A stretch of DNA of 64,000 nt from Ignavibacteriales bacterium. Lineage in GTDB: Bacteria; Bacteroidota; Ignavibacteria; Ignavibacteriales; Melioribacteraceae. Shown here in pieces: positions 1 to 64,000 of the stretch. Where the stretch lies: positions 2,170,001-2,234,000 of the forward strand of contig JAPLFG010000003.1 of NCBI GenBank assembly GCA_026390795.1. The letters run 5' to 3'. Both the position numbers and the translations under genes were made by a program. The notes beneath the pieces were generated by a model. That model was not told the DNA's origin and searched no databases. It was given only the letters and a program-made list of their open reading frames with translations. Every line of letters begins with the position of its first letter. Within the stretch, counting starts at the first letter, position 1.

Positions 1-2
1 AT

Positions 3-167
3 AGAATGAATGAAAATCTGCGGGAATCTCCAGTCTTTAAGTATTATACTAATTTTGTAGTTAACATAGTTGCCCACGAAGATTCCCAGATTAGATAAAA
101 AAGTACCGGTGTTATCGAAGCAATAACAAACGGATGGACGGATCGTAAAGTCGGATTAGGACCTTAA
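3..167 (+). pseudogene. Possible C-terminal remnant of an upstream gene, interrupted by a stop
   Basis: Reading frame 3 is open from the window edge to a TAA at 96-98 and open again, in the same frame, to a TAA at 165-167. Both halves have protein-like composition (the second ends TDRKVGLGP before its stop). This could be the end of a gene with an in-frame nonsense mutation, or a real gene ending at 98 followed by chance sequence. I do not recognise the family. The rest of the stretch to 299 holds nothing else I can support apart from the Shine-Dalgarno of the next gene. Confidence 0.2.
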
Positions 168-299
168 ATCATCCTTTGATGAATTTTAAAGAGAAATTAA
201 ATTACTTGCCGCCTTTTCTACAACTGCAATTCCAAATTTTAATATCTTTGCATTCGATATTCAATCATAAAATTTTATTTGAACTTGGAGCATATGAAA

Positions 300-2918
300 A
301 TGAAAAGAAAAATCTTCTCAAGTATTTTAATCATGACGATAATAGTTGGCCTTTTGATTCAAACTATTTCAGCACAAGAGAAAGTTCAAAAAGACGGTCA
401 AAAGCAATCTGTTCCGGCATTTCCAAAAGGAGTTTCGATCTATCAACTTGATAACGGAATTCAAGTTCTTTTGATTGAAAATCCGGCATTACCGATGATC
501 GGCGCGAATATGGTCATAAAAGTCGGATCTGCATATGAATCATTTTCGACGAGCGGTATGAGCCATATGCTCGAACATCTTCTATTCAACGGAACAACAA
601 CCCGTCCTCAGAAACAATTGTACGACGATGTTGATATGATCGGCGGATACAATAATGCCCACACGGATACTTATTATACAGATTTTATGATGGTAACTCC
701 GACCGAAAATTTTAGAAAAGGAATGGAGATTCAAGCCGATATGATTTTCAATTCAACTCTTCCGAATGAGAAGTTTGAAAAGGAAAAGGGGATTGTGCTT
801 GAAGAAATCTCTAAGAGCTTAGTAAATCCAAGCGAACAGATGGAACGGAATACAATTTCAATTTTATACGGCGGGCATGCACTTTCGCTTCCGACTCTCG
901 GGACATATTCAACCATTCAATCCATGAAACGAGATGATGTTAACGCATTCTATAAAAATTATTATGTACCGAACAATATGATATTAAGTGTGATAGGAAA
1001 TTTTCAGACAAAGCCGATGCTTGCGATGATTAAAGAAATTTATGGTAAGGCAAATCCCGGCTCGGTTAAGTACGATTCGAATCCGGAATGGGCAACGGGA
1101 TTTCAAATTCCAAACTTAAAATCCGGTGATGATGAAAATGTTTATTACCGTTTTTATGACGGCAAGGATAAAGTGGTTCAGATGTTTTATCAGATTCCGC
1201 AGAATGGATCCGATGAATATTTCCAATTGATGGGCATCGTTCTCGATAAGAATCAAGATGCTGTTCAATCTGCGGTTAAAGCAGAATTCGAGCAGAATAT
1301 AAAATCGGTAAAATTGAGTACGAGACTTTCTCCATTGAAAAATTATATCGAAGCCACTGTAATTCTTGCTAAGGATGTTGATCTGAGTGCTTTGACTAAA
1401 TTTGTATCCGAGAAGTTAGCTAACTTAAATTTTGCTCTTCCAACCGAGACTCTAAAGTTCGAGGCGACAAAAGCCCGTACTGAATTTGTTAAAAATATCG
1501 AAAAACCGCATATGTTCGGAATTTATAATTCCTACTCGATAGTTATGAATGGAATTGAATCCGTACTTTCTTCATTTAGCGGAAATGAATTTTATAAAGC
1601 AGCAATAGAACTCGGACCGCTTAAAATAAATTCCAAACCATTAACTCTTGTCCAAACTCCTTTTGCGAAAAATGAAAAAGAGAATTCAGAAGTTGTTAGT
1701 AATGTAAAGCAATTTAAGGATGATGCGACGGGGAAAAATTTGATTGTTGTTCAGAATGAAAACAGCAATCTTCTTGCTATTCATTACCTGGTAAAGCACA
1801 AAGCGGTTTATGAATCTAAGTATGGTAAAGACGCATCAAAAATTCTTCATGACTGCCTGGGTCAACGGTTAAATTCACCGGAGAATCAGAAGATCAGCAG
1901 TCAATACGGATTTACTTTTACTGTTAATGATAATCCAATGATTCCAATGGATGATATCTATCTTCATCCCGATTTCGGGTATATAAGAGTTGAAGGACTT
2001 GCAGACGATCTTCCCGGTGCGATCAATTATATGAATGGTATCTTGAACAATTTTATTCCGACTGAAGCCGAATTTAAAAAATCGGTTGAGAAGTTCAATG
2101 GTATGGGAATGATGATGATGGGAGGCGACAAAGCGAAAAAAGCTTTCGATGCCGAATATAAGTTAATGGTTTACGAGCCCAATGATTTTTCTCAAAATCA
2201 ACCGCCACTTACGTACGAGAATCTCGTATCATTTACAAAAGAATATTTGCAACCGTCTAACATGATTATTTCAGTTGTGTCACCCGGCAGTCCGGAAGCT
2301 ATCAATACACTTTTCAGTTCTTTGAATTTCTCGGCGATTAAAGATGAACCGGCAGTTTATACACCAACATTCCAGATGAAAACTAAACCGGATGCAATTG
2401 AGAAACCGGGCGGCGGAGAACGCTCATATTTGTTCTACGGATTTATAAGCGAGATAGATCCAAAAGATGCACCAGCTCTTCAAGCTCTTTCACTAATTCT
2501 ATCTGATAATATAGTTTTTGATATCCGCGAAAAGCAGGGATTGGCTTATGGCATGAGCGCGGGAATTGAAGTCATTAAAAACAAAGCTCTCTTCTTTGTT
2601 AATCAAGGAACACGACCTCAAAATGTTGATAAACTTATTCCACAATATCCCGGCTTTTTCACAATGAAAGCAATTGATACTCTCTCTCAGAACACATTGG
2701 AAAAATCAATCAACATGTATTTGGGAAGGATGATGTTCAGAAGACTCTCAAGTATCAATCAGGCATTCTATCTCGGAAGTTCTTCCTATTTCTTTATCAA
2801 TTACAATTACGACAAAAATTTTCTTGACGCGTTGAAAAAAGTTAAACTTGCCGATGTTAAAGAAGCGGCAAAAAAATATATGCAAATTAAAAATCCAATG
2901 ACTCTGATAGTAAGATGA
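300..2918 (+). CDS. Secreted M16 family zinc metallopeptidase (insulinase/pitrilysin type)
   Basis: Predicted zinc endopeptidase of about 872 residues, exported by an N-terminal signal peptide (MKRKIFSS..., hydrophobic core, then SAQ). The inverted zinc motif HxxEH reads HMLEH at about residues 89-93, and the usual downstream acidic region (EKEKGIVLEE) supplies the third ligand. The second half repeats the M16 fold but has no HxxEH, as expected for the inactive partner domain of two-domain M16 enzymes. The start is chosen at ATG 300 because TTGGAG at 285-290 sits 9 nt upstream. ATG 294 is possible but only 3 nt from that site, and the in-frame TTG at 279 lies upstream of it. The next gene, 70 bp away on the same strand, is another secreted peptidase, so the two probably form a peptide-degrading pair. 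Confidence 0.9.
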   Translation: MKRKIFSSILIMTIIVGLLIQTISAQEKVQKDGQKQSVPAFPKGVSIYQLDNGIQVLLIENPALPMIGANMVIKVGSAYESFSTSGMSHMLEHLLFNGTTTRPQKQLYDDVDMIGGYNNAHTDTYYTDFMMVTPTENFRKGMEIQADMIFNSTLPNEKFEKEKGIVLEEISKSLVNPSEQMERNTISILYGGHALSLPTLGTYSTIQSMKRDDVNAFYKNYYVPNNMILSVIGNFQTKPMLAMIKEIYGKANPGSVKYDSNPEWATGFQIPNLKSGDDENVYYRFYDGKDKVVQMFYQIPQNGSDEYFQLMGIVLDKNQDAVQSAVKAEFEQNIKSVKLSTRLSPLKNYIEATVILAKDVDLSALTKFVSEKLANLNFALPTETLKFEATKARTEFVKNIEKPHMFGIYNSYSIVMNGIESVLSSFSGNEFYKAAIELGPLKINSKPLTLVQTPFAKNEKENSEVVSNVKQFKDDATGKNLIVVQNENSNLLAIHYLVKHKAVYESKYGKDASKILHDCLGQRLNSPENQKISSQYGFTFTVNDNPMIPMDDIYLHPDFGYIRVEGLADDLPGAINYMNGILNNFIPTEAEFKKSVEKFNGMGMMMMGGDKAKKAFDAEYKLMVYEPNDFSQNQPPLTYENLVSFTKEYLQPSNMIISVVSPGSPEAINTLFSSLNFSAIKDEPAVYTPTFQMKTKPDAIEKPGGGERSYLFYGFISEIDPKDAPALQALSLILSDNIVFDIREKQGLAYGMSAGIEVIKNKALFFVNQGTRPQNVDKLIPQYPGFFTMKAIDTLSQNTLEKSINMYLGRMMFRRLSSINQAFYLGSSSYFFINYNYDKNFLDALKKVKLADVKEAAKKYMQIKNPMTLIVR

Positions 2919-2988
2919 TTTGCCGGCGGATTTTAAAATCGTTATAAAAACGAATTAAGTATGAAAAGAATTTTAATTGGAGAATCTG

Positions 2989-5900
2989 ATGTTTAAGAAA
3001 ATATTTTTTTTCTTCACACTAATTTTATTTACAACTGCACTTTTTGCGGATTCAACCGTTCATCATAAATTATCTGTTAGAATAGATCCCGCAAAACATT
3101 TTTTGAATGCCGTTGACCAAATAACAATTCCGGCCGACCAGGCAAAGTCTAAAATGACTTTCATTCTCAACGGAGATTTGAAAATTACTTCTGATACACC
3201 GGGTGTAACAATAAAATTGGAAAAGGAAGGTGTGAAAGCAGAGGATTTGGGAATGGACAGGGAAGATCTAAATCTTGCTGCGGAATTTAAACAAAATAAA
3301 TACTCTCTAAATTTCTCAAATGAAATTAAAGGTGACTTAACATTTATTCTGAAATTCAGCGGAGTGATTAACTATCCGGTCAAACAAATCGGTGAGGAAT
3401 ATGCACGAGGATTTAGCCAGACTCCGGGCATAATAGATGAGAAAGGAATTTATCTCGGTGGTTCAACATACTGGGTACCTTGGTTCAACGAGAACTGGAT
3501 CAGTTTTGAATTAACTACAACAATGCCAAAAGGATGGAGCGTAGTAAGTCAAGGGAAGAGAACACAAAATGAATTGAAAAACGATTTGCAGACAAGCGTT
3601 TGGAATTCACCCGAACCAATGGAAGAAATTTATCTAATCGCGGCAAAATTTACTGAGTACGCAAAATCCGCCGGCGCAATTGATATAATGGCATTCCTTC
3701 GTACCCCGGATGAAACTCTCGCAAATAAATACATGGAAACCACAGCTCAATATCTCGAGATGTATCGAAAACTTATTGGTCCGTATCCCTTTTCTAAATT
3801 TGCTCTTGTTGAAAATTTTTGGGAAACAGGCTACGGAATGCCTTCGTTTACACTTCTCGGAGAACAAATAATCAGATTTCCGTTTATACTCAATTCTTCT
3901 TATCCGCATGAGTTGCTTCATAACTATTGGGGAAATAGTGCTTACGTTGATTTCAAAACCGGGAACTGGTGTGAGGGATTAACGGCTTATATGGCAGATC
4001 ATCTAATTGCAGAACAAAGAGGTCAGGCAGATGAATATAGAAGGAACACACTACAGAAATATACAGATTATGTAAATCCGTCAAATGATTTTCCTCTGAA
4101 CAAATTTAATTCTAGAAGTAATCCCTCTTCCGAAGCAATCGGTTACGGCAAGAGTTCTATGATGTGGAATATGCTTCGCGGACTTGTTGGTGATGAATCA
4201 TTCGTAAAAGGATTTCAGAAATTTTATCGTGATAATAAATACAAAGCGGCATCATACAGTGATATTCGCGCATCATTTGAAAGTGTGACAGGTAAAGATC
4301 TGAAATCATTTTTTGATCAATGGGTCAACAGAAAAGGGGCGCCGGAATTAAGTGTTTCTAATGTGAAGTGTGAGAAGAAGAACAATGAATATGTTTTAGG
4401 ATTTGCACTAAAACAGCTTCAGAAAGATGATGCGTTTGTTCTCGATGTACCGGTTGCGGTTTCTTTTGCAAAATCATCTGTAATTAAAACTGTCCCGATG
4501 ACATCGAAAGAACAAAATTACGAATTCACTTTTCCACAAAACCCATTATTAGTTCAGATTGATCCGCAATTCAATTTATTCAGAAAACTTAACTACAATG
4601 AAATTCCGCCATCACTTTCAAAAATATTCGGTGCTGATGAATTGTTGATTCTTCTTCCTTCTAAGGCTTCAAAAGAAAAACTTGAATCGTACAAGGAATT
4701 GGCAAAGATCTGGTCTGATGATAAGACTAAAAAAATAGAAGTTTCTCTCGACATCAAATATGATAAACTTCCGGCAGATAAAAACATCTGGATCTTCGGA
4801 GCGGAGAATAAGTTCACCGGAATTGTAAAAGAAGGATTAAAAGATTACGGCAGCGAAATTAAAAATGATGAAGTTACATTCGGTAAAAATTCATTTCCGG
4901 TTTCGAATAATAGTTTTATTATCTCCGTACGCCATCCGGAAAATCCAAATAATGTTCTTGTTTATCTCTCGACTGAAAATAAAGAAGCTGTTGAAGGGTT
5001 AGCCAAAAAATTACCTCATTACGGTAAATACAGCTACCTGGTTTTTGAAGGGAACGAACCAACAAATACAGGCAAAGGGGAATGGAGTTCGGTTAATTCT
5101 CCTCTTACTGCAAAAGTTATTACAAAAGGTGAGAACACTAATTATGATGCACTTCCAGAATTAACAAAACGGAAAGCATTGGCAATGCTAACACCGGTAT
5201 TTTCATCCGAAAGAATGTTGAAAACAGTTCAATACCTTGCGAGCGAAGAATTAGCCGGGAGAGCGCCGGGCTCCCCAGGAATTAATAAAGCCGCAGATTA
5301 TATTGTAGAAAAATTTAAGAGCGCGGGACTTCTCCCCGGTGCAGATGACGGAACATATTTTCAGAAATGGGATGAAGTCGTTGATGCCAAAGGAACAAAA
5401 GCACAGGTTAAGAACATTATAGGAATCATTCCGGGTACCAATCCAAATCTTAAAGATGGATCTGTAATTGTTTGTGCTCATTACGATCATCTTGGCTTAG
5501 GATGGCCAAGTGCAAACAAAGGGAATGAAGGAAAGATACATCCCGGCGCAGATGATAATGCAAGCGGTGTTTCGGTAATTTTAGAACTGGCAGATCTGCT
5601 CGGAAAAACTTTGAAGCCGCAGAGGACCGTAATATTTGTTGCATTCACTTCGGAAGAGAGCGGACTTTTAGGATCGAAATATTATGTCCAAAATATGGCT
5701 CGCTTTCCGGCAAAGAAAGTTATTGGTGTTCTTAACTTTGATACAGTTGGTAGATTAGGAAATAATAAATTGCTTGTACTGGGAACATCAAGCGCCCGTG
5801 AGTGGAGATTTATTTTCATGGGTGCAACTTATGTTACAGGCGTTGAATCGGAAATGGTAACACAGGATTTGGATGCAAGCGATCAGAAAAGTTTTCTTGC

Positions 5901-6381
5901 TGCGGGTGTTCCGGGAGTTCAATTCTTCTCAGGTGCTAATACGGATTATCATAGACCGTCAGACACTGCAGATAAAATTGATGGTGCCGGATTAATTAAA
6001 GTCGCAGCGTTTGCTCAAGAAGGATTATTGTATTTAGCCGACAGAGCAGAACCTCTCACATTTCAAGGACAAGTTGTTACTGAATCCAAAAAATCACAAA
6101 CTGCACCCGCAGGCGAAAGAAAAGTCTCGACTGGCAGTATGCCCGATTTTAGCTTCTCAGGTGAAGGTGTAAAGATTGCCGACCTCGCTCCGGATTCGCC
6201 GGCAGCAAAAGCAGGATTACAAAAAGGTGATGTGATAATTAAAATAGCACAATTCAAAGTAACTAATCTGCGCGAGTATTCAGATGCTTTAAAAACATTT
6301 GAACCCGGTAATGTGGTTGATCTTGTTTATTTACGTGAAGGAAAAGAGAACACAACAAAAATAGAATTTGCTGCTAAATAA
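2989..6381 (+). CDS. Secreted multidomain peptidase: M1-like domain + M28 domain + PDZ domain
   Basis: About 1130 residues with a signal peptide (MFKKIFFFF... to ALFADS). The N-terminal half resembles M1 aminopeptidases, with HELLH at about 307-311 and a downstream glutamate in NWCEGL. The gap between the last His and that Glu is 17 residues, one fewer than the canonical 18 of M1. The second catalytic module (about 745-1030) is M28-like, with AHYDH (His about 831), GADDNASG (Asp about 855), TSEESG, NFDTVG and YHRPSDT giving the full set of two-zinc ligands. A C-terminal PDZ domain (about 1050-1125, SPAAKAGLQKGDVI) follows. ATG 2989 is preferred because TTGGAG at 2977-2982 is its Shine-Dalgarno; the longer in-frame TTG is that same site. 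Fusing two exopeptidase modules on one chain is noteworthy. Confidence 0.88.
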   Translation: MFKKIFFFFTLILFTTALFADSTVHHKLSVRIDPAKHFLNAVDQITIPADQAKSKMTFILNGDLKITSDTPGVTIKLEKEGVKAEDLGMDREDLNLAAEFKQNKYSLNFSNEIKGDLTFILKFSGVINYPVKQIGEEYARGFSQTPGIIDEKGIYLGGSTYWVPWFNENWISFELTTTMPKGWSVVSQGKRTQNELKNDLQTSVWNSPEPMEEIYLIAAKFTEYAKSAGAIDIMAFLRTPDETLANKYMETTAQYLEMYRKLIGPYPFSKFALVENFWETGYGMPSFTLLGEQIIRFPFILNSSYPHELLHNYWGNSAYVDFKTGNWCEGLTAYMADHLIAEQRGQADEYRRNTLQKYTDYVNPSNDFPLNKFNSRSNPSSEAIGYGKSSMMWNMLRGLVGDESFVKGFQKFYRDNKYKAASYSDIRASFESVTGKDLKSFFDQWVNRKGAPELSVSNVKCEKKNNEYVLGFALKQLQKDDAFVLDVPVAVSFAKSSVIKTVPMTSKEQNYEFTFPQNPLLVQIDPQFNLFRKLNYNEIPPSLSKIFGADELLILLPSKASKEKLESYKELAKIWSDDKTKKIEVSLDIKYDKLPADKNIWIFGAENKFTGIVKEGLKDYGSEIKNDEVTFGKNSFPVSNNSFIISVRHPENPNNVLVYLSTENKEAVEGLAKKLPHYGKYSYLVFEGNEPTNTGKGEWSSVNSPLTAKVITKGENTNYDALPELTKRKALAMLTPVFSSERMLKTVQYLASEELAGRAPGSPGINKAADYIVEKFKSAGLLPGADDGTYFQKWDEVVDAKGTKAQVKNIIGIIPGTNPNLKDGSVIVCAHYDHLGLGWPSANKGNEGKIHPGADDNASGVSVILELADLLGKTLKPQRTVIFVAFTSEESGLLGSKYYVQNMARFPAKKVIGVLNFDTVGRLGNNKLLVLGTSSAREWRFIFMGATYVTGVESEMVTQDLDASDQKSFLAAGVPGVQFFSGANTDYHRPSDTADKIDGAGLIKVAAFAQEGLLYLADRAEPLTFQGQVVTESKKSQTAPAGERKVSTGSMPDFSFSGEGVKIADLAPDSPAAKAGLQKGDVIIKIAQFKVTNLREYSDALKTFEPGNVVDLVYLREGKENTTKIEFAAK

Positions 6382-6412
6382 ATAACGGTAGTAAATTTAT
6401 TTTTCGTTTATC

Positions 6413-6432
6413 CCGAATGAAAAAATATTCGG
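6413..6432. terminator. Short hairpin between convergent genes
   Basis: CCGAAT at 6413-6418 pairs with ATTCGG at 6427-6432 across an 8-nt A-rich loop, between the stop of the M28 fusion gene and the stop of the convergent corrinoid gene. There is no clear U-tract on either strand, so terminator function is only suggested by position. Confidence 0.3.
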
Positions 6433-6471
6433 AAGAATGTATTCAGTAATAAGATATTATTTTGAATTTTA

Positions 6472-7116
6472 TTAATGTTTAGTTGCCATTATTGAATCAA
6501 CCAGTTGTACAGCGTCATATGCGTTTCTAGCAAATCCGCTTGAACCAATTTCATCGGCGAATTTTTGATTCAAAGGTGCGCCGCCGACAATAATAGGAAT
6601 CTTAATATTTTTTTCTCGGAAAAATTTAATCACGGATTCCATATAAATCATGGTGGTGGTAAGAAGAGCAGACATTCCTATAACATCAGCATTACATTTT
6701 ATATATTCTTCATGGAATTTTTCTGCGGAACAACCTGTCCCGATATCGATAACTTCATATCCACAACCTTGTAACATTATTGCAACCAGGTTCTTGCCAA
6801 TATCATGTACATCCCCTTTCACGGTTCCAATAAGAATTCTTCCTTTGCTGGCTACCCCCCCTTTTATTAAGTAAGGTTCTAGAGCCTTCATTGCGAATTT
6901 CATGGCTCTTGCGGCAATCAAGACTTGCGGAACGAATATCAACTGATCACGGAATCTTTCACCAACGATTGCCATTCCTTTCATCAACGCATTATCAAGG
7001 ATAGTTTGAGGCAAAACATTATTTGTCAGCAGCTCCTGGGTTATTTTTTGGGCATCAAGATGTTTCCCGTTTATAATTGCTATGCTTAAAGATTCTAATT
7101 TGTCATCTATTTCCAT
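6472..7116 (-). CDS. Cobalamin-binding corrinoid protein (MtaC/MtbC-like)
   Basis: A 214-residue cytoplasmic protein with a helical B12-binding cap (about 5-85) followed by a Rossmann-type cobalamin domain. The signature D-x-H-x-x-G is present as DVHDIG, with His about 104 as the lower axial cobalt ligand, followed by GMSALLTTTM and IIVGGAPLN loops typical of methionine-synthase-like domains. In methyltransferase systems such proteins carry a methyl group between a substrate-specific methylase and a UroD-type methylase. The start ATG lies inside the 3' end of the upstream UroD-family gene (10-nt overlap), so the two are translationally coupled. No substrate-specific MtxB-type partner is visible in this window. 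Confidence 0.9.
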   Translation of the reverse strand: MEIDDKLESLSIAIINGKHLDAQKITQELLTNNVLPQTILDNALMKGMAIVGERFRDQLIFVPQVLIAARAMKFAMKALEPYLIKGGVASKGRILIGTVKGDVHDIGKNLVAIMLQGCGYEVIDIGTGCSAEKFHEEYIKCNADVIGMSALLTTTMIYMESVIKFFREKNIKIPIIVGGAPLNQKFADEIGSSGFARNAYDAVQLVDSIMATKH

Positions 7117-8234
7117 GTATCAATCACTTCTCTTAGTAATAGAATATTTTCTTTCTTGGTCTCTGGCGCTATTGAACATGCAGTGCTTAGAATAAATCCC
7201 GGATTATTTTCTGCAATTATAATTCTGTTCTTGACATCCGAAATAATTTCATCTTCCGTTCCATTTAGCAACAGATTAATAGAATCAATATTACCTTTTA
7301 TAAATCCCTTATCGCCAATTCTTGCCACTGCATCACTAAGTTCCACATTACCGATAGGAGGAGGATCCAGGCATTCTATACCGTTTATTCCAGCATCAAA
7401 CATTAATTCTAAGCGATCATTAATTGATCCGCAAGTATGTGTGTAAACAATCATTCCGGTTTTTCGAATTGCAGAAACGATTTCTTTTTCATACGGAAGA
7501 ACAAATTCTTTATAATGGTCAGGTGAAATAAATCCGGCTCCCGCAAACGGTGATGAAATTTTTACTGCGTCGATTCCGGTTGCGCACATTTCTAACGCTA
7601 ATTTTTTTATTCCTTTTGTAAAATGCGATAAAATCTTTTTGCAGTTATCCGGATTGTCAATTAACCCAAGCAGCCCATTCTGATGACCAACAATGTCTAG
7701 GAAATAATCGAATGGTGAAGTGATTTCCCCATGAATCGAAAAATCGCTTCCGCACTTTTTAACAATCGCTTCAATTGACCCGAATTTATTTTCCGGTGTT
7801 ATTTCAAAATGAAGATTCTGTGAAACCGGTATGTAATTCAAAGTATCGGGTAGAAGGTTTTCATCAAAATCACTGATCTCGATTTTTTCTTTTTCAGTTC
7901 GATATACGAAATAGGGAAGTTCATTATATGGGCAAATCGTTTTATCGCCATTCTTCCATTCAACAATCTCGGATTCTCCGGTTTTGTAAATTTGTTTTAC
8001 TTTCTCTTTCCACTTGAGATCATGTCCGTGCAGGCTAATCAAAATGCCGTCGAAATCGTATATCTCTCTGAGTTTGATCAAACCCTCTGTAAAAATATTT
8101 TGATCGAACCAAAATTCTGCCGGAGAAATTTTTAACTGCACCAACATATGCCCTATACTAAATTGACACATAAGCGGAATCTTATCTACCGGCATTAAAT
8201 TCATTGCATTATTGATTCTTTCTTTCGGCGTCAT
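7107..8234 (-). CDS. UroD-family methyltransferase (MtaA/CmuA-like)
   Basis: A 375-residue TIM-barrel protein of the uroporphyrinogen decarboxylase superfamily. It carries HTCG (His about 266, Cys about 268) and a later cysteine in STACSIAPET (about 353). This His-x-Cys...Cys set is the zinc site of the methylcobamide methyltransferase branch and is absent from true haem-pathway UroD, so I infer methyl transfer rather than porphyrin decarboxylation. It is followed by and overlaps the corrinoid protein gene, its likely methyl carrier. Its start is 99 bp from the divergent nagA, and I see no cobalamin riboswitch in that gap. The methyl donor is not apparent from the sequence; O-methylated glycans or aromatics are possible given the neighbouring polysaccharide genes. 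Confidence 0.85.
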   Translation of the reverse strand: MTPKERINNAMNLMPVDKIPLMCQFSIGHMLVQLKISPAEFWFDQNIFTEGLIKLREIYDFDGILISLHGHDLKWKEKVKQIYKTGESEIVEWKNGDKTICPYNELPYFVYRTEKEKIEISDFDENLLPDTLNYIPVSQNLHFEITPENKFGSIEAIVKKCGSDFSIHGEITSPFDYFLDIVGHQNGLLGLIDNPDNCKKILSHFTKGIKKLALEMCATGIDAVKISSPFAGAGFISPDHYKEFVLPYEKEIVSAIRKTGMIVYTHTCGSINDRLELMFDAGINGIECLDPPPIGNVELSDAVARIGDKGFIKGNIDSINLLLNGTEDEIISDVKNRIIIAENNPGFILSTACSIAPETKKENILLLREVIDTWK

Positions 8235-8333
8235 CTTTTTTACATTTTTTGTTAGCTAAAATATTAAAAGTTTTTTGGCATACAATGAATTATCGTAACT
8301 TTGTGTAAAATATTTGTTATTAACCTACAAGAT

Positions 8334-9638
8334 ATGGCTATGAAACTAATCACAAACGGAAAAATTGTTCTTGAAAACAAAATTTTAGCTGGGGAAATTA
8401 GGATCGTTGATGATACAATAGCGGAAATTGGTAAAAAATTAAGAAGAGATAAGAAATATGAAATCATTGATGCAAAAAATAAATACGTAATACCGGGGTT
8501 TATAGATATCCACACGAATGGATCGGCTGGATTCGATTTAACTTGCGGTAGATATGATCAGGATAAACATAGATTCGTTTTAAACAAGAAAGATTATAGA
8601 AAAGGAATTGAAAATGCTCTGAAGTTTTATTTAAGTAAGGGAACCACGAAAGTTTTATTGTCTAGTATATCGGCTCCCTTGCAGCAAACGCTGAACAATT
8701 TTGCAAAAGTTGCAGATTACAAATCCGATGACTCATATTTATCAAGAGTTTTATACGGATTATATGTTGAAGGATCATTCATAAAAGATTCGCAATCACG
8801 CGGAGCTCAAAATCCAAAATATTTTTTGAAACCCACCCGGACTTTAATAGATCAAATCAGAAAGTCATCAAGAGATTTTGTTAAAATAATTAATCTGCCT
8901 CCGGAATGGGGAGGAGAGACGAACAAAATCATAAAAACTATTAGCGATGAAGAAATTATTTGCACAGTCGGTCATTCTACTGCGACCGCAAATCAAACAT
9001 ATTCTGCAGTATTAAACGGGACAATCCTTTCAACACATTTTTTAAACGGACCGTCTTCTGCATCATTCAAACCGTTTAACGGAGGAGGGATGACAGAAGC
9101 AATTTTAAAATCTCCAGAAGTTTATGCCGAAATAATTCCGGATGGCTATCATGTTAATAAATCGTATGTGCTGGATGTGATCAAGAGAAAAGGGCTCGAT
9201 AGAGTAATTGCTGTGACCGATAATATGTTCATTGCCGGAATGAAAAGTATAAATGAATTTAATTTTATGGGGATTCGGGGAAAACTGAGTGATAATAAAA
9301 AATATCTATTTGTTAAAGAACGCCCATCTGCTCTTTTCGGAAGCGTTTTAACTATGGATGAAGCATTTTCAAATTTATTAAATTGGTTTTCGTCCGATGA
9401 ACCGGGTGTGTGGAATCCTCTCCATAGAGCGATGAAATTTGAGGAAGCAATTATTGTAGCGGTTAATATGTGCTCGCATAATCCCGCTAATTTACTTTCC
9501 ATGCGTAATCCAAATATTAGATTTGGAAAAATTAAAAAAGGCTATAATGCAGATATTTTAATTGTCGATCTCCACCGAAAAGGAAAGAAGACCAAAATGA
9601 AAATTAAAGAGACTATTTTTGAAGGGAAGAAAATTTAA
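8334..9638 (+). CDS. nagA: N-acetylglucosamine-6-phosphate deacetylase
   Basis: Predicted amidohydrolase that removes acetate from GlcNAc-6-P before deamination by NagB, encoded 24 kb downstream. About 434 residues, somewhat longer than the usual roughly 380. NagA landmarks are visible: DIHTNGSAGFD after the first strand, GHSTA and STHFLNG (metal-binding His residues), PDGYHV and the catalytic Asp of VTDN. A C-terminal KGYNADILIVD is typical of the closing beta-sandwich. The first-His motif is HTN rather than HxH, as in one-metal NagA enzymes. Two ATGs, 8334 and 8340, are plausible and neither has a strong Shine-Dalgarno. The gene is divergent from the corrinoid/UroD pair and opens the plus-strand glycan region. 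Confidence 0.85.
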   Translation: MAMKLITNGKIVLENKILAGEIRIVDDTIAEIGKKLRRDKKYEIIDAKNKYVIPGFIDIHTNGSAGFDLTCGRYDQDKHRFVLNKKDYRKGIENALKFYLSKGTTKVLLSSISAPLQQTLNNFAKVADYKSDDSYLSRVLYGLYVEGSFIKDSQSRGAQNPKYFLKPTRTLIDQIRKSSRDFVKIINLPPEWGGETNKIIKTISDEEIICTVGHSTATANQTYSAVLNGTILSTHFLNGPSSASFKPFNGGGMTEAILKSPEVYAEIIPDGYHVNKSYVLDVIKRKGLDRVIAVTDNMFIAGMKSINEFNFMGIRGKLSDNKKYLFVKERPSALFGSVLTMDEAFSNLLNWFSSDEPGVWNPLHRAMKFEEAIIVAVNMCSHNPANLLSMRNPNIRFGKIKKGYNADILIVDLHRKGKKTKMKIKETIFEGKKI

Positions 9639-10014
9639 TTTGAGAATTATTTGAGAAATCAATTCCCGATTCTTAAAAGAATGACTCGGTGAACAATAAT
9701 AGTAATTGATTTGTAAGATTCTTTGTTATAGTTAGCAAAATAGAAAGCAGCTGGGAAAAAACAAACTGTGAACCCCGACCTACTAACTAACACTCCTAAT
9801 TCTTCCGCACTAAAATTTGCATTAACTTAGGAATAATTGATTTTACTCATTTCCAACCCAATAATTTTATTAGCTGCCTCTTGTAAGAAATCTTAATTCT
9901 TGACAAAGAGAGAAAGAAAGCTTAGGTTCGCATCAGACATACTAAGTATACTAAGTTGAGCAAGGTTATTCTAGAGCTGGAATCAATTCTAAAATCTAAG
10001 AAGATTAATCTAAA
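9639..10014 (+). other. Non-coding stretch upstream of the polysaccharide lyase-like gene
   Basis: About 376 bases without a supportable gene. Two copies of ACTAAGT stand in direct orientation at 9941-9947 and 9950-9956, 60-70 bases before the next start. A TTGACA is present at 9900-9905 but has no convincing -10 at normal spacing. The direct repeat could be an operator of the glycan locus; this is speculative. Confidence 0.3.
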
Positions 10015-11928
10015 ATGAAAAAAAAGATTTGTTCTCTACTTTTAAGTTTACTTCTTCTATTTGAAACAGCCGCAGCTCTACCCAATTCTCATAAATATAT
10101 AAACCTAAAAAAAGAATTCAGTAAAACACTCATACTGCTTTCCAATAATCTCATTGACAATCAAATCAAGAATCAAGACGATAAAAATTTTGGAGCGATA
10201 CAGTGTAAACATTGTAATGTCTTGCATACAAGAGCCGGTGAGGGAATCTTCCCTTTGGCTATTTCTTACGAAATTACAAGCGATGCTAAATACTTGAAAG
10301 CTGCAATAGAATTGGGTGACTGGCTTATAGCTCAGCAGCAAATAGACGGTAGCTGGAAAGAAACACCCGAAGAGTGGACAGGAACGACAACCGACCAGTT
10401 AATGATGTTAGCAAAAACTCTTCCGGCAATAGAAAAATATCTGAGCAATGAAAAGAAGATTATTTGGAAAAGTTCACTAAAAAAAGCTGCCAACTATCTT
10501 GTTAAAGTAATGAGTCCGGAATTTGCTAGTATTAATTATTGCGCTACAACAACCGCTTCTCTTTCGGAGACATTTAAAGTTATTGCTGATTCAACTTACC
10601 TGGTTAAGGCAAAAAATTTGGCTCACAGGATAGTATCGAAGATGGATGAGGATGGTTTTATTGAAGGAGAAGGTGGAAGAAATTTTAATAATAAATACGG
10701 TGTTGATCTCGGTTACGATTTAGAAATGTCTTTGTGGGGGTTAGGTGTTTATGCTAATAATTGCAATGACAGGTTTGTAGAAAAAAATGTCCAGAAGAGT
10801 CTGCTGAATCACCTCTATTTTATTTATCCTGACGGATCGATAGATAACTCATGGGGCATTAGATCAAACAAATGGACAACATACGGCAGCGCGACATCGG
10901 ATGGAAGTCAAATTACATTTATGTTGTATGCAAGCGAGTATCCACAATTTGCATCTGCTGCATATAGAAATTTAAAATCAATTCGAGAAAATATATTTAA
11001 CGGATACTTAGGATACGGTCCTCATTATCCACTATTATTTAACATACCGCCATGCATCTATCCTACTTTCACAAAAGCAAAAAACCTGGCTATGGCTTAT
11101 CAGATTTCTTATGATAAAGAACTTGAGCTAAAAAATATTCCGAGCGATAGTAAAGATTGGCTAAAACATTTTAAAACTCTTGATGTGGATCTTATCCGTA
11201 CTAAGAATTATATGGCTACAATATCAAACTATAGATATAAAGATTACGAGAAGAGGGACAAAAGCAAATATATGTTTCGGCCGGCGGGCGGATCGATTTG
11301 CAATTTATGGGTTGAAGGATATGGATTTCTTCAAGCATCAAGTGCAACACAGTATTTTAGATGGGAACCGATGTCGTTTCCTGAAGTCGGGAAAATAATC
11401 TCAATCACTCCAAGAATTGAGTTTAACGATTCTAACGGCTATTTCACAAATTTATTTGAATTTGATTCACGCGAGACATCCGGGAAGGAAAAGAACAACT
11501 TTTTTGTAAGTGCAGCCGGAGAATTAAGAGACCAAAAATGGTTAGCTGGTGGCGTAGGTTACAAATTAACGCATATTTTTTCGGATGATAGAATTGAGAA
11601 AAGGGTTGAATTAATTTATCACGACTCCCAACCGGAAATAAATATTGTTGAGCCCATCATAATAAGCGACGGCTTTGCTATTAAAAGAATTGACGACCGA
11701 TCGCTAGTTATTAAAAGTAATAAGAAAAATTTTTTGTTTAAGGTCCTTGAAGGAAACGTGAACATTATTACAAATAAAAATTTAGATAGCTTTTGGGCAC
11801 CATACCCGGCATTAAAAGCTTTCCCCATTTACTTAAGTGTGTTAAAGCCTTTAAATGATTTTAAACAATTAATTAGATATCAAATTTCCATTATAGATGA
11901 ATCAAACATGAATAAACTATATCAGTAG
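10015..11928 (+). CDS. Secreted (alpha/alpha)-toroid protein, putative polysaccharide lyase or glycoside hydrolase
   Basis: 637 residues with a signal peptide (MKKKICSLLLS... to AAALP). The N-terminal 370 residues show repeated helical-hairpin patterns (AISYEITSDAKYLKAA, DWLIAQQQIDGSW, SLWGLGVYA) typical of incomplete alpha/alpha toroids. The C-terminal 230 residues are beta-rich, consistent with the sandwich that follows the toroid in many polysaccharide lyases. Conserved-looking polar segments DNSWGIRSNKW and GYGPHY could line an active cleft with Asn, Tyr and Arg. I cannot assign a CAZy family; a lyase acting on uronic-acid polymers fits the context best. It precedes the TonB receptor by 54 bp and is probably co-transcribed with it. 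Confidence 0.6.
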   Translation: MKKKICSLLLSLLLLFETAAALPNSHKYINLKKEFSKTLILLSNNLIDNQIKNQDDKNFGAIQCKHCNVLHTRAGEGIFPLAISYEITSDAKYLKAAIELGDWLIAQQQIDGSWKETPEEWTGTTTDQLMMLAKTLPAIEKYLSNEKKIIWKSSLKKAANYLVKVMSPEFASINYCATTTASLSETFKVIADSTYLVKAKNLAHRIVSKMDEDGFIEGEGGRNFNNKYGVDLGYDLEMSLWGLGVYANNCNDRFVEKNVQKSLLNHLYFIYPDGSIDNSWGIRSNKWTTYGSATSDGSQITFMLYASEYPQFASAAYRNLKSIRENIFNGYLGYGPHYPLLFNIPPCIYPTFTKAKNLAMAYQISYDKELELKNIPSDSKDWLKHFKTLDVDLIRTKNYMATISNYRYKDYEKRDKSKYMFRPAGGSICNLWVEGYGFLQASSATQYFRWEPMSFPEVGKIISITPRIEFNDSNGYFTNLFEFDSRETSGKEKNNFFVSAAGELRDQKWLAGGVGYKLTHIFSDDRIEKRVELIYHDSQPEINIVEPIIISDGFAIKRIDDRSLVIKSNKKNFLFKVLEGNVNIITNKNLDSFWAPYPALKAFPIYLSVLKPLNDFKQLIRYQISIIDESNMNKLYQ

Positions 11929-11982
11929 ATGAAATAGTAATTAAAACAAATAATCAAATTGAAAAACTAAATATGGTGAGTT

Positions 11983-14880
11983 ATGTCTCTCACAATGAAA
12001 ATGAGATCTAAAAAATACCGCATGGTCATCTTCTCTTCATTCATCCTTCTAATGTTTATTAGCTCCTTGAATTACGCGCAGGGAAAGGGAACCATTACGG
12101 GAAGAGTACTTGATGCTACTGACAAAAGTCCGCTATGGGGTGCAAGCATTTTAGTTAAAGGTACTTCTATTGGTGTAGCCACCGAAGATGATGGCAAATT
12201 TAAACTCACCCAGATACAAAGTGGAAAAGTAATTGTAATGGTTAGATATGTGGGGTATATAACTGTTGAGAAAGAAGTTACAGTGCTTGATGATAAAACA
12301 GCAACTGTTGATATAATATTAAGACCCACAGTAATTGAAGGTAAAGAAGTAGTTGTAACCGGTCAACTACAAGGACAGCAAGCAGCTATTAATCAGCAAT
12401 TGAGTTCTAATTCGATAGTTAATATTGTATCAAAAGATAAAATCCAAGAGCTTCCTGATCAAAACGCAGCTGAAGCCCTGGCTCGGTTGCCTGGAATTTC
12501 TCTTCAGAGAGATGGCGGTGAGGGTCAAAAAGTTATTGTGAGAGGGCTTTCTCCCAAGTACAATAATATTACAATCAATGATGAAAAAATTCCTTCTACC
12601 GATGAAGAAGATCGGTCAGTTGATCTAAGCTCAATTTCTCCCGATATGCTTGCCGGAATTGAAGTTTATAAATCATTAACTGCTGATAAAGATGCGGATG
12701 CGGTGGGTGGAACAGTAAACTTTACAGTAAAGAAAGCTTCCGATAATTTCCAATCGGATGTTAAATTTCAAGGGGGCTATGGCTCACAAGAAAAATACTA
12801 CGGAAATTATAGAGGTGCATTTTCGGTAAGCGACCGATTTTTAGATAATACTTTCGGAATAATTGCGACTGGAAATATTCAAAGAGCAAACAGAAGTTCG
12901 GACGCACAAAATGTAGCGTATTCATTCGCCAGCCAGACAGCTACCGGCGCCTTGGTAAAAGTCGATAATTTAAATCTAGTGGATACTAAGGAAATTAGAG
13001 ATCGTTACGGCGCAAGTCTTGCAATGGATTACGATCTTGGTAACGGGAGCCTTTTCTTCAGCGGTTTCTGGAGTAAAACCGATCGTGACGAAGTCCGCAG
13101 AAGAAAACGTTATCAGATAACCAATGCTAGAACTCAATATGAAGTACGAAAGAGTACCATCAATCTCGATCTCTTCTCTGCTAATTTAAAAGGAGTGCAT
13201 ACCTTAGGTCTTCTTCAACTAGACTGGAGTGCTTCTTATTCAGAATCTAATCAGAAAACGCCGCTAGAGTTTAATAATATTTTTCAAGAACTATCTTCTT
13301 TGACCAATCAGATTGTTATTAATCAAGGGCCTGAATTAATTCCACTCGGTGTAAAAAATGACTTAGCCAATACAACATTTAAAGAGAGTGATATAACAAG
13401 TTATGCTGTACAGGATCATCACTTCACCGCATTATTAAATGCAAAAGTTAATTTTGATTTCGGAGACGACATAGCTGGTTATCTAAAATTTGGTGGCAAA
13501 TTAAGATGGAACAGAAGAGACAGAGACAATACACAATTATGGACTTCTTCTTTCAATGTGGATTCAATGGGAGTGATTGCCGCAAAATATCCTAATACTT
13601 TATACAGACCGTTTGCATTGTCACCGGGTCGGCAAATATTAATGAATAATTTTTTATCTAACGACGATCTTGTAGGGCAATTTTTAAATGGTGCATATAA
13701 TTTCGGGGTCAGTTTAGATCAATTAGCTCTAGATAACTTTCTTTCAAACATGAGGAATGCTAAACTCCAATCCGGCAAATCATTATACGTTCTGAATCCT
13801 CAAACTGATTTACAGGATTACAACGCAGCAGAAAATGTATCAGCTGCTTATGCGATGGCAGAAATCCGATTGACACCGAAGTTGCTACTAATTCCAGGTG
13901 TAAGATTCGAGAGGACTTATAATGATTATAAAAGTATTACCGGAACTCCTTCATCCGGTGAAGACTCAACTCCGGATCTTTTAGGTGCCAAAGATACTGT
14001 CGGATCAAATTCCTACTATGATATCCTTCCGATGTTTCAATTAAGATACAGAGTTACAGATTGGTTTGATGTTAGAGCATCAGTAACAAAAACTCTCTCG
14101 CGACCAAATTATTTCAATCTAGTTCCCTGGCAAGAAATATTATACCTGGATAATACAATTAATAAAGGAAATCCAAATCTTAAGCATACACAAGTATGGA
14201 ATTACGATCTTTTCTTTTCATTCTATAATCAATATGGATTATTTACACTCGGAGGATTTTACAAAAAACTTTGGGATATCGATTACATCCGTCAATCTCG
14301 TATTCATGACGGAGGAAAATATAACGGATTTTTATTAATTCAGCCAGTGAATGCTGAGACTCCTTCGACTGTTTACGGAGTAGAAATTGATGCTCAGGCC
14401 AACCTTACAATATTGCCAAGTCCGTTTGACGGTATAGTATTCTATGCAAATCTTTCGATCATGAAGTCAAAAACATCGTTTCCTTATTTTGCTATAGGAC
14501 CTCGAAGCCCACTGCCACCTTTTGCTCCAACTATTATTGATACTGTTCGTGATGGAACAATGCCGGGTCAAGCTGATTATTTGGGGAATTTTGCGATTGG
14601 ATATGAAAAGGGAGGATTCTCCGGCAGACTTTCTCTTGTTTTCCAAGGAAAGAGTCTTTCATTTGTTGGAGCTCGTGCCGAGTTAGATGGATTTACAGAC
14701 CAACTCACACGATGGGACTTGGCATTGCAGCAAAAAGTATTCAGTAATATTAGTGTTTTTTTGAATGTCAATAATTTGTCCAATACTCCAGATCGATCTT
14801 TTCTTGGCGTGTTAAATTATCCGACTAACGAAGAATTTTATGGCTGGACTCTTGATTTTGGAATTAAGTACAAATTGTAG
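11983..14880 (+). CDS. TonB-dependent outer-membrane receptor (TonB-Xanth-Caul type)
   Basis: 965 residues: signal peptide (about 1-33), a carboxypeptidase-regulatory-like Ig domain (TITGRVLDATDKSPLWGAS..., about 36-115), a plug domain (about 135-250) and a 22-strand-type barrel to the C-terminus. The plug carries ELPDQNAAEALARLPGI, RDGGEGQ, IEVYKSLTADKDADAVGG. These are hallmarks of the TonB-Xanth-Caul receptor group that imports carbohydrates without a SusD partner. No SusD-like gene is adjacent; instead a T9SS beta-helix protein follows 56 bp downstream. Likely role: energy-dependent uptake of oligosaccharides released by the surrounding enzymes. Start codons at 11983, 11995 and 12001 are all possible. 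Confidence 0.9.
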   Translation: MSLTMKMRSKKYRMVIFSSFILLMFISSLNYAQGKGTITGRVLDATDKSPLWGASILVKGTSIGVATEDDGKFKLTQIQSGKVIVMVRYVGYITVEKEVTVLDDKTATVDIILRPTVIEGKEVVVTGQLQGQQAAINQQLSSNSIVNIVSKDKIQELPDQNAAEALARLPGISLQRDGGEGQKVIVRGLSPKYNNITINDEKIPSTDEEDRSVDLSSISPDMLAGIEVYKSLTADKDADAVGGTVNFTVKKASDNFQSDVKFQGGYGSQEKYYGNYRGAFSVSDRFLDNTFGIIATGNIQRANRSSDAQNVAYSFASQTATGALVKVDNLNLVDTKEIRDRYGASLAMDYDLGNGSLFFSGFWSKTDRDEVRRRKRYQITNARTQYEVRKSTINLDLFSANLKGVHTLGLLQLDWSASYSESNQKTPLEFNNIFQELSSLTNQIVINQGPELIPLGVKNDLANTTFKESDITSYAVQDHHFTALLNAKVNFDFGDDIAGYLKFGGKLRWNRRDRDNTQLWTSSFNVDSMGVIAAKYPNTLYRPFALSPGRQILMNNFLSNDDLVGQFLNGAYNFGVSLDQLALDNFLSNMRNAKLQSGKSLYVLNPQTDLQDYNAAENVSAAYAMAEIRLTPKLLLIPGVRFERTYNDYKSITGTPSSGEDSTPDLLGAKDTVGSNSYYDILPMFQLRYRVTDWFDVRASVTKTLSRPNYFNLVPWQEILYLDNTINKGNPNLKHTQVWNYDLFFSFYNQYGLFTLGGFYKKLWDIDYIRQSRIHDGGKYNGFLLIQPVNAETPSTVYGVEIDAQANLTILPSPFDGIVFYANLSIMKSKTSFPYFAIGPRSPLPPFAPTIIDTVRDGTMPGQADYLGNFAIGYEKGGFSGRLSLVFQGKSLSFVGARAELDGFTDQLTRWDLALQQKVFSNISVFLNVNNLSNTPDRSFLGVLNYPTNEEFYGWTLDFGIKYKL

Positions 14881-14936
14881 CACGTATTCTTTATCTCATT
14901 ATAACTAACAAATAATAATTATTTAACGGAGGTAAG

Positions 14937-16448
14937 ATGAAACAAAGTAAACAAATATTAACCAGTCTTGTTGCAGTGATTTTATTCCTGCTGGTATTGC
15001 CTCAATCTGCATATTCTCAAACCTATATTGATGTAGCTCCAGGTTTTTCTACTCTTAATGATGCGGTTGTTGCCAACACCAATCCCGATGTAATTTTTAG
15101 ATTGCAACGAGGTCCTGACGCAATTTATCTTCTTAACGGATCTATAACCGCAAATATTCCTTTGCGCATAGAAGCTGTTCCGGGTACAGGCTCCAGACCA
15201 CAATTAATTCCGGGACTTGGTTCCGGAGGTGTCTCAGATATACCGCTTCGTGCTAAAGCTAACGTAACACTTAATGGCGTCTATTTGACTTCGAAGGATG
15301 AAGGCGGTGCATATTTAAGTCAGATTATTAGAGTTCAAGCTGATGGTGTGAGACTAAAATTAAATGATTGTTTTTTGGAAAACTCAGCCCAGTCCGCAAT
15401 CAGAACTGATAATAAAAATTCAAAAATATATCTAACCGGTTCCACCTTTAGAAACTGTGCTTCCGACTGGGCTAACGGTAGAGGTATAGATGATCGTGGT
15501 GTAGCCATGGATACACTATATCTGGAAAATAATACAATCTATAATATTGCTTCCAGATTTTTGAGAGATGGCGGCGGATATATTAACTACGTTTACGTAA
15601 ATCACAATACGTTTGCCAATATGGGTATAAGAGTTATGGATATTGGTGAATGCCCTACTGTAATTTTCAAAAATAATTTGATTTACAATTGCGGATTCCT
15701 CGGTAAGGGGAAAAGTAGTACAGATGCATTGTTATTATTAAGTCCTCTTACTAATACGGTTTTTGCAGGAGTTACACAGTCGGTAGAAGTACATAATAAT
15801 AATTTTTATCTAAGTCCGGAAATAGTAGCGGTTTACAGCGATACCGTAATTGCAAAGCCATCTTACAATGCACAGATGAACAGCGCAATTGGTTTGTCCG
15901 GTACAGGTGGTAATACTATTTCTGAAGGGGTTTCATTTACGTTAGCACCTATTGCAAGTAATACCGCGGTATTAGCATCACTTTACTGGGCAGATCCAGC
16001 TCTTGATAATGGTACTACAGCAACAGGTTTGCGCACAACCGGAACATTTAATTTTGCATATCCAACAACAGCATTATCATATACAGCAGGTACATCCAAT
16101 CAACCGCTTGGAGCTTTAACATGGTTCGGTATTGCGGTTGGTGTTAAAGATAATATCACAACAATTCCAACCGGTTATGAATTATCTGCAAACTATCCAA
16201 ATCCGTTTAATCCATCTACAACAATTCATTTTGCTCTACCGGAACGCGCTCAAGTTAAACTGGTAGTTTTTAATTCTCTTGGACAGATTGTAGCATCGCT
16301 GGTGAATGAAACGAAAGAAAGCGGATCTTACTCGGTTGTTTGGAATGGTAAATCTGAACATGGTTTTATTGTTCCAAGTGGTATTTATTTCTATCGTATA
16401 GATGCAGGTAATTTTTCTTCAACACATAAAATGGTTTTATTAAAATAA
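14937..16448 (+). CDS. Secreted parallel beta-helix protein with T9SS C-terminal sorting domain
   Basis: 503 residues; signal peptide MKQSKQILTSL... to AYSQ. The middle (about 60-320) is a run of short beta-strand turns (KLNDCFLENSAQSAIRT, TLYLENNTIYNIAS, VYVNHNTFANMG) characteristic of right-handed beta-helices such as DUF4957/DUF5123 and pectate-lyase-like proteins. The last 85 residues are a type A T9SS sorting domain (SANYPNPFNPSTTIHF ... GIYFYRIDAG ... HKMVLLK), so the protein should be exported and anchored on, or released from, the cell surface. It immediately follows the TonB receptor, the place where SusD sits in classical loci. A strong GGAGGT lies just before ATG 14937, and an intrinsic terminator follows the stop. 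Catalysis is unproven; glycan binding is equally possible. Confidence 0.8.
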   Translation: MKQSKQILTSLVAVILFLLVLPQSAYSQTYIDVAPGFSTLNDAVVANTNPDVIFRLQRGPDAIYLLNGSITANIPLRIEAVPGTGSRPQLIPGLGSGGVSDIPLRAKANVTLNGVYLTSKDEGGAYLSQIIRVQADGVRLKLNDCFLENSAQSAIRTDNKNSKIYLTGSTFRNCASDWANGRGIDDRGVAMDTLYLENNTIYNIASRFLRDGGGYINYVYVNHNTFANMGIRVMDIGECPTVIFKNNLIYNCGFLGKGKSSTDALLLLSPLTNTVFAGVTQSVEVHNNNFYLSPEIVAVYSDTVIAKPSYNAQMNSAIGLSGTGGNTISEGVSFTLAPIASNTAVLASLYWADPALDNGTTATGLRTTGTFNFAYPTTALSYTAGTSNQPLGALTWFGIAVGVKDNITTIPTGYELSANYPNPFNPSTTIHFALPERAQVKLVVFNSLGQIVASLVNETKESGSYSVVWNGKSEHGFIVPSGIYFYRIDAGNFSSTHKMVLLK

Positions 16449-16462
16449 TTTTTACTTGTTCA

Positions 16463-16497
16463 ATCATAGCCGGACTAAAACCCGGCTGTGATTTTTA
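16463..16497 (+). terminator. Intrinsic terminator after the beta-helix gene
   Basis: Arms 16463-16473 (ATCATAGCCGG) and 16482-16492 (CCGGCTGTGAT) pair over 11 bp with one G-U-type mismatch and an 8-nt loop. The 3' arm runs directly into a T-tract (16492-16496). It begins 15 bp after the stop at 16448 and separates the lyase/TonB/beta-helix unit from the regulator gene. Confidence 0.85.
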
Positions 16498-16696
16498 TAT
16501 TGGCAATGTTCAACCATAGTTCTAATTAAGGACTTTACAATGGAAATTAAACTGTTCTTACATAGATCGCGGAACAAGCACTTAGTCTAAGAATAATGGC
16601 AGTAACAAAAATTTTAAAGCTAATAAACTAAATGTTTTTAATAGATTCTTCTTCATAACATTAAACCAAATAATTACTTATTAAACAATTGAGTTA

Positions 16697-17854
16697 ATGA
16701 TAATTATGAGCACTGGAATTGACATTAATAATCCGAAACCTCTTTACGAGCAGATTGAAATTGATATAAAAGAAAAAATCGAGAGAGGTGAGTTAAAACG
16801 CGGGCAGCAAATCGCTTCGCAGAATGATTTAGTTAAAGAGTATGGCGTCAGTTTAATTACTGTAAAAAAAGCACTTTCGGATTTGGTTAACGATGGAACT
16901 CTGTTCACCCGGCAAGGCAAAGGTACTTTTGTTGCAGAAACATCATTAAGGAAAATTGAGCTCTCCGGTCACAAAACGATTGGTGTTGTATTAAGAGATT
17001 TAAAACATCCCTTCTTTTCGCTTATCATTCATAGCATAGAAAAAAGAACTTCCGAACTTGGTTATAATTTTTTGTTATCGAGTTCATCAAATAGTTTAGA
17101 AAAAGAAGAAGCGCAAATAAATAGGTTTAGAGAACTTAATGTAGACGGTATTATAATTGCTTCCTTATCACTGGAATATAGAGCGACAGATTTCATACAG
17201 AAACTTCATGATGATAATTTCCCTTATATAATCGTCTCTTATATTCACGATCCGGATTATTGGTATGTCGGTGCCGATCATGAATATGGCGGCTACATTG
17301 CAACGGAACATCTAATAAAACTCGGATATAAAAATATCGGCTACCTTCATGCTGGTAAAGGAAATTTATTGAGTGAGGTTCGCAAAAATGGTTATTACAG
17401 AGCGCTCAACGAATATAATGTTCAGTATGATTCGCACCTCGTTTACTATCTCAGCGAGGCAAAATTTGATCAGTATAGTGATCGTTTCATGCAAGGATAT
17501 GAATTTGGTAAAAAATTCCTAAGCTTTGAAAATAAGCCGGATGCATTATTTGTCTACAGTGATCTGGTCGCACTAGGATTTAATCAAGCTGTAACTGAAA
17601 ATGGAATGAAAATTCCGGATGATATCGCAATAGTTGGATATGACGATATTCAAGTTTCTTCTTTTGCTTCAATTCCATTAACAACAATACATCAGCCAGC
17701 CGATAAAATTGGGGAACTTGCAGTTGATATCCTGCAAAAACGGATAGATAATAAAGACATTGGTAATAGAACCATTTTAAAACCTACGCTAATGGTAAGA
17801 GATTCATGCGGCGCTAAAAAGAGAATTATAACACTGGATACATTAGCCGGATAG
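16697..17854 (+). CDS. GntR-type transcriptional regulator with LacI/PBP1-like sugar-sensing domain
   Basis: 385 residues. The N-terminal winged helix (about 10-75) has the GntR pattern PLYEQIEIDIKEKIERGELK, followed by SQNDLVKEYGVSLITVKKAL and TRQGKGTFV. The rest (about 95-375) is a periplasmic-binding-protein-like effector domain (KTIGVVLRDLKHPFF, GYKNIGYLHAGKGN, DIAIVGYDDI, TTIHQPADKIG). This is the AraR architecture, in which sugar binding releases DNA. It sits between the receptor unit and the enzyme genes and is the obvious candidate regulator of both. Start ATG 16697 or 16706. The next gene begins 37 bp downstream. Confidence 0.9.
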   Translation: MIIMSTGIDINNPKPLYEQIEIDIKEKIERGELKRGQQIASQNDLVKEYGVSLITVKKALSDLVNDGTLFTRQGKGTFVAETSLRKIELSGHKTIGVVLRDLKHPFFSLIIHSIEKRTSELGYNFLLSSSSNSLEKEEAQINRFRELNVDGIIIASLSLEYRATDFIQKLHDDNFPYIIVSYIHDPDYWYVGADHEYGGYIATEHLIKLGYKNIGYLHAGKGNLLSEVRKNGYYRALNEYNVQYDSHLVYYLSEAKFDQYSDRFMQGYEFGKKFLSFENKPDALFVYSDLVALGFNQAVTENGMKIPDDIAIVGYDDIQVSSFASIPLTTIHQPADKIGELAVDILQKRIDNKDIGNRTILKPTLMVRDSCGAKKRIITLDTLAG

Positions 17855-17890
17855 ATAATAAATTAAATTTTTTCGATTATAAGGTGAAAA

Positions 17891-19669
17891 ATGTTATACC
17901 CAATAAGAAATAAGTTTCGCTCATTTATTGAACTTAATGACTTTTGGAAATTTAAAATTGACCGGGATAAAATCGGTGAAAAAGAAAAATGGTACAAAGG
18001 ATTTCAAAGTGATTTAGAAATTGCTGTCCCTGGAAGCTGGAACGAGCAGTTAGAAGAATTGGGATTACTCTTTTATGTAGGATCTACCTGGTATTACAAA
18101 AAAGTATTTATGCCAGAAGAAATTAAGAATAAAAGGATAGTACTTAGGGTCGGCTCTGCAGATTTTAATTCAAAAGTTTGGATCAATGGAAATCTTATCG
18201 GAGAAAACAATCAAGGATTTCTGCCTTTTGAATTTGACATAACGGAAAAAGTTACAACCGGAGAGAATTTTGACTTAGTAATTATGGTTAATAACGAATT
18301 GAATGGGGAAACTATTCCTCAGGGGATATCATCTGAAAATTATGTACAGGAGAATCGACTTAGAGAAGAAACATATCCTTCCGCTCGTTTTGATTTTGCC
18401 CCATTCGGAGGAATAAACAGGCCGGTAATAATTTATACAACTCCCCATGATTTTATTAGTAAAATCAAAGTTGATACAAAAATATTATCTCAAAAAATCG
18501 GTCAGGCTAACATTGAAGTTACATGCAATAATAATTTTAGTAACGAAATAAATTTTGAAATATCTGATCCACAATCAGCAAGTTCAAAGAGTGAAAAAAT
18601 AAAAGAGCATACGGCGAACACAGAAATAAAAATTGATAGCTGCAGATTCTGGTCGAACCGGGATCCCTATCTTTATGACCTTAACATCAAATTATTAAAA
18701 GAAGGGGATGTTATAGATGAATATTCTCTACCGATCGGAATAAGAGAAATAAGGATCACTGACAACAAAATTTTCCTTAATGATGAAGAGATCTATTTAA
18801 AGGGATTTGGTAAACATGAAGATTATTCTGTTATCGGGAAAGGTTTATTCCTTCCATTAATTGTAAAAGATTTTGAATTGATGAAATGGATTAATGCAAA
18901 TTCTTTTAGAACTTCTCACTACCCGTATTCGGATGAAATAATGTTCTACGCCGATAGAAAGGGGATTTTAGTTATTGATGAAGTTCCTGCCGTGAGTTTG
19001 GACTTTAGATTTGTAAATCAAAAAACTTTAGAGAATCATAAAGAATCTTTACGCCGATTAATCGAAAGAGATTATAACCATCCTTCTATTATTATGTGGG
19101 CTGCCGGTAATGAACCGAACTTAGTTGGCGAACCAAGTTATTATGACGGCAGCGGTAAAAAATATTGGGGTGATATATTTAATTATACGCGTTCGCTTGA
19201 TAAAAGCAGGCCGGTGACTGTTCCGAATTGTACAAGAGCGGGTGTTGATGATCCGGTTTTTGAATTCTGCGATATTATTTCGATCAATAGATATTACGGC
19301 TGGTACGAGTATCCCGGAAAAATTGAGTATGCAGTAAAGATTCTTGGAGATGAAATGGATTTGATTTATAAAAAATATCGGAAGCCGATGATAATGACAG
19401 AGTTTGGAGTTGATACTGTATCCGGACTGCATTCGACTTCCGATCAAATGTTCACAGAAGAGTATCAAGCAAAATATTTGGAAGAATATATTAAACTCTT
19501 CCGTACAAAAAGTTATATGGTCGGCGAGCATGTTTGGAACTTTGCCGATTTCAGAACTCCGCAGCATTTTAGAAGGGTTATAATGAATTTGAAGGGAGTA
19601 TTTTCAAGAGAAAGAGCGCCAAAATTTGCTGCATTCAAGCTGAAAGAAATATGGGGGAAAAACGAATAA
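17891..19669 (+). CDS. uidA: Beta-glucuronidase, glycoside hydrolase family 2
   Basis: 592 residues without a signal peptide, so probably cytoplasmic. GH2 order is clear: sugar-binding jelly roll (about 1-180), Ig-like domain (about 185-280), TIM barrel (about 285-592). The acid/base Glu lies in GNEP (about 408) and the nucleophile Glu in MTEFGVDT (504). The N-x-K pair that contacts the glucuronate carboxylate in E. coli GUS is conserved as MNLKG (Asn566, Lys568), which separates glucuronidases from galactosidases. SINRYYGWYEYPG and VGEHVWNFADF are also GUS-like. Expected reaction: release of glucuronic acid from non-reducing ends of imported oligosaccharides. The stop TAA shares its last A with the ATG of the next gene. 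Confidence 0.93.
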   Translation: MLYPIRNKFRSFIELNDFWKFKIDRDKIGEKEKWYKGFQSDLEIAVPGSWNEQLEELGLLFYVGSTWYYKKVFMPEEIKNKRIVLRVGSADFNSKVWINGNLIGENNQGFLPFEFDITEKVTTGENFDLVIMVNNELNGETIPQGISSENYVQENRLREETYPSARFDFAPFGGINRPVIIYTTPHDFISKIKVDTKILSQKIGQANIEVTCNNNFSNEINFEISDPQSASSKSEKIKEHTANTEIKIDSCRFWSNRDPYLYDLNIKLLKEGDVIDEYSLPIGIREIRITDNKIFLNDEEIYLKGFGKHEDYSVIGKGLFLPLIVKDFELMKWINANSFRTSHYPYSDEIMFYADRKGILVIDEVPAVSLDFRFVNQKTLENHKESLRRLIERDYNHPSIIMWAAGNEPNLVGEPSYYDGSGKKYWGDIFNYTRSLDKSRPVTVPNCTRAGVDDPVFEFCDIISINRYYGWYEYPGKIEYAVKILGDEMDLIYKKYRKPMIMTEFGVDTVSGLHSTSDQMFTEEYQAKYLEEYIKLFRTKSYMVGEHVWNFADFRTPQHFRRVIMNLKGVFSRERAPKFAAFKLKEIWGKNE

Positions 19670-20895
19670 TGAAATCAAAATTTACTCTCTTCTTCTTTCT
19701 AACACTTTTATTGCAATTGGATATTTTATTTGCGCAGTCAAATCAGTCAATTGATAAACCACAGAGAATAATATTAAATCTAACTGAAAACCCGGCCACA
19801 AGTATTGCATTAACCTGGCGGACAATCAATAAATTTTCAAATTCCGAAGTTCGTTTTACCGAAGCCACAAATTGGACCGACTTCTTAAAATCCGTTCAAT
19901 CTTTAAAAACAAAAATCGATTCAGTGAAAATTGACGAAGTTCATTACGCATTTCAGTATTCGGTAATTCTGAAAAATTTGAAACCAAATACACTTTATGT
20001 TTATTCTGTAGGTCATGATTCTGTCTGGAGCGAGTGGAACCAATTTAAAACTGCAGAAGATAAGAACGCAAAATTTGATTTTATTTATTTTGGCGATCCG
20101 CAGGTAGAACTGATACAACATTGTTCAAGATTATTTAGAGAAGCTTATAAAACTGATGCCGCTGCAAAGTTTTGGTTATTCGTTGGCGATCTGACCGATA
20201 AACCAAATTATGATAGTCTCTGGGGCGCATTCTTTTTTGCCGTTGATTTTTTCTCTAAAGTCACTCCGTTAGTAACTGTTCCCGGAAATCATGAGTACAC
20301 AAAATTCGGCCCCGGCAAAACTAAGACAAAAGAATTCACTCCATTGTATAGACCACACTTTACATTACCTGAAAATGGCATAAAGGGAATGGAAGAAAAA
20401 AGCTACTACTTTGATTATCAGGGCGCAAGATTTATTATGCTTGATGGCAATGAAAGACTTGATGAACAAGCTAAATGGATGGAACCGCTTCTTACTAACA
20501 ATCCGAATAAGTGGACCATTGTATCAATGCACCAGGCAATTTATTCAACTGGAAGAACTCGCGATAATAAAGAGATTCAAAAAATTTTACTTCCTCTATA
20601 CAATAAATATTCAGTTGATTTAGTACTTCAGGGTGATGATCATACTTACGGAAGAACTTACAAACTCAGAAATGGTGTGCGAGTAAACGACAATGAAAAT
20701 GGAACGGTTTATATCGTGTCTGTAAGCGGACCAAAACAGTACACTCTTAATCCTAAATACAAAGACCTAATGGTAAAGATGGGTGAGAAAACTCAGTTGT
20801 TTCAAGTAATTACTGTCGATAACAATAAATTAATTTTCAAATCGTACACTATAACAGGTGAATTATTCGATTCATTTGAGCTGAACAAAAAATAA
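19669..20895 (+). CDS. Secreted calcineurin-like metallophosphoesterase with purple-acid-phosphatase-type N-terminal domain
   Basis: About 408 residues. The start is ATG 19669, overlapping the glucuronidase stop as TAATG with GGGGGA at 19653-19658 upstream; the longer in-frame ATG at 19651 lies inside that ribosome site. A signal peptide (MKSKFTLFFFLTLL... to FAQ) implies export. Residues about 35-125 form a fibronectin-III-like domain (PRIILNLTENPATSIALTWR), as in purple acid phosphatases. The catalytic domain shows FGDPQ, GDLTD, GNHEY, SMHQ and GDDHTYGR, the usual five di-metal motifs. It may remove phosphate or phospho-substituents from the glycan, though phosphate scavenging cannot be excluded. 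Translational coupling to uidA argues for a shared pathway. Confidence 0.88.
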   Translation: MKSKFTLFFFLTLLLQLDILFAQSNQSIDKPQRIILNLTENPATSIALTWRTINKFSNSEVRFTEATNWTDFLKSVQSLKTKIDSVKIDEVHYAFQYSVILKNLKPNTLYVYSVGHDSVWSEWNQFKTAEDKNAKFDFIYFGDPQVELIQHCSRLFREAYKTDAAAKFWLFVGDLTDKPNYDSLWGAFFFAVDFFSKVTPLVTVPGNHEYTKFGPGKTKTKEFTPLYRPHFTLPENGIKGMEEKSYYFDYQGARFIMLDGNERLDEQAKWMEPLLTNNPNKWTIVSMHQAIYSTGRTRDNKEIQKILLPLYNKYSVDLVLQGDDHTYGRTYKLRNGVRVNDNENGTVYIVSVSGPKQYTLNPKYKDLMVKMGEKTQLFQVITVDNNKLIFKSYTITGELFDSFELNKK

Positions 20896-20930
20896 TTTAC
20901 TGAATTAATAATCTAAGAAAGAGTTCCTAT

Positions 20931-22631
20931 ATGATTTTTGGACTTTCCTATTTAGATATAACAATTATTGCCCTTTACATGTTATTAATAGTTTATCTCG
21001 GTTTTAAAACAAAGAACAAAGTGAACTCAACCGGTGACTATTTTATGGCAGGAAGAAAGGGAAGCCGGTTCATGATGATAGCTAATGGATTCGGCGGAGC
21101 GACGCATACAGATCAGGCTATTGGTGTTGCCGGTGCAACGTATGAAATCGGTCTTGGTGGAATTTGGTATCAGTGGATGTACTTATTTGTAACTCCATTC
21201 TTTTGGCTTCTTGGTCCGGTGTACAGAAGATGCCGTTATGTTACTACAAGCGATTTTTTTGAAGAAAGATACGGCACCAAACATGGTATTTCATATTCAG
21301 TAATGGCATTGCTTTATTTTCTAATGGATATAGGTCTAATTCTGAAGGGAACCGGTACCGCAATAGAAGCTGTGACTCACGGGGCTATTTCTTCGGCATT
21401 TGTAATAATCTTTGTTACAATTTTTTTTCTCGCTTATAGTGTAATAGGTGGATTGAGATCTGCTTTAGTAATTAATCTGGTTCAGGGACTTTTCATTCTA
21501 ATCTTTTCATTTCTTTTAATTCCATTTGCAATTTCTGCCGGCGGAGGTATCACTGCAATCAAAGCACAACTTCCGGCACATATGTTCAGTTTTGTCGCAC
21601 CCAAAGAAGCAACATTATTTTTCATAATTATGGTTGTTATCAACGGTCTAATTGGAATTGTTGTTCAGCCTCATCATATGGCATTGGGCGGAGCTGGGAA
21701 ATCAGAAAAAAGTTGCAGGACCGGATGGACTTACGGAACATTTACCAAACGATTTGCAACGCTTGGTTGGGCTTTTGTCGGAGTTCTTGCAGCGGCACTC
21801 TATCCGGGTTTAACAAATAGTAATAGAGAAAATGCATTCGGAATGATGGTTGCAAACTTATTACCAAGCGGTTTGCTGGGATTAATGGTGGCTGCAATGA
21901 TCGCTGCAATTTTAGCTGTTCTTCATAACTATATGGTTGGCGGTTCGGCAATTATTACCAGAAATTTTTACAAAAAAATATATACGAAAGATTTAACTGC
22001 TGGGAAAGAATTAAAAATTGCAAGGATGTCATCAGTACTGTTAATTCTTGGTGGTGTTTCAATTGCATTAGTCATTCCAAGTGTGATTCAAGGATTAGTT
22101 ATTGTCTGGCATTTCACAGCATTTTTTGGAATTGGATTTTGGATGGCATTAATGTGGAGACGTGCAAACAGATACGGATTATGGGCAACATTGATTGTCA
22201 CTATTTTAGCAACGCTCTATTCCGGTTCGTATTTCTCATTTGGACTCGGTTGGTCAACAGCATATCAAATTGCCTTGTATCTGCCTCTCGGATTCTTAAC
22301 GATGATTATTGTAAGTAGTCTTACAAAAAGTGAACCGGAAGAAAATCTGAACCGTTTTTATGCCCTGTTGCACACTCCGGTTGGTGAAGAATATAAATTG
22401 AGAAATAACGGAATGACAATGATTTTCGAAGGTGAATCGATACATGCATCTTCAGACAAAAATGAATCGCTTGAAGAAAACGGGCATAGTCTGCTGCTTG
22501 TTGACTTGCTTTCACTTCATAAAAAATTCAGTTTCAAAAAATACCGGGTTGATATTGTAGGATTTTTGTGGGCTTCCCTTTTTGTATTGGGAATATTCGC
22601 TTTTGCCCTTTTTGTTGCGGGAATAGGTTAA
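20931..22631 (+). CDS. Sodium:solute symporter (SSS family)
   Basis: 566 residues with about 13-14 hydrophobic helices in the SSS arrangement. The N-terminal FGLSYLDITIIALYMLLIV, then STGDYFMAGRKG and the TSDFFEERYGT loop are typical family landmarks. It most likely imports uronic acids, amino sugars or short oligosaccharides with sodium. It lies 35 bp after the phosphoesterase in the uidA operon. An unusual hydrophilic segment of roughly 85 residues (about 465-545), rich in Glu and Asn, precedes the final helix. Substrate is not readable from sequence; glucuronate or a glucuronide is a reasonable guess from context. Confidence 0.88.
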   Translation: MIFGLSYLDITIIALYMLLIVYLGFKTKNKVNSTGDYFMAGRKGSRFMMIANGFGGATHTDQAIGVAGATYEIGLGGIWYQWMYLFVTPFFWLLGPVYRRCRYVTTSDFFEERYGTKHGISYSVMALLYFLMDIGLILKGTGTAIEAVTHGAISSAFVIIFVTIFFLAYSVIGGLRSALVINLVQGLFILIFSFLLIPFAISAGGGITAIKAQLPAHMFSFVAPKEATLFFIIMVVINGLIGIVVQPHHMALGGAGKSEKSCRTGWTYGTFTKRFATLGWAFVGVLAAALYPGLTNSNRENAFGMMVANLLPSGLLGLMVAAMIAAILAVLHNYMVGGSAIITRNFYKKIYTKDLTAGKELKIARMSSVLLILGGVSIALVIPSVIQGLVIVWHFTAFFGIGFWMALMWRRANRYGLWATLIVTILATLYSGSYFSFGLGWSTAYQIALYLPLGFLTMIIVSSLTKSEPEENLNRFYALLHTPVGEEYKLRNNGMTMIFEGESIHASSDKNESLEENGHSLLLVDLLSLHKKFSFKKYRVDIVGFLWASLFVLGIFAFALFVAGIG

Positions 22632-22786
22632 AAATAGATTCAGTTTACCAATGAATAAATAGTTTCATAGGTCATATACTTACATAATTCACATAGTTAT
22701 TTACTGAAAATAATTTGGAATAATATTCTTAGAGTAAGATGAGCGATAACTTAAAATACTGTTGGACTATAAACCGCGGAGTAATT

Positions 22787-24040
22787 ATGAAGATCAAAAA
22801 AAGTTTTTTATTGTTGCTGCTTTTTACAATGTCATTAAATATAAATCATTCTATAACCGCACAGCAAAATTCAATTACTAAAGAAGGACTATTAAAGGCG
22901 ATTTCCCAAACTTCCGATTATGCATCCAAAGTCTTGCTTGATGAAAACGGCAAGTCCCGTTGCGATTATGTTATGACCGAAGGGAAATGGTATGATTATG
23001 AACCGCCGTGGCACACCGGTCAAATTATAAATGGATTGGTTGAAGCATACAAAGTAACCAAAAACAAAAAATATCTTGCGTCGGCTAAGAAGGCAGGCGA
23101 TTGGTGGTGCAGTCTTCAAATTAAGGACAACTCTAAACTCAATGGAATGTTGAAAGCGATTCACGGGGACGGTATAAATTATATTGTATTTGCAACTATT
23201 ACAGACGGCACACCGGGATTATTCAATCTTTACAATGTCACGGGAATTAAAAAATATGCCCAAGTTCCAACTGAAGCCGGCAAATGGATGCTGGCTAATA
23301 TGTATGTGCCGGAACAAAAAATATTTTACGACGCCGTTGATCCAGTTACAGGTGATGTTGTAAAAGATAATAGTCCGTTTTGGCCCGAGAAGAAAAAACA
23401 GGTTCTATTCGATCTTGCTCGCCCTAATAACGAAGGATCTCTTTTTAAGGATATGTACGTATACACAAAGGATGAAAAATTCAAACAAGTATTTATTGAT
23501 TTGTGCGAAAGTCTAGTTGAAAAACAAGATCAGTATGGTTTATGGATGGATTTTACGCCGAACAATAAAGATGAAGGAACTTTTCATCCGCGTTTTAATT
23601 TATGGTATGCTGAATCGCTGCTTGAGGGTTTCGATCTTACCGGCAATAAAAAATATTTGGAAGCCGCAAAGAAAACTTTAGTGACATTTAAAAAAGCCCA
23701 GAAGAAAGACGGTACAATTTTTTACATAAACTATGTCGATGGCAGAGACAATGAAAATTCTATTACCGGTTCGGCAGTTGCATTTGCCGGTTCATTGTGG
23801 ATCCGTTTGGTTAAAGCCGGTGTTGGAAATGAATTTAAAGATAATATTGAAAAATCTGCAAAGTGGATTATCGCAAACAGATTCTCGGAAAATCATCCGG
23901 ATAAAAATTTAAGAGGTGCTGTTATTGATCTGCGAACCAGACGGAAAAACGGTAAAATATGGATGGCTCAAAGAGATGTTGGTACACCGTTCGGAATTAG
24001 GTTCCTTGTCGATTATTATAAATATAAATTTAACGAGTAA
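22787..24040 (+). CDS. Secreted (alpha/alpha)6-barrel glycoside hydrolase-like protein
   Basis: About 417 residues; signal peptide MKIKKSFLLLLLFTMS... to ITAQQ. ATG 22787 has GGAG at 22778-22781 with a 5-nt spacer and is preferred over the upstream in-frame ATG at 22739. Helical hairpins recur (IINGLVEAYKVTKNKKYLA, LLEGFDLTGNKKYLEAAKKT), typical of six-hairpin glycosidases such as GH88/GH105 or epimerase-like toroids. No family-defining motif was recognised with confidence. It starts the second enzyme run of the locus, 155 bp after the symporter, and only 3 bp separate its stop from the next gene. Confidence 0.6.
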   Translation: MKIKKSFLLLLLFTMSLNINHSITAQQNSITKEGLLKAISQTSDYASKVLLDENGKSRCDYVMTEGKWYDYEPPWHTGQIINGLVEAYKVTKNKKYLASAKKAGDWWCSLQIKDNSKLNGMLKAIHGDGINYIVFATITDGTPGLFNLYNVTGIKKYAQVPTEAGKWMLANMYVPEQKIFYDAVDPVTGDVVKDNSPFWPEKKKQVLFDLARPNNEGSLFKDMYVYTKDEKFKQVFIDLCESLVEKQDQYGLWMDFTPNNKDEGTFHPRFNLWYAESLLEGFDLTGNKKYLEAAKKTLVTFKKAQKKDGTIFYINYVDGRDNENSITGSAVAFAGSLWIRLVKAGVGNEFKDNIEKSAKWIIANRFSENHPDKNLRGAVIDLRTRRKNGKIWMAQRDVGTPFGIRFLVDYYKYKFNE

Positions 24041-24043
24041 AAT

Positions 24044-25795
24044 ATGCGCTCTTTCCTAAATAGAATTCTAATCTTTACATCAATTTCTCTTTTCTTTTTA
24101 AACGGGTTTGTATTGTCGCAGCCGAAGCAATTTTATGTAGGAACTAACGGTTATGATTCAAATTCGGGAATGTTAATTGAAGAACCGTTAAGAACTATTA
24201 ATTGTGCTATCGGGAAAGCCGAAGCCGGTGATTCTGTTATTATTTTGCCGGGAATTTATAAAGAAATAATTAATCTCAACTCAAAAAGCGGCAAGCCTGA
24301 AAACCCAATTTACATTAAAGGATTTTCTATAAATGAAAATGAATATCCGGTCATTGAGGGAGGTGCTGAAACTCCCGCAATGGATTTGACTAATTCATGG
24401 ATTTTATTGAATAACTCAAATTGGATTGTTGTTGAAAAAATTAAATTCATCAATGGTTGGACATATCCGATCAATATTAAAAATTCTTCATACATAACAT
24501 TTCGAAGTTGCCGATTTTTTGGAGGACGCAGAGTAATTTCTGCCGGCGGTATTCAAACACATCATATTCTTGTTGAAAAATGTTTCTGGGATCAGGGCGG
24601 AGATTTGCTCTGGCATTTGGTTGCTGATAAAGTCGGCGTTGACGCATGGACCTCGATGCACCACGGAAGTATGATGTATTTCAACGGATCTATTATTGAT
24701 TTCAGCGGCACCGGCGGATCAATCGTAATAAGAGGAAACAAAATCATTAATGCCTTCAATGCCGTTAGGTGGAGAGGCGTAAAAGGACTTGATGCTAATA
24801 TCGAAATCTATGATAACGATATTTCTCAAGTACGCGATAACGATTTTGAACCCGAGATATATACATATAATCTTCATGTTTATCATAATTTATCCCACAA
24901 TGTTCACCGGACAATGTCTGTTGATAATGTGGAAGGCGGAGAAGTTTATTATTACGGAAATGTTGTCACGACCGATAACGATTCATGGGCTCGAACTGTT
25001 TGTACGGGTTTTTGGAAAATTTACGGTGGACAGCGAAAGCGCTCGTTTCCTATGTACGCATTTAACAATAGTTTTTACGGCCTTGCAAAGGCGATGAGAA
25101 GCGAAGATGAGTTGATCTTGTTCAAGCATTTTAATAACGCCTATTTTTTTACAGGCGATACTGCTTGGTATCTGTACCAATGGAACGACACTAATGAATT
25201 TGATTATGATATTTCAAATCGAACTTGGGCAAAAGTTTTTATCGATCACAATCAAGAAAATTACGGAAAGATAAGCGACATTAAATTTGCTGATCCGGTT
25301 AAACAAAATTTGATTCTAGCAAAGGGCAGCCCGGGAATAGATGCCGGTAAAATTATGTCTTTCCCGGAATTTGATTGGAAGCAGAGTTTTGAAGGCAAGG
25401 CCCCCGATATCGGTGCATATGAAAATAATAAATTGGTAGAGGGTCCTCCGTTCAGGTTTATGATTCCTCCGGATGGAAGTATCGAATACAAGGAAAAACC
25501 AAGAATTGTTAGAAATTATATTGACGGTAATAAAGTTATCATCTACTTCTCAGGTCAGATTGATCCTTCATCTGTGAAGATCACAGATGTTGCACTGTAC
25601 AAAAGAGATGAAAAGTTAAAGGTCGAGTCGGTCTCATTCCCGAATAATAAATATGAAATGATAGTGGGAGTTCAAACAATTCCTGTTAAAGGTGATTTAT
25701 CTCTTTCTTTTCATTCGATGCCTTTAGGTATTAACGGAGAACAAGCGACTTATTGGGCATCTACTATTAAAATTCATAAAAGTGTTTCACAATAA
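24044..25795 (+). CDS. Secreted right-handed parallel beta-helix protein, putative polysaccharide lyase
   Basis: 583 residues with a signal peptide (MRSFLNRILIFTSIS... to VLSQ). The start of the helix (FYVGTNGYDSNSG, EPLRTINCAIGKAEAGDSVIILPGIYKE, GKPENPIYIKG) is the standard opening of DUF1565/PL6-type beta-helices. Further turns continue to about residue 400, and a small beta domain forms the C-terminus. Possible lyase or glycan-binding function; catalytic Lys/Arg residues cannot be assigned without an alignment. Translation is likely coupled to the preceding (alpha/alpha)6 gene. Confidence 0.65.
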   Translation: MRSFLNRILIFTSISLFFLNGFVLSQPKQFYVGTNGYDSNSGMLIEEPLRTINCAIGKAEAGDSVIILPGIYKEIINLNSKSGKPENPIYIKGFSINENEYPVIEGGAETPAMDLTNSWILLNNSNWIVVEKIKFINGWTYPINIKNSSYITFRSCRFFGGRRVISAGGIQTHHILVEKCFWDQGGDLLWHLVADKVGVDAWTSMHHGSMMYFNGSIIDFSGTGGSIVIRGNKIINAFNAVRWRGVKGLDANIEIYDNDISQVRDNDFEPEIYTYNLHVYHNLSHNVHRTMSVDNVEGGEVYYYGNVVTTDNDSWARTVCTGFWKIYGGQRKRSFPMYAFNNSFYGLAKAMRSEDELILFKHFNNAYFFTGDTAWYLYQWNDTNEFDYDISNRTWAKVFIDHNQENYGKISDIKFADPVKQNLILAKGSPGIDAGKIMSFPEFDWKQSFEGKAPDIGAYENNKLVEGPPFRFMIPPDGSIEYKEKPRIVRNYIDGNKVIIYFSGQIDPSSVKITDVALYKRDEKLKVESVSFPNNKYEMIVGVQTIPVKGDLSLSFHSMPLGINGEQATYWASTIKIHKSVSQ

Positions 25796-25852
25796 AAGTT
25801 TTTTAAATTAATTAACAAATCATTTCATAAAAAATTATTGCGTTGAAATAGT

Positions 25853-27094
25853 ATGAAAACTACCAAGAAAAAATTATTGATCTTTCTTTCTTCTATCGCT
25901 CCGGGAATGTTATTGGTTGGATACAATATCGGTACAGGAAGTGTAACAACAATGGCTCAAGCAGGTGCTTCATATAATATGATGCTTACATGGACTGTTC
26001 TTGCAGCGTGTGTTTTTACATATTTTCTCCTGATGGCTTTTGGAAAATTTACAGTTGTGACCGGAGAAACAGCTTTATTCAGCTATAAAAAATATTTCGG
26101 CAAACCTGTTGCTTTGCTTGTACTCTTCGTGTTGGTCTTTACCGAAATGGTCTCAAGTATCGGCGTAATGGCGATTGTTACGGAGGTAGTAAAAGAGTGG
26201 TCGAAACCTTTAACTACTTCCGGAGAAGGAATAAGTACAATTTTTCTTGCAGTTTTTTTCGCTGTAATTATGGTATATACATTGATCAAAGGGAAATACA
26301 GTTTTGTTGAGAAGATATTAACGGTGTTTGTCGCTTTGATGGGTTTATCATTCATATTAACAATGTTTATGGTTATTCCCGATGCGGGAATTGTTATAAG
26401 GGGTTTGATACCAAATATCCCGAATGAAGTTGGCGCATCTTTGATTGTTACTGGAATGCTTGGTACCACAATGGGAGGGGTCTTATATGTGGTTAGGTCT
26501 ATTACCATAAAACAGGCAAAATGGAAACTGAGCGATATTAAAATTGAAAGAAGAGACGCAATAATCTCATCATCGTTGATGTTTCTTCTAAGCATTGCAG
26601 TGATGGCGTGTGCTGCGGGAACCTTATTCCCAAAAGGATTGCATATTGAAAACGCAATCGATATGATCCGTCTTCTTGAACCGCTTGCCGGAAGATTTGC
26701 CATTTCGTTGTTCGTTGTGGGAATTGTCTCCGCAGGTTTATCATCTCTTTATCCTCATTATATGCTGGTTCCTCTGCTGCTTTCGGATTATCTTGGAGAA
26801 GAATTGGATTTCGGGAAAACCAGAAATAAAGCGATAATAATTTTTTACGCTTCGCTTGGTCTCATTGTACCGATTTTTGGCGGCAAGCCGGTTTTGGTTA
26901 TGATAGCATCCCAGGCATTTACACTTCTAGTTACACCGCTTGTTATTATACTTACGCTGATTTTGCTGAATAGAAAATCGTTAATGGGCGAACATAAAAT
27001 CGGCTTAGGTATGAATTTGATATTGTCGCTAATAGCTGTTTTCACAATCATCATGTCAGTCATAAGTGCGGTAGCTCTGTTTGGTTTATTCTAA
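25853..27094 (+). CDS. Nramp-fold membrane transporter lacking the canonical metal-binding motifs
   Basis: 413 residues with about 11 hydrophobic helices. The first helix reads APGMLLVGYNIGTGSV followed by AQAGASY, aligning with the Nramp opening GPG...DPGN...QAGA, but the metal-coordinating DPGN is replaced by NIGTG. The sixth-helix MPH motif is likewise replaced (GGVLYVVRSITIKQAKW). Classical Nramp proteins need both motifs to carry Mn2+/Fe2+, so a different substrate, such as a sugar or sugar acid, is likely. It sits between glycan enzymes and 14 bp before a sugar isomerase gene. Family membership is inferred from the first-helix pattern, overall length and topology. Confidence 0.72.
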   Translation: MKTTKKKLLIFLSSIAPGMLLVGYNIGTGSVTTMAQAGASYNMMLTWTVLAACVFTYFLLMAFGKFTVVTGETALFSYKKYFGKPVALLVLFVLVFTEMVSSIGVMAIVTEVVKEWSKPLTTSGEGISTIFLAVFFAVIMVYTLIKGKYSFVEKILTVFVALMGLSFILTMFMVIPDAGIVIRGLIPNIPNEVGASLIVTGMLGTTMGGVLYVVRSITIKQAKWKLSDIKIERRDAIISSSLMFLLSIAVMACAAGTLFPKGLHIENAIDMIRLLEPLAGRFAISLFVVGIVSAGLSSLYPHYMLVPLLLSDYLGEELDFGKTRNKAIIIFYASLGLIVPIFGGKPVLVMIASQAFTLLVTPLVIILTLILLNRKSLMGEHKIGLGMNLILSLIAVFTIIMSVISAVALFGLF

Positions 27095-27108
27095 ATTGAG
27101 GAATTGAA

Positions 27109-28032
27109 TTGTACAATAAAAAAATTATATGTTGTTATCTCTATCCGATAACTAAATATGGTTATCCTCCTCCTGCAGAAAATACAAATAAATATCTGGA
27201 AGAAATGCATGCTCTCGGTTTTACTTCAGTTGAAATTGAAGGAATACGTGAACCTCATCTATTACAAGTATATGAACAAAGAGATGAAATAAAAAAGAAA
27301 CTTGATAAACTGAAATTAAATGTTCCTTATTTCTGCGCGGTACTCCCCGAATTATCCTCGATGGATGAAAATATCCGCAATCATAATATTGAGTTGTTTG
27401 AGAAGGGGTGTGAAATCGCTTCTTTATTCAACGCGAAAGGCATACTTGATAATGCACCTATTCCACCGTATGAATTTCCGAAGGGTATTCCGATTTTACG
27501 GCATTATAGCAATGAGGTGTTAAATGCCGCCTCTTACCCGGCTGATTTTTCATGGCAGAAATTTTGGGATGGACTGATACCTACTTTTAAAACACTCTGC
27601 GATATTGCCGATAAGTATAATTTAACTTACCAGCTTCATCCCGCAACAGGAGTTATCACTGATTCGGCGGAAACTTTTTTGGATTTCTACAATGCAGTTA
27701 ATAAAGAGAATCTCAAATTCAATCTTGATACAGCCAATCTATTTGCTCATTCGGAAGATCCTACCACTTCACTCAAAAGAATAAAAGATCATGTGAGTTA
27801 CATCCATCTATCTGATAATCGCGGATCAAAAGTAGAGCATCTAGCTGTCGGTAAAGGGAAAATCAACTGGAAGGAATTCTTAAAAACTTTGCATGAAATT
27901 GAATATGATGGCGATATTGGAATTGATATTGGCGGGGAAGAATCCATTGTTGATAATCTTGATGATGCATACAAAAATGCTGCAGAATTTCTAGAATCAA
28001 ATTGGCTTAAAACAAAAGCCCCATCAAAATGA
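27109..28032 (+). CDS. Sugar phosphate isomerase/epimerase (xylose isomerase-like TIM barrel)
   Basis: 307 residues. The TTG start at 27109 is supported by TGAGGA ending 6 nt upstream and by the lack of any early in-frame ATG. AP-endonuclease-2/xylose-isomerase-like features include YQLHPATGVITDSA, KFNLDTANLFAHS, YIHLSDNRG and GDIGIDIGGEESI, which carry the expected metal-binding Glu/Asp/His positions. No signal peptide, so cytoplasmic. It probably interconverts a monosaccharide or uronate released by the pathway. The stop overlaps the start of the hexosaminidase gene by 4 nt (ATGA). Confidence 0.82.
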   Translation: MYNKKIICCYLYPITKYGYPPPAENTNKYLEEMHALGFTSVEIEGIREPHLLQVYEQRDEIKKKLDKLKLNVPYFCAVLPELSSMDENIRNHNIELFEKGCEIASLFNAKGILDNAPIPPYEFPKGIPILRHYSNEVLNAASYPADFSWQKFWDGLIPTFKTLCDIADKYNLTYQLHPATGVITDSAETFLDFYNAVNKENLKFNLDTANLFAHSEDPTTSLKRIKDHVSYIHLSDNRGSKVEHLAVGKGKINWKEFLKTLHEIEYDGDIGIDIGGEESIVDNLDDAYKNAAEFLESNWLKTKAPSK

Positions 28033-30599
28033 AAAAAAATATAAACATTTGTATAGTTGCTTTAATCTTCAGTTTGCCAATCTTGGCACAAGAAGAAATA
28101 TTGACTGTTATTCCTCAACCTCAAGAATTCAAATTCACCGAAGAAAAATTTTTGCTTGATAACCCGTCTCCAATGATAAAATTGTTTTGCAAGAATTATG
28201 AACCGGTTAATATTGCCATCGAAGAATTGCAAGATGTTTTTAAAAAACATGTGAGCACTTCAAGTTCTCTCAAATCCGAAACTTCAGAAACCATACAAAT
28301 CGGCATCCCATCGGAAGATAAAAATTTCAAATCGATTTGTAAGAGCCACAATTTATTTCCGGAAGAAATACTCGGTGAAGAAGGTTATAAATTATTGATA
28401 ACCGCTAAAACCATAATCATTGCTGCTAACAATCAAAAAGGATTGTTCTATGGAATCCAGACTATAAAGCAAATGATTAGGGGAACAAGGAATTCATTTC
28501 TAAGAGGAGTGAGAATTAAGGATTGGTCTTCACTCAAATACCGAGTCGTAATGGATGATATCAGCCGCGGACCGATCCCGACTGTTGAGTTTATGAAATA
28601 CCAGATACGAAGACTTGCCGAAATGAAAATAAACTTTTTTACTCCTTACATTGAACACGTTGTTAAGACAAAAAGTCATCCAGAATTTGCACCTGTTGAC
28701 GGTTCACTTACGATTGCGCAATGGAAAGAAATTTCAGATTATGCTTTTAAGTATAACATAATGATGATTGGTAACTTCCAATCGTTCGGTCATTTTAACA
28801 ATATATTGAGCACACCGGAGTATGCACATCTTGGAGAAAGCGGAACAATGATTTCGCCTCTTCTTCCTGCAAGTTATAAATTTTTAAAAGATATTTATTC
28901 AGAAATGGTTCCGGTATTTTTCGCTCCGTTTTTTAGTATAAATTGCGATGAAACATTTGACCTTGGAAAAGGCGCTTCTAAAAAAATGGTTGACAGTCTC
29001 GGTTATGCGGAAGTTTATTATCAGCACATTATTAAACTTTACAACATTGTTAAGAATCTTGGTAAACAAGTAATTATTTGGGGCGATGTACTCCTGGAAT
29101 ATCCGGATCTATTCAAGAAACTTCCGAAGGATATCATCATAGGAACTTGGACATACGATGATCTCGATTCGTATGCAAAATTTATAGACCCGATCAAAGA
29201 AGCTGGTTTTAAATTTTTTGTTACACCCGGCGTTCTTAATTCCGGTAGATTATTCCCTAACTATACACAGTCATTTGGAAACATTAAAGGATTTGTGAAC
29301 GCTGCAGTAAAATCCGGTGCTATGGGTATGATCAATACCGTTTGGGACGATGGAGGGAATGCATTTTTTTCTAATGATTGGTATGGAGTTTCATATTCAG
29401 CTGATAAAAGCTGGAATTCGCAGTCTAATGATTCAACTGATTTTGATACTCGTTTTAATTCCGGTCTGTATGGCGATAAAGAAAATTATTTTACCAAAGC
29501 TGTCTGGAAGTTACTGGAATTATCAAATCTAGAACCAACTGATGGAATGAATGATAAAATTCTGTTTGAGAAATTACTTCCCGATTCATCAAAACATTTA
29601 CGCGTTTCATTAAATGACTGGGATAAAGTTATTGCAATAACCGACAAAGCAAAATCAATAATGAATAAAAGTAATCCTGTAAATTACCGGAACGATAAAA
29701 AATATTTTCTTTTTGTCTGCGATCTTTACAGCACACTTGCCAGTGAAAGATTCAATTTGCTGAAAGCTGCCAACTTATATTCTCGTGCCGATTCAATATT
29801 TATTCATGATAGACCGGAAGCAAGGAGATCAATACTTGAATCGATCAACCTGATAAGCGGGATCATTAAAAATGAAATTTCTCTGAAGTTCGAATTTGAA
29901 AAACTTTGGCTGGAAGAAAATCATACTTATGCGTTAGACCGGATTACCGGAGGCTATCAGAATAAAATAAATGATTTTACTGATGTTAAAACAAAGTTAC
30001 TGGAATCATTAAAAAGGCTGGATTCCGGTCTTCCGATTTCTTCAAGCGAGGAAACCAGATTAACTATTTCCAAGTTACCGGGTAAATATTTTAGAGAATG
30101 GCTTGCAGTAAATCCTTTCCCCAATAGAGACGGGAAACCTCTTTCCAAAATCGATTATCTAGCTGAAATAGGCGGCGAATTTTTTATTCATCCGAAAGTA
30201 ACGCAGGAATTTTATTTTGATTCAACTAAGTACCGCTGGTCTAGAATTGCAACTTCATACCAAGACATTGTTAATCTCACAGAAATGTTTCCGAAGAATA
30301 ATAAGAACGTTGTTAGTTATGTGTTTGCTACAATAGAAGTGAATAAAGACACAACTGTAAAAACGCTTGTCGGGTTTAGTGATGGGATTGAAATCTTTCT
30401 TAATGGGGGAAAGGTTTTCAGTCGTGAATCGAACGGAAGATTAATTCCGGATGAATACTACTTTGGGTTACCTCTCCAAAAAGGAATAAATAATTTGATG
30501 TTGAAAATTTCTCAAACAAACGGAGAGTGGGGATTCACTTTTAGATTAGCCGATGTTGATGTAAGAAGCAGAAAAAACCGTTACAAAATTATTTTTTAG
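28029..30599 (+). CDS. GH20-like beta-N-acetylhexosaminidase, secreted
   Basis: 856 residues; signal peptide MKKNINICIVALIFS... to LAQ. An N-terminal GH20b-like domain (VIPQPQEFKFTEEKF ... GYKLLITAKTIIIAANNQKGLFYGIQTIKQM, about 20-165) is followed by a TIM barrel with YRVVMDDISRG and the catalytic-type Asp-Glu pair in NCDETFDL (Asp307-Glu308). The rest (about 480-850) is helical then beta-rich, with KTLVGFSDGIEIFLNGGKVF like a carbohydrate-binding domain. The usual GGDE reads NCDE, a divergent branch. Predicted to remove terminal HexNAc, feeding NagA and NagB. Overlaps the preceding isomerase gene by 4 nt. Confidence 0.8.
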   Translation: MKKNINICIVALIFSLPILAQEEILTVIPQPQEFKFTEEKFLLDNPSPMIKLFCKNYEPVNIAIEELQDVFKKHVSTSSSLKSETSETIQIGIPSEDKNFKSICKSHNLFPEEILGEEGYKLLITAKTIIIAANNQKGLFYGIQTIKQMIRGTRNSFLRGVRIKDWSSLKYRVVMDDISRGPIPTVEFMKYQIRRLAEMKINFFTPYIEHVVKTKSHPEFAPVDGSLTIAQWKEISDYAFKYNIMMIGNFQSFGHFNNILSTPEYAHLGESGTMISPLLPASYKFLKDIYSEMVPVFFAPFFSINCDETFDLGKGASKKMVDSLGYAEVYYQHIIKLYNIVKNLGKQVIIWGDVLLEYPDLFKKLPKDIIIGTWTYDDLDSYAKFIDPIKEAGFKFFVTPGVLNSGRLFPNYTQSFGNIKGFVNAAVKSGAMGMINTVWDDGGNAFFSNDWYGVSYSADKSWNSQSNDSTDFDTRFNSGLYGDKENYFTKAVWKLLELSNLEPTDGMNDKILFEKLLPDSSKHLRVSLNDWDKVIAITDKAKSIMNKSNPVNYRNDKKYFLFVCDLYSTLASERFNLLKAANLYSRADSIFIHDRPEARRSILESINLISGIIKNEISLKFEFEKLWLEENHTYALDRITGGYQNKINDFTDVKTKLLESLKRLDSGLPISSSEETRLTISKLPGKYFREWLAVNPFPNRDGKPLSKIDYLAEIGGEFFIHPKVTQEFYFDSTKYRWSRIATSYQDIVNLTEMFPKNNKNVVSYVFATIEVNKDTTVKTLVGFSDGIEIFLNGGKVFSRESNGRLIPDEYYFGLPLQKGINNLMLKISQTNGEWGFTFRLADVDVRSRKNRYKIIF

Positions 30600-30611
30600 C
30601 AGAGATATTTC

Positions 30612-32363
30612 ATGAAGAAAACATTATTCGTTTTGTGGATTATTAGCAGCAGCCTATTTGCACAGGACACAAAGTTAGATCCTTTGCAAATTGCAAAAAG
30701 AATAGCTGATAGAGTAATTAGAGAGACTTCTTTTGAATTCACGGAAATTGAACAAAAACCTTCATTTGATCTTCAGGTGATTGATTTTCCAAAAGCATTT
30801 AATGACCGGAACACGGCAAATGTTTATGCGTTCGCAAAAATTATTGCAACTGAAAAAATAAATTTGATGTTCGGTATTAGCTATTCCGAACCATTTAAAA
30901 TATGGATCAATAATCAATTAGTCTTCCAAAATTCAAGACATACAAAGTTCCGTTTCAATGAAATTGCTTACGAGATGTTCACTTATCAAGATACTTTTTC
31001 GGTTAGTCTTAACAAAGGTGAAAACAGAATTATTGTTTACTCGCCAAAAACTAAAAATTCAATTATATATTTAAGAGAAATAACAGCTGCCGAGAAGAAA
31101 CCAATAGCTAAATTCGAACCCATACATCAGGAAAAGAAATTTACATGGTCTTGGTGCTACTTGGTGAAATCAAAAATGGGTTCTTCCAAGATCATCAACA
31201 ATTACCCAAGCAAGCTTTTACTTGATAGTCTTTATGACGAAAAAACATTTAAGAATTATGATTGTATTATTCCAAAACCCGCTTTATTGAAAAAACTTGC
31301 AATTAATCCTCTCAATACATTTAAGAAAGATTCTTATGCAGATTGGAATTACCCGAATGGAATATTAATGATGACGGTAGCAACTCTATCTGATGCAACA
31401 GACGACTTGCGTTATAAAGAATTCGTAAATGAGTATTGTAATTTCATCATTGATAACTTAACTCAGTTCAAAAAACAATATTACAAAGATCATGATCTCC
31501 GTGGGAGTTTCTACCGCATATTCCGGAAATGTATGCTTGATGATGCCGGTTCACCATCTCTTCCGTTTGCTGAACTTGAATTAATTGATAAAACTAAGAG
31601 ATATGATGCGCTTCTAAATGAGATGGTTAATTACGTTTACAAAGAGCAGCCAAGATTGAGCGATGGAACTTTATGCCGTCCCGAGCCAGAAAAATGGACC
31701 GTATGGGCAGACGATCTTTTTATGTCGGTTCCGCTCTTTGTAAGAGCCGCCAGGATAAATCATAATAAAAAATACCTTGACGATGCCGCTAAACAAGTAA
31801 TTAATTTTAATAAATATCTTTTTGATGCTGAGAAAGGTTTGTATAAGCACGGCTGGTTCAGCCAGTCTAATGAAAAATCAAAAATATTTTGGGGAAGAGC
31901 TAACGGATGGGTTATATGGGCAACCTCGGAACTAATACAGAATTTGCCAAAGAATCATCCTTTATTTAAACAAGTTGAGAAAATATTCACAAACCATTTA
32001 AGAGGATTAATAAAATTTCAAGATGAATCAGGAATGTGGCACCAAATTCTAGATGATAAAAGCTCGTTCGAAGAAACATCATGCACATCAATGTTTATCA
32101 TTGGTTTCTCCCGGGCAATTATAAATGGAATGATTGATAAAAAATATTCAGCTAATGTTATGAAGGCCTGGAACGCTTTGCAAAACAATTTCAGCCAAGA
32201 CGGAATAGTTAAAGATATTTGCTGCGGAACCGGAATAGGATATACATCAGAGTTTTATAAAACAAGAGACAGGTACAATAACGATCCGCGTGGACTTGGA
32301 GCAGTTATTACATCGGCAATCGAAGTTGATAGGCTGGAAAAATATCTACGGACCAATAAATAA
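30612..32363 (+). CDS. Unsaturated uronyl hydrolase, GH105/GH88 type, with N-terminal beta domain
   Basis: 583 residues, signal peptide MKKTLFVLWIISSSLFAQ. An N-terminal beta-rich domain (about 20-165, KIWINNQLVFQNSRH) precedes an (alpha/alpha)6 barrel with YteR-like motifs: SYADWNYPNGIL, WADDLFMSVPLFVRAA (Asp367-Asp368, probable catalytic Asp), and WGRANGWVIWATSEL. Enzymes of this type hydrate and remove the 4,5-unsaturated uronate left at the non-reducing end by polysaccharide lyases. This implies that a lyase acts upstream, consistent with the lyase-like genes in the cluster. It lies 12 bp after the hexosaminidase gene. Confidence 0.87.
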   Translation: MKKTLFVLWIISSSLFAQDTKLDPLQIAKRIADRVIRETSFEFTEIEQKPSFDLQVIDFPKAFNDRNTANVYAFAKIIATEKINLMFGISYSEPFKIWINNQLVFQNSRHTKFRFNEIAYEMFTYQDTFSVSLNKGENRIIVYSPKTKNSIIYLREITAAEKKPIAKFEPIHQEKKFTWSWCYLVKSKMGSSKIINNYPSKLLLDSLYDEKTFKNYDCIIPKPALLKKLAINPLNTFKKDSYADWNYPNGILMMTVATLSDATDDLRYKEFVNEYCNFIIDNLTQFKKQYYKDHDLRGSFYRIFRKCMLDDAGSPSLPFAELELIDKTKRYDALLNEMVNYVYKEQPRLSDGTLCRPEPEKWTVWADDLFMSVPLFVRAARINHNKKYLDDAAKQVINFNKYLFDAEKGLYKHGWFSQSNEKSKIFWGRANGWVIWATSELIQNLPKNHPLFKQVEKIFTNHLRGLIKFQDESGMWHQILDDKSSFEETSCTSMFIIGFSRAIINGMIDKKYSANVMKAWNALQNNFSQDGIVKDICCGTGIGYTSEFYKTRDRYNNDPRGLGAVITSAIEVDRLEKYLRTNK

Positions 32364-32425
32364 TTAAATGATGACTATGAAATATTATCAATAATCTAAT
32401 CTTCAATCAAAGGAAAATCTAGAAA

Positions 32426-33202
32426 ATGGAAACAGGTGTATTAAGATCTTTTACGGCAGAAAAGTTGAATGCAGTTGTAGCGGAGAACAGAACGGCGCTT
32501 GGAAAATTATCGGCTCAACATGTTAGCAGACTAATTAACGATTTACTATTGAGAAAAGAGGAAATACGAATTGTATTTGCTGCAGCTCCTTCGCAGAATG
32601 AATTTTTAAAAGAGCTTTGTAATGACAAATTAATTGACTGGTCAAAAATCGTCGCATTTCATATGGATGAATATATCGGACTGCCTGAAAATTCTGATAA
32701 ATTATTCAGCGTTTATCTAAATGAGCATATCTTTTCAAAAGTTAAATTCAAGTCCGTTCATTTAATAAATTCTCGGGAAAGGAATACGGCTAAAGAATGC
32801 AAAAGATATGAAGCATTAATACGGGAAAAGCCGATTGACATAGTTCTAATGGGTATAGGTGAAAACGGACACGTTGCATTTAATGACCCACCGGTTGCGG
32901 ATTTTAATGACAAAACTTTTATGAAGGTTGTTGAGCTTGAAGAAAAATGCAAAGCACAGCAAGTAAATGATGCCGGATTCAAAAGTATCGACGAAGTTCC
33001 AAAAACAGCATATACCTTAACGGTACCGGCATTACTTTCTGCCAAATATTTAAATATAGTTGTTCCCGGAATCAGAAAAGCTGAAGCAGTGAAGAATACA
33101 ATGAAATCAGAAATCTCAACAAAATGTCCAGCGACAATTTTAAGAACGCATTCTAATTCTATTTTATTTCTCGATGCTGAATCGGCATCGCTCTTAGAAT
33201 AG
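32426..33202 (+). CDS. nagB: Glucosamine-6-phosphate deaminase
   Basis: 258 residues, cytoplasmic. Converts GlcN-6-P to fructose-6-P and ammonia, completing the route begun by NagA at 8.3 kb. Conserved elements: FHMDEYIGLP (Asp81, the ring-opening base region), LMGIGENGHVAFNDPP (His149) and VPKTAYTLTVPALLSAK. In the second motif Asn and Asp occupy positions that are Asp141 and Glu148 in E. coli NagB, so kinetics or allostery may differ. AAGGAAA at 32410-32416 provides the ribosome site. It is 62 bp after the uronyl hydrolase and in the same orientation. Confidence 0.9.
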   Translation: METGVLRSFTAEKLNAVVAENRTALGKLSAQHVSRLINDLLLRKEEIRIVFAAAPSQNEFLKELCNDKLIDWSKIVAFHMDEYIGLPENSDKLFSVYLNEHIFSKVKFKSVHLINSRERNTAKECKRYEALIREKPIDIVLMGIGENGHVAFNDPPVADFNDKTFMKVVELEEKCKAQQVNDAGFKSIDEVPKTAYTLTVPALLSAKYLNIVVPGIRKAEAVKNTMKSEISTKCPATILRTHSNSILFLDAESASLLE

Positions 33203-33229
33203 TTTAATTCTTTCTGAAAAGAAGCCAAA

Positions 33230-34408
33230 ATGAAAAACTCAATTATAGTAAGCATCTTGATTTTATTTTCTTTTTCTCCGACAGCGAACATTGCACAGCA
33301 AAATGGGATCGGAAAAATCTGGCTGAGTGAAAAGAAAACGTGGATTGATGATTCAACCAAATATGAAATAACACAATGGACAACTACTGGGAAAAACTGG
33401 CATCTTTATTTTAATGTAGAATCATTCATTGATGAAAATGATGCAATTATTTATTCAGACAGAGCCGGTGCGATTAATTTATTCAAGCTGAATCTTGGCA
33501 ATGGTACTATTACGCAATTAACAGATAATACTACCGATGTTAGCGGAGCGGCATGGCATTACCCTAAATTAAAACAGATTTGGTACGAGGTTGATAATTC
33601 GATCCGTGTGTTAAACTATGAAACTCTCAAGAATAAACTTGTCATTAAAAATTCTTCAGCCGATTTAAAATCATTTACGGTTACATGCGATGCAAAATAT
33701 TTGGTTTTTTCAGTAAACAAAAATCCAGGTTATAGCAGTAACAATAGTACGGGTCCATATGCTATAATGAGGTTTGATCTGGTGACGGGAGATGTAAAAC
33801 AAATCTCACCTGATTACGGAATCAATATTAGCCATCTGCAAGCATCTCCGACAAATCCCAAAATCATATCATATGCCTGGCAGCATCAGTATAGAAAAGG
33901 TGGTCCGGGAACTGTTGGAAATGTACCGATAAGATTTTTTTGGATAAATATTGACGGGACTGACGGGGGACCAGTTGGACCGCAGGAATTCGGAATTCAT
34001 CGAACACATGAATTTTGGTTTTATGATGGATCAAGGTTCGGATATTCCGCACGTTATATGTTCGGACCAAATAAAGGAAGACAGTTTCTTGGTTCTTGCA
34101 AGCCTGACGGCAGCGACAATTTTATGTTTGAGGTTCCGGTTGGCCCGGCTCACTCGCAAGTTTTCAAAGATAATAAACATTGGGTGGCTGATCAAAACAA
34201 CGGAATGATATTAACAATGTGGACCTTTAACAGAGATAAAATAATAAAGGAAGAAAAATTATTTCGGCATGATTCATCTTGGGGTGAACAGCCGACACAT
34301 CCGCACCCTCATTTCAGCCCGGATGGAAAATATATTATGTTAAGCACAGATAAAACCGGCACACCTCAAGTATATACTGTGAAAGTAAATTTGCGGGACG
34401 ATAAATAA
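33230..34408 (+). CDS. Oligogalacturonate lyase-like protein, PL22 family beta-propeller
   Basis: 392 residues with a signal peptide (to NIAQQ), unlike the cytoplasmic enterobacterial Ogl. A seven-bladed propeller is suggested by repeats such as IIYSDRAGAINLFKLNLGNGTITQLT. The metal site of oligogalacturonate lyase (Gln and two His in Q-x-x-H-x-H) is present as EQPTHPHPHFSPDG with Gln354, His357 and His359. A further His in GPAHSQ (about 308) and the HRTHEFW segment (His257/His260) match the other ligand and the catalytic-base region. Expected to cleave unsaturated or saturated galacturonate disaccharides. Followed 16 bp later by a GH28 gene. Confidence 0.8.
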   Translation: MKNSIIVSILILFSFSPTANIAQQNGIGKIWLSEKKTWIDDSTKYEITQWTTTGKNWHLYFNVESFIDENDAIIYSDRAGAINLFKLNLGNGTITQLTDNTTDVSGAAWHYPKLKQIWYEVDNSIRVLNYETLKNKLVIKNSSADLKSFTVTCDAKYLVFSVNKNPGYSSNNSTGPYAIMRFDLVTGDVKQISPDYGINISHLQASPTNPKIISYAWQHQYRKGGPGTVGNVPIRFFWINIDGTDGGPVGPQEFGIHRTHEFWFYDGSRFGYSARYMFGPNKGRQFLGSCKPDGSDNFMFEVPVGPAHSQVFKDNKHWVADQNNGMILTMWTFNRDKIIKEEKLFRHDSSWGEQPTHPHPHFSPDGKYIMLSTDKTGTPQVYTVKVNLRDDK

Positions 34409-34424
34409 TTAGGGAATAGGAATT

Positions 34425-36026
34425 ATGAATTTAGATCGGAGTAAATTTTTTGCTCTCTGCAGTTTTATTTTTATTATCAATTTGTCTGCACAAACCACGC
34501 GTGAAATATTTGTTAAAGATTTTGGCGCTAAAGGGGACGGTGTTTCTTTAGACACAAAAGCGATTCAGAATGCAATTGATAAGTGCGCCGAGGAAGGAGG
34601 AACTGTATTCTTTTCACCTGGTAAATACTTAACCGGTTCATTGGTGTTGAAAAGTAATGTAGATATATACCTCGTAAACGGCGCGATAATTCTTGGCAGC
34701 ACTAATCTAAATGATTATATCGAACATCAGCCGGAACTTCGATCATACAACGATGCTTTTCTAAAATACAGTTTATTCTATGCAGAGAAAGTAAAAAATA
34801 TTTCGATTCGGGGCGAAGGGATAATTGACGGGCAAGGCGGCTCATTCAAAGTAACCACAAAAGTAAAGCCCGACCGCTATAAAAACAGACCATTCATCAT
34901 CAGATTTGTAGAATGCGAACAAGTTAGGATTGAAAATCTAACGCTTCAAAACTCAGCAATGTGGATGCAGCAATATCTTGCATGTAACGACTTGGTAATT
35001 AGAGGTATAAAAGTTTTCAATCATGCAAATCAAAATAACGATATGATAGACATTGACGGATGCAGCAACGTTATTATTTCCGATTGCATTGGCGATACAG
35101 ATGACGATGGAATTGTTTTAAAGAGTACATCTCCGCATATTACCGAAAATGTTGTAATCAATAATTGTATTGTCAGCAGTCACTGTAATGCTCTTAAATT
35201 AGGGACAGAATCAACAGGTGGTTTCAGAAACATTGCTGTATCGAATATTATTATAAAACCATCGAGGGTTAAAAAAACTATTTTCGGTTCACCTACAGGA
35301 AACGGTGGGATAAACTTATCAACTGTTGACGGTGGAATTCTGGAAGGAGTAGTAATTTCGAATATAAACATAGATGGACCGGATGTTCCAATATTTTTAA
35401 GGTTAGGAAATAGAGCACGTAAATATTCAGAAAGCGCTTCGCCTGCTGGTGTCGGGGAATTTAGAAATGTAAGCATCGGCAACGTAATTGCTACGAACAT
35501 TAAAAGTTTCGGCTGTTCAGTTACAGGAATACCGAACCATTACATTGAAAACGTTATGCTTAATAACATTACAATTGTTTTTAATGGCGGTGTGAAAAAA
35601 GAAGATTATAAAACAGAAATTCCAGAATTAGAAGAAAATTATCCCGAAGGAACGATGTGGGGAAATCTTCCTGCTTACGGATTTTATTTTAGACATGTCC
35701 GCGGAATAAAACTTATTAACGTAAATATTTCTTTCAAGGAAACAGATCAACGTCCCGCCATAATATTTGATGATTCAAAAGATGTAGCAATTAATCAATT
35801 GGACGCAATGGTAAACGGTGAAGCAAATAATTTGATCGGTCTTACCAGAAGTCAAGATGTTTTTATAGAAAATTCGGTTTCAAAAGGTTCTGCAAAACAT
35901 TTTGTATCTGTATCTGATTCTGTTTCAAAAAATATTTTCTTGAATGGTAACGATCTAAGAAACTTCGAGAGACCTTTCTCCCAAAAGGTGAAAGGGCAAG
36001 TAAAATTATTAAATAGTATTAATTAG
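34425..36026 (+). CDS. GH28 polygalacturonase-like glycoside hydrolase, secreted
   Basis: 533 residues, signal peptide to NLSAQ. The N-terminus FVKDFGAKGDGVSLDTKAIQ and GGTVFFSPGKYLTGSL is the standard GH28 opening. The catalytic Asp region is NNDMIDIDGC (Asp206/209/211) and GDTDDDGIVLKS (Asp226-228), followed by SHCNALKLGTES instead of the fungal GHG/RIK motifs, as in many bacterial GH28 proteins. The rest forms a right-handed beta-helix. Probably hydrolyses a galacturonate- or rhamnogalacturonate-type linkage. It closes the glycan locus; AGGAATT upstream of ATG 34425 is its ribosome site. Confidence 0.88.
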   Translation: MNLDRSKFFALCSFIFIINLSAQTTREIFVKDFGAKGDGVSLDTKAIQNAIDKCAEEGGTVFFSPGKYLTGSLVLKSNVDIYLVNGAIILGSTNLNDYIEHQPELRSYNDAFLKYSLFYAEKVKNISIRGEGIIDGQGGSFKVTTKVKPDRYKNRPFIIRFVECEQVRIENLTLQNSAMWMQQYLACNDLVIRGIKVFNHANQNNDMIDIDGCSNVIISDCIGDTDDDGIVLKSTSPHITENVVINNCIVSSHCNALKLGTESTGGFRNIAVSNIIIKPSRVKKTIFGSPTGNGGINLSTVDGGILEGVVISNINIDGPDVPIFLRLGNRARKYSESASPAGVGEFRNVSIGNVIATNIKSFGCSVTGIPNHYIENVMLNNITIVFNGGVKKEDYKTEIPELEENYPEGTMWGNLPAYGFYFRHVRGIKLINVNISFKETDQRPAIIFDDSKDVAINQLDAMVNGEANNLIGLTRSQDVFIENSVSKGSAKHFVSVSDSVSKNIFLNGNDLRNFERPFSQKVKGQVKLLNSIN

Positions 36027-36651
36027 ATCGATTAAGGATCTGTCAGGAAAGTATTATAGAGAATTAAAATCTGAAAGATTGTTATTGCTTGATGAATTTA
36101 GAGGTAATTATCTTTTGTCTATCTTTACTGGTTATTACAAGTAGAACATCCTCGTTGATATTCAATAAAAAATGGCGGACCAAACCGTTCCTTGTCTACA
36201 GTCAAATATTTAGAAGATTACCTATTAGGAATTATAAAAATTCAAGATAAAATCTTATTGCCGATTAACGAACGCCTTAAGTTCTGCAAAAATCTCAACG
36301 TAAAGATATTATCCAACCACATTTCTTTCACTGTGAATAATTAACCAGCGATTGAAAATCTTTGAAGCAGCTCGAAATCTCGAATCTCACATAATTTCTT
36401 TTTATTCAAGCCGCAATACGATGTGCTAAACAAAATAATTTCTTTTAATACCCTCAAAGATGTATTAAAACGGAATATCTAAAAACCGCAATTCTTACAT
36501 TGAAATGTTTAAGTATAGAAAGTTAGTCTTCTTATAAAATTAAATTATATACACTTTCACTCGATAATGCTAATAATAGGGGAACTTCCTTGTCAGACGG
36601 ATTGGGAAAATAATAAATAATATTCAGCGAAATGAAGTAGGGTAAAGTTTG
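36027..36651 (+). other. Long intergenic stretch with two decayed open frames
   Basis: 625 bases without an intact gene. Frame 1 is open 36031-36144 (36 codons to a TAG) and frame 3 is open 36159-36344 (61 codons, no start, ending SFTVNN). Both have protein-like composition and lie in series, as if one gene had been frameshifted and lost its start. I do not recognise the family. Beyond 36345 the stretch is AT-rich and shows nothing I can support until the ribosome site AGGGT at about 36639 of the next gene. Confidence 0.3.
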
Positions 36652-36975
36652 ATGAGTAAATCAATTCCCGTCGAAATGATTGAAGATGGAATGGAGCTCG
36701 CGGAGCCCATAAAAAATAAATATGGACAAATAATGCTTGCAGAGAATGCAAAGCTGGAGTCCAAACAAAAAAAAATGTTGAAAGTATGGGGGATTTCCTC
36801 AGTTATAATTGTCGCCGATGATGAACCTTTTGAACATAAAGCCTACGATCCTGAAATAATTGAAAAAGCAAAAATAAAGTTGAGCGAAAAAATATTATGG
36901 CAGCCCGGAAATCAATTTGAAGAAGAGATTTATCAACTGGCCTTAGAAAGAATTCTTGAAAACCATTTCTCGTGA
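36652..36975 (+). CDS. Small conserved-type protein linked to an HDOD signalling operon
   Basis: 107 residues, cytoplasmic. Residues 1-50 (SIPVEMIEDGMELAEPI ... YGQIMLAENAKLESKQ ... WGISSVIIV) look like the small beta-rich domain that often precedes or accompanies HD-GYP and HDOD proteins. The remainder is helical. Its stop lies 5 bp before the HDOD gene, and the kinase follows, so the three are probably one operon. It may be a stand-alone N-terminal domain acting as an adaptor. ATG 36652 is chosen over the adjacent TTG. Function not established. Confidence 0.65.
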   Translation: MSKSIPVEMIEDGMELAEPIKNKYGQIMLAENAKLESKQKKMLKVWGISSVIIVADDEPFEHKAYDPEIIEKAKIKLSEKILWQPGNQFEEEIYQLALERILENHFS

Positions 36976-36980
36976 TATAA

Positions 36981-37829
36981 ATGATTTCCATTGAAAACAT
37001 AATAAATAAAATTAATACACTTCCAACGCTGCCCACAGTATACTCTAAATTAACTGAAGCAATCGAAGATCCGAATAATACTGTTGACCAAATCTCAAAA
37101 ATTATTTCGGCGGATCAGGCCTCGGTATTCAAAATATTAAAAGTTGTTAACTCACCATTTTACGGGTTCCGCGGAAAAATTGATACGATCTCGCAAGCGA
37201 TTTTCTATCTAGGCTTTAACGAAGTGCGAAACATTGTACTGGCTCTTTCGGTTATAAATATGTTTTCGAAGGAATCTGCACTAAGAGATTATAGTCCGGT
37301 GGATTTATGGTCTCATTCAATCGGAGTTGGAATATTGGCAAGAGCTATTGGCGCATCGGTTAACGAAAAGAATTTGGAAAATTATTTTGTCGCCGGAATT
37401 TTTCATGATATCGGCAAATTAATTTTTATGGAATATGCCCCAGAAGAATATCAAAAAGTGTTTGATTTATTGAAAGTAAGGAAAATCACTATATCAGACG
37501 CAGAAACGGAAGTATTCGGAGCTGATCACTCCATAGCCGGTTCTCTTCTGGCGGAAAAATGGAAACTCCCTCCTTCAATTCAAAAAACAGTACGGTATCA
37601 TCACATTCTGAACGGGAATGAACTGAATAATATTCTTCTGGGTTCAATTTATATAGCGGATATATATGCTAACGCTATGGAATTGGGCTTCGATGGAAGC
37701 TCTATTATATCTCAACCAAATAATGTAGTCTGGAACACAGTCAAACTTAAACCGGGTTACATAAAATCAATAAGCAAAAAATTGAGGGAAGACTATAATC
37801 ACACAATTAAGATTATACTAGTAGATTAA
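36981..37829 (+). CDS. HDOD domain signalling protein
   Basis: 282 residues. Residues about 10-210 form an HDOD domain: LPTLPTVYSKLTEAI, SADQASVFKILKVVNSPFYG, and GIFHDIGKL, where HD residues of the HD superfamily are retained, then RYHH. Such proteins scaffold signalling or bind nucleotides rather than degrade them. Located between the 107-aa protein and a PAS histidine kinase (2-bp gap to the kinase), so likely part of the same signal relay. Confidence 0.9.
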   Translation: MISIENIINKINTLPTLPTVYSKLTEAIEDPNNTVDQISKIISADQASVFKILKVVNSPFYGFRGKIDTISQAIFYLGFNEVRNIVLALSVINMFSKESALRDYSPVDLWSHSIGVGILARAIGASVNEKNLENYFVAGIFHDIGKLIFMEYAPEEYQKVFDLLKVRKITISDAETEVFGADHSIAGSLLAEKWKLPPSIQKTVRYHHILNGNELNNILLGSIYIADIYANAMELGFDGSSIISQPNNVVWNTVKLKPGYIKSISKKLREDYNHTIKIILVD

Positions 37830-37831
37830 CG

Positions 37832-39562
37832 ATGAATAATGCATCCGGAAATATTGTTCTTGAGGAAGAATTAAACAGAATTTCAAAATTCTATTATTCT
37901 ACGTTCGAAAAAAGATCCAGATTCGAAGTGATTGATGCCGGTCTGAAAATTTACAAAGATTATTTTGACTGCACCAATATCTCTTTGTTTATGCTCAATA
38001 AGAATACATTTGATTTCAATCATTTTGCATCATTAAAACATAATGAGGAAACTGCTACTATTCTTTTCGAAAGACTGAGCGACAAAGGGGGAATTACGGC
38101 ATGCCTCGAAGCAGGATCTGCAACTTTCTATTCGTTGGAAGATCACAATTTCAACTATCAGTATCTCTATATAATACCATTGATCGGAACGTTCGGTGTA
38201 CTTGGAATAACAATAATTGAACTGAAAGAAAATCATCCTATTGATGACGTGCAAAATCTTTTCGTTACTAATTATTCAAACATCTTCTCTCTCATTCTCG
38301 AAAATCACAACATGATAGTTGAACTGCAGACGGAAAAAGAGAAAGCCGAGGAGCGCAAACAGTTAAGTCAAACGGTAAATGTTCAAAGCACGAAGGATTT
38401 GAAAAATATATTGGATAGAGTTCAAGTTGGTATCATGCTCGTAAACGTTTCGAACAAAAAGATAGTTGATGTGAATGAAATGGCATCAACCATGATCGGA
38501 TCGAGTAAAGAATTTCTTATTGACCAAGAAATTACTAAATATTTGTACTCGCTGGGTCCGCAAAATAGATCGAACGAATTTATAGATAACCAGGAAGGAT
38601 TGCTTAAGAAAGAAAATGGGACTCTCGTTTCGGTTCTACGAAAAAGTTCAAGGGTAGAAATTAATAACGAAGAATTTTATCTGGAAAGTTTCATTGATAT
38701 AACTCACCGAAAGAAAATGGAAGATGAACTTCAAAAATCTCATTTCAAACTGGAGCAACGAGTTGAAGAAAGGACCAATGATCTTCGCAAAATAAATATT
38801 GAGCTCAATCAGGAAATTGATAAAAGGATTGAAGCCGAGTTCCGGCTGGTTATCTCTAAAGAAAAAGCGGAAGAATCAAATAGAATAAAGACTGCATTGC
38901 TGGCAAATATGAGCCATGAGTTTAGAACTCCTCTAATAAGCATACTGGGGTTCTCTGAAGTTTTAGCTATGGAACTTGAAGACGCTGAACAAAAAGAGAT
39001 GACTAAAGATATTATGAGTGCCGGTCAAAGATTATTAAAAACTTTGGACGGTGTACTTCATCTTTCTCAATTACAAACCAACACTTATCCCGTCAATTTT
39101 GTTCAGATAGAAATAACGGGATTGATAAAAGAAATTTCCGAAAGATTCATCACCAAATTCCAGGAGAAGAATTTAGCATTTAAGATCAATATAAAATCGG
39201 AGCAAATTTATCTTATTATAGATCCGGATCTCTTATCTATCGCATTAAATAATATTTTAGATAATGCGTTAAAATATACAGAGTATGGAGAAATCGTTCT
39301 AAACTTGGAAATAAAATCTATTGATGAGAACAAGATTGTGTCGATCTCAATATCGGATACCGGTATGGGCGTAGCCGAGAATGACTATGAGGTCATATTT
39401 GAAGAATTCAGGCAAACAGATGAAGGTTACAAAAGAAACTATGAAGGATGCGGGTTAGGTTTGACGCTCGCTAAAAGAATGATCGAATTAATCGACGGAA
39501 CAATTCAATTAGAAAGCTACATTGGCAAGGGCTCTACATTTACAATTCTGTTCACTACTTAA
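37832..39562 (+). CDS. Soluble PAS/GAF-type sensor histidine kinase
   Basis: 576 residues with no transmembrane segment. A GAF-like region (about 20-160), coiled coil (about 160-185), PAS domain (about 190-290), long coiled coil (about 295-350), HisKA with MSHEFRTPLIS (His362), and HATPase (N-box NNILDNALKY about 473-482, DTGMG about 509-513, GLGL about 541-544). It is an orthodox kinase lacking a receiver domain, and no cognate regulator is encoded in the operon. The LytTR regulator 296 bp downstream is paired with its own kinase. Possible partner of the HDOD protein. Confidence 0.93.
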   Translation: MNNASGNIVLEEELNRISKFYYSTFEKRSRFEVIDAGLKIYKDYFDCTNISLFMLNKNTFDFNHFASLKHNEETATILFERLSDKGGITACLEAGSATFYSLEDHNFNYQYLYIIPLIGTFGVLGITIIELKENHPIDDVQNLFVTNYSNIFSLILENHNMIVELQTEKEKAEERKQLSQTVNVQSTKDLKNILDRVQVGIMLVNVSNKKIVDVNEMASTMIGSSKEFLIDQEITKYLYSLGPQNRSNEFIDNQEGLLKKENGTLVSVLRKSSRVEINNEEFYLESFIDITHRKKMEDELQKSHFKLEQRVEERTNDLRKINIELNQEIDKRIEAEFRLVISKEKAEESNRIKTALLANMSHEFRTPLISILGFSEVLAMELEDAEQKEMTKDIMSAGQRLLKTLDGVLHLSQLQTNTYPVNFVQIEITGLIKEISERFITKFQEKNLAFKINIKSEQIYLIIDPDLLSIALNNILDNALKYTEYGEIVLNLEIKSIDENKIVSISISDTGMGVAENDYEVIFEEFRQTDEGYKRNYEGCGLGLTLAKRMIELIDGTIQLESYIGKGSTFTILFTT

Positions 39563-39857
39563 ATTATTTATCACTTGTTGCGTCCGCATTTTTAATGACT
39601 CACTCCGAATAAAATACTGCTTGACTTATTTTACTGTTCTAGATAAATTCATATCAGTTATAATCAATTTAGTTGATAAGAGAATCATCTTAAAACAAAA
39701 ATCTTTTTCTTTCCAGACCGTCTTTTCGTTGTATCAAAATTCTATATTGTTGAAGGAGTTTTCTTTTAAAAATTTTCAAATATAAAGTAGTACACAAACT
39801 AAACATAAGTTATGATGATTGAAATAATTATTCAAAACATATTTAATATAATTACTC
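39563..39857 (+). other. Intergenic region before the LytTR regulator
   Basis: 295 AT-rich bases separating the two signalling operons. A TATAAT at about 39847-39852 lies just before the regulator start, but no -35 at normal spacing was found. Nothing else I can support. Confidence 0.25.
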
Positions 39858-40592
39858 ATGAATAAGCTGAAAGCAATAATAATTGATGATGAACTTCACG
39901 GAAGGGAAAATCTTAAGAAGATCATTGAAACATATTGCCCGGAGATTGAAATTCTTGCGTGTGCCGACTCTGTTGTCAATGCAAAGAAACTTGTAAATGC
40001 TCATAATCCGGATGTGGTCTTTCTCGATATTAGTATGCCGGTACTTGATGGGTTTGATTTTCTTGAGGAATTCGACGAGTGCAAATTTATGACAGTATTT
40101 GTCAGCGCACATGAGGAATTCGGCATTAGAGCCGTGAAAGCCGGTGCTGTTGATTATATTCTTAAACCGATAAATATAAAAGAACTAAAACAGACTGTGA
40201 AAAAGCTTTTATTACTTCACAATAAGGCAAAAAAGATTGAGACTCCTCTCGATATTGAAAAATTAGTTCTTCCTGCTTCTCATGGCTTTAATGTACTTGT
40301 GATAGATGAAATAATCAGACTGGAGGCAGAAGGATGTTATACAAAAGTGGTAATTAAAGAGGGGAAAAATGTAGTTGTATCCCGCACTTTAAAAGATTTT
40401 GAAGATAATTTACCAAAAGAAAAATTTTTCAGAATCCACAAATCGCACCTAATTAATCTGAAGTATATCAAAGACTATTCAAACCTGAGCGGAAATTTTG
40501 TAACAATGATTGATGGCAGTAAAATAGAAATATCACGCCGGAAAACCCCAGAGTTTATTCAAAAAATAAAGACAGCGCTAAAGACTGTCTGA
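39858..40592 (+). CDS. LytTR-family response regulator
   Basis: 244 residues. Receiver domain (about 3-120) with acidic pair DDELHG, phospho-acceptor VVFLDISMP (Asp57), switch VFVSAHEEF and Lys in YILKPIN. DNA-binding LytTR domain (about 140-242) with LEAEGCYTKVVIKEGKNVVVSRTLKDFE and FRIHKSHLINL. This is the AlgR/LytR class. The stop is 2 bp before the kinase gene, its certain partner. Confidence 0.95.
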   Translation: MNKLKAIIIDDELHGRENLKKIIETYCPEIEILACADSVVNAKKLVNAHNPDVVFLDISMPVLDGFDFLEEFDECKFMTVFVSAHEEFGIRAVKAGAVDYILKPINIKELKQTVKKLLLLHNKAKKIETPLDIEKLVLPASHGFNVLVIDEIIRLEAEGCYTKVVIKEGKNVVVSRTLKDFEDNLPKEKFFRIHKSHLINLKYIKDYSNLSGNFVTMIDGSKIEISRRKTPEFIQKIKTALKTV

Positions 40593-40594
40593 TA

Positions 40595-43500
40595 ATGTTA
40601 AAAAAAATTCAAATATTTACTTTACTCAGTTTTTTACAATTTGCCTCTCTTTTTTCGCAGACCCCTTCTTATTACCACTATACTTCATCGGACGGGATGG
40701 CTTCTTCTACTGTTTTTGATATTATGCAGGATAAAGACGGATTTATTTGGTTCGGCACTTTAAATGGTTTAAACAAGTTTGATGGAAAACATTTCACAAC
40801 ATTTAATGTCAAAGATGGTCTTAATTCGAATGTAATAACATCCTTGGTGGAAGGAGACAGCGGTGAGATCTATTTAGGTAATTATGAAAAAGGAATAAAT
40901 ATTTTAAAAGATGGAAAAATTGAAAACTACAGAGATAGAATTAACGGTAAAAATTTTAATACAACATATTTATTAAATTACCACGGGAAAATATATACAT
41001 ATACGAACTATTCGATATTTATTACAGATCAAAATTCAAAGACAAACTTTACAGATCATATAATTGAGCCACTCCCTTTTTATTTACTGCGAATCGCAAA
41101 ATTATTAGACAATAAATTAGTTGTCCTTACTTCAAAAGGATTATACAAAATAACTAATAATTTACTTTTCAAAATGAATATAGCCGGCTTGCCTGATACC
41201 AATTTTTATTGTCTGGCCGAACGAAGCGACGGCAGTTACTTTATCGGTGCGAGAGGATCAATCTATCTCGTAAAGAATAATCGCGTTATTAAAAAAATAA
41301 GTATCGACTCACATCACGACAAAATGTTTTATCATATATTCTGCGATAAAGAAAATAATATATGGTTTTCGATTTTGGGCAAAGGTTTCTTTTTGATTCC
41401 CAACAACTCCAGTAAAATAATTGAGATGGGAAGTAAGATGGGGCTTGAAAACACTCAGGTTGATTGTTTTTATGAAGATAGTGAAGGTAACATATGGATA
41501 GGCACGTACGGTAAAGGCGTTTATTGTTTAAATAATCTTTATATAAAAAACTATACTGAAAATGATGGGCTAAATAATAATAATGTTATTAGTATCGAAA
41601 AAGAAAAATCTGGCAGATTATTAATCGGAACGATTAACGGCATTAGTATTTTACAAAATGGGGTCGTTGAAAGAGTAAAAGATAATTCGGGCAAGGATAT
41701 ATCGGGTTACATAAACAGTATTAATAGTTTTGATGATTATATGTATGTCTGCTGGGCACCCGAAAACCCTGAGATAAAAAATGTCTCGTGTAATGGATTG
41801 AAATTCCGGTTTATAGTCACCTCGTCATTTTACAAAACAATGAATGGTTCTTATTTGTATGGAAGTATTGGCAATTCCATAAGTAGCTTTAACGGGTATT
41901 ACAATAAACGGACAGATTTCCATTCGATTCAAATATTTGGGGACAGCACTATTCAAAATCGCGTAAATGTAATTCTTGAAGATAAGCGTAAAAATATTTG
42001 GGTTGGTACAAGTCTTGGCTTATGCAAATTATCAGGTAGTTCTGGTAAATCTGAAATAACCAATTTTAATAAAACTTTTTTTAAAGACGATCCTGTGCTG
42101 AGTTCCAAAATTAATTCAATTTATGAGGATACTAAAAACAATATATGGTTCACAGGTGCAAAAGGATTTGCAAAATATAATCTTAATAATAATTCGGTTA
42201 CAAGCTATACAAGTATATTAAATCATGATTTGTCAACTACTACTTCTGTTGTTTCTGATAGCAAAAACAGAATTTGGGTTGGAAGCATGAAGGGGCTTTA
42301 TTTAATTGACGGCAATTCAATAAAATTACTTAATAGTAAAACAGGCCTTCCTTCAGATGAAGTACTTGCTCTTAATTATGACTCCGGAACGAACATATTG
42401 TATATAGGTACAAGTAACGGACTTTCTTCTCTCGATGTAAATATGTTTGACAACTATAAGCATCTTCCTCTTGAAGTCAAAATCAATAGTATACGGGTAA
42501 ACCAATTTACTTATTCATCTCAAAACAATTTGGTTCTTCAGCCCGATCAAAATAATGTGTACTTAAATTTTAGAGTTATTAATTATTCTTCACCCGGATC
42601 GGTGCAATTTAGATATATATTAAACGGTGATGTGAGAGAGACTAAAAATGATTTTCTTGATTTTAGTTCACTTAAGTATGGGGTTTACAATCTTCAAATA
42701 ATGGCCAAAGATCAGAATACAGATTGGGGCAAACCATACTTAATAACTTTTAGAATTCTCCCGCACTTTATTGAGACAATTTGGTTTAACCTCATCATTA
42801 TGACTTTACTAATAATTACAGCCCTACTAATATTAAGTTGGAGATTAAAACTAAATAGGGAAAAAAATAATGAACAATTGGAGCTTACAGAAAGAATTAA
42901 TGATTTAAAACACCAGGCGCTTTCGGCTATGATGAATCCGCATTTTATCTCCAACTCACTTAACTCGGTCCAGTATCTTGTAAACACTCAAAGATATGAA
43001 GAAGCAAACGACTATATAGCCATGATGGCAAAGCTGATGAGGAAAAATCTTGATACAGCGGGGAGCGGATTCATTTTATTGTACGAAGAGATCAGTCGGC
43101 TGAAACTTTATCTCGATTTAGAAAAGTTAAGATTCCAGGATAGTTTTTCATATGAAATTATCACCGGAACTGATGTCCATACCGGTTATTTGATGATACC
43201 TAACATGATCATACAACCCTTTGTGGAAAATTCTCTATGGCACGGTATCATGGATTCAGGAATCAAAGGTCTGCTTACTGTTTCTTTCTCATTTGAAGAT
43301 GTTGAAATTGATTCTAGTACTGTCAGATCATTGATAATCAAAGTAACAGATAACGGAATTGGACTAAAAGAAGCCATGAAGAAAAAAGAAGAGGATCATA
43401 TATCGAGGGGAATCCAGATAATTGAAGAGAGACTGAAATTACTTAGTGCAAAGATGAATCTTCCGCAGCCGATAATGTTTGAAGACTTAAGTATACGCGA

Positions 43501-43600
43501 TGAAAATGCTCACGGAACTGAAATAATAATTTCACTTCCTCCGCCTCTTTATAAAATAATCAATCCAGATTCAGATCATTCATTTTCGGGTACCGATTAA
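40595..43600 (+). CDS. Membrane histidine kinase with two-component beta-propeller sensor (LytS-type kinase core)
   Basis: 1001 residues: signal peptide (to LFSQ), a periplasmic propeller of Reg_prop repeats (IMQDKDGFIWFGTLNGLNKFDG-like units recur about every 40-45 residues to about 625), a Y_Y_Y domain (about 650-725), one transmembrane helix (about 733-755), and a LytS-type kinase domain. The phospho-acceptor is in MMNPHFISNSLNS (His783), followed by a HATPase (TDNGIGL). In Bacteroidota such sensors detect glycan fragments, so it could serve the nearby polysaccharide locus. The last codons and about 54 bp downstream are duplicated at 47.4 kb. Confidence 0.93.
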   Translation: MLKKIQIFTLLSFLQFASLFSQTPSYYHYTSSDGMASSTVFDIMQDKDGFIWFGTLNGLNKFDGKHFTTFNVKDGLNSNVITSLVEGDSGEIYLGNYEKGINILKDGKIENYRDRINGKNFNTTYLLNYHGKIYTYTNYSIFITDQNSKTNFTDHIIEPLPFYLLRIAKLLDNKLVVLTSKGLYKITNNLLFKMNIAGLPDTNFYCLAERSDGSYFIGARGSIYLVKNNRVIKKISIDSHHDKMFYHIFCDKENNIWFSILGKGFFLIPNNSSKIIEMGSKMGLENTQVDCFYEDSEGNIWIGTYGKGVYCLNNLYIKNYTENDGLNNNNVISIEKEKSGRLLIGTINGISILQNGVVERVKDNSGKDISGYINSINSFDDYMYVCWAPENPEIKNVSCNGLKFRFIVTSSFYKTMNGSYLYGSIGNSISSFNGYYNKRTDFHSIQIFGDSTIQNRVNVILEDKRKNIWVGTSLGLCKLSGSSGKSEITNFNKTFFKDDPVLSSKINSIYEDTKNNIWFTGAKGFAKYNLNNNSVTSYTSILNHDLSTTTSVVSDSKNRIWVGSMKGLYLIDGNSIKLLNSKTGLPSDEVLALNYDSGTNILYIGTSNGLSSLDVNMFDNYKHLPLEVKINSIRVNQFTYSSQNNLVLQPDQNNVYLNFRVINYSSPGSVQFRYILNGDVRETKNDFLDFSSLKYGVYNLQIMAKDQNTDWGKPYLITFRILPHFIETIWFNLIIMTLLIITALLILSWRLKLNREKNNEQLELTERINDLKHQALSAMMNPHFISNSLNSVQYLVNTQRYEEANDYIAMMAKLMRKNLDTAGSGFILLYEEISRLKLYLDLEKLRFQDSFSYEIITGTDVHTGYLMIPNMIIQPFVENSLWHGIMDSGIKGLLTVSFSFEDVEIDSSTVRSLIIKVTDNGIGLKEAMKKKEEDHISRGIQIIEERLKLLSAKMNLPQPIMFEDLSIRDENAHGTEIIISLPPPLYKIINPDSDHSFSGTD

Positions 43601-43654
43601 TTCTTAACCCATACCTTTTACTTACTAATACATACCGTACACTTGTTGGTTATT
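43580..43654 (+). repeat. Imperfect direct repeat, copy 1 (3' end of kinase gene plus downstream DNA)
   Basis: 75 bp that aligns without gaps to 47393-47467 at about 80 percent identity. It includes the last seven codons of the kinase (ending FSGTD and the stop) and 54 bp of downstream sequence (including ACCGTAC and CTTGTT). The copies bracket about 3.8 kb of accessory genes. Confidence 0.8.
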
Positions 43655-43775
43655 TTTGTCTCAACCTATTGTATATAAATTTGATAAAAAGCTAATATGC
43701 TCAATGTCAGTTTGATAAGTAAGCTTTGCTATGGAATGCTTCCGTCAAAAATTGTAAAAATATAAGGATCAACAA

Positions 43776-44552
43776 ATGCAGCCAATTAAACATCTAAGAA
43801 AAGTGCTTTCTCCTCAAATTGTTATTGCAATATGTGTGCTAATTTCACTAGGCAGCGGATATTGTTTCTCTCAATCAAATAATTCAGGAAAAACTATGAA
43901 GACAACAAAAAGTAATATTAAGACAAAGAATGGAGCAACTGTTTATCTAGAAAAAAGTGATCCAAAATTCATATCAATAAAAGACCGGGTGTTATCCGAT
44001 CTGGATGAAATAGTAAAACAATTCGACCCTGAATCGGAGAAGAACAAATTAATTGATATCCAGACTAAAACGTGGACTGAAGAAATGAGAAAGGAATCTC
44101 AGGCATTAGGTGCTGAATCAATTAATGATTATACGACGCAAACACATTTAGATGTCGGGACATTCATGATGGTTATTACCAGTATCGGAGGATATGATCA
44201 GAAAAAATTGGAAAGGGAATGGGAAGTTAGGGTACAATCTGCGGGTACTGATAAATATATAGCTGAGTTCTGGGAAGATGGTATTGCCGTGAATTCAGAA
44301 GAAAATGCCGTGGCTTATGCACATGAATTAGCTAATAGTGAATATGCCAAGAAACACCCGGATAGCGATGTTGGAAATTTAGAAGTAATCAAAAATAATT
44401 ATGCTACTACTCGTAAAAATATAAAAGCCGGTAAGCAGGAACGGTACACAAAAATGATTGCTTTGCTCTATAGTATAGATAAAGTTGGGACGGTTTCTTT
44501 TATCAATCCATTCCAGCCTTCGATCGATTTTCTTAAAAAGAATAGCAAGTAA
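43776..44552 (+). CDS. Hypothetical secreted protein
   Basis: 258 residues with an N-terminal hydrophobic export signal (VIAICVLISLGSGYCFSQ). The mature part is charged and helical, with KTWTEEMRKESQALGAESINDY and WEVRVQSAGTDKYIAEFWEDGIAV. No family recognised. It is the first gene of the accessory island after the kinase. A 37-codon relative of its signal-peptide region follows at 44593, so the gene seems to have been duplicated and one copy decayed. Confidence 0.7.
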   Translation: MQPIKHLRKVLSPQIVIAICVLISLGSGYCFSQSNNSGKTMKTTKSNIKTKNGATVYLEKSDPKFISIKDRVLSDLDEIVKQFDPESEKNKLIDIQTKTWTEEMRKESQALGAESINDYTTQTHLDVGTFMMVITSIGGYDQKKLEREWEVRVQSAGTDKYIAEFWEDGIAVNSEENAVAYAHELANSEYAKKHPDSDVGNLEVIKNNYATTRKNIKAGKQERYTKMIALLYSIDKVGTVSFINPFQPSIDFLKKNSK

Positions 44553-44592
44553 AAAGAATGAAATTCTAAAACTTGATTATGGTATTCCAACA

Positions 44593-44706
44593 ATGCGCGT
44601 ATCTTTGATGCGACGAGAAATTTGTGCGATCTTCGTTCCACTGTTCTGTATTTTATCCGGAAGCACATTTTGTTTTTCTAAGTCTAATAAAACAAGACAA
44701 ACATAA
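44593..44706 (+). pseudogene. Truncated paralogue: 5' end of the preceding secreted protein
   Basis: A 37-residue frame (MRVSLMRREICAIFVPLF ... SGSTFCFSKSNKTRQ) that resembles the export signal of the 43776 gene (CVLISLGSGYCFSQSNNSGKT). The following bases to about 44860 contain further short matches in disrupted frames (AIDNFVLK; THATSKEIYRQS against KTWTEEMRKES), consistent with decay. The rest of the 44553-44936 gap holds nothing else supportable. Confidence 0.4.
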
Positions 44707-44936
44707 TGCAAAAGATGCATATCGCCGCTCTTGAAAAAAGATTTCAGAAGCTATTGATAATTTTGTACTCAAATAATAAACTCCAAATTTTACCCATGCC
44801 ACTTCGAAGGAGATCTATAGACAATCATAGGGAAATTTAATTTGAACTTGAGTTTTGAAGAAGAATAATTAAAAGAATTTAAGATTTTAGCATGACAAGT
44901 TTTTATGAATCAATGCCATAAACTGAGAGACAAAAA

Positions 44937-46172
44937 ATGAAAAACGGAATAATCATATTGACCTTAATATCATCATTCATTATGTGTTGTAATACAACCT
45001 TTTTGAATCACAAAGACTATAATTTTAAGGTAAAAGACTTTGTCTGGAATATAAAAATTGAAGGCCAAGTTGGTGAAATCTATTTTAAAGGATCGAACTT
45101 TATTTTCGGTAGAAATGCGAATTCGACATTTATTGTAATATCCCCAGACAACGGTGCTATTTTAGATACTTTAAATCCGTATACCATCGAAAAGGAAAGA
45201 GAGTGTTTAATTAACGACGGTACCGGGGAATATAAAAGCGGTTACTCTCTACATAATGTTCCTGTTGATAAGCAGAAATATTCAAAAGTAACTTTAAAAA
45301 GTATTGACAGACAATACCGCGGCGACTCAGAAACATTTTATCTGATTGTAAATACTCTTTCCAATAAAGAGTATACAATTCTATTCAATCGCAGTCAATT
45401 TGATTTCATTTCGGATATTACTTATTACAAAGACGGGAAGTTTATAATGACATATAATGGAGAAGCGGAAAGCGAAGTAAATAAATATACCGAGCATATT
45501 GGGCTTTTTGACTTGGGAAAAATAATTAAAGATGATTACAGAACAGGAACTGATTCTAAAGAAGTGTTTCTAAAAAGCGAGGACAGTATTGTAAAGAAAC
45601 GAGAGATGAAAGGAATAAAAACTAATGGGTCAGTTAAAATAGGTAAACAAGAATGGTCGGTTGAAAATTTAAATGTTGACAGATTTAGAAATGGTGATTT
45701 GATTCCAGAAGCGAAGACAACGGAAGAATGGATGGCATCTGGAGAGAATGGCAAACCAGCATGGTGTTATTATGAAAATGATAATGAAAAAGGGAAGAAA
45801 TATGGTAAGCTGTATAATTGGTATGCGGTGAATGATAAAAGAGGAATGGCGCCGGAAGGCTGGCACATTCCAACTATTACTGAGTTAAAAACATTGGTCA
45901 CAACAGTAAACAATAACAGCAATGTCTTAAAAGAGATTGGCCAATATACTGGAACAAATACAAGTGGATTTTCTGCTTTGCTTGCGGGTTACCGCGAACC
46001 CCATGGTAACTTCACCGTTTTTGGTGAATACACTGGCTTTTGGAGTTCTACGGAACACTACAATGTTACGAACGCATACTACGTGTACTTGTGGGGCAAT
46101 GATAACAATATCAACTTGTTCTATAGCACCAAGGAGTACGGTTTCAGTGTTCGATGCCTCAAGAATTTTTAG
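44937..46172 (+). CDS. Lipoprotein with C-terminal FISUMP domain
   Basis: 411 residues. The signal ends in a lipobox-like SSFIMCC (Cys17/18), so membrane-anchored. Residues 1-210 are beta-rich (WD/quinoprotein-like, TFIVISPDNGAILDT). The C-terminal 190 residues match the FISUMP (Fibrobacter succinogenes major paralogous) domain: QEWSVENLNVDRFRNGD, YGKLYNWYAVND, GWHIPTITEL, GYREPHGNF, GFWSSTEH, GFSVRCLK. Function of FISUMP is unknown; surface display is likely. It lies within the repeat-bracketed island. Confidence 0.88.
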   Translation: MKNGIIILTLISSFIMCCNTTFLNHKDYNFKVKDFVWNIKIEGQVGEIYFKGSNFIFGRNANSTFIVISPDNGAILDTLNPYTIEKERECLINDGTGEYKSGYSLHNVPVDKQKYSKVTLKSIDRQYRGDSETFYLIVNTLSNKEYTILFNRSQFDFISDITYYKDGKFIMTYNGEAESEVNKYTEHIGLFDLGKIIKDDYRTGTDSKEVFLKSEDSIVKKREMKGIKTNGSVKIGKQEWSVENLNVDRFRNGDLIPEAKTTEEWMASGENGKPAWCYYENDNEKGKKYGKLYNWYAVNDKRGMAPEGWHIPTITELKTLVTTVNNNSNVLKEIGQYTGTNTSGFSALLAGYREPHGNFTVFGEYTGFWSSTEHYNVTNAYYVYLWGNDNNINLFYSTKEYGFSVRCLKNF

Positions 46173-46237
46173 GTTAAATAATAAAATCTATGCAAAAATT
46201 AAAACGATTTGAAAAACGTTATAGAGCATTTAACAAA

Positions 46238-46819
46238 ATGAAAATATTGTTAAGCATGTTGGTAATATTTATCCTCATCAGTTGTAAAGGAACTGAACCG
46301 AGAGTGAATAAAGCTCAAGGATATTTTAATGTGGATTCAATTCATACAGATTACTTATTTAGTTTTTCAGAGGATAGTGAATCTCCCTATGGAACGTCTA
46401 GTGGTTATAGAAACTTAAAAGGAGAGATCATCATTCCGATAGGAAAATACAACCATTGTTTTACTGATACTTTTAAAAACTTTGCATTTGTTTTTGATGA
46501 TAAGTTAACCCATTCGAAAGTTGTAGCAATTGACAGAAATGAAAATATTTTATTTGATGTATACATGTTTGATAATGGTCCGGACGAGTTAGCAAATGGT
46601 CTTTTTCGAATAATACGAAACGGAAAAATAGGTTACGCTGATAAAAACGGGATTATAGTAATAGAACCAAAATTTGAATGTGCGGATAAATTTGAGCATG
46701 ATAAAGCTAGTGTTGCTTTAAAGTGTAGACTTGTAAAAGACGAATCTGATCCAGAACATTCTAGAATGGAAAGTGACTCCTGGTTTTACATTGATAAAAA
46801 AGGAAATAAAGTTAAATAA
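46238..46819 (+). CDS. WG-repeat lipoprotein
   Basis: About 193 residues starting at ATG 46238 (MKILLSMLVIFILISC, lipobox LISC). The body consists of WG-type repeats (NLKGEIIIPIGKYN, RNGKIGYADKNGIIVIEPKFE, FYIDKKGNKVK). Roles proposed for such lipoproteins are varied; I do not assign one. The last 18 codons, ending in the stop, are repeated 546 bp downstream. A longer in-frame ATG at 46190 would push the signal 16 residues inward and is less likely. Confidence 0.85.
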   Translation: MKILLSMLVIFILISCKGTEPRVNKAQGYFNVDSIHTDYLFSFSEDSESPYGTSSGYRNLKGEIIIPIGKYNHCFTDTFKNFAFVFDDKLTHSKVVAIDRNENILFDVYMFDNGPDELANGLFRIIRNGKIGYADKNGIIVIEPKFECADKFEHDKASVALKCRLVKDESDPEHSRMESDSWFYIDKKGNKVK

Positions 46820-46821
46820 AC
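46764..46821 (+). repeat. 3' end of the WG-repeat gene, copy 1 of a 58-bp direct repeat
   Basis: Matches 47310-47367 without gaps, 54 of 58 bases identical. Differences are two silent changes and a Val-to-Ile codon, so the second copy was once coding. Confidence 0.9.
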
Positions 46822-46841
46822 CAAACCAATCAAATCGCGCT

Positions 46842-47174
46842 ATGGAAAAAATTACTCTGTTTTATTTAGAAAGACCTGATATTAAAATATCCATACAGAT
46901 TTACTTCAATGAGAAAGACCAGTTATACTTTGATGGCTATGATATTGGTAAATCCGTTGAAGAAATTATGGGTGATTCTGATTATGAGTATATCTATACA
47001 ATAGAGCCAGAGGAAGTAAATAAGTTCTATCAAATTTTTAATTTAAAAACTGGAGATAAGTCAGGTCTATTACAAGCAATAAAAAAAGGATTTAGTGTTA
47101 ATAAAGCTTACTCATTATTTGGAGAATTTATGCGTGAGAATAATATAAAGTTTAGTAGTTTCAACTGGACCTAA
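46842..47174 (+). CDS. Hypothetical small cytoplasmic protein
   Basis: 110 residues starting at ATG 46842, 20 bp after the WG gene, without a clear ribosome site or signal peptide. Acidic and strand/helix-mixed (MEKITLFYLERPDIKISI, MGDSDYEYIYTIEPEEVNKF). Not recognised; such small acidic proteins between paralogue fragments resemble immunity proteins of toxin systems, but no toxin gene is evident. It is exactly the gene bracketed by the two copies of the WG 3' end. Confidence 0.6.
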   Translation: MEKITLFYLERPDIKISIQIYFNEKDQLYFDGYDIGKSVEEIMGDSDYEYIYTIEPEEVNKFYQIFNLKTGDKSGLLQAIKKGFSVNKAYSLFGEFMRENNIKFSSFNWT

Positions 47175-47309
47175 TAGGTCATTTGCTTTGGTTAAATAAT
47201 AGTAATATGAAAATTACTTGAATATTCAAATGAGTTTTAGACCGGTTAACATTAGATGATATTAATAGTATTGTGCATATTCAAAATCTCTTCCGAAGTT
47301 AAAATTTGA

Positions 47310-47367
47310 GAATGGAAAGTGACTCTTGGTTCTACATTGATAAAAAAGGAAATAAAATAAAATAAAC
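47310..47367 (+). pseudogene. Orphan 3' end of a second WG-repeat gene (copy 2 of repeat)
   Basis: Eighteen codons encoding RMESDSWFYIDKKGNKIK plus a stop, near-identical to the end of the WG gene but with no start or upstream body. It is the remnant of a second paralogue or the displaced end of an interrupted one. The surrounding 47175-47540 gap holds only this and the kinase-end repeat. Confidence 0.85.
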
Positions 47368-47392
47368 AAAAACGCCCTATAACAGGCACAAC

Positions 47393-47467
47393 TCTTTTTC
47401 GCTTACCGATTAATTCTTGATTCGTACCGTTCACTTACCGATACACACCGTACGCTTGTTAGCTATT
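47393..47467 (+). repeat. Imperfect direct repeat, copy 2 (kinase 3' end plus downstream DNA)
   Basis: Aligns to 43580-43654 at about 80 percent identity without gaps. The translated end reads SFSLTD and stop, against SFSGTD and stop in the kinase. No kinase reading frame lies upstream, so it is a detached 3' end. Confidence 0.8.
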
Positions 47468-47540
47468 GTAACGGCTACATCAAGCATATAGATTCGTACA
47501 AAAATCTGGCAGAATAATATTGAATACTATAAAAAAGCTG

Positions 47541-47768
47541 ATGGGATTCTTTACAAAAAAGCATTCTAATTCCACGCCTCTTCTAATTATCAAAAAAGAT
47601 GCGGACAACGCAAACGTAAAAGAATATAAATCAATTGAAGAAGCCATAGCCGATCTGGAAATTGATCCGAATGTTCCACCCCACAAAATAGAAAAGTTAA
47701 GATTGTCTTTGAAGAATCTGAAGAACAGAACTTCAATTAAGATCAGGAATGGAGAGATTGTAAGATGA
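47541..47768 (+). CDS. Hypothetical small protein
   Basis: 75 residues if started at ATG 47541 (a TTG at 47520 would add seven). No signal peptide; helical and charged (EYKSIEEAIADLEIDPNVPP, IEKLRLSLKNLKNR). Not recognised. It begins 73 bp beyond the second kinase-end repeat, and its TGA lies 44 bp before the adhesin start. Confidence 0.45.
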   Translation: MGFFTKKHSNSTPLLIIKKDADNANVKEYKSIEEAIADLEIDPNVPPHKIEKLRLSLKNLKNRTSIKIRNGEIVR

Positions 47769-47812
47769 AAATTATTTCAACAATAAAAATTTATATATCA
47801 AACGAGGGTAAT

Positions 47813-50665
47813 ATGAAAAAACTATTTAAAGTGTTTGCATTTCTTTTCATACTGTTTTCTGCCGCAAACTTATTTGCACAAACAGCTTCCGTTACGTGGG
47901 CGCTAAATAATACAACACAATTAACTTCTGTAAATGTTGGCAATGTAACAGGGTCTGCGGAATCTGTAAGTGCCGGGTCCGGTCGATTTGGAATGAGTGT
48001 GTTCGATTACAGCAGCAATGGTCAAAGACTTTGGGAAGGGACTGCCGGTTGGATTTCCGGAACTGAAGAAGCTACGCGTTATACTCAGTTTGATGCTTTA
48101 CCTGTAAGCGGAAATAGTTTTACTGTTACAAACGTTTCGTTCCATTATGGTGCCGCCGGTATGGATAATAATATACAATCGAACACTTACTATTCAACGG
48201 ATGGCTGGGTAACCAGAACTCTGTTGAATCCTAATCCTTTAGCATATCCGGGTTCTGGCATGTCGCCATTTACACATAACGTAAGTGTAACTATAACAAG
48301 TGGTACAACATTTTCTGTACGAATATATCCTTACGCAATTGTGAACAGTTCACCTATGGGACCAACTTTTGCTGTTCATAGTAATGTTGTTATTAGCGGT
48401 ACAACTGACTCTAAGAAAAATTGCATCCTACAAGTAACAAATGTTGCCGGCAAATGGGGAAAGTCAGTTTTTTTGACGGCGAGACTGCAAGAGACCGGCC
48501 CAACCGGTAATACAAACTTGCCTGGCAGAAAGGTATCGATGGGAACAAGAGAGAGTGATACATGCGATTGCCCTCTAGGGGACATATTCAACAACACCGG
48601 CACAACCGATGCAAACGGAATTGTGAGTATTGCTTATACAATACCACAAGACTCAGCATCAAGTTCATTGAAAGCACTACAGGATTCAGTTGCACATTCG
48701 ATTAGAGCAGAGTTTGCCGGAGATGCAATTTATAATTCAATAATTGGCTTTGGTAAATTGACAGTTGTAAGACATGTTGCAAGTTTAACTGTATCACCAA
48801 CCACAACCGTTTATGGTCAGCCGGTAGTGTTCACAGCAACATTAATAGATAATGACAACAGTGGAAAAGGTGTTTCTAATCAAACACTAAAATTTTATAA
48901 AATCTCTCCAGGAACAAGAGAGGGAGATACAGCAAGAGTATATATCGGCTCGGGTACAACCAACGCAAACGGAGCTGCGAGCATTTCGTACACTTTACCA
49001 CAGGATTCAGTTATAAGTTCAATCTCAGTATCGTATGCTGGTGATGCAAATTACAGTCCAAAGAGCGGTACTGGAACATTAAAAAAAATGACTTCGATAC
49101 AAGTAACAAATGCAACGGGTAAGTGGGGAAAGTCAGTTTTGTTAACAGGCTCACTGCAAGTGCTAGGGACACCACAATCTTCATACTTACCAAATCAAGA
49201 ACTAAAGTTTTACCAGGATAGCGTATATATTGCTTCGGCCACAACCGATAAAAATGGAGTTGCGAGTTTAATGTATACCATACCGCAGGATTCAGTTAAT
49301 GGTTCGATCGCAGCGCCACAGGATTCAGTTACGCATTCAGTAACTGTTTCATTTGCCGGAGATGCAAATTATGGCATGCAAAGCGGTACTGGTAAATTGA
49401 TTGCGGTAAGGCATCTTACAAATATATCAGTAGCACCTTTGATCGCTGTTTTTGGACAACAGGTAGAGCTTGTGGCAACATTGACAGACAACGACAACAA
49501 TGGAAATAGTATTTCTAAACAAGTTCTAAAGTTTAACATAGTTGAAGGAATTGGCGATCAGGCTAAGGCAATATCGATCGGTTCAGCAACAACAAATACA
49601 AGCGGAGTTGCTTCAATAGCCTACACTGTACCACAAGATTCAATTTCACGTTCTATCTCAGTATCATTTGTAGGTGATGCAAATTTTAGCCAGCAGAGCG
49701 GCACGGGAAAATTGGGCTACGCAGTAAAAAGTTGTGTGGTACAAATAACAGATGCTGCGGGTAAATGGGGTAACTCAATTTTGTTAACAGCCAGACTACA
49801 AGAGATCGGCTTAGCCGGTAATACAAACTTACCAAATCAGGTACTTCGGTTTTACGTAAATAATAAGTATGTCAATTCAGGTATAACCAACTCAAACGGA
49901 GTTGCAAATTTAATGTATACTATACCGCAAGATTCCGTTTCCAGTTCGATTATCACACCGCAAGATTCAGTGATGAGAACAATTTCAGTTACTTTTGCTG
50001 GTGATGCAAATTACAACACGCAAAGTAGTTCGGGAAAATTGACTGTTGCAAAACATGTTACAAAAGTAATTGTACCAGAGACGATGGTTGTTTTTGGGCA
50101 GCCAGTGGTGTTCTCAGCAGCATTAACAGACAATGACAACGATGGAAAAGGTGTTCCAAACCAAGAACTAAAGTTTTATTACGTACCTCAAGATTCATTA
50201 AATCAAAAATATATTGGCTCTGGTGCAACCAACGCAAGCGGAGTTGCAAATTTAATGTACACTTTACCTCAGGATTCGGTTGCCTCAACACATACAATCC
50301 AAGCAGTGTATACAGGGAATTCAAATTACAGAGCGCAAAGCGGTTCAGGGAAATTGACTTATAAACTTACAGACGTTGCAAATAAACAAGTTGATATTCC
50401 AGAAAAGTACGATCTTACTCAAAACTATCCCAATCCGTTTAATCCAACTTCAACAATTCGGTACGATATACCTAAAACGGGTTTTGTTAATATTAGCGTG
50501 TATGACATTCTTGGGAGAGAGATTAAAGTATTAGTTAACGAAGTGAAAAATCCAGGTCATTTTGAAATAGTGTTCGACGCAAGAGAATTGGCAAGCGGAA
50601 TATATTTCTATACTATCAAAGCCGGTGATTTTGTGCAAAGCAAGAAAATGATTTTAATGAAATAG
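47813..50665 (+). CDS. Large secreted Ig-repeat protein with T9SS sorting domain
   Basis: About 950 residues. ATG 47813 is preferred over 47765, with GAGGG at 47804-47808 upstream and a signal peptide MKKLFKVFAFLFIL... to LFAQ. A unique N-terminal domain (about 20-200) is followed by three pairs of alternating Ig-like domains. Type A modules start about 200, 425 and 638 (QVTNVAGKWGKSVFLTARL); type B modules start about 321, 533 and 750 (YGQPVVFTATLIDNDNSGKG). Nearly every module ends in IPQDS and AGDANY motifs. The last 85 residues are a T9SS type A sorting domain (NYPNPFNPTSTIRYD ... GIYFYTIKAG). Likely a surface adhesin or carbohydrate-binding stalk. Confidence 0.85.
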   Translation: MKKLFKVFAFLFILFSAANLFAQTASVTWALNNTTQLTSVNVGNVTGSAESVSAGSGRFGMSVFDYSSNGQRLWEGTAGWISGTEEATRYTQFDALPVSGNSFTVTNVSFHYGAAGMDNNIQSNTYYSTDGWVTRTLLNPNPLAYPGSGMSPFTHNVSVTITSGTTFSVRIYPYAIVNSSPMGPTFAVHSNVVISGTTDSKKNCILQVTNVAGKWGKSVFLTARLQETGPTGNTNLPGRKVSMGTRESDTCDCPLGDIFNNTGTTDANGIVSIAYTIPQDSASSSLKALQDSVAHSIRAEFAGDAIYNSIIGFGKLTVVRHVASLTVSPTTTVYGQPVVFTATLIDNDNSGKGVSNQTLKFYKISPGTREGDTARVYIGSGTTNANGAASISYTLPQDSVISSISVSYAGDANYSPKSGTGTLKKMTSIQVTNATGKWGKSVLLTGSLQVLGTPQSSYLPNQELKFYQDSVYIASATTDKNGVASLMYTIPQDSVNGSIAAPQDSVTHSVTVSFAGDANYGMQSGTGKLIAVRHLTNISVAPLIAVFGQQVELVATLTDNDNNGNSISKQVLKFNIVEGIGDQAKAISIGSATTNTSGVASIAYTVPQDSISRSISVSFVGDANFSQQSGTGKLGYAVKSCVVQITDAAGKWGNSILLTARLQEIGLAGNTNLPNQVLRFYVNNKYVNSGITNSNGVANLMYTIPQDSVSSSIITPQDSVMRTISVTFAGDANYNTQSSSGKLTVAKHVTKVIVPETMVVFGQPVVFSAALTDNDNDGKGVPNQELKFYYVPQDSLNQKYIGSGATNASGVANLMYTLPQDSVASTHTIQAVYTGNSNYRAQSGSGKLTYKLTDVANKQVDIPEKYDLTQNYPNPFNPTSTIRYDIPKTGFVNISVYDILGREIKVLVNEVKNPGHFEIVFDARELASGIYFYTIKAGDFVQSKKMILMK

Positions 50666-50692
50666 AATTTAGAAAATATTATTAAATAGAAG

Positions 50693-50719
50693 CCGGAGTA
50701 AATCTCTCCGGTTTTTTTT
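50693..50719 (+). terminator. Intrinsic terminator between the Ig protein and the convergent symporter
   Basis: CCGGAG (50693-50698) pairs with CTCCGG (50706-50711) and is followed by eight T residues (50712-50719), 28 bases after the stop at 50665. The T-tract overlaps the stop codon of the minus-strand symporter. Confidence 0.88.
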
Positions 50720-52427
50720 AGATCTTCAAAGAAGAACTTGCGGAAGATTTTTTAAAAATTGGATTGATGAGATAAGCCAGAATTATAAGTATCATACAGC
50801 CGATTACATTATACCACAAGTACGGTATATCCGTAAAGAGATAGCATGCTATTATAATTAACTCGGCAATTAATGCAGAATAAAATGTGGCACTTCCGCC
50901 AATCTTTTTTAAATAAAACGCTATTAGAAATATTCCAAGAATCGTTCCGTAAAAGAGAGATCCTAAAATATTAACTGCTTCTATCAAAGATCCCAACCGA
51001 TTCGCAAAAAGTGCAAATGAAATTGCTACTAAGCCCCAGAAAACTGTCGCCAGTTTGGAAACAAAAAGATAATTTTTTTCAGTACCGTTTGGATGAATCA
51101 TTCTTTTATAAATATCAATAACAGTAGTTGACGCCAGGGCATTAAGTGCCGCCGAAGTAGAAGACATTGATGCTGAAAAAATTGCAGCAAGAATAAGTCC
51201 GATCAATCCTGCGGGTAGAACATTTATCACAAAACTTAGGAAGATGTAATTCGTATCGTTTGTGTCCATGGAGGGATCGGCTTTTTTGATCAGGTTGACC
51301 GCCTCCTTTCTTATAATTGATTCATTCTTATTCGATTCATTAATCTCCCGCACAGCACTTTCATATTTTCCTTTATCATTATTCTTATCCGCCAAAATCA
51401 TTTCTCTTAACTTGATCTGCTTTCTATCATGGATTTCCGAATATTGATTTTCAAGTTTTTGATATTCTTCGGCATAAATACTTTTCTTCACTTTTTCTTT
51501 TTCAACGGAATTAAAGAAAAGAGGGGGAGTTATAAACTGATAAAAAACAAAAACCATTGTTCCGAGAAAGAGAATAAAAAATTGCATCGGAATTTTAATC
51601 ACGCCATTCGCCAGCAATCCAAAGCGGCTGTCTGCTATTGATCTGCCAGCAAGATATCTTTGAACTTGAGATTGATCCGTTCCAAAATACGATAGTGCTA
51701 AAAATGTTCCACCGATCAAACCCGACCAAAAATTGTATCGGTCCTTCCAATCAAATTCGAAAGTAATCACATTAAGTTTGCCCATCTTACCGGCAATTTT
51801 AGTCGCATCTAAAAATGAAATGTCCTTTGGCAAAGCGTGGATTATCATAAAAAACGCAGAGAACATTCCAACCATAATGATTATCATTTGCATGAAGTGC
51901 GTTTTATTAACTGCATCGGTTCCGCCGGAAGCTGTGTAAAGAACTACCAACAGTCCAGTCACTATTACCGTAAGTTGGATATCCCAACCCAGAAGAATTG
52001 AAACTATAAGAGACGGTGCTAAAATTGTGAAGCCTGTTGCAAGCCCCCTCTGAATCAAAAACAAAATGCTGGCAAGCGTACGATTTTTTAAATCAAACCG
52101 GTCTTCTAAATATTCATAAGCAGTAAAGACATTTAGCCGGTGAAAGATCGGAACAGCGGTGATCGATAGGATTATCATAGCAATCGGCAAGCCGATGTAA
52201 AATTGAATAAACCTCATTCCATCAACGTAAGCTTGACCCGGTGTGGAGAGAAAAGTAATAGCGCTCGCTTGAGTTGCCATGATCGATAAAGTAACAACAT
52301 ACCACGGTGTGGATCTATTGGCTAAAAGAAAATCCCGAATATTTTTCTTGCCGCGGGTCTTCCATGTTCCGTAAATAACAACAAATGCGAGAAACCCTAT
52401 GAGCACAATCCAATCAAGTAAACTCAT
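50718..52427 (-). CDS. Sodium:solute symporter (SSS family)
   Basis: 569 residues with about 13 membrane helices. Family landmarks: DFLLANRSTPWYVVTLSIMATQASAITFL, TPGQAYVDG and GGTDAVNKTHFMQ. A hydrophilic, coiled-coil-like segment (about 315-385, rich in Lys/Glu) interrupts the helices. It follows a 48-aa membrane microprotein and a PIG-L gene on the same strand, suggesting uptake of a deacetylated amino-sugar product. Distinct from the symporter at 21 kb. Confidence 0.9.
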   Translation of the reverse strand: MSLLDWIVLIGFLAFVVIYGTWKTRGKKNIRDFLLANRSTPWYVVTLSIMATQASAITFLSTPGQAYVDGMRFIQFYIGLPIAMIILSITAVPIFHRLNVFTAYEYLEDRFDLKNRTLASILFLIQRGLATGFTILAPSLIVSILLGWDIQLTVIVTGLLVVLYTASGGTDAVNKTHFMQMIIIMVGMFSAFFMIIHALPKDISFLDATKIAGKMGKLNVITFEFDWKDRYNFWSGLIGGTFLALSYFGTDQSQVQRYLAGRSIADSRFGLLANGVIKIPMQFFILFLGTMVFVFYQFITPPLFFNSVEKEKVKKSIYAEEYQKLENQYSEIHDRKQIKLREMILADKNNDKGKYESAVREINESNKNESIIRKEAVNLIKKADPSMDTNDTNYIFLSFVINVLPAGLIGLILAAIFSASMSSTSAALNALASTTVIDIYKRMIHPNGTEKNYLFVSKLATVFWGLVAISFALFANRLGSLIEAVNILGSLFYGTILGIFLIAFYLKKIGGSATFYSALIAELIIIACYLFTDIPYLWYNVIGCMILIILAYLINPIFKKSSASSSLKI

Positions 52428-52462
52428 TTAATACCGGTGTCTACTCTGAGCAAATTTTTGAA

Positions 52463-52609
52463 TTAACCGAATATCTTTGTGAAAATGTAAAACAGTACAA
52501 TCATCACTATCATATTTATAAAAACGATAGCGTAAAGCTGATTCCAGTTAGATAAGATTGGGGGCTTTTCTTCCGCCGTTTTATCTTCTTTATTTTGATG
52601 AGTGTGCAT
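52463..52609 (-). CDS. 48-residue single-pass membrane microprotein
   Basis: A short frame of 49 codons (ATG at 52609, TAA at 52463-52465): about 25 hydrophilic residues (MHTHQNKEDKTAEEKPP, then ILSNWNQ) followed by one transmembrane helix (LYAIVFINMIVMIVLFYIF) and TKIFG. Its first 20 nt overlap the 3' end of the PIG-L gene in another frame, and AGGTAAG lies upstream, so it is likely translationally coupled. The symporter starts 35 bp after its stop. Probable small accessory subunit of the symporter. It is below common length cut-offs and easily missed. Confidence 0.72.
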   Translation of the reverse strand: MHTHQNKEDKTAEEKPPILSNWNQLYAIVFINMIVMIVLFYIFTKIFG

Positions 52610-55088
52610 CGTACTTACCTGCAGAAATCATATTAGCAAAAATTCTATATGCACCGGGAACTCCAGCCGGCAATTGACGAAACCATGCATATCCAGAAAA
52701 AATAAAAATTCCTTTTCCGTAACGGGCAAAAAGCATTCCGCCAGTTAAATCTTTTTCATTCGGATCGTGCCCTGATATTATTGTTTCATATTTGCTGTCC
52801 CACTGGTTAGCAAAATATAATCCTCTTTCCTGAATCCAGCCATCAAAATCATTCAGAGTAATTTTATTCGGAAAGTTCAAAAGCTGATGATTGGGATTCA
52901 CGAAAGTTACCGGTGATTCTTCAACAGTAATTCGATCATTAGAAAGTTTAAATGGATAAGGACCGATATTCTCCGTCTGCAATCCTGATGGTACATTGTA
53001 TTGTACAATTAATGTCCCGCCGTCCTGAACATATTTCATTAATCTCGGTTGATCATATTTCAGGCGTTCACGCGTATTGTATGCTCTTATACCGACTACA
53101 ATGGCATCGAAACGCAAAAGGTTATTCTGCTCAAGTAAATTATCACCAAGCAGGGTAACATCATAACCCATATTAGTAAGGCAATCGAAAACTTCGTCGC
53201 CCGAGCCCATTACGTAGCCTATCTTACTGTCGAATTTTTTTACGTCAAGCCGAACAAGTTTGATGTCATCATCGGGTAAATAGATTTGCCGCTTAATATG
53301 CGGGTGTGAAATTTCTACCAATGATTTGTTATATTTTTTCCCGTCTATAACTAATTCGATTTTAAGTTGAGCTTCATCGGAATTTGGCGGGGGAGTAATT
53401 TTAACCGTTACTGTTTGTTCATCATATTTATTATTAAATGAAAAAGGAATTGCCGAAGGTGTAACTTTCCAATTGGCGCTTGTTATAAAATGAATTTCTC
53501 CTCCGACTTTGAAAGTATTATTCTTCAATTTAATCTCTACTTCTTCCTCTTTTTCATCCGGAAAAATAAATACTTGATCTTTAGTATTAGCTGTTACGGG
53601 CGGACGAATTTCAAACGGGCGGTTAAGTTCACCTTCAACACGGTCATTCCATCTATAGAAAAGAGGAATTGTAAAATTTAAAATTGTTCCATCATAATTG
53701 AGATATATCTTAACCGGTATCGATGGAGGATTTTCCGCTAAGCCGATCATCTTCTGATCAGAGACGGAGAACAATCCTTTAGAAGGTTTATTTACCGACC
53801 AATATGGTTGAGAGATCGGATATGATTCCGGAATTTTTATTTTGCTTTCGATACTAAATGGTTGATTAATTTCCAACTTACCGTTCACAACAGAATTAGT
53901 GGGTATCGAAGGAAATTCAATTTTCTCAACTTTTAAATTATTTGATAATCGCGCAACAAGAGTAGTTTTAATATTTACTTCATCTCCCGGTGCGGCAGAA
54001 TAATCGGAAGCAACAGCCTCCATCCATAACCCCGCACATGGTTGGATGATCTTAAGAAGTTCTTCCTTTTTAACGTCAACCCAATAATTATTTTCAAACT
54101 TACTTAATTCTGTATAAAGATCGATCAACTTACCCAATGATTCTGAGGGTTCAGCCGGATTGAAAGATTTTATAATCGATTCTAATTTATGTTCAATAGT
54201 TGCACCATTTTTAATTCTATTCCAGGAAGTTATTATCCCATCAAAGAGATCTTTATTAAGATTTTCTCCATCGACAAATGTAAAATATTCTTTTCTCGAT
54301 CCTCGAAAAGCCGAAACTCCAAACCCTTGACTTTTGTGCATTGATCTGCTTTCTGCGGCAATTTCGGCATAAGATTTTCCAAGTAAGGGATTATATTCGC
54401 CGATATCTACATTCAACAAATTTTTTACTTCATCCTGAGTCGGTCTAAAATTATTCCAGAATATTCTTTTTGTCTGCCATGGCTGAACATATTTTAATTG
54501 TTCGGGAAATTTTTTAGGATCTGCCGCAGCAGTGAATGCTTCTTTAGCGAGTTGCGCAGAAGCAGTATGATGACCATGCCCTCCGTTTCCATCCGGTGGA
54601 AAACGTGTAATTATTATATCCGGTTTGAATTTTCTTATCACCCAGACAATATCTGAAAGAACATTTTCTTTGCCCCAGATTTCTAAAGATTCTTCCGGAG
54701 TTTTGGAATATCCGAAATCAATTGCACGTGTAAAAAATTGTTCACCCCCATCGATAACCCGGGCTTGCAATAATTCCTGCGTTCTAAGAATACCGATTTC
54801 ACTTCCTTTTTCGGAACCGATTAAATTTTGTCCGCCGTCACCGCGAGTGAGAGATAAATATGCGGTTCGATATTTTTTCCCTTTTGAGAGATATGCCATT
54901 AAACCGGTATTCTCATCATCTGGATGGGCTCCTATATACAATACACTGCCGAGAACGTTTAGTTTTTCAAGTGCAAGTTGAATTTCCGAACCATTCTTTA
55001 TTTTTTCCGGTTGTGCGTTTGATTTTAATGAAAAAGAGAGTGATGTAAGTAGTATGTAAAAGAAGATTTTCCTGAAGGATTTATCCAT
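52590..55088 (-). CDS. Secreted PIG-L family deacetylase with large C-terminal region
   Basis: 832 residues with a signal peptide (to NAQP). The N-terminal PIG-L/LmbE domain (about 50-250) has the zinc motif AHPDDEN, then LTRGDGGQ, ILRTQELLQA and GNGGHGHHTAS, supplying the His-Asp-Asp and second His ligands. The middle (about 330-600) is beta-rich, with NEW3-like segments (WKVTPSAIPFSF). The C-terminal 200 residues are glutamine-amidotransferase-like (YDVTLLGDNLLEQNNLLRFDAIVVGIRAYN, GGTLIVQYN). Likely removes N-acetyl groups from amino sugars at the cell envelope. Operon partner of the microprotein and symporter. Confidence 0.88.
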   Translation of the reverse strand: MDKSFRKIFFYILLTSLSFSLKSNAQPEKIKNGSEIQLALEKLNVLGSVLYIGAHPDDENTGLMAYLSKGKKYRTAYLSLTRGDGGQNLIGSEKGSEIGILRTQELLQARVIDGGEQFFTRAIDFGYSKTPEESLEIWGKENVLSDIVWVIRKFKPDIIITRFPPDGNGGHGHHTASAQLAKEAFTAAADPKKFPEQLKYVQPWQTKRIFWNNFRPTQDEVKNLLNVDIGEYNPLLGKSYAEIAAESRSMHKSQGFGVSAFRGSRKEYFTFVDGENLNKDLFDGIITSWNRIKNGATIEHKLESIIKSFNPAEPSESLGKLIDLYTELSKFENNYWVDVKKEELLKIIQPCAGLWMEAVASDYSAAPGDEVNIKTTLVARLSNNLKVEKIEFPSIPTNSVVNGKLEINQPFSIESKIKIPESYPISQPYWSVNKPSKGLFSVSDQKMIGLAENPPSIPVKIYLNYDGTILNFTIPLFYRWNDRVEGELNRPFEIRPPVTANTKDQVFIFPDEKEEEVEIKLKNNTFKVGGEIHFITSANWKVTPSAIPFSFNNKYDEQTVTVKITPPPNSDEAQLKIELVIDGKKYNKSLVEISHPHIKRQIYLPDDDIKLVRLDVKKFDSKIGYVMGSGDEVFDCLTNMGYDVTLLGDNLLEQNNLLRFDAIVVGIRAYNTRERLKYDQPRLMKYVQDGGTLIVQYNVPSGLQTENIGPYPFKLSNDRITVEESPVTFVNPNHQLLNFPNKITLNDFDGWIQERGLYFANQWDSKYETIISGHDPNEKDLTGGMLFARYGKGIFIFSGYAWFRQLPAGVPGAYRIFANMISAGKYDAHSSK

Positions 55089-55168
55089 AACAAGTTCATT
55101 TCTAATTAGGTTTTTGAATCTCTAACAAAAAAAATATTTTGTAATAATTTACAGTTTAACAAAAACTA

Positions 55169-55222
55169 TCAATCTGTTTGAGAAAGATGTCGTCATTTCA
55201 AACTACTACTCAAACAGATTGA
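55169..55222 (-). terminator. Long inverted repeat downstream of the DUF2911 gene
   Basis: Perfect 14-bp arms (TCAATCTGTTTGAG at 55169-55182 and its complement at 55209-55222) with a 26-nt loop, in the gap between the DUF2911 stop and the PIG-L start. Read on the minus strand it is followed by TAGTTTTTG, compatible with an intrinsic terminator. Confidence 0.55.
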
Positions 55223-55273
55223 CAGCGCAGGATTATACAATCGTTAGTAATGAAAGTTCTAAAATTTTGCTGC

Positions 55274-55852
55274 TCAATCCGCAACAGAAATTTTGAACGG
55301 TACTTTTAATTCAGCCCAATAAAGATAAGCTGTAGTTGATGTAGCCTCTAGATTATCAAACCCATATTCCAACCATTCCTGGAACGGAGCTTTTACCGAA
55401 TTAACTGTAACTCTAAGAGCATCATCTTTTTCGTCATATGTAAAACTACCCCAGTTCGAGTTGTTTTTGCTGAATATAACTGTCCATTCCTTTTCTCCGG
55501 GAATAAAATGAACACCGTATTTGCCGGCGGGTAATTTACTCCCTTCCACTAAAACATTTTTACTGAATTCGATTGTGGTATTTTCATTTGCGCCTCCGCG
55601 CCATGGATAGGGTTTCCCTTTTGAATAATTATCGCCGGGTGTCATTCCATATGGAACAAGTTTTCCCCAAATTTCTCTTCCTTTTACGCCGGGTCTGCTG
55701 TAATCAATTTTAATATCTGTATCAATTCCGATTCTCTGGGAGACTCCGGCTTTTAAACTTGCGCGGGGTTTATTATTCTGTTGTGCAAGAGTAAAAGATG
55801 AAATCAGTATCAGAAAAGATAATACTGCGGCTAGTGTAACTTTTATTTTCAT
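55274..55852 (-). CDS. Secreted DUF2911 protein
   Basis: 192 residues; signal peptide MKIKVTLAAVLSFLIL... to LAQQ. DUF2911 features: ASLKAGVSQRIG, IDYSRPGVKGREIWG, LVPYG, WRGGANENTTIEFS, GKYGVHFIPGE and EWTVIFSKN. The family is common and secreted in Bacteroidota; its function is unknown. A strong AGGAGG lies 5 nt before the ATG. Confidence 0.92.
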   Translation of the reverse strand: MKIKVTLAAVLSFLILISSFTLAQQNNKPRASLKAGVSQRIGIDTDIKIDYSRPGVKGREIWGKLVPYGMTPGDNYSKGKPYPWRGGANENTTIEFSKNVLVEGSKLPAGKYGVHFIPGEKEWTVIFSKNNSNWGSFTYDEKDDALRVTVNSVKAPFQEWLEYGFDNLEATSTTAYLYWAELKVPFKISVAD

Positions 55853-56202
55853 ACTGCCTCCTAAATTTATGTTGATGAATGAATATTTGATGACTGTAAT
55901 AGGAAACTTCTGCGCAGGAAGAGGAAATCAATCTTACAATTTTTGTAGATGATCTTTCCGAAGTCTTGATCAATATAAAAATTATTTATTAAACCTCCAA
56001 TGAAATGAGATGGCGATTTTAGTGCGAATATTTATGAACCGGCTTTTCAACCACACATTAGAAATACTTTCTGATATAAATATTCTCAAATCTTAGTTGA
56101 GTTCAGGTTTTCAAAGAGTAAGGACAAAAGACGAGTACTGTTCTAAACAATTATTTAAGTGTTAAATCAATACAGATAACCCGTTGTGTGAATTAGAATG
56201 TA

Positions 56203-56304
56203 AACCGTTAAAACGGTTCTAACATTGTGCTTTGTGTTTCTAACCCCGCGATTAATCGCGGGGTTAATAACTGAAACAAGGATTTTTTAACTGTTTCAAC
56301 AGTT
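56203..56304. repeat. Cluster of REP-like palindromes
   Basis: Three palindromes within about 100 bp. They are AACCGTT/AACGGTT (56203-56218, 2-nt loop), a perfect 26-bp palindrome (56241-56266, half-site TAACCCCGCGATT), and AACTGTT/AACAGTT (56289-56304, 2-nt loop). A related half, AATCGCGGTTTAA, occurs at 56384-56396. They share an AAC...GTT frame, like intergenic REP elements. They lie in the 634-bp gap between the divergent DUF2911 and TetR genes, which contains nothing else I can support. Confidence 0.7.
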
Positions 56305-56486
56305 TGTTAAACTATATCTTTTAATTCACGAGACACTTTACAGATAGTGAAACGAAATTACTAAAAACATATTTGGGTTATAAATCGCGGTTTAACTAAA
56401 AGTATTTGCTCTAAATTTTTCTTTGACTAAAGTAGAACTTATTATATGTTTCGACTGTTCAAGTAAAATAGTCGAGAGGATGAAAT

Positions 56487-57101
56487 TTGATATCTGAAAA
56501 GCTTCCAAAAGAGAAAGAAAACGCCATAATTGATGCAGCTAGAAAGAGATTTGCACATTACGGCTTTTCAAAAGTGACAATGGAGGAGATTGCTAGTGAT
56601 GTAGAGATGGGCAAGGCTTCACTGTACTATTATTTTCCGACCAAGGAAGATCTTTTCCGTGGAGTAATCTTACAGGAACAAAACGAGCTTAAAAAAAATA
56701 TTGAACGGATACTGGAAAAACAGAAATCTGCGTCGGAAAAACTTCATGAATATGTTGAACAAAGAATGATTTTTTTCAAAGTCTTAATCAACCTCGGTAC
56801 TCTAAGTGTTCACTCTTATTTTGATATCAAATCGGTCTTTAAAAAATTGTTTTTGGATTTTGAAAAGGTCGAGCTGGATTTAATTAAAAAAATTATTGAT
56901 GAAGGAAAGTTGAAAAATGAATTCAATTCCGGCTTACCTGAAGATGCCGCATTAATCTTTCTGCATGTATTGCAAGGGCTGAGATGCCGGGTTCTTCGTT
57001 GGGCGAAGGGGCAGAGTCTTGATGATGAGACACATATAAATTTGCAGAAAGAAATGAAAGCTGCGACTGATTTTTTTATTTATGGTATTGAGAAAAAGTA
57101 A
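56487..57101 (+). CDS. TetR-family transcriptional regulator of an efflux operon
   Basis: 204 residues. The TTG start at 56487 has GAGAGGA ending 6 nt upstream; the ATG within that site is out of frame. HTH (about 10-55): AIIDAARKRFAHYGFSKVTMEEIASDVEMGKASLYYYFPTK. The C-terminal part is helical, a ligand and dimerisation domain. It is followed 29 bp later by the HlyD-type gene, so it probably represses this drug-efflux operon. Confidence 0.92.
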   Translation: MISEKLPKEKENAIIDAARKRFAHYGFSKVTMEEIASDVEMGKASLYYYFPTKEDLFRGVILQEQNELKKNIERILEKQKSASEKLHEYVEQRMIFFKVLINLGTLSVHSYFDIKSVFKKLFLDFEKVELDLIKKIIDEGKLKNEFNSGLPEDAALIFLHVLQGLRCRVLRWAKGQSLDDETHINLQKEMKAATDFFIYGIEKK

Positions 57102-57130
57102 CCAAAAAAATATTTATAAAGGGAATATAA

Positions 57131-58123
57131 ATGGCACAAAGCGAAGATCTAAAAGATAAAATTAAGTTGGAATCAAAAGAAGCCCTTCTTGACAATGAAA
57201 AAGATGAAAGCATAGATGACGTTCCATTGTTTAAGAAGAAACGTATGATTATTCCTCTTCTTCTCTTGTTAACTGCCGCTGCGGTTGGCGGATATTTTTG
57301 GTATATGAATATGCAAGATTTCGTTTCTACAGACGATGCCTATGTAGCTGCTAACAGTTTATCAATAAGTACCAAAATGCTTGGAAGAATTAATTTTCTT
57401 GGGACAGATGAAGGCGATACTGTAAAGACCGGACAGGTTCTTGTAAAGCTGGATGACGGTGATTTCCGCGCGCAGGAAGTATCGGCAAAAGCCGGATTGG
57501 GACTGGTAAAGAATAACATACCACTCGCTCAAGTAAATTTAAACCGTGCTCAAAATGATTTTAACCGCGGCGAAACCGAATATAAAAGCAAAATAATTAC
57601 TAAAGAACAATACGATCATTTGTATGGTGCATTCGAAGCGGCGAAAGCAGAATTTAACATTGAACTTTCAAAAATTCCAAGCGCTAAAAGCCAAATCGGT
57701 GTAATTGAATCTCAATTAAGCAACACAATAATTAAATCTCCAATGGAAGGTGTTGTAGCAAAGCGTTGGGTGCTTACTGGAGATGTAGTTCAGCCCGGTC
57801 AACCAATATTTACAATCTATGATTTAAAAAATTTATGGATTACCGCAAATCTTGAAGAGACAAAGCTTACGCATATTCGGGTGGGTGAACCGGTAGAAAT
57901 TGATGTCGATGCTTATCCGGATGTAAAATTTTACGGTAAAGTTATTGACATTGGAAATTATACTGCATCTGAGTTTTCTTTAATTCCTCCAAACAATGCT
58001 TCTGGAAATTTTACAAAAGTTACACAGCGAGTTCCTGTAAAAATTTCAATTGACATTGCTAATGAAAATAAAACTGTATTAAGACCTGGTATGTCTGTGG
58101 AAGTATCTGTGAAAGTGAAATAA
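57131..58123 (+). CDS. Membrane fusion protein (EmrA/HlyD family)
   Basis: 330 residues: a cytoplasmic tail (1-35), one TM helix (about 37-57, IPLLLLLTAAAVGGYFWYM), a biotinyl-lipoyl-like domain (TDDAYVAANSLSISTK, DEGDTVKTGQVLVKLDDGD), a helical hairpin, the returning lipoyl half (TIIKSPMEGVVAKRW) and a beta-barrel. It bridges the inner-membrane pump encoded 3 bp downstream to a TolC channel encoded 1.7 kb away. Confidence 0.93.
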   Translation: MAQSEDLKDKIKLESKEALLDNEKDESIDDVPLFKKKRMIIPLLLLLTAAAVGGYFWYMNMQDFVSTDDAYVAANSLSISTKMLGRINFLGTDEGDTVKTGQVLVKLDDGDFRAQEVSAKAGLGLVKNNIPLAQVNLNRAQNDFNRGETEYKSKIITKEQYDHLYGAFEAAKAEFNIELSKIPSAKSQIGVIESQLSNTIIKSPMEGVVAKRWVLTGDVVQPGQPIFTIYDLKNLWITANLEETKLTHIRVGEPVEIDVDAYPDVKFYGKVIDIGNYTASEFSLIPPNNASGNFTKVTQRVPVKISIDIANENKTVLRPGMSVEVSVKVK

Positions 58124-58126
58124 CAA

Positions 58127-59749
58127 ATGTTTAATTCCAAAAGAAAATCAATTCGCGGTGCAGCTATAAACCAAATCTCTTCGCTTCACCATGAGCACAC
58201 TTCATATAAATGGTGGGTTCTGGCAAATGTAATGATCGGTACATTTATGGCTGTACTTGATGCAACCATAGTTGATGTATCGCTTGCAAAAATAATGGCG
58301 ACATTCGGAATTGGTGTTGATACTGTAAAATGGGTTGCAACTTCTTATCTCCTTGTTTTTGCAATTATGCTTCCGACTTCAGGCTGGATTGCCGACCATT
58401 TCGGCTATAAAAAAACTTATGCATCAGCACTCGGTCTTTTTACAATTGGTTCGCTTCTCTGTTCGTTAGCATGGAATGAATCGGCTCTTATAGTATTCCG
58501 TGTAATTCAAGGGGCTGGCGCAGGATTAATGATGCCGGTAGGGATGGCAATAGTTATGAGAGAATTTCCGCCGGAACGTCGAGGCGTCGCAATCGGGTTT
58601 TGGACAATTGCCGCAGCCGCGTCCGTTTCGCTTGGTCCGACGCTCGGCGGCTACTTGATCGATAATTTTGCATGGCATGCAATTTTTGATGTGAATGTTC
58701 CGGTCGGAATTGTAGGAGTTTTTGCGACACTGGTTATCCAACGGGAATATAAAACTTCCGCTACTCGCTCTTTTGATTTTATTGGCTTCATATCAATGGC
58801 AGTATTTCTAAGCGCTCTTCTAATTGCTTTATCGGACGGTAATTCAGAATGGAATACCGGCGGATGGACCTCACCCTTCATAGTTACATGTTTCGCAATT
58901 TCATTAATTGCATTCGTTGTCTTTATGATTACCGAATTAAATGTACGACATCCTCTGATAGATCTCAGTCTGCTAAAGAATTTTAATTTCGCAATGGCGA
59001 ATATTATATTGTTCATTTTTGGAATGGGAATGTTTGGAAGTACTTTTCTTCTTCCTCTTTATTTGCAGAACGGGCTCGGATATACTGCTTTCCAGGCAGG
59101 CTCTCTCTTTTTGCCGATTGGATTTTTGCAAGCAGTAATGTCGCCGATAGCCGGAAACTTTGCAGATAGAATTAATCCCAAAATTCCAGCGTTAATTGGA
59201 ATTGTTCTTTTGGCAGCAAGTCTTTTTTTAAACCATTTTCTTTCTTTGTTTTCAGAAACATCTTCAATAATGATTTCTCTTTATCTGCGTGGATTGGCAA
59301 TGGGGTGGGTATTTACACCGCTAAGCACTATTGCGCTATCAGGAATCCCGAGGGAACGCATGGCACAGGCCTCGGGGCTCTTTAACGTGTTAAGACAAGT
59401 AGGCGGAAGCTTCGGAGTTGCTCTTATGGGGACTCTTTTAACTGATAGAACAATTTTTCATATAACCTCATACGGACAAGCAGTAAATCAATATGCTCCT
59501 GCAACAAAAAATATCGTTTCGGAATTAACAAGATACGCACAACATGCTGTAGGTGGAACTAATGCAGTATCTGCGATGAGGGCGAATGCATTAGTAGCAT
59601 ATCATTTGAGCCAGCAGGCTTTTGTCTCTGCGGTTGATGATGATTTTTTTATAGCCGCATTGATTACAATTCTCTGTGTCGTTCCGATTTTGTTTTTACG
59701 CTATAAGAAGAAAAAAGGACCTGCTCAAAAAATTGTGACTATGGATTGA
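58127..59749 (+). CDS. MFS efflux transporter, DHA2 family (EmrB/QacA type)
   Basis: 540 residues with 14 predicted membrane helices. Family motifs: VLDATIVDVSLAKI (motif in TM1), SGWIADHFGYKK (loop 2-3, motif A), RVIQGAGAGLMMPVGMAI (TM4, motif B) and GPTLGGYL (motif C). Proton-coupled drug exporter working with the adjacent EmrA-like and TolC-like proteins across both membranes. Confidence 0.93.
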   Translation: MFNSKRKSIRGAAINQISSLHHEHTSYKWWVLANVMIGTFMAVLDATIVDVSLAKIMATFGIGVDTVKWVATSYLLVFAIMLPTSGWIADHFGYKKTYASALGLFTIGSLLCSLAWNESALIVFRVIQGAGAGLMMPVGMAIVMREFPPERRGVAIGFWTIAAAASVSLGPTLGGYLIDNFAWHAIFDVNVPVGIVGVFATLVIQREYKTSATRSFDFIGFISMAVFLSALLIALSDGNSEWNTGGWTSPFIVTCFAISLIAFVVFMITELNVRHPLIDLSLLKNFNFAMANIILFIFGMGMFGSTFLLPLYLQNGLGYTAFQAGSLFLPIGFLQAVMSPIAGNFADRINPKIPALIGIVLLAASLFLNHFLSLFSETSSIMISLYLRGLAMGWVFTPLSTIALSGIPRERMAQASGLFNVLRQVGGSFGVALMGTLLTDRTIFHITSYGQAVNQYAPATKNIVSELTRYAQHAVGGTNAVSAMRANALVAYHLSQQAFVSAVDDDFFIAALITILCVVPILFLRYKKKKGPAQKIVTMD

Positions 59750-59837
59750 AGAAAGTTATCATTCCGTTTTTGAAACAATATTGAAAACGAAATCAGCAAG
59801 AAATGAAATACTTAATTAAAAAAATTACGGATCAACA

Positions 59838-61157
59838 ATGAAAAAATATTTAAAATATATTTTTGCGGCATCGCTCTGCCTTATCAATTCGCTTACATCA
59901 GCACAAAGCATGGAGAATAATGCTCTATCTCTAAAGGATATAATAAAACTTACAATCGGAAATCATCCTCTAATCAAACAAAAAGAAGCAGAGCTGCATG
60001 CAGCACAGTTCCGCGTTGATCAACAAAAAAGTTTTTATTTACCGGATGTAACAGCGGAGGCAGTTTATACCCGGATTGGTCCAATTCCGGCTTTTGCTCT
60101 AGGAGGAGAAAATTTAGAATTGGCGCCTGCGAACAATTACAATGTCGGTGTATTTGTTCATCAAACTCTTTATGATTTCGACAAGCGGGATTCGCAAGTT
60201 GAGTATGCTAAGTCATTTCTAAGTTCAATCAAAAATAATGAGGATTTGATAAAGAATGATCTGGCTAATCAAGCCGTTAGAGTTTTCTACGGAATTTTGT
60301 TTCTGCAAAAAAGCATTGCTGTTAAAGACACACAGTATGTCGCGCTTCAAGAACATTTGAAAGTAACCGAATTGAGAATTAAAAACGGCACCGCAACAGA
60401 TTATGACGAACTGAGTACTAAAACACGTATGGTTGAAATCAAGAATGAAAAAATTGATTTACAAAACGAAAAGAACAAACAAGAACTTTATCTTAAAGAA
60501 TTGATAGGTATGGATAGAAGTAAAGAAATACTCATTTCAGGCTATCTTGATCTTCCAAAGTACATCTTAAATGATGATTCGCTTCTTACAGCGGCTTATA
60601 GTCAGAGAGTAGAGTTGAAACTCGCTTCGAGTGAACGCAACACCGCGAACCTTCAAAAAGAAATGGTTAGTCAAACTGATAAACCGGTAGTGAAGGCAGA
60701 TTTAGGCTATGGATTTAAAAACGGATTCGAACCTAATATTGAAGTAATGAGAGGGAATTGGTTTGCGGGTGTCTCTCTCAATGTCCCGATTTTCAACGGG
60801 AACCTTACAGAAAATAAAATTAATGAAGCTGATGCCGCAATAGATGCCGTTGATCAAAAAATCAAACAGGTCAAAGAATCAATATCAACTGACGTTTACC
60901 AGTCAGAAAGCGATTTGAAATCAAATGTAGAGAGAATGAACTCTACACAAGAACAGATTAATTATGCTCGCAGCTCACTTGAACGCGCGAAGCTTCAATA
61001 CGAAAAAGGTGCCGGAACAAACCTCGAAGTGCTGGATTCAGAGACCGCATTAACACAAGCCCGTCTGCTCAACATTCAGGCAGAGTATAAGAGTATAATA
61101 AGTTATTATTCTCTTCACAGAGCAATAGGCGATTTAAGAACTATAACCAGCCTGTAA
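59838..61157 (+). CDS. TolC-family outer-membrane efflux protein
   Basis: 439 residues, signal peptide to SAQS. Two outer-membrane-efflux-protein repeats: LSLKDIIKLTIGNHPLI (about 34-), FVHQTLYDFDKRDSQV, then FAGVSLNVPIFNGNLTENKI and YEKGAGTNLEVLDSETALTQA. Forms the exit duct of the tripartite pump. Last gene of the TetR-HlyD-MFS-TolC operon. Confidence 0.93.
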   Translation: MKKYLKYIFAASLCLINSLTSAQSMENNALSLKDIIKLTIGNHPLIKQKEAELHAAQFRVDQQKSFYLPDVTAEAVYTRIGPIPAFALGGENLELAPANNYNVGVFVHQTLYDFDKRDSQVEYAKSFLSSIKNNEDLIKNDLANQAVRVFYGILFLQKSIAVKDTQYVALQEHLKVTELRIKNGTATDYDELSTKTRMVEIKNEKIDLQNEKNKQELYLKELIGMDRSKEILISGYLDLPKYILNDDSLLTAAYSQRVELKLASSERNTANLQKEMVSQTDKPVVKADLGYGFKNGFEPNIEVMRGNWFAGVSLNVPIFNGNLTENKINEADAAIDAVDQKIKQVKESISTDVYQSESDLKSNVERMNSTQEQINYARSSLERAKLQYEKGAGTNLEVLDSETALTQARLLNIQAEYKSIISYYSLHRAIGDLRTITSL

Positions 61158-61160
61158 AGA

Positions 61161-61191
61161 AATCATTATCGTAGTCAAATGATTATCTTTT
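61161..61191 (+). terminator. Weak hairpin after the efflux operon
   Basis: AATCATT (61161-61167) pairs with AATGATT (61178-61184), followed by ATCTTTT. AT-only stem, so weak. Confidence 0.35.
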
Positions 61192-61418
61192 CAAAGGTTT
61201 TACGAAGGGTAGATAGATCAATTTATCTTGACATGTGATATTAACGACTTATATCTTTTTGAGATGGTGAAAAATTAAGCTAATTTTACAACGTAATTAT
61301 TTGTAATGCTTCAGTGACATACCTTGTTTGTAATTCTTTATAAGATATTCATTCATCTCTCTGCTGATCCAAAACATAATAAATTTTTAACAAAACGATT
61401 TAGAAGGAAAATGAATTA

Positions 61419-62705
61419 ATGTCATTCGAAAAAATCAATCTTATTAAACCAATTCAAAAAGCTTTAGCAGAAGAAGGCTATACAATTCCCACGCCTATTC
61501 AGAAACAGGCAATCCCGGTTATACTTGAAAGGAAAGATCTGCTTGGTTGTGCTCAAACAGGAACTGGCAAGACAGCCGCATTTGCTGTTCCAATTCTACA
61601 AATTCTTTATAATGAAAAAATTGAGGGCGAAAAGAAAAGAACTATCCATTCTTTAATTGTAACTCCAACAAGAGAACTTGCAATTCAAATTGGAGACAGT
61701 TTTTCCGCATACGGTAAACATACCGGACTAAAAAATGTAGTTGTCTTTGGCGGTGTTCCGCAAAAAGCACAAACGGATAAATTGAAAGCTGGAGTTGATA
61801 TTTTGATCGCTACTCCGGGAAGACTTCTTGATCTGATGAACCAAAATTATATTAGTCTTCAACACATTAAATTATTTGTTCTTGATGAAGCCGACCGCAT
61901 GCTTGATATGGGGTTTATAAATGATGTAAAAAAAATAATTTCGAAGTTGCCGTCTAAAAGACAATCATTGTTTTTCTCTGCGACAATGCCACCGGAAATT
62001 GTAAAACTTGCAAATACAATCTTGCACAATCCTGTTAAAATAGTAGTAACCCCGGAATCACCAACAGTGGAAGCAATTCAGCAAGGAATCTACTATGTAG
62101 CAAAGGCCAATAAGAAAGCTCTGCTTATTCATCTGTTGAAAGATCCGTCCATTGCATCGGCTCTTGTATTCACCCGAACTAAACATGGGGCTGATAACGT
62201 GGCCAAAGTTTTGAATAATGCGAAGATACAAGCGGAGGCTATTCATGGTGATAAAGCACAAAACGCACGTCAGCGAGCGTTGAACAATTTTAAGACTAAG
62301 CAGACAAGAGTTTTGGTAGCAACAGATATTGCAGCGCGAGGAATTGATATAGACGAACTTTCGCATGTAATAAATTTTGAAATTCCAAATATTCCGGAAA
62401 CTTATATCCATCGAATTGGACGAACCGGGAGAGCGGGATTAGGCGGAGTAGCCCTTTCACTTTGCGATTCGGAAGAAAGAGCATACCTTAGAGAAATAAA
62501 CAAACTTATTTCAAAACCAATACCGGTTATTGAAAATCATCCATACGTTCTTACGGAGTGGGTTTGGGAAAATCCAAAACAGTTAGTTGATAAAACTGAT
62601 CACGCAAGATCAAAAACAAAAAAGATTTTCGGCGCTTCGGCTTCAAAACCAAAACGAACCAGAAGAAAAGAAAGCAAAGTTTGGAATAATAGAGGAAGAG
62701 GTTGA
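61419..62705 (+). CDS. rhlE: DEAD-box ATP-dependent RNA helicase (RhlE-like)
   Basis: 428 residues with a complete DEAD-box motif set: F...[11 protein letters not shown] (Q), AQTGTGKT (I), PTRELAIQ (Ia), TPGR (Ib), VLDEADRML (II), SATMP (III), ARGIDIDEL (V), [10 protein letters not shown] (VI). A basic tail (about 395-428, [11 protein letters not shown]) probably binds RNA. Likely acts in ribosome assembly or cold adaptation. A two-codon ATG-AAT-TAA lies between its AGAAGGA site and the start, probably chance. YwbE is encoded 3 bp downstream. Confidence 0.95.
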
Positions 62706-62708
62706 TTC

Positions 62709-62903
62709 TTGGAATCAAGAAGCCGTCAGAATATTAAGAAAGGTTTGCATGTAGCCATCGTACTTAAATCAGATCAGCGGAGTCAAAAACTAACGGAAGG
62801 CTTTGTGAAAGATATTCTTACAAATTCTTCCAACCATCCTCATGGAATTAAAGTGCGCCTTGAAACCGGTGAAGTCGGACGCGTACAAAAAATAATTGAG
62901 TAG
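62709..62903 (+). CDS. ywbE: YwbE family protein
   Basis: 64 residues matching the small YwbE/DUF2196 family along its whole length: RQNIKKGLHVAIVLKSDQRS, KDILTNSSNHPHGIKVRLE, GEVGRVQKI. The TTG start at 62709 has AGAGG 8 nt upstream, and no earlier ATG is in frame. Probably co-translated with the helicase (3-bp gap). Function unknown; the KOW-like fold suggests an RNA-related role. Confidence 0.9.
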   Translation: MESRSRQNIKKGLHVAIVLKSDQRSQKLTEGFVKDILTNSSNHPHGIKVRLETGEVGRVQKIIE

Positions 62904-62939
62904 TACGCATTTAATTCATTACCGGCTTGTCAACAAAAA

Positions 62940-63020
62940 TTAGAGATCGATTGCAGAAGAATGATACAACTCAAGACGCTGCTTATTTATTCCCGCATCA
63001 TTTAAGTATTCATCAAATGT
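62940..63020 (-). pseudogene. Detached 3' end of an ABC-F ATPase gene
   Basis: Encodes TFDEYLNDAGINKQRLELYH and SSAIDL then a stop, matching the last 27 codons of the ABC-F gene at 63657-63737 without gaps (about 81 percent identity, many changes silent). No upstream body is present. It lies just beyond the end of the 4-TM protein gene. Confidence 0.85.
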
Positions 63021-63023
63021 CTT

Positions 63024-63521
63024 TCACCCATATATTTTATTCTCCTCATTATTTTTTTGATAGACTGCTTTAACGAGTAACTGCTTTACATACATTCCAA
63101 GAAAAGAACCGGCTACAAGAATCACAGCTACTGTAGTCGATAAAAAGTTTTCCCAATCGGCAGCATTTGCATGAAGATTTGTATTAAGTAATACTGTCTC
63201 GAATGTTAAAAATACCAGATTAGTAGCTACAGCGAAAGATAGTAAGGACATGTATGAATGTGCTACTTTTGGTGAATAGGTTTTTAGACCATACCAGGCT
63301 ATGTAAGCATTGAAAAGTAATAGCGGCACTTCGTAAAGATGAAAAATAATATTGCACCATAATTGATCTCTGCAGCCATCGCATAATGTCCACGGATGAC
63401 CCATGAGATAAGGAATGTGTGTTACAATTGCTCCGTACAAAACTACTATGACTGTTATCCATGAATATATTTTTACCCAACGGGCTGCTTTTAGCCATTG
63501 TGGATTTAATTTATTTTCCAT
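63024..63521 (-). CDS. Small membrane protein with four hydrophobic helices
   Basis: About 165 residues beginning MENKLNPQWLKAARW. ATG at 63521 has GGAG 9 nt upstream; the longer TTG start overlaps that site. Four predicted helices (WITVIVVLYGAIVTHIPYLM, EVPLLLFNAYIAWYGL, LLSFAVATNLVFLTFETVLL, TTVAVILVAGSFLGMYV). Two cysteines in LCDGCRDQLWC could form a redox or metal site. Not recognised. Bracketed by the two ABC-F 3' ends. Confidence 0.75.
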   Translation of the reverse strand: MENKLNPQWLKAARWVKIYSWITVIVVLYGAIVTHIPYLMGHPWTLCDGCRDQLWCNIIFHLYEVPLLLFNAYIAWYGLKTYSPKVAHSYMSLLSFAVATNLVFLTFETVLLNTNLHANAADWENFLSTTVAVILVAGSFLGMYVKQLLVKAVYQKNNEENKIYG

Positions 63522-63656
63522 CAGATTTTTCTCCAAAAATAATTATTGAAACAATCTGTTTGTTAATGAAAATTGGTGGAGGATCAGAAAAGGAAATAAT
63601 AAGAGACTTGATTCATATCGAATATACAGTAATTATTATTTGTATATCAATTAAAA

Positions 63657-64000
63657 TTATAAATCTATCGCTGAGGCATGGTACAGTTCAAGATGCAGCT
63701 TCTTTATTCCGGCATCATTTAAGTATTCGTCAAATGTCATTCGTTTATCAATAATTCCCGAAGGTATAATTTCTATTATTCTTGTTGCAATTGTATGAAC
63801 GAACTGATGATCGTGAGAACTAAAAAGTACGGTTCCGGTAAAATCGATTAGACTGTTATTAAGCGCTGAGATTGCTTCCAAATCAAGGTGATTCGTCGGT
63901 CCGTCAAGGATCAGAACGTTCGCACCGGTTAACATCATCTTTGCAAACAAACAACGCACTCGTTCTCCGCCGGAAAGTACACTAGCTTTCTTCAAAGTTT
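63657..64000 (-). CDS. ABC-F family ATPase, C-terminal part (gene continues beyond the window)
   Basis: The last about 114 residues of a translation-associated ABC-F protein, cut by the window edge. The ABC signature LSGGERVR and the Walker B/D-loop region LILDGPTNHLDLEAI are visible, followed by the switch FSSHDHQFVHTIATRIIEI. The usual catalytic Glu after Walker B Asp (DEP) reads DGP here. The C-terminal 27 codons are duplicated at 62940-63020. Nothing else is present in 63538-63656 that I can support. Confidence 0.9.
   Translation of the reverse strand, partial: TLKKASVLSGGERVRCLFAKMMLTGANVLILDGPTNHLDLEAISALNNSLIDFTGTVLFSSHDHQFVHTIATRIIEIIPSGIIDKRMTFDEYLNDAGIKKLHLELYHASAIDL

Follow-up and report, generated by a model that had tools for sequence, protein, structure and literature searches.

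The nearest precedent for the permease described here is an Nramp-related protein (TCDB 2.A.55) named PxpT in Corynebacterium glutamicum, YcsG (MntG) in Bacillus subtilis and PxpG in C. difficile, which has been connected with 5-oxoproline and is disputed as a Mn2+ importer. Deletion of pxpT abolished growth of C. glutamicum on 5-oxoproline, growth was restored by a plasmid copy, and the authors state that they 'cannot exclude' metal (PMC13274462, excerpt). Overexpression of YcsG raised cellular Mn, the protein was renamed MntG and reported to be a Mn2+ importer, and an mntH mntA ycsG triple mutant could be obtained solely with an extra copy of ycsG (PMC10448178, excerpt). Nramp-related proteins have been described as a paraphyletic group from which both metal-binding motifs are missing and which is 'entirely uncharacterized' save for the NRMT-like and MntG groups; EleNRMT transports Mg2+ without the canonical motif (PMC12873925, excerpt). 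Uptake of monomers was assigned to MFS proteins (PMC12472053, excerpt), and the DEH transporters of one Flavobacterium were said to 'have not been identified yet', with a sugar-permease-like gene named (PMC5334617, excerpt). For the alginolytic systems that Alteromonas sp. 76-1 possesses, an Nramp gene labelled as a metal-ion transporter was drawn within the alginate loci (PMC6431674, excerpt). A literature search, judged from its search results, yielded no claim that an Nramp protein transports sugars or uronates, and 'nramp' occurs 0 times in the main text of the GapMind paper (PMC9007349).

The DNA analysed (the window, 64,000 nucleotides) is from an Ignavibacteriales bacterium. The permease ORF occupies positions 25853–27094 of the forward strand, starts with ATG at 25853, has a stop codon ending at 27094 and is intact, encoding 413 residues. 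PF01566 (Nramp) was the sole Pfam family found in it (189.7 bits against a cut-off of 29.8, E 1e-55). The protein also passed the cut-off of NCBIfam NF037982, 'Nramp family divalent metal transporter' (76.8, cut-off 50), a broad sequence model that says nothing on substrate. It missed the MntH-type models PRK00701 (72.0, cut-off 430) and TIGR01197 (22.3 bits, cut-off 272.5); on these scores and on the missing motifs, identity with canonical MntH was rejected. A structure was predicted from a 16-sequence alignment (pLDDT 83.1, pTM 0.83). Its best match was DraNramp (6c3i, Z 45.0, rmsd 2.5 Å over 373 residues), followed by EleNRMT (7qji, Z 42.7), human NRAMP1 and, at Z 40.3, a B. subtilis YcsG model; the first match outside Nramp was KimA (8b71, Z 29.8). 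The predicted fold is that of Nramp (LeuT-type), and the preliminary description, which had held that the landmarks of this fold remain, was borne out.

Residue columns were taken from a MAFFT alignment of 147 non-identical Nramp homologues, which for TM1 agrees with a phmmer alignment to DraNramp; 95 of the sequences belong to one clade, termed here the IGTGS clade. Replacement of DPGN and MPH by NIGTG and GGVLYVV, reported in the preliminary description, was confirmed at residues 25–29 and 208–214. The DPGN columns of TM1 hold G27-T28-G29-S30 (the codons of residues 25–30, N-I-G-T-G-S, lie at 25925–25942, +, computed from the ORF start), the MPH columns of TM6 hold G208-G209-V210, and the column of the TM3 Glu (E134 of DraNramp) holds S101. 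The codons of TM6 residues 204–216 (GTTMGGVLYVVRS), R215 included, were likewise computed to lie at 26462–26500 (+). GTGS was present in all 95 clade sequences, in 80 of them within the called ORF and in 15 in frame just upstream, these ORFs having been called with too late a start. R215 was also kept in 95/95; as placed by alignment, its column is that of DraNramp H237 in TM6b. H237 lies 'further down TM6b', and H237Q strongly lowered H+ transport (PMC6398981, excerpt). Canonical Nramp/MntH proteins (DraNramp, BfraNramp) thus have fold and sequence family in common with the window permease, which differs in being without DPGN, MPH and the TM3 Glu and in having Arg in the TM6b His column.

Across the 95 clade sequences, no D, E or H occurred in the DPGN, MPH and E134 columns. 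The E134 column was S, A, G or C in every sequence, and exceptions to G, A, S, V or I in the ligand columns were few (T, F, P, M and C, with M at column 210 in 3/95). One metal ligand of DraNramp is preserved, Q378, which corresponds to Q354 and is Gln in 90 of the 95. Metal ligands kept at shifted positions had been named beforehand as an outcome that would speak for metal; none was found in the columns examined of the clade alignment. Because the D56, E134 and H232 columns are without acid or His, there is no reason to assume proton coupling. Residues in columns of TM1, TM3, TM6 and TM8 vary with context label, an association confounded with descent, as is that of column 98 (Glu in 41/41 group A sequences, Gln in 14/16 of group C).

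These residues bear on the reading in which Mn2+, Mg2+, Fe2+ or some other divalent metal is brought in by the permease as a cofactor for metal-dependent enzymes of its locus, through a changed coordination shell, in the manner of NRMTs with Mg2+ and of the report on YcsG/MntG. The PF01566 fold, the NF037982 match and the conserved Q354 are in its favour, as are the effects of YcsG on cellular Mn and in the triple mutant and the movement of Mg2+ by EleNRMT. Against it, the ligand columns are without acid or His, whereas NRMT-type (NDAGG) sequences aligned here retain Asp in the D56 column, and an invariant Arg stands in TM6b. On this and the evidence of context given below, metal import is considered unlikely.

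With PF01566 and without DPGN, MPH and proton-pathway residues, the window permease has the features by which Nramp-related proteins were described (PMC12873925, excerpt). The motif loss on which the preliminary description was founded is real, and was already a known property of that group. What is new here is a monophyletic IGTGS clade with invariant GTGS and R215, linked to catabolic loci. The clade formed one side of a single branch (SH-aLRT 98) in a tree of 101 rows, which took in 50 of the 95 clade rows (random, with some by choice) and was built by a short search with SH-aLRT as the only support measure; long-branch warnings in the trees concerned L192, L012 and others. It was separate from DPGN, NDAGG, DPSG and GPGT sequences, among which the tree resolves no order. 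In the phylogenetic check that the preliminary description had proposed, the clade thus stands apart from the NDAGG sequences, which stood in for EleNRMT, itself outside the tree. EleNRMT and the NRMT-like Mg2+ transporters have the fold in common with the window permease, and neither has DPGN or MPH; NRMT-type sequences differ in their D56-column Asp and lie on other branches. NRMT identity was rejected, since the clade has its own branch and the TM1 Asp is missing.

YcsG/PxpT was represented in the tree by L184, a pxpABC-linked sequence from the Bacteroidota phylum, and its relatives; the clade did not group with these GPGT sequences. The PxpT/YcsG system resembles that of the window in having an Nramp-family protein in an operon catabolising a small carboxylate, and the TM1 Asp is likewise missing from the pxpABC-linked relatives identified here, which have Gly in the D56 column as the IGTGS clade does. 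These relatives differ in GPGT (TM1), P-Y-N and L-H (TM6) and in belonging to another tree group. No pxpABC was found among the window proteins scanned, from which LamB_YcsF and carboxyltransferase families were absent.

The window genome has three PF01566 genes (matches at E <= 10), none with DPGN; the two besides the permease gene (L187, L188) are of NDAGG and DDDPSG types. Close homologues were found in two genomes besides its own (64% and 59%) when 57 genomes were searched as relatives. A scan of named genomes confirmed at least 576 relatives, of which the best 80 loci were taken. These came from Bacteroidota and related phyla, KSB1, Neomarinimicrobiota, Gemmatimonadota, Acidobacteriota, Hydrogenedentota, Kiritimatiellota, and Alpha- and Gammaproteobacteria.

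In the window, the permease lies within a run of genes on the forward strand, the strand of all features listed here unless noted. The run starts with a GntR/LacI-type regulator with a sugar-binding domain (16697–17854, Pfam scan) and ends with a GH28-family gene of polygalacturonase type (34425–36026, Pfam scan); a gene for a SusC-like TonB-dependent receptor (11983–14880, Pfam scan) precedes it. Upstream of the permease, Pfam gave a GH2-family enzyme (17891–19669) and a GH88-like/C5-epimerase-C-like protein (22739–24040), Pfam and NCBIfam gave an SSF sodium:solute symporter that may be another inner-membrane importer (20931–22631), and weak Pfam matches below cut-off suggested a right-handed beta-helix protein (24044–25795). 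Downstream, Pfam gave a PF01261 TIM-barrel isomerase/epimerase-like gene with a TTG start (27109–28032), a GH20-like protein (28029–30599), a GH88-family protein of unsaturated uronyl hydrolase type (30612–32363), a member of the glucosamine-6-phosphate isomerase/6-phosphogluconolactonase family (PF01182, 32426–33202) and one of the oligogalacturonate lyase family (PF14583, PL22-type, 33230–34408, Pfam scan). A URO-D family protein is encoded at 7107–8234 on the reverse strand, and its same-cluster homologue (L054, 4138–5265) lies beside an SSF gene. The product of 14937–16448 was rejected as SusD-like, since Pfam found only FlgD_ig and a secretion tail in it. A metal riboswitch was also rejected, with no Rfam family at gathering score within the window.

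The permease had been placed 14 bp before a sugar isomerase. The distance holds, at 14 nt, if the PF01261 gene starts with TTG at 27109, and related proteins begin with similar residues. The name 'sugar isomerase' is a guess from family membership, as the protein reached no NCBIfam cut-off. Among 35 non-redundant group A loci, 28 have a homologue of this gene within four genes of the permease, and in 23 it directly follows the permease. The two genes overlap in some of these loci, and their adjacency spans several phyla, from which we take the arrangement not to be chance.

In the pathway proposed for the window, the TonB-dependent receptor and exported glycosidases and lyases would break down a uronate-containing glycan, from which the GH88- and PL22-type enzymes would release unsaturated uronates. 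Either the permease or the SSF symporter, or both, would carry a product into the cytoplasm, where the neighbouring TIM-barrel enzyme would isomerise it. The permease would act as an inner-membrane importer of Nramp fold with its central site rebuilt for an organic substrate. G27, S30 and the small TM6 residues may make room for this substrate, R215, as positioned by alignment, may help to hold or guide a carboxylate, and import is the presumed direction. The likeliest substrate is a sugar acid or some sugar product close to one, perhaps an unsaturated uronate or the corresponding keto form, though the GH20-like and PF01182 genes of the locus would also allow an amino sugar. SSF, MFS (ExuT-type) and TRAP uronate importers have a role like the one proposed, inner-membrane uptake of sugar acids, and belong to other Pfam families, whereas the window permease belongs to PF01566 only.

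The partner pathway differed between subclades. Besides the GH88/TIM-barrel-isomerase type of the window, an alginate/KDG type and an amidohydrolase–NagB-like type were distinguished. Alginate/KDG loci, among them those of Zobellia uliginosa (L129) and Paraglaciecola (L113, L117), contain PL7, PL6 and heparinase-II/III-type lyases, an SDR, a shikimate-kinase-like/6PGD fusion, a PfkB kinase and Eda; the names KDG kinase, PFK, SDR and MFS are best NCBIfam matches below cut-offs, with Eda alone above. The Alteromonas gene cited above is likely a relative of the L113/L117 genes, judging by its setting and not by its sequence. Both Paraglaciecola loci have two divergent clade permeases per alginate locus, one copy beside PL7/6PGD and the other, in L117, by UxuA and a mannitol-dehydrogenase-family gene. 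A PFK-like gene occurs in alginate-type loci (L057 7360–8583, L059 7345–8562, L055 10634–11860), with a KDG-kinase-like gene on one side and an aldolase or permease gene on the other; its best NCBIfam match, below cut-off, is PPi-dependent PFK. In another alginate-lyase locus (L063 10619–12508), a shikimate-kinase-like domain, perhaps a gluconokinase, is fused to 6-phosphogluconate dehydrogenase. In other subclades, for example in Maribacter and Kriegella, the permease lies between PF01979 amidohydrolase and PF01182 genes; these amidohydrolases matched PF01979 (with PF07969) only, and 'NagA' is a guess. Further partners were DGOK, Eda and a gluconolactonase-family gene in L056, MR_MLE (mandelate-racemase-like) in L143, and Lar_N (lactate-racemase-like) in three loci (L108, L118, L123).

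Some of these partner families speak for metal import, as UxuA, MR_MLE, PF01261 and LarA are metal enzymes. Against it stands the observation that the partner pathway shifts with subclade while catabolism of sugars or organic acids persists. Across most subclades the constant feature is catabolism of a sugar, sugar acid or other acid, with no evident need for metal, and the variable one is the partner pathway. When three context labels (66/95 rows labelled) were placed on the clade tree, 4 changes were counted, against a mean of 22.6 for shuffled labels; none of 200 shuffles was as low.

Gene context was counted at 58 gene places with at least three called genes on each side, after removal of seven loci that repeated a genome; the places correspond to 56 loci, as L113 and L117 give two each. 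A reference carbohydrate-catabolic family lay within ±3 genes at 48/58 clade places and 0/20 control Nramp genes, where the reference families had been taken from loci of the clade itself, the control came from one phylum and several enzymes were labelled by family only. With a stricter list, from which broad families such as SDR, amidohydrolases and GFO/IDH were dropped, the counts were 47/58 and 0/20. A reference family was adjacent on the same strand at 43/58 clade places and 0/20 control genes. No reference family was found within ±3 at 10/58 places (11 by the strict list); six of the ten were from Acidobacteriota (L106, L107, L115, L120, L121, L130).

A Pfam tally of neighbours, which is a less biased check than the reference-family count, was made on 20 clade places drawn at random from 46 eligible (two from L117, with three shared neighbours counted twice). 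Figures are among the 25 families listed for each set (for the clade, 25 of 111). The 120 clade neighbours included GH88 (10), AP_endonuc_2 (8), M16 peptidase (7) and Glucosamine_iso (6), and the 120 control neighbours Fe_dep_repress (4), FeoA (4), LamB_YcsF (3) and Amidohydro_1 (2). The tally took in four of the six Acidobacteriota places, which probably account for the M16 peptidase and MTHFR families seen in it. The iron-dependent repressor, at 4/120 in the control, was absent among the 25 of 111 families listed for clade neighbours, which counts further against metal import.

These positions also bear on the reading that the gene merely travels with catabolic islands and has no role in them. 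A sporadic distribution would fit this, a match at E <= 1e-30 having been found in 22/395 phylum genomes, the window's own included. The same-strand adjacency, and the isomerase gene immediately downstream in most group A loci, overlapping in some and recurring across phyla, make such hitch-hiking very improbable.

Another reading is that MFS, SSF or TRAP proteins import the sugar and the permease either exports a product or moves some counter-ion or by-product connected with uronate catabolism, such as Na+, ammonium, a divalent cation set free or a chelate of metal and uronate. MFS genes adjoin the permease gene in alginate/KDG loci and SSF genes do so in many group A loci; in addition, divalent cations bind to polyuronates, and ammonia is a product of NagB-type enzymes. 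At 17 of the 48 places with five genes on both sides, the window included, another same-strand polytopic protein (SSF, MFS, DctM or unidentified) was encoded within ±5, and sugar import may thus fall to a protein other than the permease. At the other 31 places, a count that includes places without sugar context, there was no such protein, and we see no single by-product common to alginate, NagB-like and E. coli CoA operons. A counter-ion or export role is accordingly regarded as quite improbable.

The E. coli member was first found by tblastn in a record labelled as a plasmid (L194, CP054241.1, E. coli pBone7_3, 1–17193). This 834-kb 'plasmid' record carries the chromosomal genes dnaB, alr and dusA and is probably a misassembled or mislabelled piece of chromosome. 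Its permease copy is broken; other E. coli genomes have intact copies. Of 5426 complete E. coli genomes, 546 carried a clade member, at 547 places in total, all chromosomal; in 545 of these genomes the match covered most of the query. The E. coli relative has the RefSeq accession WP_023141302.1. In strain SK1144 (L195 3690–9387) the operon comprises a CoA transferase, an enoyl-CoA hydratase, the permease and an FAD-dependent oxidoreductase, with a divergent LacI-type regulator; this accessory operon lies between dnaB and qorA. The protein fell inside the clade, whose support stayed at 98 after its addition, beside the second Paraglaciecola copies, and is 50% identical to L113_1. To our knowledge, the CoA transferase, enoyl-CoA hydratase and flavoenzyme of this operon are not metal enzymes, a further point against metal import. 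The E. coli operon and the loci with lactate-racemase-like enzymes suggest a broader range of organic acids.

Loss of the metal-site acids, the fixed Arg and the constancy of catabolism while the partner pathway changes together lead us to the view that the window permease is likely to import sugar acids or similar organic acids and not a divalent metal. Its label as a metal transporter is probably wrong. Counted against this reading are the passed NF037982 cut-off, the retained Q354, the ten places without a catabolic neighbour, the further same-strand polytopic proteins at 17 of 48 places and the lack of a DPGN-type Nramp among the three matches in the window genome. Catabolic context alone can also mislead, as YcsG, encoded in a catabolic operon, was reported to be a Mn2+ importer (PMC10448178, excerpt). 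For the whole clade, labelled as metal transporters, we hold with moderate confidence that its members are importers of sugar acids or organic acids, marked by a missing TM1 Asp and a TM6b Arg, with specificities that split along with the partner pathways. The cargo suggested in the preliminary description, a sugar or uronate, is partly supported, by the clade-wide motif loss, by the catabolic context of most members examined and by the lack of shifted metal ligands in the aligned columns, and may be too narrow. Its further statement that this substrate class is not established for the fold has to be qualified by an organic precedent, the need for PxpT in growth on 5-oxoproline (PMC13274462, excerpt).

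If the importer reading is true, a large number of genes now carry the wrong name of metal transporter, and those catabolic loci, for uronates and other compounds, in which no importer is seen close by would have gained one. The Nramp fold would then exemplify a family that switched from metal ions to metabolites, or in the opposite direction; since Nramp-related proteins are paraphyletic to canonical Nramps (PMC12873925, excerpt), organic substrates could predate metal. The result would also bear on the YcsG/PxpT dispute. With a member in E. coli and relatives in cultured marine bacteria (Zobellia, Maribacter, Paraglaciecola), the reading lends itself readily to a direct test.
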